A stretch of 29,560 bases of DNA. It comes from a virus. The notes below the pieces were generated by a model. That model did no database searches. It saw only the letters and a list, made by a program, of their open reading frames with translations, and was not told the origin of the DNA. This document shows, piece after piece, positions 1 through 29,560 of the stretch. Positions within the stretch are counted from its first letter, which is position 1. Each line of letters starts with the position of its first letter. The stretch is taken from positions 1-29,560 of the IMG/VR virus record IMGVR_UViG_3300030103_000465, one strand, 5' to 3'. The position numbers were made by a program, and so were the translations under genes.

Positions 1-1
1 T

Positions 2-796
2 ACATTTGTAGAATATCCAAATGGTTGGTATAGAGTATCAGCAACATTTTCAGGTTTAGCAAGTAGTTCGACTTTTAGAGTATATATTTCCAATTCTAAT
101 AGCGCGGGTTATGCTTCAGGTACAGCTACAGTTGGAGATTTTTATTATGCTTATGGTTGGCAAGTAGAAAACGGAAGCTACCCAACAAGCCTAATACACA
201 CCTCAGGAAGTGCAGTTACAAGATCGCAAGATGCAGCAAACAATGCAGGAAACAGCGACTTATTTAATGATAGTGAGGGAGTGCTTTATACTGAAATAAA
301 GGGATTAGCTGATGATAGTACATTTAGAATGTTATCAATAAGTGATGGTAGTATAAATAATAGGGTTAATTTGCTTTTTTCAAATACATCAAATACAATT
401 AGAGCTGTAGTTAATGTGTCTTTAGCAAGCCAAGCTGATTTAAATAGTACAAATTATGACATAACAGAGTTTCATAAAGTAGCCTTCAAATATAAAGCAA
501 ATGATTTTTCATTATATATAGATGGTAAAGAAGTTGCAACAGATACATCAGGAAATGTTTTTAGTGCTAATACTTTAAGTAAGTTGTCTTTTGTAAGAGG
601 AGATAATAACAATAACTTCTATGGCAACTGTAAAATGGTAGCAGTATTTAAAGAAGCTCTTACTGACTTAGAATTAGAGAAACTAACAGGCTACAACAAC
701 CACGAACTATATATGAATTATTACAATAGATTAAGCTATTTAGGTTTAGTAGAAGAATACAATGTAGAATCCGATATAAACAATTATATATTATGA
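2..796 (+). CDS. LamG-like phage adhesin / tail-fibre protein (5' truncated)
   Basis: The frame is open from the first complete codon to a TGA at 794-796, so the N-terminus lies outside the window. The visible ~264 residues hold a motif typical of phage structural proteins (NGSYPTSLIHTSGSAVTRS), then a concanavalin-A/LamG-like beta-sandwich pattern (EGVLYTEI..., FHKVAFKYKANDFSLYIDGK, FYGNCKMVAVFKEALTDLEL). The next gene has the same C-terminal domain (EGVLYAEI..., VAVSYKSGQFKLYINGS, FYGKVKGLAVYNEALTDAQL), so the two are paralogues. LamG-type domains bind carbohydrate. A role in recognising host surface polysaccharide on the virion is inferred. The stop overlaps the next ATG (ATGA). Confidence 0.75.
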   Translation, partial: TFVEYPNGWYRVSATFSGLASSSTFRVYISNSNSAGYASGTATVGDFYYAYGWQVENGSYPTSLIHTSGSAVTRSQDAANNAGNSDLFNDSEGVLYTEIKGLADDSTFRMLSISDGSINNRVNLLFSNTSNTIRAVVNVSLASQADLNSTNYDITEFHKVAFKYKANDFSLYIDGKEVATDTSGNVFSANTLSKLSFVRGDNNNNFYGNCKMVAVFKEALTDLELEKLTGYNNHELYMNYYNRLSYLGLVEEYNVESDINNYIL

Positions 797-2652
797 TCCC
801 AAGTTTATTACAAATACCAAGTGCTGTAAGCGATTCTAAGCTACATTCAGTTTTACCTAATAATGGTAAAGGCGATTTCCAATTCGAGAGATCAACAGGC
901 GCAACAAGAATCAACAAAGATGGCTTAATAGAAGAAGTAGGATATTTCTCAAGTGAGTTAGTACAAAACGGAAACTTTAGTGAATTAGGTGCAGAACAAA
1001 TAATTAATGGAGGATTTGAGGGTAATGCTAATAATTGGACTTTAGAGGCAGGTGTAACTTATGGAAATAACAATATTGTGTTTGACACCGTATCTAATCA
1101 AAAAGCTATACAAACGCAATCATTTGTTGTTGGCAAAACATATAAGGTTAGTATTGAACTACAAGAATACACAAGTGGAATAATTACTGTAAGAATGGGT
1201 AGTGTACCACAAGTTCTGTCAACAACTATTGGAGTGCAAACTTGGTATATAGTAGCAACAGGCAATCTTGCAAGAATAGAAGGAACTTTTGGTGTAGGAG
1301 TAAAAGCTACATTATCAAACGTATCAGTAAAACAAGTTGATCCTAATGATAGATGGAATTTAGACGCTGATTGGACTTATGGTAATAATAAAGTAACTTT
1401 TGATTACGCATCTTCTACAAGAAAAATATTTCAAGACAATTTATCATTAGATGCCTCGAAAAATTATAGATTAAAATTCACAATACAAGATGTAATAAGT
1501 GGCACACCGAATATATATATAGGTAATAGTAGTGGAAATGAACAATTAGTTGGTTATACAAATTACCCACAAGGCAGTTATAGTTTGATAGTTAGTCCAC
1601 CATCAAATTCTACAACATTGGCTTTTTGGTGTCAAAATGCAGATTTTTCTATCACAAATATATCTTTAGTAGAAGTACAAGGCGATAGAGCAAGATTAAG
1701 TTACGATATAACAAATGGAGTAGTAGAAAAGCAACCACATTTACTTTTAGAGCCGAGTTCTACGAACAAATTAACTACATCTAATGATTTTTCTTCTTAT
1801 TCTAAAAGTGGCACAATAACACTTACATCTAATTATGGAATAAGTCCAACAGGCGAAAAAAACAGCACAAGAGTACAGTTTGGAGGCAGCAACAATTCTC
1901 TTTTTAAATTAAGTGTGCATAGTGGTAACACCGAATCTAATTCTATACACATAAAGGGTGTAAGTGGAGAAACTATAAAATTTGGTAAAGGAACAACTGT
2001 AAACGCAGGTAGTACTTTTACTTTAAATGGAGAATGGCAAAGAATACAACATCAATCTACAACAGGTAATCAGTTCGCTATAAATACTTATTCAAGTGTA
2101 ACAGCAAGGGATATAGAAATATTTGGCGCACAGATAGAGGAGCAATCATTTGCAACTTCGTACATACCCACAGCAGGAACAATAATTTCTCGTGCGAGCG
2201 AAACTTGTAACAATTCTAAACCAAGTGTAAACAGTACAGAGGGTGTTTTATATGCAGAGATAAACATACCTGAAAATATAGATTCTAATGTAAACATAGC
2301 TTTAAGTGATGGAACAAATACTGAATATGTAAAGTTTATATATTTAGCTGCTTTAAGTACCTTTAGAGGAGAAATAAAAGGTAGTGGTAATACAGTAGCT
2401 GTAAATGATACAAGTTTTGTTTTAGGCTCTTATTCAAAGGTTGCAGTATCATATAAATCAGGACAATTTAAGTTATATATTAATGGCTCACAAATAGGTA
2501 GTACTTTAACAGGACATACTCTACCAACAGGATTAGATACAGTTTCTTTTGATAGAGGTGATGCAGCGGCTTTTTTCTATGGAAAAGTAAAAGGTTTAGC
2601 AGTATATAACGAAGCATTAACAGATGCACAATTAATAGAATTAACAAGTTAG
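793..2652 (+). CDS. Carbohydrate-binding / LamG-domain phage structural protein (tail fibre or adhesin)
   Basis: This is a 619-residue protein with no enzymatic motif that I can see. The N-terminus (LHSVLPNNGKGDFQFERSTG, ATRIN, GLIEEVG) is the start typical of Bacteroidota-phage adhesins. Two similar beta-sandwich repeats follow: NNWTLEAGVTYGNNNIVFD near residue 80 and RWNLDADWTYGNNKVTFD near residue 188. They look like CBM4/9-type modules, and each ends near an 'NVSVKQV' or 'NISLVEV' segment. The motif SYIPTAGTIISRAS near residue 456 leads into a C-terminal LamG-like domain homologous to that of the preceding gene. Likely a virion protein that contacts host glycans, which is inference from fold. 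It starts at an ATG overlapping the upstream stop. Confidence 0.75.
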   Translation: MIPSLLQIPSAVSDSKLHSVLPNNGKGDFQFERSTGATRINKDGLIEEVGYFSSELVQNGNFSELGAEQIINGGFEGNANNWTLEAGVTYGNNNIVFDTVSNQKAIQTQSFVVGKTYKVSIELQEYTSGIITVRMGSVPQVLSTTIGVQTWYIVATGNLARIEGTFGVGVKATLSNVSVKQVDPNDRWNLDADWTYGNNKVTFDYASSTRKIFQDNLSLDASKNYRLKFTIQDVISGTPNIYIGNSSGNEQLVGYTNYPQGSYSLIVSPPSNSTTLAFWCQNADFSITNISLVEVQGDRARLSYDITNGVVEKQPHLLLEPSSTNKLTTSNDFSSYSKSGTITLTSNYGISPTGEKNSTRVQFGGSNNSLFKLSVHSGNTESNSIHIKGVSGETIKFGKGTTVNAGSTFTLNGEWQRIQHQSTTGNQFAINTYSSVTARDIEIFGAQIEEQSFATSYIPTAGTIISRASETCNNSKPSVNSTEGVLYAEINIPENIDSNVNIALSDGTNTEYVKFIYLAALSTFRGEIKGSGNTVAVNDTSFVLGSYSKVAVSYKSGQFKLYINGSQIGSTLTGHTLPTGLDTVSFDRGDAAAFFYGKVKGLAVYNEALTDAQLIELTS

Positions 2653-2654
2653 AT

Positions 2655-2831
2655 ATGAAATATAATTTTAAAAACAGAGATGAAATGGTTGCTATGTATA
2701 ATAGCATAAAAACACCACATTCACACGGAATAGTTTTAGATGGTAATTCTTTAATTATTGAGTGGGATGGCAAAGAGCCAGAAGCGTGGAAAGAATACAA
2801 AACAAAAAAGAAAAATGATAAAAGTAAGTAA
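2655..2831 (+). CDS. Small hypothetical protein (58 aa)
   Basis: ATG lies 2 nt after the adhesin stop, and the frame ends at TAA 2829-2831. The protein begins MKYNFKNRDEMVAMYNS, has a central HSHGIVLDGNSLIIEWDG segment, and ends in a lysine-rich tail (EYKTKKKNDKSK). It looks like a compact alpha/beta protein. I do not recognise a named family. Placement between adhesins and the lysis cassette, with a 17-nt overlap into the next gene, supports a real late gene. Confidence 0.6.
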   Translation: MKYNFKNRDEMVAMYNSIKTPHSHGIVLDGNSLIIEWDGKEPEAWKEYKTKKKNDKSK

Positions 2832-3177
2832 ATACGAGTTCAATTCAGAAGAACAAGCACTAAGCAAAATAAACGCTTTACCAAGTGTAAAAGATGAAGA
2901 TGGTAACGATGTACCCTCTCACAGCCACACCGTTGTAAAGTTAGGTTTTATAACTTTAGAGCAAGGCGAATATGATGAGAACGGAGAAGAAACTAAAGCA
3001 CCTGTACTATCAGACAAGTATCACGTTGATGTATTATGGAAAGACATCGAGGAAGTTGATGAGGAGGGTAATGTGAGTATAGATCATCCCTATGGTTGGA
3101 AGTCTTACGCTATTGATTTAGATAGTGAGGGAATACACGGTTTTATGGGAGTTACATATTTAGAAAACAAATTATAA
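2815..3177 (+). CDS. Hypothetical phage protein (120 aa)
   Basis: The chosen start is ATG 2815 (MIKVSKYEFNSEEQALSKIN). An upstream in-frame TTG at 2758 would add a lysine-rich stretch that merely shadows the preceding gene. The protein is acidic, with an N-terminal 'EEQALSKINALPSVKDEDGN' segment, a central HTVVKLGFITLEQGEYDENG segment and a C-terminal part rich in aromatics (HPYGWKSYAIDLDSEGIHGF). There is no signal peptide or TM segment. It resembles conserved proteins of unknown function encoded beside lysis genes in flavobacterial phages (recalled, not searched). It ends in TAATG with the next gene. Confidence 0.7.
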   Translation: MIKVSKYEFNSEEQALSKINALPSVKDEDGNDVPSHSHTVVKLGFITLEQGEYDENGEETKAPVLSDKYHVDVLWKDIEEVDEEGNVSIDHPYGWKSYAIDLDSEGIHGFMGVTYLENKL

Positions 3178-3488
3178 TGGCAAAGATAACTGAAGATACA
3201 AACGTAACACTAGATCTAAAAACAATAGGTATTATAATAGGTGGAGTTGTAGCTATTGCGACTACTTATTTTACTTTATCAAGTAGTGTAGCTGCAAACA
3301 CAGAAGATATACAAACTATTAATGAAAATACTGTAAACCCTATTGAGTGGAATTATAAAGATAAATTAGTACGAAGCTCCATAGAGAAAATAGAATCTGA
3401 TGTAATGACAGTCAAAGAAGATGTTAACGAAATAAAAGAATCTCTACAAAAAATAGATGAGAGATTATATGAAATTAAAAAAAATTAA
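3177..3488 (+). CDS. Small membrane protein with TM segment and coiled coil (holin- or spanin-like?)
   Basis: A 103-residue protein. One strong hydrophobic segment spans about residues 16-35 (TIGIIIGGVVAIATTYFTLS). A charged heptad-rich region follows, about residues 45-103 (SSIEKIESDVMTVKEDVNEI then KESLQKIDERLYEIKKN), and should form a coiled coil. One TM plus a coiled coil at the start of the lysis cassette fits a holin-associated or i-spanin-like role. No family assignment is certain, and a true 3TM holin candidate exists at 5876-6328. Start ATG overlaps the preceding stop by one base (TAATG). Confidence 0.6.
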   Translation: MAKITEDTNVTLDLKTIGIIIGGVVAIATTYFTLSSSVAANTEDIQTINENTVNPIEWNYKDKLVRSSIEKIESDVMTVKEDVNEIKESLQKIDERLYEIKKN

Positions 3489-3812
3489 ATGAAATGGATT
3501 GTAACGGTAATTGCCCTTTTTGTATCGGTTGTTAGTTCTGCTCAAATTGAGATTGTTCAATATAGTGCAGAGTTTGTAAAGTCAAACGAAATTTCTTTAG
3601 AGAGTTTTAGATATGATACTAAAACATTGTATATGTCTAAAGCACAAGACAAATTTACAGAATTAAATATAGAGTACATACCTACTGTTATATTGTTTTA
3701 TAATGGTGAAGAAGTCTATAGGGTTGAGTCAGGTATTAGCTTAAAGCTACCAGAAGATACTATAGAACAGATAGAAGAAAAGATTGATGAAATAATGGAA
3801 AGTAAGTTTTGA
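3489..3812 (+). CDS. Secreted thioredoxin-fold-like protein without cysteines
   Basis: A 107-residue protein with a clear Sec signal peptide (MKWIVTVIALFVSVVSSAQ, cleavage near Ala18-Gln19). The mature part begins IEIVQYSAEF, like the first core strand and 'FxA' turn of thioredoxins. It ends with the thioredoxin cis-proline strand pattern YIPTVILFYNGEEVYRVESG and a C-terminal helix (EDTIEQIEEKIDEIM). The CXXC redox motif is absent and there is no cysteine in the whole protein, so it cannot be a thiol oxidoreductase. It probably acts in the periplasm as a binding or structural module in the lysis cassette. The fold call is from pattern only. ATG is directly after the previous stop and TGATG joins it to the next gene. 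Confidence 0.6.
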   Translation: MKWIVTVIALFVSVVSSAQIEIVQYSAEFVKSNEISLESFRYDTKTLYMSKAQDKFTELNIEYIPTVILFYNGEEVYRVESGISLKLPEDTIEQIEEKIDEIMESKF

Positions 3813-4174
3813 TGAAATACGTTCTTTTGTTGTTTGTGAGTTTATCGTATAGTCAAATAGCTGAGGACAAAGTATTACATTTTGTAGCAGGGGGTATGAG
3901 TGGTAGTACAGGGTATTTAATAGGAGATTATTATTTAGACAAACCACAACTTACAGGAATAAGTTTAGCTATTGCTAGTGGTGTTTTAAAAGAAACATAC
4001 GACTATTCTAGAGGAGGTAAGTTTGACAATAAAGATTTATTAGCTACTACAATAGGTGGTATAGTTGTTGTAAAAATAATTAGTTTAACAAAAAAAAGTA
4101 AGAATGAAAAAATTAATGACAATCTTGTTCGCAATATGCGTAAGTTGGAACGTCAACGCAAACGAAAAAGATAA
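3812..4174 (+). CDS. DUF2279/YfiM-like membrane-associated protein
   Basis: Starts at ATG 3812 in a TGATG overlap; an in-frame TTG at 3809 adds only one residue. The 120-residue product has a short N-terminal hydrophobic signal (MKYVLLLFVSLSYSQ) and then DKVLHFVAGGMSGSTGYLIG. The D-K-x-x-H-F pattern followed by a glycine-rich hydrophobic helix is characteristic of DUF2279/YfiM-like proteins. A second helix (LTGISLAIASGVLKETYD), a 'GGKFDNKDLLATTIGG' motif and a very basic C-terminus follow. The last 71 nt overlap the signal-peptide region of the next gene in another frame. An envelope location is likely; the function is unknown. Confidence 0.6.
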   Translation: MKYVLLLFVSLSYSQIAEDKVLHFVAGGMSGSTGYLIGDYYLDKPQLTGISLAIASGVLKETYDYSRGGKFDNKDLLATTIGGIVVVKIISLTKKSKNEKINDNLVRNMRKLERQRKRKR

Positions 4175-5285
4175 TATATTTCAAAAGATATATAAAGAGT
4201 TATTTAAGTATAGTACAATTTATGTTGCAGGTGATATAAAAAACCCTAAAGAAAACCCTAAAGATTATTTTGTAAGAACAAACCCAAGTGGTAATTTATA
4301 TGAGCCACCTGTAGTTGTTGACGGTACAGATTATTACGACTTTGATTATCGTTATGGTTTTGGTATTCGTAAGTTAGCACGATTTGATTACGAAATCAAA
4401 GGCAAACACTACTATGACGGCACAGAAAACAATATTGGACTATCAGCACCTAATTCTCCTGTAAGTGGCTTAGAATACACATTTCACTACGAAAAAGAAA
4501 GAGCAAGAGACGAAGTGTTTATAAACCACAGATACTTTATAAAACATAGTGGTAAGTATCATATGGTAAAACTAGAAAGTAGAGAGCAAGGTAAAATAGA
4601 TTTTAATTATCAATCAGCAGAGGTAAGAGCTAAACTACCAATAGGTAAAAAGTTCTCAATAAGTGCAGGTGCTATCTATCGTACACATCAGCGTCCTTAT
4701 GGGTATAATCCAATTGAAATATGGCTAAACGAAATAGATGATAATGGTTATCCTGTGAATTATTGGTATCAATTAGGTTATCAATATGGTTTCACAGATC
4801 AGTGGGTTACAATAGATATTGACGGAGAACAAGTTTATGATTACTATTGGTATAATCCACAAGGTGATGTAGTTGCTTACACAGATTTACAATTTAGGGA
4901 TACTGTATTTGAATCTTTAATAAACAGATACAATAACGAAGTATGGGATGAGTTAGATGCGTTTGGTGTAGTATCTCCTATTCTCGGTTTTGATTTCTAT
5001 CATTTCAAGCGAAACTTTTGGCTACACGCATACGCTTCATACTTACTTCCGTATCACAAATACGTTAAAGGAGATGTAGATTTTAGTTACCTCAACAGAA
5101 ATAATTGGGGATTAGGTGGACTTAGACAAGACTCAGAACACGAGCAATGGGAGGATTATCAGGCAGGTATCAGCTTTGGATGGAAACTATCCAAAAGTGT
5201 TGGTGTGTTTGTAGAGGGTGAATATACTAAGTTCTGGGACTCACAAATATATAATTCAAGTGTAGGTTTAAACTTTAGATTATGA
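4104..5285 (+). CDS. Phage-encoded outer-membrane beta-barrel protein
   Basis: A 393-residue protein starting MKKLMTILFAICVSWNVNAN, a Sec signal peptide with an 'NAN' cleavage site. The mature protein is rich in aromatic and alternating polar/hydrophobic strands (e.g. RYGFGIRKLARFDYEIKG, FGWKLSKSVGVFVEGEYTKF) and ends ...SSVGLNFRL. The last strand resembles an outer-membrane assembly signal, although the terminal residue is Leu rather than Phe. No enzyme motif is visible. It lies between the YfiM-like gene and the endolysin. Plausible roles are outer-membrane destabilisation at lysis or changing the infected cell's surface; both are inference. The start overlaps the upstream gene by 71 nt but is set by the signal peptide. 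Confidence 0.7.
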   Translation: MKKLMTILFAICVSWNVNANEKDNIFQKIYKELFKYSTIYVAGDIKNPKENPKDYFVRTNPSGNLYEPPVVVDGTDYYDFDYRYGFGIRKLARFDYEIKGKHYYDGTENNIGLSAPNSPVSGLEYTFHYEKERARDEVFINHRYFIKHSGKYHMVKLESREQGKIDFNYQSAEVRAKLPIGKKFSISAGAIYRTHQRPYGYNPIEIWLNEIDDNGYPVNYWYQLGYQYGFTDQWVTIDIDGEQVYDYYWYNPQGDVVAYTDLQFRDTVFESLINRYNNEVWDELDAFGVVSPILGFDFYHFKRNFWLHAYASYLLPYHKYVKGDVDFSYLNRNNWGLGGLRQDSEHEQWEDYQAGISFGWKLSKSVGVFVEGEYTKFWDSQIYNSSVGLNFRL

Positions 5286-5740
5286 GAATAAGCAAACATA
5301 TATCCTATAAAGAAGCAGTACATAGTGCTACAGCAAAGCGTAGAGGCATAGAGAACGTTCCTAACGACAGTCAATTAGATAATATGTACAAAGTAGCCGA
5401 TTTTATATTTGAGCCTCTTAGAATGTATGTAGGGGGTGCTATAAAGATTACATCATTTTTTAGAAGTGAAGAATTAAATACTGCAATAGGTGGCTCTACA
5501 AAATCACAACATTGTAAAGGACAAGCGATAGATATAGATGATGTGTTTGGGCATAAAACAAATTTTGAGATGTTTCAATACATAAGAGAGAATTTAGACT
5601 TCGATCAGTTAATATACGAGTTTGGTACAAATGACAATCCTGATTGGGTGCATTGTTCTTATGTATCAAAAAAAGAAAATCGTAACAGAGTTCTAAGAGC
5701 TATAAGAGAAAACGGAAGAACAAGATACGAAATATACTAA
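5282..5740 (+). CDS. Endolysin, M15-family zinc peptidase
   Basis: A 152-residue protein of the peptidase M15 / D-Ala-D-Ala carboxypeptidase-like type. Zinc and catalytic motifs are visible in order: ITSFFRSEELNTAIGGS (residues 56-72), SQHCKGQAIDID with metal-ligand His77 and Asp84, and a C-terminal WVHCSY with His124. This family cleaves peptide crosslinks in peptidoglycan and is a common phage endolysin. There is no signal peptide, so export would depend on the holin encoded 135 nt downstream. ATG overlaps the preceding stop (ATGA context), indicating translational coupling. Confidence 0.9.
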   Translation: MRISKHISYKEAVHSATAKRRGIENVPNDSQLDNMYKVADFIFEPLRMYVGGAIKITSFFRSEELNTAIGGSTKSQHCKGQAIDIDDVFGHKTNFEMFQYIRENLDFDQLIYEFGTNDNPDWVHCSYVSKKENRNRVLRAIRENGRTRYEIY

Positions 5741-5883
5741 TGGACTTTTCAATAATACTTTTATTACCAAACGGAATCAACTTAGGGTTTAACTATTTCC
5801 CTATGACAGAAGAATACGAGTATGAAGAACTAAACATTTATTTATTAATCGTTCAACTTAAATGGAGATTTTATTATGAGTAA
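5740..5883 (+). CDS. Small hypothetical protein in lysis cassette (47 aa)
   Basis: ATG at 5740 overlaps the endolysin stop (TAATG), and TAA at 5881-5883 overlaps the holin start by 8 nt. The product (MDFSIILLLPNGINLGFNYF ... LNIYLLIVQLKWRFYYE) is hydrophobic at both ends with an acidic centre (EEYEYEEL). The overlaps on both sides make it a likely real gene translated between endolysin and holin. I do not recognise a family. A lysis accessory role is only suggested by position. Confidence 0.6.
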   Translation: MDFSIILLLPNGINLGFNYFPMTEEYEYEELNIYLLIVQLKWRFYYE

Positions 5884-6328
5884 GAAATTTAAAGACACAA
5901 AAGTAGGACAAGTATTACTTGGTGCTGCAAGTATGTTAAACCCTACGCTAGGAAGCGTTTTAAAGGGTGTTACAAGCCCACAGGAAGCGATTGCAGAGAT
6001 AACTAAGGCTGATGCACCACAAGAGGATAAAATCAAGTTACAACAACTAATATACGATCAACAAAATAAAGAGATACAAGCTATAACTTCACGATGGAAA
6101 GCAGATAGTATGTCTGATTCTTGGTTAAGTAAAAACGTACGTCCTTTAGTTTTAGTGTGGTGTATATGTATATTTTCTTTAGCAGGTATCTTAGATAGTA
6201 TAGAAAGCGTACCTTTTCACATAAATGATACTTGGAATGACACTTTTGAGAAAGTTATGATGGCTGTAGTGTTAGCTTACTTTGGTGGGAGAACTACAGA
6301 AAAAGCTACAAGTTTATTTAAAAAATAG
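5876..6328 (+). CDS. Holin, 3TM / GTA_holin-like
   Basis: A 150-residue protein. The central region has AITSRWKADSMSDSWLSKNV, then RPLVLVWCICIFSLAGIL (TM, about residues 88-106). A second hydrophobic stretch, EKVMMAVVLAYFGGRTTEKA, lies near residues 125-144. The 'RW..D...DSWLSKNVRPLVL' signature is that of the three-TM holin family first described for gene-transfer-agent release (GTA_holin_3TM). The N-terminal residues 14-45 are Gly/Ala-rich (LLGAASMLNPTLGSVLKGV). It would form inner-membrane lesions that let the M15 endolysin reach the wall. It is the last gene of the rightward lysis module, before a regulatory gap. Confidence 0.8.
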   Translation: MSKKFKDTKVGQVLLGAASMLNPTLGSVLKGVTSPQEAIAEITKADAPQEDKIKLQQLIYDQQNKEIQAITSRWKADSMSDSWLSKNVRPLVLVWCICIFSLAGILDSIESVPFHINDTWNDTFEKVMMAVVLAYFGGRTTEKATSLFKK

Positions 6329-6340
6329 TTCCCCCTTATA

Positions 6341-6388
6341 TATAACGTACCTGATATAACGTATCTAGTTGTTTAAGGTATATAACGT
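6341..6388 (-). promoter_or_regulatory. Three inverted copies of the ACGTTATA late-promoter core
   Basis: TATAACGT, the reverse complement of ACGTTATA, occurs at 6341-6348, 6355-6362 and 6381-6388 inside the 108-nt gap between the holin and ninG. Each copy sits in a longer match ('ATATAACGTA'). Unlike the five + strand late promoters, none has the A-rich block 12 nt upstream on its own strand. No minus-strand gene starts to the left. They may be binding sites, weak antisense promoters or a late/early boundary element. The rest of the gap is AT-rich with a T-run at 6416-6423 before ninG and no convincing host promoter. Confidence 0.5.
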
Positions 6389-6436
6389 ATGTATATATAT
6401 AGGCGAAGTTATATATTTTTTTTGTAACTTTCAAGT

Positions 6437-6847
6437 ATGCCTAAAAAAACTTCACGAAAAAATTTAATAAAACGTCTTGACAAGATATTTAGCGAATACA
6501 TAAGGCTAAAACACGCAGACAAAAATGGCATAGTAAAATGCTATACTTGTGGTAAGAAAAAGTATTGGGAAAAAGATGGAATGCAAAACGGACACTTTAT
6601 TTCCAGACGTAGTAGAATACTGAGATGGAGGGAAGATAATTGCCGTCCTCAATGCTATTCTTGTAATGTTATGAGGTATGGTGAGAGCTATATATTTGGT
6701 GTGAAACTTAACGCAGAATACGGCTATAACATAGCAGATGAACTACTTATAGAAAGCAAAAAAATCATAAAACAATCAGATGAAGATTTGTTAGATTTAA
6801 TAAATTCTTATCAAGAAAAAGTAGAAACTCTAAAAAAAACTTATTAA
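6437..6847 (+). CDS. ninG: NinG-family recombination protein
   Basis: A 136-residue protein matching the NinG/Rap family. Paired metal-binding cysteines CYTCGK (Cys35, Cys38) are followed by QNGHFISRRSR (His53), RWREDNCRPQCYSCN (Cys69, Cys73, Cys76) and a conserved 'YG' turn. The family (lambda NinG/Rap) has an HNH-like zinc-stabilised fold and acts in phage recombination as a structure-specific nuclease. A helical, lysine-rich C-terminus follows (about residues 100-136). It is the first gene of the early/replication module, directly after a 108-nt regulatory gap, so its promoter should lie there. Confidence 0.85.
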   Translation: MPKKTSRKNLIKRLDKIFSEYIRLKHADKNGIVKCYTCGKKKYWEKDGMQNGHFISRRSRILRWREDNCRPQCYSCNVMRYGESYIFGVKLNAEYGYNIADELLIESKKIIKQSDEDLLDLINSYQEKVETLKKTY

Positions 6848-6897
6848 CAATAGTTTACTTTCCAAAAATAATTTATAACTTTAAGAAAATTTAAATT

Positions 6898-7026
6898 ATG
6901 GAAAGTCCAAAAGATCAGCTCATAGAACTATACTACCAAAGAGTACAAGCTATGACTGAAAAAATTAATCAATTACAAAATCAATTAAATTATGAAAAAG
7001 GGAAAAATTACCCACATCAGTCCTAG
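6898..7026 (+). CDS. Small coiled-coil protein (42 aa)
   Basis: ATG at 6898 follows a 50-nt AT-rich gap and the frame ends with TAG at 7024-7026, overlapping the next gene by 35 nt. The product starts MESPKDQLIELYYQRVQAMT and continues EKINQLQNQLNYEKGK, a regular amphipathic helix with heptad spacing. No family recognised. The gap upstream and typical early-gene context support translation, but the overlap and short length leave doubt. Confidence 0.5.
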   Translation: MESPKDQLIELYYQRVQAMTEKINQLQNQLNYEKGKNYPHQS

Positions 7027-7348
7027 AGGCGAATACACAAACGCATCTGGGACTTTTAACAAATACCAAGTCAGATTTGACGATGGTAACGAGTATCAAT
7101 TTCTTGCAAAAGGTGAATTTAAAAAACCTGTCGGAGAAATAATAGATTACGAAGTAACAAACGCAGAATATAAAACAGCTAAACTTGTTTACATTCCAAA
7201 AGCTAGTGTTTCACCTAATAAAGATCAATTAATTATTAGGCAATCAATGGTTAAAGCAGCTTGTGATTTTCACGCTAATCGTCCTCAATCAGATGTACAT
7301 ACTGTACTTGCAGACGCACAATTACTTATAAACTTTGTAAATAAATAG
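6992..7348 (+). CDS. Putative OB-fold DNA-binding/replication protein (118 aa)
   Basis: The N-terminal ~65 residues have an OB-fold-like pattern: MKKGKITHISPRGEYTNASG, YQVRFDDGNEYQFLAKGE, GEIIDYEVTN, YKTAKLVY. A C-terminal helical region begins DQLIIRQSMVKAACDFHANR and ends DAQLLINFVNK. This beta-strand-then-helix layout is common in small ssDNA-binding proteins of flavobacterial phages. It lies two genes before a DUF3127/SSB-like gene, so the phage may carry two related DNA-binding proteins. The functional assignment is inference from pattern and neighbourhood. Confidence 0.5.
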   Translation: MKKGKITHISPRGEYTNASGTFNKYQVRFDDGNEYQFLAKGEFKKPVGEIIDYEVTNAEYKTAKLVYIPKASVSPNKDQLIIRQSMVKAACDFHANRPQSDVHTVLADAQLLINFVNK

Positions 7349-7350
7349 TT

Positions 7351-7554
7351 ATGGTGATACACAATGAAATATTTGAAAGCTATAGAGCAGAAGTGCATAA
7401 GATAGATGATGCTATGAGATTATTGGTAAAGTATAAATACAAGATTATAGATTTAGAAAACCAACTAATCGACAGCTCAAACATCGATAGACACACAGAA
7501 CGAGTAAGATACAATAGAGTACCAAAACATAAAAGAGTATATTTAAATAAATAA
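7351..7554 (+). CDS. Small hypothetical protein (67 aa)
   Basis: ATG two nt after the preceding stop. The sequence is helical at the N-terminus (MVIHNEIFESYRAEVHKIDD, then AMRLLVKYKYKIIDLENQLI) and basic at the C-terminus (RVRYNRVPKHKRVYLNK). It looks like a small helix with a nucleic-acid-binding tail. No family recognised. It sits between two putative OB-fold genes in what appears to be one operon. Confidence 0.55.
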   Translation: MVIHNEIFESYRAEVHKIDDAMRLLVKYKYKIIDLENQLIDSSNIDRHTERVRYNRVPKHKRVYLNK

Positions 7555-7556
7555 AA

Positions 7557-7901
7557 ATGAATAAAATGTCAGTAAAAGGAAAAATAAAAAGAATAACAGA
7601 CGTAGAAGAAAGAGGAACTTTTAGATTTAGAAAACTAATAGTAGAAACACAAGAAAGAGAAGAAAAGTACAATCAAACGATTTGTGTTGATTTTGTGCAG
7701 AATAATACAGGATTGCTTGACGCTTGGAAAGTAGGAGATTCTGTAGAAGTATTATTTAATCTAAGAGGTAGAGAATGGACAAACCCAAAAGGAGAAATCT
7801 TATACTTTACTACTCTTAACGGATGGAAAGTAGAAAACTATAAAGAAGAAGTGAACGTGGAGGCTCAGTCTCCAGACAGAGAAGATGATTTACCATTTTA
7901 A
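7557..7901 (+). CDS. DUF3127-type SSB-like protein
   Basis: A 114-residue protein with the DUF3127 OB-fold pattern: SVKGKIKRITDVEERGTFRF, KLIVETQEREEKYNQTICVD, WKVGDSVEVLFNLRGREWTN and LNGWKVENY. 'FNLRGREW' is the family's signature strand. The C-terminus is acidic and ends REDDLPF, matching the tip of bacterial SSB that recruits partner proteins. It most likely coats ssDNA during phage replication and docks replication or recombination enzymes; that is strong inference, not proof. A second ATG at codon 4 (7566) is an alternative start. A strong hairpin terminator follows its stop after 5 nt. Confidence 0.75.
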   Translation: MNKMSVKGKIKRITDVEERGTFRFRKLIVETQEREEKYNQTICVDFVQNNTGLLDAWKVGDSVEVLFNLRGREWTNPKGEILYFTTLNGWKVENYKEEVNVEAQSPDREDDLPF

Positions 7902-7906
7902 TTAAT

Positions 7907-7931
7907 AGGGGGTTTCGTACCCCCTTTTTTT
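7907..7931 (+). terminator. Intrinsic terminator between SSB-like and helicase genes
   Basis: AGGGGGT (7907-7913) pairs with ACCCCCT (7919-7925) around a TTCGT loop, followed by a run of Ts to 7931. The next ATG is the very next base (7932). The stem is G/C-rich in an AT-rich genome, so it is unlikely to be chance. Confidence 0.8.
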
Positions 7932-8861
7932 ATGCTTATAAACTATTCAGAACATATAGACAAGTTAAATGACTTTAGAAAAGGCAAAGTCAAAGAAGCT
8001 CTAAAACTAGGACACAAAGAGATAGACACTAGCTTTAGGTTTGTTGCAGGTAATATGAATTTTATCTTAGGACATAATAACGTAGGTAAAACACACTTTA
8101 CATTTTATCTTATGTTGCTTTACTCACTCAAACACAATATAAGATGGTTAGTATTTTCTAGTGAAAATGATCCTGTACAACTAATAAAAAAGCTAATAGA
8201 ATTTATAGAGGGCAAACCCATAAACAAAATAGAAGAAAAGGATTACGAGGAATCGAAAGAGTTTGTGTATAATCATTTTAAGTTTGTAGACATAAACAGA
8301 CAGTACACCTATAAACAACTCTTAAAGTTAGCTACAAAAGTCAAAGATGCTTGGGATTATCAAGGTTTACTTATTGATCCTATAAACTCTCTTAAAAAAG
8401 ATTTAAGAAATACAAACGGCTATGAATATTCCTACACACAATTAACGGATATTCGTATATTCTGCAAGACATATAACATATCGACTTGGATATGCGCACA
8501 CGCAGTTACAGAGGCTTTGCGTAAACGTCATTCACCTAATCACGAATACGGAGGTATGACACCTCCTCCAACTATAGGCGATTCTGAGGGTGGAGCTGTG
8601 AATGGTAATAGGTGTGATGATTTTCTTATATGCCACAGGTATATAGCAAGTCCTGATGCTTGGATGTATACAAGATTGTATGTAGCCAAAGTAAAAGAAA
8701 TGAGTTTAGGTTATAAACCTACAAGCCACGAATCACCTATATTATTCAAGTCAATACTGAACAATGTTGGCTTTCAAGTAGGAGGAAAAAATTTAATAAA
8801 GTATAGAACTAAGAAACAACTAACCATTGACAACACTAGAAAAGATAGCGCAAAAGCATAA
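7932..8861 (+). CDS. DnaB-like replicative helicase / RecA-fold ATPase
   Basis: A 309-residue single-domain ATPase. Walker A is GHNNVGKT (residues 47-54). 'WLVFSSEND' (72-80) follows, and Walker B is GLLIDP with Asp149. The DnaB-like tail shows HAVTEALRKRH, then PPTIGDSEGGAVNGNRCDDF and VAKVKEMSLG. It corresponds to the C-terminal motor domain of DnaB-type helicases without the N-terminal primase-interaction domain, as in several flavobacterial phages. Expected role: unwinding at the phage replication fork. The full N-terminus fits relatives, so the ATG immediately after the terminator T-run is kept. The last 35 nt overlap the sigma gene. Confidence 0.85.
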   Translation: MLINYSEHIDKLNDFRKGKVKEALKLGHKEIDTSFRFVAGNMNFILGHNNVGKTHFTFYLMLLYSLKHNIRWLVFSSENDPVQLIKKLIEFIEGKPINKIEEKDYEESKEFVYNHFKFVDINRQYTYKQLLKLATKVKDAWDYQGLLIDPINSLKKDLRNTNGYEYSYTQLTDIRIFCKTYNISTWICAHAVTEALRKRHSPNHEYGGMTPPPTIGDSEGGAVNGNRCDDFLICHRYIASPDAWMYTRLYVAKVKEMSLGYKPTSHESPILFKSILNNVGFQVGGKNLIKYRTKKQLTIDNTRKDSAKA

Positions 8862-9318
8862 AGATTGGTTACGCATAGTTAAGAGCTTTGGATGTGAGGG
8901 AGACAAATGCGAGGATATTGTTCAAGAGATGTATATCAAAGTACATACTCTAATAAGTAACGGCACAGATATAAGCTATGGCGATGAGATAAACCATTTC
9001 TATATATACAGAATATTAAGATCGTTGTTTATAGATTTATGTCGCAAAGAAGCAAAGATTACAAAAGTAAACGTAGAATACTTAGAAAAGTTTGTAGAGG
9101 AAGAAGAAGTAAAACAATACAAAGACATAGAGGGCAAAATGAAAGAATTAGATAGTGTACTTGATAAAATTTATTGGTATGACAAGAAAGTATTTGATTT
9201 AATTTCTGGTGGTATGAGTATAGCAGAACTATCTAAAAACTCAGGAATCAGTTATTATTCGTTATATAATACATACAAGAATGTTAAAAATCTAATAAAA
9301 GAAAATATAGAATGGTAG
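8827..9318 (+). CDS. Small sigma-70-family-like transcription factor
   Basis: A 163-residue protein. A region-2-like segment contains CEDIVQEMYIKVHTLI (28-43) and HFYIYRILRSLFIDLCRKEA (57-76), the DIVQE...R..IDLCRK pattern of small sigma factors. A C-terminal region-4-like helix-turn-helix is YDKKVFDLISGGMSIAELSK (118-137) with SGISYYSLYNTYKNVKNLIK. The start is TTG 8827: an in-frame stop lies 6 nt upstream and the next in-frame ATG falls inside region 2. It overlaps the helicase by 35 nt. It would direct RNA polymerase to phage promoters; the ACGTTATA element found before late genes is the obvious candidate target. Alternative: a sigma-like regulator that does not initiate transcription. Confidence 0.75.
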   Translation: MTTLEKIAQKHKDWLRIVKSFGCEGDKCEDIVQEMYIKVHTLISNGTDISYGDEINHFYIYRILRSLFIDLCRKEAKITKVNVEYLEKFVEEEEVKQYKDIEGKMKELDSVLDKIYWYDKKVFDLISGGMSIAELSKNSGISYYSLYNTYKNVKNLIKENIEW

Positions 9319-9746
9319 AAGATTTCAAAGCAGATTTAGAAAGAGGCAAGATACACGAATTATATGTGCTTAATAAAATACAAAAGAAATACAGTCAAGC
9401 ATATATTGTGGATGGTTACTTTAAAGAATATGATATATTTATACCAGAGTTAAATTTTGGTGTAGAGGTTAAGTTCGATAACAGAAGTGTAAAAACAGGC
9501 AATATCATAATAGAAACTGCCTCTAATGAAAAGCCATCAGGTATAAGTACAACAAAAGCTAAATATTGGGTTATATATGATGGTATGCAATATAATTGGA
9601 TATTAACAGATAATATCAAAAAATGTATCTCCAACCATAATTGTAAAGAGAGAAAGTTTGTATGTAAAGGAGATACTAAAACAAAACAAGCATATTTAAT
9701 AAAATACTTTTTAATATCAAAATATACAGAAAAAAAACACTTATGA
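9312..9746 (+). CDS. PD-(D/E)XK nuclease-like protein
   Basis: A 144-residue protein with a PD-(D/E)XK core. Glu16 (GKIHELYVLNKIQKKY) is followed by Asp41 in KEYDIFIPELNFG, the E-x-K pair Glu52/Lys54 in VEVKFD, and a following strand NIIIETAS. This arrangement is typical of Holliday-junction-resolvase-like and small phage endonucleases. The C-terminus carries two cysteine pairs (KKCISNHNCKER, KFVCKGD) of unknown importance. It overlaps the sigma gene by 7 nt and the next small gene by 4 nt. A recombination or DNA-processing role is inferred. Confidence 0.65.
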   Translation: MVEDFKADLERGKIHELYVLNKIQKKYSQAYIVDGYFKEYDIFIPELNFGVEVKFDNRSVKTGNIIIETASNEKPSGISTTKAKYWVIYDGMQYNWILTDNIKKCISNHNCKERKFVCKGDTKTKQAYLIKYFLISKYTEKKHL

Positions 9747-9874
9747 GACTAGGAGATTTAATAGAAAAGATTACAACATATACAGGAATAAAATTTATCG
9801 TAAAAAAGATATGGGGAGATGATTGTGGGTGCGACAAACGAAAAGATAAAGCAAACAAAGTAAAGCTATGGTAG
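9743..9874 (+). CDS. Small conserved phage protein with CGCDKR motif (43 aa)
   Basis: ATG at 9743 overlaps the preceding stop (ATGA) and TAG at 9872-9874 overlaps the next start by 7 nt. The product is MRLGDLIEKITTYTGIKFIV followed by KKIWGDDCGCDKRKDKANKV and KLW. The 'DLIEKITxxTGIK...DCGCDKR' pattern recurs in small proteins of Flavobacteriia phages (recalled). The Cys-Gly-Cys pair may bind metal. Function unknown. Confidence 0.7.
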   Translation: MRLGDLIEKITTYTGIKFIVKKIWGDDCGCDKRKDKANKVKLW

Positions 9875-10059
9875 AAGAAGATTTAGAAAGATGGTTAGAG
9901 TTAGTTAATCGTCCAAAACAACACGAATTAAACAGGGAACAAATTAAACTTGTCGCAGAACTACACGCTAAATACTATAAACATAAGTATGATGAGCCTT
10001 GCACTTGTAACGGAAGTATTTATAGAAGATGGATACAAGATTTGAATAAACTTGTATGA
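9868..10059 (+). CDS. Small conserved phage protein (63 aa)
   Basis: MVEEDLERWLELVNRPKQHE begins a helical protein. Its C-terminal half (LHAKYYKHKYDEPCTCNGSI and YRRWIQDLNKLV) has a CTC motif and the pattern HA.YY.H.Y.EPCTCN. That pattern is common to a family of short flavobacterial phage proteins of unknown role (recalled). It shares start and stop overlaps with both neighbours (7 nt and 4 nt), so the four genes 9312-10466 appear translationally coupled. Confidence 0.7.
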   Translation: MVEEDLERWLELVNRPKQHELNREQIKLVAELHAKYYKHKYDEPCTCNGSIYRRWIQDLNKLV

Positions 10060-10466
10060 AGCTAAGTAAAGTACACCAATTAGAACAAGCTGTAGTATCT
10101 CTACTTAATTTAGATGGGTGGAACTTAGAGCATTGTGGTAATGGCTATGAGCATTTTGATTGCATAGGCACTACTCCTAAAGGTGTACAATGTGTAATAG
10201 AAATGAAGTTTCGTAAAAAGTATTACGAGGACAAAATGATAGAAAAGTATAAGTATGATAAACTTTTAGAGGAAGATGCTATTGCACTTTATTTTGTTGC
10301 TGATCCTAAAGGCAATTATCTTTTCTGGTTAAATGACTTACCCAAACCTAAACTTGTGGAGCTGTATTGTCCAGACACTACTTTATGGACTAAGAAGCGA
10401 AGTAACAAAGAATGTTACCTACTTAAAGAATCAGAAGCTCATAAGATACATTTAAATAAATTTTAA
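10056..10466 (+). CDS. Second PD-(D/E)XK nuclease-like protein
   Basis: A 136-residue protein with an HJ-resolvase or VRR-NUC-like core: QLEQAVVSLLNLDGW (helix), HFDCIGTTPKGV with Asp35, then CVIEMKFRKKYYED with the E-x-K pair Glu49/Lys51. A following helix (KMIEKYKYDKLL) and strand (AIALYFVAD) complete the fold. It is distinct from the nuclease at 9312-9746. Probably a structure-specific nuclease acting on replication or recombination intermediates (inference). A 58-nt gap with a promoter-like element follows. Confidence 0.6.
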   Translation: MKLSKVHQLEQAVVSLLNLDGWNLEHCGNGYEHFDCIGTTPKGVQCVIEMKFRKKYYEDKMIEKYKYDKLLEEDAIALYFVADPKGNYLFWLNDLPKPKLVELYCPDTTLWTKKRSNKECYLLKESEAHKIHLNKF

Positions 10467-10473
10467 TTAACAT

Positions 10474-10503
10474 TTGTTTATATAATATATTTTTGTATAT
10501 TGC
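10474..10503 (+). promoter_or_regulatory. Putative host-type (Bacteroidota) promoter
   Basis: TTG at 10474-10476, then 19 nt, then TATATTGC at 10496-10503, close to the Bacteroidota -33/-7 consensus TTG-N19-TANNTTTG. An overlapping TATTTTTG (10488-10495) matches -7 exactly but lacks a well-spaced TTG. The 14-mer ATTAACATTTGTTT here (10466-10479) recurs exactly at 15289-15302 before the ncRNA. It precedes the gene at 10525. Confidence 0.45.
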
Positions 10504-10524
10504 AGTAAATAAAACTAAATAATT

Positions 10525-10728
10525 ATGAAAAGAAAACTTACAAATAAAGAAATTAAATCTTTAATCAAGCAAGAAAAAAGAACAAAAAAATTATTGGACG
10601 AATTAGTAATCTTAGATGATTGTGTAGTAACAGGTACTTTTAAGTGGCGTTCAGAGATTGATTCTAATTGGAAGCCGATGGTATGGAATGAAACCTTTGA
10701 ATGTTGGACAAAAGATTACTGTGGCTAA
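10525..10728 (+). CDS. Small hypothetical protein (67 aa)
   Basis: First gene after a promoter-like gap. Basic helical N-terminus (MKRKLTNKEIKSLIKQEKRT) and a C-terminal part rich in Trp (FKWRSEIDSNWKPMVWNETF, then ECWTKDYCG). No family recognised. The N-terminus could bind nucleic acid. TAA overlaps the GTG start of the following gene by 8 nt. Confidence 0.6.
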   Translation: MKRKLTNKEIKSLIKQEKRTKKLLDELVILDDCVVTGTFKWRSEIDSNWKPMVWNETFECWTKDYCG

Positions 10729-11014
10729 AAAGATAGACAACCTTAAAGACTTAGAGATTTGGACTGATCTAAACTTCTTGACATCTATTGTCTCCTCCCA
10801 ATTAGATAAAAGAAAATCAAAGAACTTAGAAAAGATGTCTGAATCTTTAGTCAGGGTTGTATTTTACTTTCAAGAATATTCTAACAACATACGATTATAT
10901 AAACAAGCACTTTCAGAATATAGACTAGCAAAAAACAGAGCTATTGAAAGAGCAAGAAAAGCAGAACAAGAAAATGAAAAACTACGAAAACAAAATGAGA
11001 GCCTTAGCATTTAG
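10721..11014 (+). CDS. Coiled-coil hypothetical protein (97 aa), GTG start
   Basis: The frame is open from further upstream, but the sensible start is GTG 10721 (MAKKIDNLKDLEIWTDLNFL), which overlaps the previous stop by 8 nt as is usual in this genome. The product is helical throughout. A C-terminal coiled coil (EYRLAKNRAIERARKAEQEN, EKLRKQNESL) covers about residues 65-95. No catalytic motif is seen. An accessory role in replication or regulation is possible but not shown. Confidence 0.6.
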   Translation: MAKKIDNLKDLEIWTDLNFLTSIVSSQLDKRKSKNLEKMSESLVRVVFYFQEYSNNIRLYKQALSEYRLAKNRAIERARKAEQENEKLRKQNESLSI

Positions 11015-11063
11015 TTACTTAGGCTTATTAATTATATTTATATGGCTACTATTGAACTCTTAA
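10995..11063 (+). CDS. Possible 22-aa membrane micropeptide
   Basis: ATG at 10995 to TAA at 11061-11063, overlapping the ends of both flanking genes. Encodes MRALAFSYLGLLIIFIWLLL-NS, a nearly perfect single TM helix. It bridges the 27-nt gap between the genes at 10721 and 11042. Short hydrophobic frames can arise by chance in AT-rich DNA, so this is tentative. Confidence 0.25.
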   Translation: MRALAFSYLGLLIIFIWLLLNS

Positions 11064-11815
11064 ACGGAGAACGCTTTAGACACGATGAGATACTAGAGCT
11101 TATGAAAGATGATAAGTTTTACTATGACTACTTAGGCAAAGCTGCACTTAGCTCCTCATCAATCAAACTACTCTTAGACAGTCCTAAGAAATACAAATAC
11201 GTTACCGAGTATGGCTCACAAGAATCAAACGCTTTAGAAGCAGGTTGGTTATTTCACACAGCAATACTTGAGCCAGATGTATTTGAGAAACAAATATATG
11301 TAGATGTACAATCTAAAAACTCTAAGGCTTATAAGTTAGCCAAAGAAGAACACGGAAAGGTGTTTACCATAAAACAAAAAAGAGATGCTGAAAGATTAGC
11401 TGATGCTTTTCTAAGAAACGAACACGCACTTAAACTAATAACTAATTGTGAATTTGAAGTACCTGCAATAGATATGGTACAAGGTTATCCATTCAGAGGT
11501 AAAGCAGATGTCTTAGATTCTTATAGAGTGGTAGATCTTAAAACAACAAGCGACTTAAAAGCATTTCCTTATGCTGCAAGAAAATACGGATATGATGTGC
11601 AAGTGTATATCTATTCAGAACTATTTAATAAACCTTATAAAGAATTTAAATTCATAGCTATAGACAAAGGCTCATTAGACATCGGCATCTTTGACGTAAG
11701 TGAGGAGTTTTACAATTCAGGTAAGGATAAAGTAACCAAAGCATTAGAAACATTTGAAACATTTTTTATTAACGGAGCAGACTTAGATAGTTACTGCATA
11801 AAAGGTACTTTATGA
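11042..11815 (+). CDS. RecE/exodeoxyribonuclease VIII-like PD-(D/E)XK exonuclease
   Basis: A 257-residue protein matching the PDDEXK exonuclease family related to RecE (DUF3799 type). The N-terminal LSSSSIKLLLDSPKKYKYV (36-54) and EAGWLFHTAILEPDVFEKQI (66-85) are family hallmarks. The catalytic region is PFRGKADVLDSYRVVDLKTT with Asp156, Asp165 and Lys167, followed by the motif YGYDVQVYIY with Gln187. It would degrade DNA 5'-3' to give ssDNA for annealing-based recombination. It may pair with the DUF3127 or OB-fold proteins upstream, since no RecT/Erf-like annealase is obvious here. Confidence 0.8.
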   Translation: MATIELLNGERFRHDEILELMKDDKFYYDYLGKAALSSSSIKLLLDSPKKYKYVTEYGSQESNALEAGWLFHTAILEPDVFEKQIYVDVQSKNSKAYKLAKEEHGKVFTIKQKRDAERLADAFLRNEHALKLITNCEFEVPAIDMVQGYPFRGKADVLDSYRVVDLKTTSDLKAFPYAARKYGYDVQVYIYSELFNKPYKEFKFIAIDKGSLDIGIFDVSEEFYNSGKDKVTKALETFETFFINGADLDSYCIKGTL

Positions 11816-12240
11816 AAGAGGCAAATAAAATAGCAAAACATATTATAGATATATCAGGTATTAACGTATTTGATAATAGTAGGAAACGAGAATATATAGA
11901 GATGAGGAGTTTACTTACCTTTATGTTAAGGCATCATTGTAATATGAAGTTTACAGACATAAGAGATTTCTACGAATCTAAAGGAAAGAATTATGATCAC
12001 GCTACAGCTCTACATAGTTTGAAATCTTTTGAAACTCATAGAAGATACAATCCTAAAATAGATAAGTATTTTGATATAGTCCTACTTAGAATAAGAAACA
12101 AATCAAAATTAAGAAAAGCATTAATAAACCACATAGTAGACTACACTAAAGAAAAGGACTTAAAAAGATTATTAAAAATAGTAGACAAATTAAAAGATGG
12201 AAAAGAACAAACAAAAGAGAAAGCAGATACCACTTTATAG
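11812..12240 (+). CDS. DnaA domain-IV-like DNA-binding protein
   Basis: A 142-residue protein. Residues ~22-75 resemble the DnaA C-terminal DNA-binding domain: SRKREYIEMRSLLTFMLRHH, then MKFTDIRDFYESKGKNYDHA and TALHSLKSFETH. The basic-loop Arg, the helix-turn-helix and the DH(S/A)T signature (Asp62-Thr65) are all present. There is no ATPase domain. The C-terminal third is highly basic and helical. It may bind DnaA-like boxes at the phage origin; an exact consensus box exists at 15435-15443. It overlaps its neighbours by 4 nt and 44 nt. Alternative: a transcription regulator with a TrpR/DnaA-type HTH. Confidence 0.65.
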   Translation: MKEANKIAKHIIDISGINVFDNSRKREYIEMRSLLTFMLRHHCNMKFTDIRDFYESKGKNYDHATALHSLKSFETHRRYNPKIDKYFDIVLLRIRNKSKLRKALINHIVDYTKEKDLKRLLKIVDKLKDGKEQTKEKADTTL

Positions 12241-12565
12241 TGGCTTAATAAAATACTTTCCTGAAGCACTATGCGAAGTAGCAAGAGTAAGCTACATAGG
12301 AAGTAAACAACACCACCCAGACAAAGAAATACATTGGGATAGAGAAAAAAGCAAAGATGATTTAGATGCACTTATGAGGCACTTGATGGAAAATGGTATG
12401 CACGACATAGACGGAGTAAGACACTCAGCAAAAATAGCTTGGAGAGCATTAGCCCATCTACAAAAAGAAATAGAGGGCGATAAGTTTCATAGCGAACAAT
12501 GGAGAGTAGAACAATACAATAGAAACAGACACCCATCAGATCACATCATAGCAGGTACAGAATGA
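12197..12565 (+). CDS. dATP/dGTP diphosphohydrolase-like protein (DUF5664 / dGTP_diPhyd_N)
   Basis: A 122-residue protein with the family signature in order: YSGLIKYFPEALCEVARVSY (14-33), IGSKQHHPDKEIHWDREKSK (34-53), DDLDALMRHLMENGMHDIDG (54-73), RHSAKIAWRALAHLQKEIEG (75-94). The Glu/Asp/His residues form the expected metal-binding helices. MazG-like members hydrolyse dNTPs to dNMP plus pyrophosphate and reshape the nucleotide pool. In some phages a related enzyme supports base-modified DNA (2-aminoadenine), but no PurZ is in this window. It starts inside the DnaA-like gene (44-nt overlap) and ends in an ATGA with the methyltransferase. Confidence 0.8.
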   Translation: MEKNKQKRKQIPLYSGLIKYFPEALCEVARVSYIGSKQHHPDKEIHWDREKSKDDLDALMRHLMENGMHDIDGVRHSAKIAWRALAHLQKEIEGDKFHSEQWRVEQYNRNRHPSDHIIAGTE

Positions 12566-13260
12566 AACATAATGATATATATTTAGGTAATGCAGTTGAA
12601 TTATCAAAAGAATTAGAAGATAATAGTATTGATTGCATTATAACATCACCTCCATATTATAACTCAAGCCACAAATATCAAAGAGGAACAGGTTTTCATT
12701 ATACAGCAGATGTAGGAGAGCCTTTGTATGTTATTGTTGATTTTTTTGCAGCAATAAAACCAAAACTCAAAGAAGATGGCATAGCTTGTCTTAATTTAGG
12801 TTTTAGTTATGGAGAAACAGGCGTAATGCGTCCTTTTGATATAGTTAATAGATTGAGGGAAAAACAAGGATATTTTATAAATGATATAATTATTTGGCAT
12901 AAAAACAACCCAATACCTATGAATAAAAGATTAACAAATGCTATAGAGTATATATTTGTTTTAAGCAAACATCCGATTGGAAAATACTATACAAATACAT
13001 ACACACATAATGTTTGGAAGTTTCCTGTAGATAAGGGTGGTAGAAATCATAGTGCTGTATTTCCAATTACATTACCTAAATTATGCTTAGAACATTTTAC
13101 AAAAGAAAACGATTTAGTTCTTGATCCTTTTATGGGGAGTGGCACTACAGCTTTAGCTTGTACAGAAATGAAGCGTAATTATATAGGTTTTGAAATTAAC
13201 ATAGATTATATTCAAGTAGCAAAGAAACGAATTAATAAAACACAAACAGAATTATTTTGA
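12562..13260 (+). CDS. Type II-like DNA methyltransferase (N4-cytosine or N6-adenine, beta class)
   Basis: A 232-residue SAM-dependent DNA methyltransferase. The catalytic motif IV is TSPPYY (residues 28-33) near the N-terminus, and the SAM-binding motif I is DPFMGSGTTALA (188-199) near the C-terminus. That order defines the beta class. SPPY is more typical of N4-cytosine enzymes, but adenine specificity cannot be excluded from sequence alone. The target-recognition region lies between (residues ~85-165). There is no partner restriction gene, so a role in protecting phage DNA from host restriction is most likely. ATGA overlap with the preceding gene. Confidence 0.85.
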   Translation: MKHNDIYLGNAVELSKELEDNSIDCIITSPPYYNSSHKYQRGTGFHYTADVGEPLYVIVDFFAAIKPKLKEDGIACLNLGFSYGETGVMRPFDIVNRLREKQGYFINDIIIWHKNNPIPMNKRLTNAIEYIFVLSKHPIGKYYTNTYTHNVWKFPVDKGGRNHSAVFPITLPKLCLEHFTKENDLVLDPFMGSGTTALACTEMKRNYIGFEINIDYIQVAKKRINKTQTELF

Positions 13261-13382
13261 AAGCAAAAAAATACACCACAATACAAAGAATAAAAAGATT
13301 AGAGAATGTAGTAAGTCAAATCTATATGAGTGTAGAGGTAATTAAGAAACAATTAGATGAAAAACAGAAATCTGAATCATAG
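13257..13382 (+). CDS. Small coiled-coil protein (41 aa), TTG start
   Basis: TTG at 13257 overlaps the methyltransferase stop (TTGA). The frame runs MKAKKYTTIQRIKRLENVVS-QIYMSVEVIKKQLDEKQKSES to TAG at 13380-13382, 26 nt into the dam gene. 'TIQRIKRLENVVSQIY' is a pattern I associate with short conserved helices in flavobacterial phages. Without it the stretch would be an unusual ~96-nt gap. The non-ATG start lowers confidence. Confidence 0.55.
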   Translation: MKAKKYTTIQRIKRLENVVSQIYMSVEVIKKQLDEKQKSES

Positions 13383-13791
13383 CGATAATTGGGAAACACC
13401 GAAAGAACTTTACGATGAGTTAAATGATGAATTTGATTTTAATTTTGATCCTTGCCCTATAAACCACGATACGACAAAATGGGATGGACTACAAATAGAT
13501 TGGAAAGAAAGAAACTTTATCAATCCTCCTTACAGTAGAAAACTAAAAGAAGCGTTTGTAAAAAAAGCTATACAAGAATCTAAGAAAGGTAAACTATGTG
13601 TGTTACTATTGCCTGTATCTACAAGCACTAAACTATTTCACGATTACATACTGCCAAACAAAAAAGAAATAAGATTTATAAAGGGTAGAGTAAAATTTAT
13701 AGGCTATAACACATTTGGACAAAAGGTTACAGATAAAGCAGGTATGCACGATAGTATGATTGTAGTCTTGAAACAAAATATTGAAAACTAA
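13357..13791 (+). CDS. dam: Phage N6-adenine methyltransferase, Dam family
   Basis: A 144-residue protein of the compact phage Dam family: NWETPKELYDELNDEFDFNF (11-30), DPCPINHD (31-38), the catalytic NPPYS (56-60), and KKGKLCVLLLPVSTSTKLFH. It methylates adenine N6 in phage DNA, probably to evade restriction or to mark replicated DNA. It is the second methyltransferase in a row and differs in family from the first. The upstream block of the first late promoter (13771-13778) lies in its last codons. Its TAA shares base 13791 with the ACGTTATA element. Confidence 0.85.
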   Translation: MKNRNLNHSDNWETPKELYDELNDEFDFNFDPCPINHDTTKWDGLQIDWKERNFINPPYSRKLKEAFVKKAIQESKKGKLCVLLLPVSTSTKLFHDYILPNKKEIRFIKGRVKFIGYNTFGQKVTDKAGMHDSMIVVLKQNIEN

Positions 13792-13798
13792 CGTTATA
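13771..13798 (+). promoter_or_regulatory. Late promoter element, terminase operon
   Basis: AAACAAAA (13771-13778), exactly 12 nt, ACGTTATA (13791-13798). This is the first copy of the bipartite element shared by five late genes. Here the nearest ATG is 28 nt from the core, not 6, so the mRNA would carry a short ~22-nt leader containing a palindrome. Confidence 0.65.
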
Positions 13799-13800
13799 TA

Positions 13801-13814
13801 ATTGATTAATCAAT
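13801..13814 (+). promoter_or_regulatory. 14-bp perfect palindrome over the predicted late start site
   Basis: ATTGATTAATCAAT is a perfect inverted repeat 2 nt after the ACGTTATA core, covering the predicted transcription start (~13804). Its position fits an operator. None of the other four late promoters has it. Confidence 0.45.
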
Positions 13815-13825
13815 CTTTTTCAATT

Positions 13826-14068
13826 ATGGATAAAAGAATAAACAATGGGGGAAAGCGTGAGGGTGCAGGTAGAAAGCCTAAGACAGAAGAAATCAAACTA
13901 TTAGAAAAACTCACACCACTTGAGCCTTTAGCATTTGAAGCTCTTAAAAAAGGTTTAGAGAAAGGCGACTTTAAATATGTACAACTATACTACAACTATG
14001 TAGCAGGTAAACCAAAAGAAACAAAGGACATACACATAAACGAAGATGTACCTTTATTTATTGATTAA
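13826..14068 (+). CDS. terS: Terminase small subunit-like protein
   Basis: Starts at ATG 13826 (MDKRINNGGKREGAGRKPKT); an in-frame TTG at 13802 lies inside the palindrome and is less likely. The 80-residue product has the 'NGGKREGAGRKPK' N-terminus found in many phage small terminases and DNA-binding proteins. A helical oligomerisation region follows (LEPLAFEALKKGLEKGDFKY, VQLYYNYVAGKPKETKDIHI). Small terminases recognise the packaging site and regulate the large subunit. Direct adjacency to terL (TAATG) supports the role. It is shorter than typical TerS proteins. Confidence 0.75.
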   Translation: MDKRINNGGKREGAGRKPKTEEIKLLEKLTPLEPLAFEALKKGLEKGDFKYVQLYYNYVAGKPKETKDIHINEDVPLFID

Positions 14069-15237
14069 TGCAAGTAACCAAAACCTCAGCACTACTTAAA
14101 CTCAGAGAACTTGAGAAACGAGTTCGTATAATTAGAGGAGGCTCATCAGCAGGTAAGACAATAGCAATCATAGCAATACTTATAGACTATGCAATTCGCA
14201 ACAAGGGAAAAGAAATAAGCATAGTAGCTGAATCAATACCACACTTGCGTAGAGGTGCTTTAAAAGACTTCTTAAACATCTTAAAGGGGTTGAATAGGTA
14301 TGATGATAGAAAGTTCAATAAAAGTACCTTAAAATACGAATTTAGTAATGGTAGCTATATAGAGTTCTTTAGTACAGATCAGCCAGACAAACTAAGAGGC
14401 GCAAGAAGAACAGACTTATTTATAAACGAGTGTAACAATGTTAGCTTTGATTCCTACCAACAACTAGCAGTTAGAACATCAGGTAACATATGGCTTGACT
14501 ACAATCCTGCTAATTTGTTTTGGGTAGACAAAGAACTAATAGGACAGCAAGATGCGAACTTCATAACCTTAACTTACAAAGATAACGACAGCCTACCAGA
14601 GTCAATAATAAAAGAAATAGAAAAAGCAAAAGAGAAGGGTAAAACCTCAACCTATTGGGCGAATTGGTGGAAAGTGTACGGACTAGGGCAGATAGGTAGT
14701 TTAGAGGGTGTATGTATTCCTGATTGGAAACCTATAGACAATATACCACAAGAAGCAAGATTACTTTGCTCAGGCTTAGACTTTGGTTATTCTGTAGATC
14801 CCTCAACAATCATTAGACTATACAAATGGAATGATGCTTATATCTTTGATGAAGTGCTTTACCGAAAGGGTATGTTAAATAGAGATTTAAGTTACTTCAT
14901 CAAACAGAACGAGATACGAGAAAACATATACGCAGATAGTGCAGAGCCTAAGTCTATTCAGGAGCTGAGGAACTACGGACACAAAGTATTCCCTGTAACA
15001 AAGGGTAGAGATTCTATAGTCTACGGAATAAACCTAATTAACCAAAACGAAATCTACATTACATCTAGTTCTAAGAATCTAATTATGGAGCTGCAAGGTT
15101 ATGTTTGGGATAAAGACAAAGAGGGTAACAATCTACAAAAACCTACAGGTACACACCCTGATTGTATAGATGCAGCACGATACGCTTTAATGATGCAACT
15201 AAAGAATCCAAATAGAGGACAATATGCAATAAGGTAA
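14068..15237 (+). CDS. terL: Terminase large subunit
   Basis: A 389-residue packaging motor (Terminase_3/PBSX-like type). The ATPase domain has Walker A GGSSAGKT (24-31) and Walker B DLFINE (116-121, catalytic Glu121), with a coupling-type region near IWLDYNPANLFWVD (141-154). The RNase-H-fold nuclease domain has acidic residues in SGLDFGYSVDP (Asp238), IYADSAEP (Asp290) and THPDCIDAARYA (Asp365/Asp368). It translocates DNA into the prohead and cuts concatemers. Unusually, the next structural gene is a tail chaperone, not the portal, after a 545-nt non-coding gap. Confidence 0.95.
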   Translation: MQVTKTSALLKLRELEKRVRIIRGGSSAGKTIAIIAILIDYAIRNKGKEISIVAESIPHLRRGALKDFLNILKGLNRYDDRKFNKSTLKYEFSNGSYIEFFSTDQPDKLRGARRTDLFINECNNVSFDSYQQLAVRTSGNIWLDYNPANLFWVDKELIGQQDANFITLTYKDNDSLPESIIKEIEKAKEKGKTSTYWANWWKVYGLGQIGSLEGVCIPDWKPIDNIPQEARLLCSGLDFGYSVDPSTIIRLYKWNDAYIFDEVLYRKGMLNRDLSYFIKQNEIRENIYADSAEPKSIQELRNYGHKVFPVTKGRDSIVYGINLINQNEIYITSSSKNLIMELQGYVWDKDKEGNNLQKPTGTHPDCIDAARYALMMQLKNPNRGQYAIR

Positions 15238-15267
15238 ATGTTAAAGAAATGTTAAAATTATGTTAAA
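15238..15267 (+). repeat. Three ATGTTAAA direct repeats at 11-bp spacing
   Basis: ATGTTAAA occurs at 15238-15245, 15249-15256 and 15260-15267, an exact 11-bp period (one helical turn). A near copy in inverse orientation (ATTAACAT) is at 15289-15296. The array starts at the base after the terL stop and precedes the ncRNA promoter. It looks like an iteron or regulator-binding array. Confidence 0.55.
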
Positions 15268-15281
15268 GTGTATATAGGGTA

Positions 15282-15311
15282 TTGTTTTATTAACATTTGT
15301 TTGTATATTTG
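15282..15311 (+). promoter_or_regulatory. Host-type promoter of the non-coding RNA
   Basis: TTG (15282-15284), 19 nt, TATATTTG (15304-15311). This fits the Bacteroidota TTG-N19-TANNTTTG pattern exactly. The predicted start is about 15316-15319. The 14-mer ATTAACATTTGTTT within the spacer also occurs before the gene at 10525. Confidence 0.65.
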
Positions 15312-15434
15312 AAGTGTAATTAATTTTACAATGTTCTTTAAAATATTGAAAGTCAAACAAGGAAATTTGTCTACATAGAGATATGTATGAGAAGCGAGTA
15401 GTAGTGTCTGAGATAGTGGCATTAATATTTGAGT

Positions 15435-15443
15435 TGTGGATAA
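15435..15443 (-). promoter_or_regulatory. Exact consensus DnaA box (reverse strand)
   Basis: TGTGGATAA, the reverse complement of TTATCCACA, lies in the internal loop of the ncRNA's long stem. With the iteron-like array upstream and a phage DnaA-domain-IV-like gene, it suggests an origin here. A single 9-mer can occur by chance in a window this size. Confidence 0.4.
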
Positions 15444-15717
15444 TGAAACGGAGGTGCAATTCCTCCACTCGGTATTAATCGAGTTAGTGTAGCAGCAATC
15501 ACGCAGATGATTATACGAGTTTAAGCTCATTACTTAAACAAAATTATAATTTCGAAACAACAAAAGAATATACTCGGACAACGGATGGTAAAGGGACAAC
15601 CCAACCATTAAAGACTCAGAAGTGTAACCAGCAAGTCGCATAGCTGGGAGGTTAGAAAAGATAATGCGCATCTTGATAACTTACTGGAGTACCTAACTTA
15701 TTTGACATTTATTAAAT

Positions 15718-15746
15718 AACCCTCGCAGATATGTGGGGGTTTTTTT
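15718..15746 (+). terminator. Intrinsic terminator of the ncRNA
   Basis: AACCCTCGC (15718-15726) pairs with GTGGGGGTT (15733-15741), nine pairs including two G-U, around the loop AGATAT. Ts follow to 15746. It separates the RNA from the late promoter starting at 15750. Confidence 0.85.
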
Positions 15747-15749
15747 ATG

Positions 15750-15777
15750 CTCTAAAACTTTTTTTTCTTACGTTATA
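15750..15777 (+). promoter_or_regulatory. Late promoter element, tail operon
   Basis: CTCTAAAA (15750-15757), 12 nt, ACGTTATA (15770-15777), then 5 nt to ATG 15783. Directly follows the terminator, so tail genes get a fresh transcript. Predicted start at the A of the ATG. Confidence 0.75.
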
Positions 15778-15782
15778 TATAT

Positions 15783-16430
15783 ATGAAAGTAGAGGTATAT
15801 ATTCCAGATACTCTAAGCGAGATAACCTTAGGGCAATATCAAAAGTATCTAAAGATACAATCTGAGAACGATGACGAGAACTTCTTAGCTATGAAAATGA
15901 TTGAAATATTTTGTGGACTGAGAGGCGACACAATACTAGCTATGAAAGCTAAAAGTATAAAAGACATAACAGCTATTCTTACTAATATGTTTAACGAAAA
16001 ACCTCAGCTAGTAAAAGAATTTAAAATGGGTAGCAAGACTTATGGCTTTATCCCAAAACTAGAAGATATGAGTTTTGGTGAATATATTGATCTTGATACC
16101 TACATTAGTGATACTGACAATTTACATAGAGCTATGGGTGTTTTATATCGTCCTATTAAACAAAAATACGGAGACAAATATCTTATAGAAGATTATAATG
16201 GTGAAGAAACTGATATTATGAAATCTATGCCTATGGATGCTGTATTAAGTTCTATTATTTTTTTTTATCATTTAGGGATGGAATTGTCTCAAGCTATGAT
16301 GAACTCTTTGGAGGAGGAGGAGATAGCCTTACTGCATCAGCAAATTTTGGGAGAAAATGGGGATGGTATCAATCACTTTTCGGACTCTCTCAAGGAGATA
16401 TTACAAGATTTAAAGATATCACTAAACTAA
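15783..16430 (+). CDS. Tail assembly chaperone (frame 0 product)
   Basis: A 215-residue protein resembling tail assembly chaperones of flavobacterial siphophages: ITLGQYQKYLKIQ, KMIEIFCGL, MGSKTYGFIPKLEDMSFGEY, IDLDTYISD, LYRPIKQKYGDKYLIEDYNG, MPMDAVLSSIIFFYHLGMEL. The C-terminus (ILGENGDGINHFSDSLKEIL) is also protein-like. A second conserved-looking frame (-1) overlaps its 3' end and continues past its stop, as expected for chaperones made in a short and a frameshifted long form that coat the tape measure protein. It starts 5 nt after a late promoter core, with no ribosome-binding site visible. Confidence 0.75.
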   Translation: MKVEVYIPDTLSEITLGQYQKYLKIQSENDDENFLAMKMIEIFCGLRGDTILAMKAKSIKDITAILTNMFNEKPQLVKEFKMGSKTYGFIPKLEDMSFGEYIDLDTYISDTDNLHRAMGVLYRPIKQKYGDKYLIEDYNGEETDIMKSMPMDAVLSSIIFFYHLGMELSQAMMNSLEEEEIALLHQQILGENGDGINHFSDSLKEILQDLKISLN

Positions 16431-16519
16431 ACGTACACGAATGTTTATATGCACTTAGCTTTATGAAAGAAAAAGCAGAGTTAGAAGCAAAACAAATGAA
16501 AAGCAAAATGAGAAAATGA
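16214..16519 (+). CDS. -1 frame extension of the tail assembly chaperone
   Basis: The -1 frame is open from 16214 (after TGA 16211-16213) to TGA 16517-16519 and contains no ATG, GTG or TTG before an ATG at 16463. Its last part reads NFGRKWGWYQSLFGLSQGDI, TRFKDITKLNVHECLYALSF, MKEKAELEAKQMKSKMRK. That is a pattern I know from chaperone long forms (FG.KWGWYQS...GLS.GDIT.F...T.L..HECL..LSF.KEK.ELEAK). It must be reached by a -1 shift from the upstream frame. A run of nine Ts (16258-16266) gives an in-frame slippery T-TTT-TTT at 16259-16265 inside the window allowed; the exact slip site is inference. The stop overlaps the next ATG. Confidence 0.65.
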   Translation, partial: YYEIYAYGCCIKFYYFFLSFRDGIVSSYDELFGGGGDSLTASANFGRKWGWYQSLFGLSQGDITRFKDITKLNVHECLYALSFMKEKAELEAKQMKSKMRK

Positions 16520-16989
16520 GCAATCAAGGAGTAAGAGGCTATTATCAAATAACACAAACTATTAAGACTAATCTCTTAGCAGATGAGAATGTCAATACAG
16601 TAACCACAGGTGATATATTCGACATAGACTTATCTAAGCAAACAATATTTCCTTTAAGTCATATAATAGTAAACAACGTAAGTATACAAGAACAAGTCCT
16701 TAACTTTAACATTACTATAATGTGTATGGATATAGTAGACGAATCTAAAGACGAAACAACAGACATATTTAGAGGCAACAACAATGAGCAAGATATACTA
16801 AACACACAATTAGCCGTAGCTAATAAGTTAGTGGGATTGTTAAGCAAAGGCACACTATATCAAGACAAATATCAGTTATCTGGTGATGCAAGTTGTGAGT
16901 TTTTTTATGAAAGGTTTGAGAATAGAATGGCAGGTGTAGCTTGTACGTTTAATGTATTGATTGCAAATGATATAAACGTATGCAGTTAA
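16516..16989 (+). CDS. Tail/neck completion-type structural protein
   Basis: A 157-residue protein starting in an ATGA overlap with the chaperone extension. Typical segments are GYYQITQTIKTNLLADENVN, DLSKQTIFPLSHIIVNNVSI and SCEFFYERFENRMAGVACTF-NV. The 'F.ERFENRMAG' motif recurs in conserved phage proteins encoded next to gp10-like connectors. The position suggests a tail terminator or head-tail joining protein. It overlaps the next gene by 10 nt. Confidence 0.6.
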   Translation: MSNQGVRGYYQITQTIKTNLLADENVNTVTTGDIFDIDLSKQTIFPLSHIIVNNVSIQEQVLNFNITIMCMDIVDESKDETTDIFRGNNNEQDILNTQLAVANKLVGLLSKGTLYQDKYQLSGDASCEFFYERFENRMAGVACTFNVLIANDINVCS

Positions 16990-17474
16990 AAGAAGTCAAA
17001 GAGGAATTAAATAAGTTTGGAAAGTTTGTAGTACAACAAGCTAGGACACGACTTACAAAAAGCAAAAAAAACGTAAGCAAGAAACTATACAACAGTTTAA
17101 ATTATACAATTAATGAAAGCGATACCTCAACAAGTATAATCTTTGAAATGGAGGACTATGGTAAGTTTCAAGATGAGGGGGTTAGTGGAACTAAAAAAAA
17201 ATACAACACACCTTATAGTTATAAGTCTAAAATGCCTCCTAGTAAAGCATTTAGTCAATGGGTAGTTAGAAAAGGTTTGAAGGGTGTAAGAGATGATAAA
17301 GGTAGGTTTATAAAACGTAAGAGTATGCAATACTTAATAGCTAGAAGCATTTTTACACACGGAATAAAACCAACTATGTTTTTTACAATACCCTTTAATC
17401 AAGCGTTTGAGAAACTACCTCCTGAGTTACAAGAAAAATTTGGTATAGATATAGAAAACATAATATTTGAATAA
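16980..17474 (+). CDS. HK97 gp10-like connector/neck protein
   Basis: A 164-residue protein: LKEVKEELNKFGKFVVQQAR, TRLTKSKKNVSKKLYNSLNY, EMEDYGKFQDEGVSGTKKKY, PYSYKSKMPPSKAFSQWVVR, KPTMFFTIPFNQAFEKLPPE. The 'YGKFQDEGVSG' and 'FFTIPFNQAFEKLPPEL' segments are typical of the HK97-gp10-like family in Bacteroidota phages. Such proteins sit at the head-tail junction and set tail completion. It overlaps the next ATG by one base (TAATG). Confidence 0.7.
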   Translation: MQLKEVKEELNKFGKFVVQQARTRLTKSKKNVSKKLYNSLNYTINESDTSTSIIFEMEDYGKFQDEGVSGTKKKYNTPYSYKSKMPPSKAFSQWVVRKGLKGVRDDKGRFIKRKSMQYLIARSIFTHGIKPTMFFTIPFNQAFEKLPPELQEKFGIDIENIIFE

Positions 17475-18418
17475 TGGCTAATATACTACTTAGAAGTCCG
17501 TATTTTGTTACAATCACTACAGGTGGGCATTTGTCTGCACAATTAGCATTAACGATAGATGGTACACTTAGATACACAATACTTAAAAACGCAGTAAGCA
17601 ATAGAACAGTATTTGAGATTGCTACTTTAGCTAAGGATTATTATATAGACGATTATGGTGGTAGTACAGGTGCTACTTTTGATACTGTAGCTATATCTTA
17701 TGTAGTTACTACTTTTACGGCTGTAGATGGTGGAGGCACAGGCACAGCTCAGGGTGCAGTAACACATACAGGTTTCTATGGATATTCTGATTTCTGGAGT
17801 GGTGTAAATCAAGACATAGATCCTGACGACTTTGAACTAACAAATACAGGTGGTAGTCAAGTAATATACTTACCAGACAATACAGCAGGGTTTGCTTGGG
17901 ATATGAACTCAGGCACACCAACAAGAGTAGCTATAGGTACAAGTGATACTAGCAAAGCTGCAACATCTGGCAATTACACTTGGACTATTGAAAGAATATG
18001 TAGTCCTAAATACACACCTATACAGATGAGGTTTATAAATAAAAATGGCGCACCTCAGGACTTTTACTTTTTCTTAAAATCTGTAGAAAGCGTAAACACA
18101 AAAAGCGAAACATTTAAACGTAACATATTTGTACAATCCTCATCAAACTATAGTACAACAAATCACCAAACAAAAACATTTAACAAAACAGGCAAAAAAC
18201 GATTTACATTAAATACTAATTATTTAATTGAGGCATATAATGACGTAATAGAAGATATAATGCTAAGTGAGTATGTATGGGTTAAGATTGGTAATGATTT
18301 CCACCCTGTTACAGTTATAACAAGCTCATTAGTTAAAAAGACATCAGTTAATGATAGATTAATGCAATATACTTTAGAAGTAGAAGATGCTAACGATATT
18401 ATCAATAATATACTATAA
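17474..18418 (+). CDS. Phage tail structural protein (314 aa)
   Basis: Beta-rich protein beginning MANILLRSPYFVTITTGGHL-SAQLALTIDGTLRYTI, with FEIATLAKDYYID, then a variable Gly/Thr-rich stretch, and a conserved C-terminal part (WTIERICSPKYTPIQMRFIN, KNGAPQDFYFFLKSVESVNT, KSETFKRNIF). I recognise this as a family regularly encoded before the large tail protein and tape measure in flavobacterial siphophages. A distal-tail or baseplate role is likely but not proven. TAATG joins it to the next gene. Confidence 0.6.
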   Translation: MANILLRSPYFVTITTGGHLSAQLALTIDGTLRYTILKNAVSNRTVFEIATLAKDYYIDDYGGSTGATFDTVAISYVVTTFTAVDGGGTGTAQGAVTHTGFYGYSDFWSGVNQDIDPDDFELTNTGGSQVIYLPDNTAGFAWDMNSGTPTRVAIGTSDTSKAATSGNYTWTIERICSPKYTPIQMRFINKNGAPQDFYFFLKSVESVNTKSETFKRNIFVQSSSNYSTTNHQTKTFNKTGKKRFTLNTNYLIEAYNDVIEDIMLSEYVWVKIGNDFHPVTVITSSLVKKTSVNDRLMQYTLEVEDANDIINNIL

Positions 18419-20517
18419 TGAAGCGTGAGGTACAATTATTCATACAAGATACTAGAGTTGATTTGTTCCAAGATGAAACAATTAGTGTTACTGATTCGAT
18501 ACAAAATGTTTCAGACATAAGTAAAGTATTTACACCTTTTTCAAAACAGTTTAATGTACCTGCATCCTCAACAAACAACAAACTATTTAAGCATTACTAT
18601 AACTTTGATATTCAAGATGGTTTTGATGCTAGGTTTACAGTAAGTGCAAGAATCGAAATAAACCACGTTCCTTTTAAATCAGGTAAGCTAAGGTTAAATG
18701 GTGTAGGTATGAAAAACAATCTACCACATACATATAAGGTAGTATTTTTTGGTGAGCCTAATAGTCTTAAAGAGCTTTTTGGAGATGAGGACTTGAGTAG
18801 TTTAAATGGTTTATCTACCTATGATATAAAAAGCGACACAGTAACAGGAGACGTTGAAGACGCTTTTAAGACAGGTTTACAAAGTACAGGATTAAATGCT
18901 ACGAATATAAGCAATCGAAATATTGTAGTTCCTTTAATTACGCTACAAAACTATTACTCTTATGACACACCAAGTACAAATAGGCTAGATAATGTATTGT
19001 TTAGTAATCTAAAAAAAGAATTAAAACCTGCGATTAAAGTCTTACGAATTATAGAAGCTATACAAACACAATATAACTTAACCTTTAATATGTCAGATGA
19101 TGGCAGTCTAAAAACTTTTTTTGGTAGTGATGTATTTGATGAATTATATCTTTGGTTACATAGACAAAAAACTCCACACAATGATTTAAACAGCACAACA
19201 CAATCTTTTGGTATAAACTATAATTCTTTAGGAGTTAAAAAAACTTTGAGTGATTATACTATAATATCTGGAGGTGGAACGGATGTGTTATCTGGTGGTA
19301 AACTTACAATCAATGAGGGTGAGTCTTATTCGTTAAGGTTTAGGTTTATTGCAAGTTCAGCTAACGTACCAATAGAAATAGTTTCCAAAGACAAAACAAC
19401 AAACGAGTTACTAGGTGTACAAGAGAGAATCACAACAGCAGGTGCAATGACAGTTTCTTTTATAGGTTTAACAAGTGGTAATTTATCTTCTAGGGTTTTT
19501 GATCCAGAGATTAGATTTAACAATAACACAAACCAAGCTATAAGTTTTTCTGCACAAACAACTTTATTAAATTTTGGTTTAGAAATAGATAAAACTGTTA
19601 ACGGAGTTACAACACAACATTTTTACGCTAATAATTCGTTTCAATTAGCATATATGATTTTTATACAAGATTACCTACCCAAAATAAAAGTCATAGATTT
19701 TCTTACAGGATTGTTTAAGATGTTTAACCTAGTTGCTTATAGCAAGAAAGGTACAAGTACAATATTTGTACAAACCTTTGACGATTTTATGACATTAGGA
19801 ACATCAAGAGATATAACAGAATACATAGACATAAATCAAAGTACGATAGATCGTCCTGTTCCATACAATCAAATAAACTTTAAATATTCACCACCTGTAA
19901 CTCAAACAAGTTTAAGATTTATAAATGATTATGCCCAAGTATTCGGAGACTTAAATTATTCATCACCAGAAAAGTATGATGGACAAGCATTCAACATAGA
20001 TGTGCCTTTTGAAAGAAGTGTACTTATAAATTTAAGAGATAACTCTGGGGTTTTAACAAATAACGTACTAGCTTGGTGGGTAGATGCAGATAGTAAAACA
20101 ACTTTAGGTAAACCATATTTGTTCTTTAATAGGTTGATAGATTCTAGTAGCAACACAATTACAACAGGTAATTTTACAAGTTATAATGCAGCATCAAATG
20201 TATCAAGCGATGAAAACCACACATTAAATTTTGGTGCAGAGTATGATGAGTTTAACAAAGATATAAATGCAAATAGTTTGTTTAGTAGATTCTATGAGCA
20301 ATATGTTGTACAAACCTATAATCAAAATGGTAGAATTATAAAGGTATCTGCTAATTTACCTATAAGTTTTGTTTTGAACTATGGAGTAAATGACATCATC
20401 GTAATAAACGGACAAGAGTATTATATAAACTCAATACAAACAGATTTAACAACAGGCAAATCACAATTAGAATTAATAGTAAAAAAGGTTGCCTATACAA
20501 ATAGTGTACTAACGTGA
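18418..20517 (+). CDS. Large phage tail protein (699 aa)
   Basis: Starts MKREVQLFIQDTRVDLFQDE, then SVTDSIQNVSDISKVFTPFS and KQFNVPASSTNNKLFKHYYN. That N-terminal signature belongs to a large tail protein family in Bacteroidota phages. The middle is Ser/Thr/Asn-rich beta structure. Towards the C-terminus are KVIDFLTGLFKMFNLVAYSK and NGQEYYINSIQTDLTTGKSQ, which look like a baseplate-hub/tail-associated domain. No peptidase motif is obvious. Probably part of the tail tip or baseplate. It is the longest gene in the window and overlaps a small gene at its stop. Confidence 0.65.
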   Translation: MKREVQLFIQDTRVDLFQDETISVTDSIQNVSDISKVFTPFSKQFNVPASSTNNKLFKHYYNFDIQDGFDARFTVSARIEINHVPFKSGKLRLNGVGMKNNLPHTYKVVFFGEPNSLKELFGDEDLSSLNGLSTYDIKSDTVTGDVEDAFKTGLQSTGLNATNISNRNIVVPLITLQNYYSYDTPSTNRLDNVLFSNLKKELKPAIKVLRIIEAIQTQYNLTFNMSDDGSLKTFFGSDVFDELYLWLHRQKTPHNDLNSTTQSFGINYNSLGVKKTLSDYTIISGGGTDVLSGGKLTINEGESYSLRFRFIASSANVPIEIVSKDKTTNELLGVQERITTAGAMTVSFIGLTSGNLSSRVFDPEIRFNNNTNQAISFSAQTTLLNFGLEIDKTVNGVTTQHFYANNSFQLAYMIFIQDYLPKIKVIDFLTGLFKMFNLVAYSKKGTSTIFVQTFDDFMTLGTSRDITEYIDINQSTIDRPVPYNQINFKYSPPVTQTSLRFINDYAQVFGDLNYSSPEKYDGQAFNIDVPFERSVLINLRDNSGVLTNNVLAWWVDADSKTTLGKPYLFFNRLIDSSSNTITTGNFTSYNAASNVSSDENHTLNFGAEYDEFNKDINANSLFSRFYEQYVVQTYNQNGRIIKVSANLPISFVLNYGVNDIIVINGQEYYINSIQTDLTTGKSQLELIVKKVAYTNSVLT

Positions 20518-20657
20518 TAAAAAATATATTAGACTTATTGCCTTATGCAAAAGGCGAAACAGAAAACATAAAAATAGCTAAGGGTAAATACAAACACCCA
20601 GAGAGTATAAAGGAAGCATACAACGATTTTAAAAAACAAATATGGCAAAAGAAGTAA
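20514..20657 (+). CDS. Small hypothetical protein (47 aa), GTG start
   Basis: GTG at 20514 overlaps the preceding TGA (GTGA), and TAA at 20655-20657 lies 16 nt into the tape measure gene. The product is MIKNILDLLPYAKGETENIK-IAKGKYKHPESIKEAYNDFK-KQIWQKK, basic and helical. It fills the otherwise untranslated 124 nt before the tape measure. No family recognised. Confidence 0.5.
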   Translation: MIKNILDLLPYAKGETENIKIAKGKYKHPESIKEAYNDFKKQIWQKK

Positions 20658-22447
20658 ACATAGAATTAAAGGTAGATTCTAAGTCAGCAGAGGAAGATAT
20701 CAAAAAAGTCAATGAAGAAGTTGATAAATTAAACAAAAACTTAGAAGAACAAGGTAAAGCAGGTAAAAAATCTACACGAGGTTTTGGAGGTTTAAGCAAA
20801 GGCGTTAGAGGATTTGGTATGGCATTAAAAGCAGCAGGTATTGGTGCAGTAGTAGCTTTGTTTGGTGCATTAGCAGCAGCACTATCTAAGAATCAAAAAG
20901 TAATGGATACTGTAGCAATAGTTACAGGCACAATCTCACAAGTATTTACTGAAGTTGGAAATGTACTAGTTTCTGTATATGAAAACGTATCAACCTCTAC
21001 AGAAAACTTTGATGCTTTAGGTAGGGTTGCAAAAAATGTAATGACAATAGCATTAACTCCTATAAAATTGTCTTTTAATGCTATCAAAGCTGCAATAGTT
21101 GGCGCACAATTAGCTTGGGAACAGTCTTGGCTTGGTGGTAATGATCCTGAAAGAATTGCAGAACTAAAACAAGAACTTAGCGACATAAAAGAGGATGTTA
21201 TAGAAATAGGAACTGATGCAGTAGAAGCAGGTGGTAATATAATAAAAGATTTTGGAGAAGCAGTAAATGAAATTTCTGATATATCATCACAGGTAGTAGA
21301 GGGCGTCAGTAAAATAAACGTAAAAGCTATTGCAGAAAATGTTAAGGCAAATGAACAACTTAAAGTAGCAGCTAATGAAGCAAGAATAGTAAATCAAGGT
21401 TTAATAGAACAATACGATAGTCAAGCTGAACAATTAAGAAGAATAAGAGATAATGATTTAATCAACATTGAAGATAGGGTAAAAGCAAATGATAAATTAA
21501 AAGAAACACTTTTAGAACAAAAAAGATTAATGTTAGAAAATGTTGAAACAATGATTCAACAAGCAGAAAAGCAATTCGAATTAAGTGGTTTAGAAGAAGA
21601 TAGGTTAGCATTATTAGAAGCAAGAAACGAAAAGAAAGCAGTAGAAGCTCAAATAGATGGTTTTATGTCAGAGCAAGAATCTAACAGGGTTTCTTTAATA
21701 AAGGAAAGATTAGAATTACAACAATCGGAGGCTGAAGCTGTAGCTAATAGACAAAATGAAGAAAGAAACTTTAATGCTGAAATGGAGGAAAACGAAGTCA
21801 GAAGAATACAAATGATGTTAGATAATCTTGAGATAGAAAGAGGAGTTGAAGAAGAAAGATTAAGAATTAAAAGAGATTCATACGAGGAGGGTACACAAGC
21901 ATTTATAGATGCAAACAATGAACTACTAGACTACCAACAAGCAAGTGCAAACACGCAAGAAAAATTAGAAAAAGATTTAGATGAGGGTAAAAAGGGTAGG
22001 ATGCAAAAATTAATGGGTGATTTAGTTACTATTGTTGGTAAAAATTCAAAGTTTGGTAAAGCTATTGCAATCGTACAAGCCTTACAAGACACTTACGCAG
22101 GTGCAAACAAAGCCTTAGCACAAGGTGGTATATTTGGTTTTGTAGGTGCAGCAGCAGTAATAGCAGCAGGTATAGCAAATGTAAAAAACATTACATCATC
22201 TAAAACACCAAATCCTCCTGCATCATTAGGCGCAAGATCCACAGGTGGAGAAAGCACACCTACTATCCCAGCAGCAACTACACCATCACTACCTCCACAA
22301 TTTAGTACAGTAGGAGCAAGTGGTACAAATCAACTAGCTGAGTTGTTAGGTAATCAACCACCACCAAGAGCATTTGTAGTATCAGGAGATGTAAGTACAG
22401 CGCAAGAGCTTGACAGAAATATTGTAACAAGTGCAAGTTTAGGATAA
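20642..22447 (+). CDS. Tape measure protein
   Basis: A 601-residue, mostly alpha-helical protein. Charged coiled coil lies at residues 1-45, a hydrophobic segment at ~58-82 (GIGAVVALFGALAAALS), long coiled coil at ~220-470, a second hydrophobic stretch (GIFGFVGAAAVIAAGIANVK), a Pro/Thr-rich linker, and a C-terminus AFVVSGDVSTAQELDRNIVT-SASLG. That C-terminus (VSGDV.TAQELDRN) is characteristic of tape measure proteins of flavobacterial phages. It sets tail length and probably aids DNA ejection. At ~600 residues the tail should be short by siphovirus standards, or only part of the length is measured. Confidence 0.85.
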   Translation: MAKEVNIELKVDSKSAEEDIKKVNEEVDKLNKNLEEQGKAGKKSTRGFGGLSKGVRGFGMALKAAGIGAVVALFGALAAALSKNQKVMDTVAIVTGTISQVFTEVGNVLVSVYENVSTSTENFDALGRVAKNVMTIALTPIKLSFNAIKAAIVGAQLAWEQSWLGGNDPERIAELKQELSDIKEDVIEIGTDAVEAGGNIIKDFGEAVNEISDISSQVVEGVSKINVKAIAENVKANEQLKVAANEARIVNQGLIEQYDSQAEQLRRIRDNDLINIEDRVKANDKLKETLLEQKRLMLENVETMIQQAEKQFELSGLEEDRLALLEARNEKKAVEAQIDGFMSEQESNRVSLIKERLELQQSEAEAVANRQNEERNFNAEMEENEVRRIQMMLDNLEIERGVEEERLRIKRDSYEEGTQAFIDANNELLDYQQASANTQEKLEKDLDEGKKGRMQKLMGDLVTIVGKNSKFGKAIAIVQALQDTYAGANKALAQGGIFGFVGAAAVIAAGIANVKNITSSKTPNPPASLGARSTGGESTPTIPAATTPSLPPQFSTVGASGTNQLAELLGNQPPPRAFVVSGDVSTAQELDRNIVTSASLG

Positions 22448-22473
22448 ACAAAAAAATAATTTAATACGTTATA
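22446..22473 (+). promoter_or_regulatory. Late promoter element, head-protease operon
   Basis: AAACAAAA (22446-22453), 12 nt, ACGTTATA (22466-22473), then 5 nt to ATG 22479. The upstream block partly overlaps the tape measure stop codon. Identical in the A-block to the terminase copy. Confidence 0.8.
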
Positions 22474-22478
22474 CATAT

Positions 22479-24050
22479 ATGAGAATCGTTGAACTTATTT
22501 TAGGAGATGATGAGCTAACAGGAATTGAAGCTATATCTGTAGTAGAAAACCCTGCAATAGAAGAAGATTTTATAGCTTTAAAAAACGAAGAAATAAAACT
22601 AGCAGAGGTTGATAAAGAAAAGCGTATTCTTATGGGTGCTTTGCTTATACCTAACAAACCTATCTATCGTAAAAAAGGTGATGAGGAATATTACATATAT
22701 TTCTCAAAAGATACAGTAGCCAAAGCATCACAGCTTTACTTAATGAATGGCAATCAGTCAAAAGCCACATTAGAACACCAACATACGATTAACGGATTAA
22801 CATTAGTAGAATCTTGGCTAGTAGAAGATGATGTACACGATAAATCAAGAAAGTATGGATTAAATGTGCCTGTAGGTACTTGGATGGGTGCAGTAAAAGT
22901 AAACAATGATGATATTTGGAATAACTTTGTAAAAACAGGTAAGGTTAAGGGTTTTAGTATAGAGGGTTACTTTGCAGATAAAATGGAACGTCCTAAAGAG
23001 CCTGTAAACGACTTTGAAGAAGAAGAAGCAGAAGAAATGTTATCTGTAATAAGATCAATCATAAGAGAGGACAAGCGTTTGAAAGGTGGTAAGCGTAGAG
23101 AACTTGAGGCTTATAGCGATTACCCTAACGGAGTAAAGAACAACGCAAAAAGAGGCATAGAATTAAACGAGAAAGTAAATAACAAGTGTGCTACACAAGT
23201 AGGTAAGATACGAGCTAAACAACTTGCACAAGGAAAACCAATCTCAAAAGAAACAATAAAGAGAATGTACTCTTTTTTAAGTAGAGCAGAAGAATATTAT
23301 GATGAGGGAGATTCTAAAGCGTGTGGCACTATATCCTATTTACTTTGGGGTGGTAAAGCTGGTTTGAGATGGGCAGAATCTAAACTCAAAGAGTTAGGAG
23401 AGATAGAATTAGCTAGTATGATTGTAAATGACGAGTTTGCAATTATTGACGATAGACTAGCATACTCAACTCAAGAGAAAGCTGAGGAGATGGCTAAGAA
23501 CATAGGTTGCGAGGGTTTTCATACCCACGACTTCGAGGGCAAGACTTGGTATATGCCTTGTGAGTTTCACATTAAAGAGGATATGAAGAAATGCCCTAAG
23601 GGTTTCAAAAAAGTCTATGGTAAGTGTGTAAAAATGGCTGAGGTAGGCGAAAGAGGTGGTATAAAGAAATCTCCTAAAGCACCAAAGTCAGATACACCAA
23701 ACCCAAACCCAAAAGGCAAAGGAACAGCAAAAGGAGATGCCTCAACAACAAGAGGTGCTAAGGTATCTAAAAAAGATGAAGCGACTTTAAAAAAAAAGTC
23801 TGATGACTTCAACGAGAGATACAAAAAGAAATTAGGTTATGGTGTAAATGTAGGAATGTTAAAGGCAGTATTCCAAAGAGGTTTAGGTGCGTTTAATGTT
23901 TCAAGAAGTCCTAGAGTTTCTAGTGCTTCACAATGGAGTTTTGCAAGGGTAAATGCTTTTTTATATTTAGTAAAAAATGGACGTCCACAAAACAAAAAGT
24001 ACACAGGTGATAATGATTTATTACCAAAAGGACATCCAAAGAAACCATAA
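22479..24050 (+). CDS. XkdF-like prohead protease fused to accessory domains
   Basis: A 523-residue multidomain protein. Residues ~1-175 (VVENPAIEEDFIALK, LMGALLIPNKPIYRKKGDEE, ATLEHQHTINGLTLVESWLV, GTWMGAVKV, GFSIEGYF) match the XkdF/Peptidase_S78_2 putative prohead serine protease; His in LEHQH and Ser in GFSIEGYF are the likely catalytic pair. Residues ~208-305 (YSDYPNGVKNNAKRGIELNE, PISKETIKRMYSFLSRAEEY, ISYLLWGGKAGLRWAESKLK) form a phage-specific helical domain. A Lys-rich linker leads to a C-terminal DUF5824/DUF5872-like domain (MLKAVFQRGLGAFNVSRSPR, ASQWSFARVNAFLYLVKNGR). The protease matures the capsid; roles of the other domains are unknown. It starts 5 nt after a late promoter core. 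Confidence 0.75.
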   Translation: MRIVELILGDDELTGIEAISVVENPAIEEDFIALKNEEIKLAEVDKEKRILMGALLIPNKPIYRKKGDEEYYIYFSKDTVAKASQLYLMNGNQSKATLEHQHTINGLTLVESWLVEDDVHDKSRKYGLNVPVGTWMGAVKVNNDDIWNNFVKTGKVKGFSIEGYFADKMERPKEPVNDFEEEEAEEMLSVIRSIIREDKRLKGGKRRELEAYSDYPNGVKNNAKRGIELNEKVNNKCATQVGKIRAKQLAQGKPISKETIKRMYSFLSRAEEYYDEGDSKACGTISYLLWGGKAGLRWAESKLKELGEIELASMIVNDEFAIIDDRLAYSTQEKAEEMAKNIGCEGFHTHDFEGKTWYMPCEFHIKEDMKKCPKGFKKVYGKCVKMAEVGERGGIKKSPKAPKSDTPNPNPKGKGTAKGDASTTRGAKVSKKDEATLKKKSDDFNERYKKKLGYGVNVGMLKAVFQRGLGAFNVSRSPRVSSASQWSFARVNAFLYLVKNGRPQNKKYTGDNDLLPKGHPKKP

Positions 24051-24169
24051 TGGCTAGAAAAGTCGTTAATATATATATAAAGAATAAACGTAAATCACAC
24101 CCTCATAGCAAAAATGCGAGTGTAGGACAAACAGGTTATAAAAAAAAATATAGAGGACAAGGTAGATGA
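24050..24169 (+). CDS. Small basic protein (39 aa)
   Basis: ATG at 24050 overlaps the protease stop (TAATG) and TGA at 24167-24169 overlaps the next ATG (ATGA). The product is MARKVVNIYIKNKRKSHPHS-KNASVGQTGYKKKYRGQGR, very basic. The 'RKSHPHSKNASxGQxGYKKKYRGQG' pattern is one I associate with short conserved proteins in flavobacterial phages. It could bind DNA or capsid scaffolding. Role unknown. Confidence 0.7.
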   Translation: MARKVVNIYIKNKRKSHPHSKNASVGQTGYKKKYRGQGR

Positions 24170-24297
24170 AAAAATTTGAAACACCAAGTAAGACAAGTCC
24201 AAGAGGAGGGCGTAGAGGTTGTTTATGTAAAGATGAAACCTATTCAGTAAAGTGCTGTAAGGGTAATATAATAAATCAAGGGATAGGTAAAGTATAA
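24166..24297 (+). CDS. Small cysteine-rich protein (43 aa)
   Basis: ATG 24166 to TAA 24295-24297. MKKFETPSKTSPRGGRRGCL-CKDETYSVKCCKGNIINQGI-GKV. The GCLC...KCC cysteine cluster followed by 'NQGIG' recurs in small phage proteins of Bacteroidota (recalled). Four cysteines could bind zinc or form disulfides. It sits between protease and scaffold genes, so a minor virion or assembly role is possible but unproven. Confidence 0.65.
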   Translation: MKKFETPSKTSPRGGRRGCLCKDETYSVKCCKGNIINQGIGKV

Positions 24298-24299
24298 AA

Positions 24300-24327
24300 A
24301 TGCAAATATAAATTTTAACACGTTATA
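24300..24327 (+). promoter_or_regulatory. Late promoter element, scaffold/capsid operon
   Basis: ATGCAAAT (24300-24307), 12 nt, ACGTTATA (24320-24327), then 5 nt to ATG 24333. The upstream block is the weakest match (AAAT rather than AAAA), but the spacing is exact. Confidence 0.7.
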
Positions 24328-24332
24328 GTAAT

Positions 24333-24917
24333 ATGAAATCAACAGAAATCTTAAACAAAATCAAAACTTTCTTAGGAGAGGAGATACAAGAAGAAACTCA
24401 ACTTACAGAGGAAGTATTAGAACTAGCACAATTAAAGCTAGAGAACGGAACAACTTTAGAAGCTGATTCTTTTGAAGAAGGTAAAGAAGTTTTTATTCTT
24501 ACTGAAGATGAAAAAGTAGCTGTACCAAAAGGTGAATACCTAATGGAAGATGGCAGAATGTTAGTAGTCGAAGAAGAAGGACTTATAGCAGAAATTAAAG
24601 CTGCTGAAGAAAAAGAGCCTACAGTAGAAGAAGAAGATAGAACAGATGCAGAAGAAGAAAAAGAAGAAATGCAATATGTTCGTAAAGAAGAATTTGAAAA
24701 TGCCGTTGAGGAAATCAAAGGTATGATCAAAGAGCTAAAGGAAGAAAAGAAAGAGAAAGAAGAAATGGCAGAGCAAGTTAAAGAAGAACTTAGTAAAACT
24801 CCTGCTGTAGAGCCTATCTCTCACAATCCAGAAGCTAAACAAGAATTTAAAGTAAGATTCGGACAAAACAGAAAAGAAACTGCTTTAGATAGAGTAATGA
24901 AAAAATTAACCAATTAA
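24333..24917 (+). CDS. Capsid scaffolding protein
   Basis: A 194-residue, extremely acidic protein. A beta-rich N-terminal part (LENGTTLEADSFEEGKEVFI, GEYLMEDGRMLVVEEEGLIA) is followed by Glu-rich coiled coil at ~85-158 (EEEDRTDAEEEKEEMQYVRK, MIKELKEEKKEKEEMAEQVK). The C-terminal segment (PISHNPEAKQEFKVRFGQNR, KETALDRVMKKLTN) is basic and would dock onto capsid protein. Location directly between protease and major capsid genes is the standard place for scaffold. 5 nt after a late promoter core. Confidence 0.8.
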   Translation: MKSTEILNKIKTFLGEEIQEETQLTEEVLELAQLKLENGTTLEADSFEEGKEVFILTEDEKVAVPKGEYLMEDGRMLVVEEEGLIAEIKAAEEKEPTVEEEDRTDAEEEKEEMQYVRKEEFENAVEEIKGMIKELKEEKKEKEEMAEQVKEELSKTPAVEPISHNPEAKQEFKVRFGQNRKETALDRVMKKLTN

Positions 24918-24927
24918 ATTTTAAAAA

Positions 24928-25851
24928 ATGCCAAATCCAACAATTACAGGTAGTAGTTATGCAGGAGAATTTGCAGGTAAATATATTGCTGCATCTTTAT
25001 TAACAGCAAAGACTTTAGATGATGCTGCTATTACTATTCTACCTAACATTAAGTACAAAGCTGCTATGAAAGTAGGAGCTTTCTCAAGTTTAGTAAGAAG
25101 TGCTGATTGTGATTTCGATTCAACGACTTCAGGACTTACACTTACTGAAAAAGTATTAACTCCAACTGAGTTACAAGTAAACCTACAGATTTGTAAGAAA
25201 GAATTACACGCTGACTGGGAAGCTGCTCAAATGGGCTTTTCTGCTTTTGATAATTTACCTCCATTATTTTCTGACTTTGTTATCGCAAGAGTAGCAGCAG
25301 AGGTTGCAAGTGCAACTGAAACTTCTATTTGGAGTGGTAGTGCAGGAGAGGGTAACTTTGATGGTTTTGTAACATTAGCAACAGCAGATGGAACTGTGAA
25401 TGATGTAACAGCAGGAACAGTTACTTCAGCTAACGTAATCGCAGAATTAGGTAAAATCGTTGATGCTATTCCATCAGGAGTTTACGGAGCTGATGATCTT
25501 ATTATTTATGTATCACAAAACATCTATAGAGCTTACATTAGAGCTTTAGGTGGTTTCGGTGCATCAGGTTTAGGAGCAGCAGGTTACGAGAATAGAGGTA
25601 ACAACCAATCATTAGATAACTTATTCTTTGATGGTGTAAGAATCTATCCATCTTCAGGTTTTGGAGATAACCAAGCAATTGCTGCAAGATCAAGTAACTT
25701 ATTCTTTGGTACAGGTTTATTGAATGACAGAAACGAAGTAAAAGTTATCGATATGTCAGATATAGACGGAAGTCAAAATGTAAGAGTAGTAATGAGATAT
25801 ACAGCAGGATGCCAAATCGGTGTAGGTGCTGATGTAGTTCTTTACGACTAA
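24928..25851 (+). CDS. Major capsid protein
   Basis: A 307-residue protein with HK97-fold capsid characteristics: the N-terminal arm MPNPTITGSSYAGEFAGKYI, LPNIKYKAAMKVGAFSSLVR, LTPTELQVNLQICKKELHAD-W, ATETSIWSGSAGEG, then a spine-helix region VIAELGKIVDAIPSGVYGAD and the C-terminal NVRVVMRYTAGCQIGVGADV-VLYD. It follows the scaffold by 10 nt and is followed by a strong terminator, consistent with a highly expressed unit. Codon use is visibly more regular (GCT, GGT, TTA rich) than neighbours, as expected for an abundant protein. Confidence 0.85.
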   Translation: MPNPTITGSSYAGEFAGKYIAASLLTAKTLDDAAITILPNIKYKAAMKVGAFSSLVRSADCDFDSTTSGLTLTEKVLTPTELQVNLQICKKELHADWEAAQMGFSAFDNLPPLFSDFVIARVAAEVASATETSIWSGSAGEGNFDGFVTLATADGTVNDVTAGTVTSANVIAELGKIVDAIPSGVYGADDLIIYVSQNIYRAYIRALGGFGASGLGAAGYENRGNNQSLDNLFFDGVRIYPSSGFGDNQAIAARSSNLFFGTGLLNDRNEVKVIDMSDIDGSQNVRVVMRYTAGCQIGVGADVVLYD

Positions 25852-25882
25852 TAAATTAAATTAAATTAACATATAAAGGGGT

Positions 25883-25908
25883 GGGTAGTATTCTGCCTAC
25901 CCTTTTTT
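25883..25908 (+). terminator. Intrinsic terminator after the major capsid gene
   Basis: GGGTAG (25883-25888) pairs with CTACCC (25897-25902) around an 8-nt loop, followed by TTTTTT. It lies 31 nt after the capsid stop and 14 nt before the tail tube ATG, so it can limit read-through from the capsid operon. Confidence 0.8.
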
Positions 25909-25922
25909 AATACTTAGAAAAT

Positions 25923-26447
25923 ATGGCTTGTTTATTAACTAAAGGTAGAGCTTTACCCTGTAAATCAGGAGTAGGTGGATTAAAGTCCGTTTACTTTACA
26001 GATTATGGTGGGTTAGGAGCTATCACAATTGCCTCTAATGAGATTACAGCTATAGCAGGAACACCAACAGTATATCAGTTTGACATCAAAGGTACTTCTA
26101 CGCTAGAAACTTCTGTTACTTCATCAAGAGAAAATGGTACAACATTTTACGAAAGCACATTAACACTTAACTTTACATTCTTAGAAAAAGACACACAAGC
26201 TGAGATACAATTACTTGCAGTAGCTCGTCCTCACATTTGGGTAGAAGATTACAATGGTAATTATTTCTTAGTAGGTAAAGAACACGGAGCAGAGCTTACT
26301 TCTGGTACATTTTCAAGTGGCGCAGCTATGGGTGATCTTTCTGGTTACTCGTTAACGTTTGTTGCACAAGAAACTGCACCACCAGACTTTACAGCAGCAA
26401 GTGTTGTTACAGGTGCTAATCAAGGTACAAAAATAACACCTAATTAA
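25923..26447 (+). CDS. Major tail (tube) protein
   Basis: A 174-residue protein: MACLLTKGRALPCKSGVGGL-KSVYFTDYG, YQFDIKGTSTLETSVTSSRE, NGTTFYESTLTLNFTFLEKD, RPHIWVEDYNGNYFLVGKEH, GAELTSGTFSSGAAMGDLSG-YSLTF. The LTKGR.LPCK start and the GKEHGAELTSG...MGDLSGY ending are typical of tail tube proteins in flavobacterial siphophages. Tube subunits stack into the tail conduit. It has no late-promoter motif of its own and sits just after a terminator, so it may depend on partial read-through. Confidence 0.75.
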   Translation: MACLLTKGRALPCKSGVGGLKSVYFTDYGGLGAITIASNEITAIAGTPTVYQFDIKGTSTLETSVTSSRENGTTFYESTLTLNFTFLEKDTQAEIQLLAVARPHIWVEDYNGNYFLVGKEHGAELTSGTFSSGAAMGDLSGYSLTFVAQETAPPDFTAASVVTGANQGTKITPN

Positions 26448-26509
26448 AATTAATTTCGTATATTGAAGAAAATTTAGAGTTTTCATAATTTTTAAATTAG
26501 TTTTGTTTT

Positions 26510-26540
26510 AAAGGGGAGTTTTCGGACTCCTCTTTTTTTT
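26510..26540 (+). terminator. Intrinsic terminator after the tail tube gene
   Basis: AAAGGGGAGT (26510-26519) pairs with ACTCCTCTTT (26526-26535), ten pairs with one G-U, around TTTCGG, followed by Ts. It is immediately upstream of the next late promoter (26543). Confidence 0.85.
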
Positions 26541-26542
26541 AT

Positions 26543-26570
26543 ACACAAAATCTAAAGTTTGTACGTTATA
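26543..26570 (+). promoter_or_regulatory. Late promoter element, portal operon
   Basis: ACACAAAA (26543-26550), 12 nt, ACGTTATA (26563-26570), then 5 nt to ATG 26576. It follows a terminator directly, the same arrangement as at 15718-15777. Confidence 0.8.
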
Positions 26571-26575
26571 TAAGT

Positions 26576-26941
26576 ATGATACACTTAACGACAACTGCAT
26601 CAGCTCAAACTATAAAAATAATACCTAGAAGTTATGCTTCAAGTGTTACTATGATATTAAGAGATGATTCAACAAACACATCAACAACATATTCAAGCGT
26701 AAGTGCTTCAACAGATAAAAATTATCTAGTAATATCAAAGGCTTTAAGTCCTGTATTAGTAGACGGTAGATTCTATGATTTGACAGTAAAAGAGGGAGCA
26801 AGTGTAATATATAAAGACAAGATATTTTGTACAAGTCAAACTGTAAACCAAGCAAATAATGACTACTACACAGTTAATAGTGGGGAATACACAATTCCAA
26901 CAGGAAATGACAAACACGATAACGATTATATAATTGTATGA
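26576..26941 (+). CDS. Structural protein of unknown role (121 aa)
   Basis: Beta-rich, Ser/Thr-rich protein: MIHLTTTASAQTIKIIPRSY-ASSVTMILRDDSTNTSTTYS, VDGRFYDLTVKEGASVIYKD, KIFCTSQTVNQANNDYYTVN. The 'IIPRSY...VIYKDKIFCTSQ' pattern appears in small conserved proteins encoded beside portal genes in flavobacterial phages (recalled). A minor head, neck or tail role is likely. It is the first gene after a late promoter and ends in ATGA with the portal gene. Confidence 0.6.
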   Translation: MIHLTTTASAQTIKIIPRSYASSVTMILRDDSTNTSTTYSSVSASTDKNYLVISKALSPVLVDGRFYDLTVKEGASVIYKDKIFCTSQTVNQANNDYYTVNSGEYTIPTGNDKHDNDYIIV

Positions 26942-28740
26942 AAAATAAATCAGATTTAAGTATTGTTAATTTAAGCACTTACACTTCACCAGTAGTAAAG
27001 GAAGTAAGAGGCAAAAACTTCATCGAGTATGGAGAAGATAACAACTACTTTCAATATTTAATAGACAGATACAACGGAAGTCCTACAAATAACGCTATTA
27101 TAAATGGTGTTAGCGAGATGATTTACGGGAAAGGGTTAGATGCTACCAATTCAAATAAAAAGCCTGAGGAATACGCACAAATGAAGTCTTTATTTAATAA
27201 TGATTGTGTACGAAAATTATGTTATGATTTGAAATTAATGGGACAATGTGCAATACAAGTAATCTACTCAAAAGATAGAAGTCGTATTGTACAGCTAGAA
27301 CATATGCCTATCGAAACTCTAAGAGCCGAGAAATGCAATGAAAAAGGCGAAATAGAGGGTTATTATTACTTTAGTGATTGGGCAAACTACAAGCGAGGAA
27401 ACGAATTAAAAAGAATACCTGCATTCGGAACTTCTAAAGAGGGACTAGAGATAATGTATATAAAGCCTTATAGAGCAGGTTTTAAGTATTATAGTCCTGT
27501 AGATTATCAAGGTGGTACACAATACGCAGAACTAGAGGAGGAGATTTCTAACTTCCATTTAAACAACATACTAAACGGACTAGCACCAAGTATGTTAATT
27601 AACTTCAACAATGGAACTCCAGATCCTGAGCAAAGAGAAATGATAGAGAGAAGAATCTACGAAAAGTTTAGTGGCTCTAGTAATGCAGGTAAATTTATTT
27701 TAGCATTTAACGACAATCCAGAAACAGCTGCAAGTATAGAGCCTGTACAGTTAAGTGATGCACACCAACAATACGAGTTCCTAAGCAACGAAAGTTCTAA
27801 AAAGATTATGGTATCTCACAGGATTGTTAGTCCTATGTTATTTGGTATCAAAGACGATACAGGTTTAGGAAACAACGCTGACGAATTAAAGACAGCTTCT
27901 ATCTTGTTTGACAATTTAGTAATTAAGAGCTTTCAAGGACTTTTAATTGAGTCGTTTGATAGAATACTAGCTTATAACAATATCTCGCTTAATTTATACT
28001 TTAAAACGCTTCAACCATTAGAATTTGTAGATATGGAAAATATTGAGGATGAAGAAACAAAAGAAGAAGAAACAGGCGTTAAATTAAGTAAGCAATCTAA
28101 TAAATTACTAGAGGAGTTTATAGGTAAAGGACAAAGCGAAGAAGAACTACTTGAAAAGTATGACTTGATTGACGAAATGGATGTAGACTATGACTTAGAA
28201 GATGAGCTTGACAAAAAAGTTGAAGAATTAAACAACGAAGTAAAGTTGGCAAGAGTAGGTAAGGCGACACCATACAAAGAAAGTGAGCAAGATGGGAAAA
28301 GTAAAAAAGAGGGTAAAGAAGATATAACCTATTTAGTAAGATATATGTACACAGCTTACTCTGGTGGTTATAAAACTAAAGCAGGTAGATCAAGAGAGTT
28401 TTGTATAAAGATGATGAAAGCCAACAAGGTATATCGTAAAGAAGATATTATAGCATTAGACAATATACCTGTAAATGCAGGGTTTGGAAAAAATGGAGCT
28501 GACACATATTCTGTATGGTTATATAAAGGTGGAGCAAGATGTTCGCATAGATGGACTAGAAAAATATATGTAAGAAAAGATGGAGAAAGAAGTTTAGGAG
28601 ATACGATAAGCACAACAAAAGCAAGAAGCGAGGGTTTTACACCAGAAAAAAACCCAAACAAAGTATCTATAGCTCCTAGAAATATGCCTAACAAAGGTTA
28701 TACTGCTGCATATTGGAATAAAATGGGTTTTAAGAATTAA
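26938..28740 (+). CDS. Portal protein with C-terminal extension domain
   Basis: A 600-residue protein. Residues ~1-400 match phage portals: NFIEYGEDNNYFQYLIDRYN, GSPTNNAIINGVSEMIYGKG, CYDLKLMGQCAIQVIYSKDR, EISNFHLNNILNGLAPSMLI, MVSHRIVSPMLFGIKDDTGL. They form the ring through which DNA enters the head. After an acidic linker, residues ~460-600 form a separate domain (REFCIKMMKANKVYRKEDII, GFGKNGADTYSVWLYKGGAR, CSHRWTRKIYVRKDGE, NPNKVSIAPRNMPNKGY). I know that domain as an appendage on phage head proteins, often the XkdF-like protease; its function is unknown. The portal lies 11.7 kb from terL and after the capsid, an unusual position. Confidence 0.85.
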   Translation: MKNKSDLSIVNLSTYTSPVVKEVRGKNFIEYGEDNNYFQYLIDRYNGSPTNNAIINGVSEMIYGKGLDATNSNKKPEEYAQMKSLFNNDCVRKLCYDLKLMGQCAIQVIYSKDRSRIVQLEHMPIETLRAEKCNEKGEIEGYYYFSDWANYKRGNELKRIPAFGTSKEGLEIMYIKPYRAGFKYYSPVDYQGGTQYAELEEEISNFHLNNILNGLAPSMLINFNNGTPDPEQREMIERRIYEKFSGSSNAGKFILAFNDNPETAASIEPVQLSDAHQQYEFLSNESSKKIMVSHRIVSPMLFGIKDDTGLGNNADELKTASILFDNLVIKSFQGLLIESFDRILAYNNISLNLYFKTLQPLEFVDMENIEDEETKEEETGVKLSKQSNKLLEEFIGKGQSEEELLEKYDLIDEMDVDYDLEDELDKKVEELNNEVKLARVGKATPYKESEQDGKSKKEGKEDITYLVRYMYTAYSGGYKTKAGRSREFCIKMMKANKVYRKEDIIALDNIPVNAGFGKNGADTYSVWLYKGGARCSHRWTRKIYVRKDGERSLGDTISTTKARSEGFTPEKNPNKVSIAPRNMPNKGYTAAYWNKMGFKN

Positions 28741-28742
28741 TT

Positions 28743-29243
28743 ATGGCAACAGCATTATTTATATCGAGAACAGATTTAGTTAAGAATAGTATCATTGATG
28801 GTAATGTAGATACTGATAAGTTTATTCAATTTATCAAACTAGCACAAGAGATTGAAATAAGAAACTATCTAGGCACAAAACTTTACGATAAATTACAAGC
28901 TGATATAGCAGGTAGTGGTGTTACAGGTAACTATCAAATATTATTAAACACTTATGTTCAGCCAATGCTTCTTTGGTTTGCACAAGCTGAGTATATTCCC
29001 TTTGCTGCTTACTCTATTAAGAATGGAGGAGTATTTAAGGGATCAAGCGAGAACGCAGAAACAGTAGTAAAAGAAGAAGTAGATTATCTAGCAGGTAAAG
29101 CAAGAGACAAAGCAGAATATTACACTCAAAGGTTTTTAGATTACATAAACAACAATAGTAATTTATTCCCTGAGTATAATGATAATTCTGGTGGTGATGT
29201 ATATCCTGATTCAGATGCACTATTTAATGGATGGGTGTTGTGA
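28743..29243 (+). CDS. Head-tail connector protein (DUF6712-like)
   Basis: A 166-residue helical protein two nt after the portal stop: ALFISRTDLVKNSIIDGNVD, TDKFIQFIKLAQEIEIRNYL, GTKLYDKL, YIPFAAYSIKNGGVFKGSSE, NAETVVKEEVDYLAGKARDK, AEYYTQRFLDYI, ending NGWVL. This is a well-conserved adaptor family of flavobacterial phages that should bind the portal ring. The arrangement portal then adaptor is canonical. Confidence 0.8.
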   Translation: MATALFISRTDLVKNSIIDGNVDTDKFIQFIKLAQEIEIRNYLGTKLYDKLQADIAGSGVTGNYQILLNTYVQPMLLWFAQAEYIPFAAYSIKNGGVFKGSSENAETVVKEEVDYLAGKARDKAEYYTQRFLDYINNNSNLFPEYNDNSGGDVYPDSDALFNGWVL

Positions 29244-29356
29244 TATACAAACCAAAAGAAAAAAATATAATTAAACTAAAACAGTATTTAAATGGCAAAT
29301 ACAATAAATTGGGGAACAAGCTATTCGTACAGCTATTGGGGAAACGGACAAAATGA
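29240..29356 (+). CDS. Possible small basic protein (38 aa), GTG start
   Basis: GTG at 29240 overlaps the connector stop (GTGA). The frame encodes MIYKPKEKNIIKLKQYLNGK-YNKLGNKLFVQLLGKRTK to TGA at 29354-29356. It overlaps the next gene by 65 nt in another frame, so one of the two may be spurious. The same GTGA junction is used at 20514, which is why it is listed. Confidence 0.3.
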   Translation: MIYKPKEKNIIKLKQYLNGKYNKLGNKLFVQLLGKRTK

Positions 29357-29474
29357 TGTTAGTTGGGGAGATGACTACTATGTAGCCTATCTTACTTCTG
29401 ATCTTAGGAGGAGAGTGCAGATATACGAGAACAACACAATGACTATACAACTATTAGAAAACTTAGAAGATTAA
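29292..29474 (+). CDS. Small structural protein (60 aa)
   Basis: MANTINWGTSYSYSYWGNGQ-NDVSWGDDYYVAYLTSDLRR-RVQIYENNTMTIQLLENLED. The N-terminal 'MANTINWG..Y...YWGN' with repeated Trp-Gly motifs resembles short proteins preceding adhesin genes in flavobacterial phages. It is 3 nt upstream of the next adhesin start. Role unknown; a minor tail or fibre-attachment protein is possible. Confidence 0.6.
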   Translation: MANTINWGTSYSYSYWGNGQNDVSWGDDYYVAYLTSDLRRRVQIYENNTMTIQLLENLED

Positions 29475-29477
29475 GAT

Positions 29478-29560
29478 ATGAGTTTACTACAAAAAGCATC
29501 CATAATAACCACACCTACAGCTTATGCTGAGGACTACTTATATTCTATAAAACCTGCATT
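29478..29560 (+). CDS. Phage adhesin/structural protein, N-terminus only (3' truncated)
   Basis: ATG at 29478 opens a frame that runs off the window: MSLLQKASIITTPTAYAEDY-LYSIKPA. This start is typical of the LamG/CBM-type structural proteins seen at 793-2652 (compare SDSKLHSVLPNN there). The last partial codon would continue in frame with position 2 of the window, but the usual 'GDFxFxRSTxATRxN' segment is missing from a direct join. Confidence 0.7.
   Translation, partial: MSLLQKASIITTPTAYAEDYLYSIKPA

Follow-up and report, generated by a model that had tools for sequence, protein, structure and literature searches.

The DNA considered here raises the question of how an uncultured marine phage, represented by a 29,560-nt virus contig (the window, meaning the whole stretch that was analysed), switches on its packaging and structural genes. 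To our knowledge, the early-to-late gene switch in Bacteroidota phages is hardly known. Judging from sequence comparison and a structure model, the late genes appear to be turned on by a sigma factor that the phage itself encodes, from a short two-part DNA signal lying almost at the start codons. We consider it highly probable that five sites in the window are late promoters of the host core RNA polymerase combined with this phage ECF-type sigma factor; at four of them the transcripts are probably leaderless.

A bacteroidote host is probable, since the cultured phages whose terminases are related (47% identity) infect Flavobacterium psychrophilum and most bacterial contigs carrying a related terminase belong to Bacteroidota. 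A nucleotide search of phages with the window returned nothing meaningful.

A bipartite motif ahead of packaging and structural genes

The 8-mer ACGTTATA occurs on the plus strand of the 29,560-nt window at 13791, 15770, 22466, 24320, and 26563, as reported in a preliminary description of this DNA. At all five sites an A-rich block (AAACAAAA, CTCTAAAA, AAACAAAA, ATGCAAAT, and ACACAAAA, in site order) ends exactly 12 nt upstream, and an ATG follows the 8-mer after a gap of 5 nt at four of them (15770, 22466, 24320, and 26563); both distances agree with that description. The five sites lie before packaging and structural genes, and the window holds a sigma factor gene together with a promoter class of its own. 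That these promoters are late is suggested by the content of the genes behind them.

Late promoter 1 (13771 to 13798, plus strand) consists of the A-box AAACAAAA at 13771 to 13778, the 12-nt spacer, and ACGTTATA at 13791 to 13798, the latter overlapping the stop codon of the DNA methyltransferase gene that precedes it. It lies upstream of terS, whose ATG (13826) follows 27 nt further on, and terL, and it is conserved at terS in the relatives. The terS leader (13799 to 13825, plus strand) contains the palindrome TTGATTAATCAA and a third TCAA copy, with a predicted +1 at about G13804; its variants switch in concert across relatives. Late promoter 2 (15750 to 15777, plus strand), with CTCTAAAA at 15750 to 15757 and ACGTTATA at 15770 to 15777 separated by 12 nt, precedes a conserved gene of unknown function (15783 to 16430), the A of whose ATG at 15783 is the predicted +1. 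The same position upstream of the orthologues of this gene is occupied in relatives.

The remaining three sites, also on the plus strand, share the 12-nt spacer. Late promoter 3 (22446 to 22473; AAACAAAA, then ACGTTATA at 22466 to 22473) is followed by the ATG of a head maturation protease-like gene at 22479, late promoter 4 (24300 to 24327; ATGCAAAT, then ACGTTATA at 24320 to 24327) by the ATG at 24333 of an operon that includes a virion structural protein gene, and late promoter 5 (26543 to 26570; ACACAAAA, then ACGTTATA at 26563 to 26570) by the ATG at 26576 of an operon with the portal gene. Terminator-like hairpins of the intrinsic type are found on the plus strand directly upstream of late promoter 2 (15718 to 15741) and late promoter 5 (26510 to 26535), bearing out the proposal that two copies directly follow terminators.

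Chance was assessed with 200 dinucleotide shuffles of the window, a comparison proposed in the preliminary description. The 8-mer alone is present five times on the plus and three times on the minus strand (shuffle mean 1.2), the A-box with the 12-nt spacer and ACGTTATA five times and never, respectively (shuffle mean 0.02), and the full pattern including the 5 nt and the ATG four times and never, with none in any of the 200 shuffles. The three minus-strand copies, at 6341 to 6388, had been missed in the earlier listing, which covered the plus strand. All three lack the A-box, so we rejected them as promoters; they look like a separate repeat array, and since they misfit the promoter pattern, the 8-mer alone is not specific.

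The TAnnTTTG -7 box of Bacteroidota sigma-A promoters is absent at all five sites, in line with the unlikeness to the Bacteroidota element that had been claimed. A promoter of this host type, TTG-N19-TAnnTTTG, was found at 15282, ahead of a noncoding region. An Rfam scan of the window gave no match.

The promoter grammar in relatives and a probable phage sigma factor

The preliminary description had staked its reading on conservation in related phages, and the motif was found in hundreds of relatives among metagenomic contigs. A terminase search of IMG/VR yielded at least 594 relatives, and 80 of these made up a first set. In these 80, ACGTTATA occurs 148 times on the coding strand against 10 times on the other, while a reversed-pattern control gives 29 and 27, and the 8-mer stands exactly 5 nt ahead of an ATG 83 times. 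In a larger set of 387 loci, gathered with searches using five different sigma proteins, AAAA-N12-15-CG[N]TATA followed by an ATG or the terS leader was counted 334 times on the coding strand, with no copy on the opposite strand. Where an ATG follows, the distance is 5 nt in 197 of 200 cases and 6 nt in the other 3; distances of 8 to 33 nt from the ATG are seen at terS and in several relatives. Of the fixed spacing described for the window, the 5 nt to the ATG are therefore kept in relatives, whereas the 12-nt spacing is specific to the clade, the distance from AAAA to CG being 13 nt in the clade of the window and 13 to 15 nt in others.

Among loci of terminase relatives without the sigma gene (L396-L423), CG[TA]TATA-N5-ATG occurs three times forward and three times in reverse, which is background, and Fpv5, a cultured relative without the sigma factor, has no copies of the promoter motif. 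For the most distant sigma clusters (clusters 3 to 6), general k-mer searches revealed no clear late promoter. Viewed upstream of orthologous genes, a promoter was recognised for some of these clusters, cluster 5 being without one.

The candidate for reading these promoters is a phage ECF-type sigma factor of 163 residues encoded on the plus strand at 8827 to 9318, with a TTG start (TTG8827 is taken as M1) and the putative specificity residues K38, S66, and D70. The preliminary description had passed over this gene. In PHROG, the open reading frame falls to the RNA polymerase sigma factor family (E value of 1.1e-6); in Pfam, it scores under the cutoff of 24 bits against Sigma70_r2 (22.4 bits, E value of 1e-4). 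The Sigma70_r4 profile does not match it, the other profile hits being weak generic HTH ones, and its sequence similarity to known sigma factors is weak. The computed AF2 model (pLDDT 83.7) has helices at residues 3 to 77 and 101 to 160, the latter forming a C-terminal helical domain, and a low-confidence linker at 79 to 97. The best PDB fold matches are SigE, SigL, RpoE, SigH, and Escherichia coli sigmaE, all of the ECF type, with low global TM-scores (0.3 to 0.45), as expected because the two domains are placed freely. The protein's length, its AF2 model, and its PDB matches agree with the ECF arrangement of sigma2 and sigma4 as the only domains, joined by a flexible linker.

Scanning 84,980 species genomes with the sigma alignment revealed no relative, and a tblastn search of cultured phages with this sigma factor and three divergent ones gave no match. 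None of the matches from a scan with the terminase alignment, mostly Bacteroidota metagenome-assembled genomes, carries the sigma factor. A single-subunit phage polymerase was also considered, and none was noticed in the window, where the family searches covered part of the open reading frames.

Proposed promoter reading, covariation, and predicted start sites

Through the SigR alignment (PDB ID 1h3l), S66 aligns with SigH N88 and D70 with SigH N92. In the SigH open complex, whose promoter reads G-11 T-10 T-9, the base at -10 is described to be contacted by N88 and the base pair at -11 by N92, and the part of that report at hand makes no mention of the residue equivalent to K38 (PMC6411747). 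Placed on the SigH numbering, the phage element reads C G T/A T, with the switching base at -10 and the G at -11. A -10 element of the CGT/GTT type read by region 2 is therefore present (CGTTATA, with the equivalents of SigH N88 and N92 varying with the bases). A GGAAC-like -35 element with a spacer of about 16 to 17 bp is not; AAAA lies 13 to 15 nt from CG, 3 to 5 bp nearer to the -10 than the ECF -35 in SigH promoters. The bipartite late promoter with a -10-type element proposed in the preliminary description keeps its geometry, which is conserved, but the element is of the ECF (CGTT) type rather than the sigma-70 type.

The chief evidence for this pairing is covariation: the protein and its DNA signal seem to vary in step over hundreds of viral relatives. 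The -10 variants seen are CGTTATA, CGATATA, TATTATA, TATTGTA, and AGTTATA. In the first set, five sigma columns, including 38 and 66, separate phages with CGTTATA from those with CGATATA; in the larger set, residue 38 is the only column that does so perfectly, being K or R with T at base -10 in 124 loci and M, L, or I with A in 17 loci. The idea that S66 alone sets base -10 fitted the first set and failed in the larger one, which includes G66 phages with T. On a sigma tree from which columns 38 and 66 had been left out, A at -10 arose at least twice, with a hydrophobic residue 38 each time, and a single origin is disfavoured (AU p of 0.045). Few independent events underlie the computed covariation. 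For base -10 there are two, so that a significant sign test is impossible for that base.

Residue 70 was compared with the DNA upstream of the orthologues of the gene at 15783 to 16430, no motif pattern being assumed. It is D with CG, Q with TA, and T with AG at the two bases before the switching one, and among the best separators of these two bases it has the fewest states. We treat this link as a lead, not as proof, because it comes from few lineages and one gene per genome.

In the proposed mechanism, the sigma factor would be made from the earlier-expressed replication block and would direct the host core RNA polymerase to the five late promoters. Its domain 4 would bind the AAAA box at about -29 to -26, and its domain 2 would read C-12 G-11 T-10 T-9 of ACGTTATA, where it would also melt the duplex. 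Since the start would lie 11 nt after the G, counting from G as -11 puts +1 on the A of the ATG at 15783, 22479, 24333, and 26576 and on G13804 at terS; by analogy to SigH, the late transcripts of the four genes are probably leaderless, and the terS transcript is predicted to have a leader of about 22 nt.

One variant keeps this promoter and sigma factor and places the start a few bases upstream of the ATG, giving leaders of 1 to 5 nt. ECF start sites can move by 1 or 2 bases, and few mRNAs of F. psychrophilum are leaderless (5.5%; PMC9723704), so leaderless late mRNAs would be unusual. However, the SigH numbering sets +1 on the A of the ATG, the 5-nt distance is kept across sigma clades, and the sigma factors of phages 7-11 and phiEco32 are described to start 6 to 9 bp from their elements (PMC8948821), which here corresponds to the A of the ATG or to a position slightly downstream within the gene. 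Such short leaders are conceivable, and we regard them as rather unlikely.

The motif might also be bound by an activator or repressor protein, encoded by phage or host, with host sigma-A starting transcription nearby, and the repeat array at 6341 to 6388, with its copies lacking the A-box, does look operator-like. Against this stand the missing TAnnTTTG at the five sites, the fixed position before the ATG in 197 of 200 ATG cases, and the covariation of motif bases with DNA-reading sigma residues, which together make it very improbable. A Kozak-like translation signal in the mRNA just ahead of the start codon, with no promoter at all, would suit an element mostly 5 nt from the ATG and the general lack of Shine-Dalgarno sites described for Bacteroidota (PMC6847099), but it is hardly credible for an element that at terS, as in several relatives, lies 8 to 33 nt from the ATG, is accompanied by an upstream box at fixed spacing, and follows the sigma factor in sequence.

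Relation to known sigma factors and significance

Phage sigma factors with late promoters of their own are already known from 7-11 and phiEco32 (PMC8948821, PMC4331800). The 7-11 sigma factor SaPh711_gp47 is described to use late promoters of the form GTAAtg-(16)-aCTA (PMC8948821). Like the phage of the window, 7-11 has its own sigma factor, with a region 4 that is putative in the protein of the window, and bipartite promoters upstream of late genes, and early genes are left to the host primary sigma factor; unlike it, 7-11 has an enterobacterial host and another consensus, and the two are compared by features, not by descent. A start-codon-fixed geometry is not reported in the part of the 7-11 study at hand (PMC8948821). 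The phiEco32 sigma factor gp36 recognises tAATGTAtA promoters without a -35 element (PMC4331800, PMC8948821). It shares with the sigma factor described here a -10 element ending TATA-like, but it has neither region 4 nor a -35 element and is activated by gp79, whereas in the system of the window the promoters include a conserved A-box and the modelled sigma factor ends in a helical domain.

Bacterial ECF sigma factors (SigH, SigE, and SigL of Mycobacterium tuberculosis and E. coli sigmaE) resemble the phage protein in the two domains with a flexible linker, the GTT/CGT-type -10 element, and the aligned residues reading -10 and -11. They are, however, cellular regulators, and SigH promoters have a -35 element with a spacer of about 17 bp, unlike the nearer AAAA of the phage. 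SM6, an ECF motif of the flavobacterial host F. psychrophilum, also has a CGT -10 box and serves host genes (type IX secretion), with no ATG-fixed geometry reported (PMC9723704).

The new elements are the phage group, a promoter class with a geometry tied to the start codon, and sigma residues that have switched naturally along with promoter bases. Further undescribed phage sigma-promoter pairs were foreseen in the 7-11 study (PMC8948821), and the system of the window looks like one of these, extending over hundreds of virus contigs. It offers a defined sigma-promoter pair whose predictions extend to individual residues and bases, and its relatives provide natural swaps for testing how ECF sigma factors read the -10 element. 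We lean, by a modest degree, towards the wider view of a large family of uncultured marine Bacteroidota phages with their own ECF-type sigma factor, leaderless late mRNAs, and a readable code in which residues 38, 66, and 70 and bases -10, -11, and -12 switched together repeatedly. Should transcription begin at the predicted sites, these phages would make leaderless late mRNAs in hosts where such mRNAs are probably rare.

Regions flanking proposed late promoters 1 and 2

The leader between late promoter 1 and the terS start codon (13799-13825) contains the palindrome TTGATTAATCAA and a third TCAA ahead of the ATG, and the transcription start site is predicted to lie within it. In relatives, the three parts of this leader tend to change jointly (CTTGAATAATCAAG...CAAG; TTTGATTAATCAAAG...CAAAA).

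The noncoding region 15312-15745, which precedes late promoter 2, is associated with a Bacteroidota-type promoter at 15282 and is predicted to form strong RNA structure (z of -3.0), with no matching family in Rfam. The region also contains a putative terminator. It is absent from many relatives, where the late promoter directly follows the terminase gene terL.

A minus-strand repeat array

Three copies of ACGTTATA without an A-box are found on the minus strand at 6341-6388, between the holin gene and a NinG-like gene. This array, operator- or iteron-like in appearance, is also kept in the related loci L041, L089, and L119 (as TATAACGTACCTGATATAACGTATCTAGTTGTTTAAGGTATATAACGTAT).

Proposed late promoters and sigma factors of relatives

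The distance from the AAAA of the A-box to the CG of the -10 element varies by sigma clade, being 13, 14, or 15 nt (L225-L251, L278-L355), and the sigma linker is shorter in some clades with a distance of 14; spacer and linker length could be related.

The phage contig L010 carries a highly divergent sigma-like ORF (927-1589) immediately 5' of terS, and its promoters still read ACGTTATA. No late promoter was recognised in L149-L162 (sigma identity of 34-38%), several of which have TTAAACATAGTAGGT repeats 3' of the terminase gene.

In L122, a clade D locus, the terminase is just 28% identical to that of the window, versus 62% for the sigma factor, and the late-promoter geometry matches; the modules have probably recombined.
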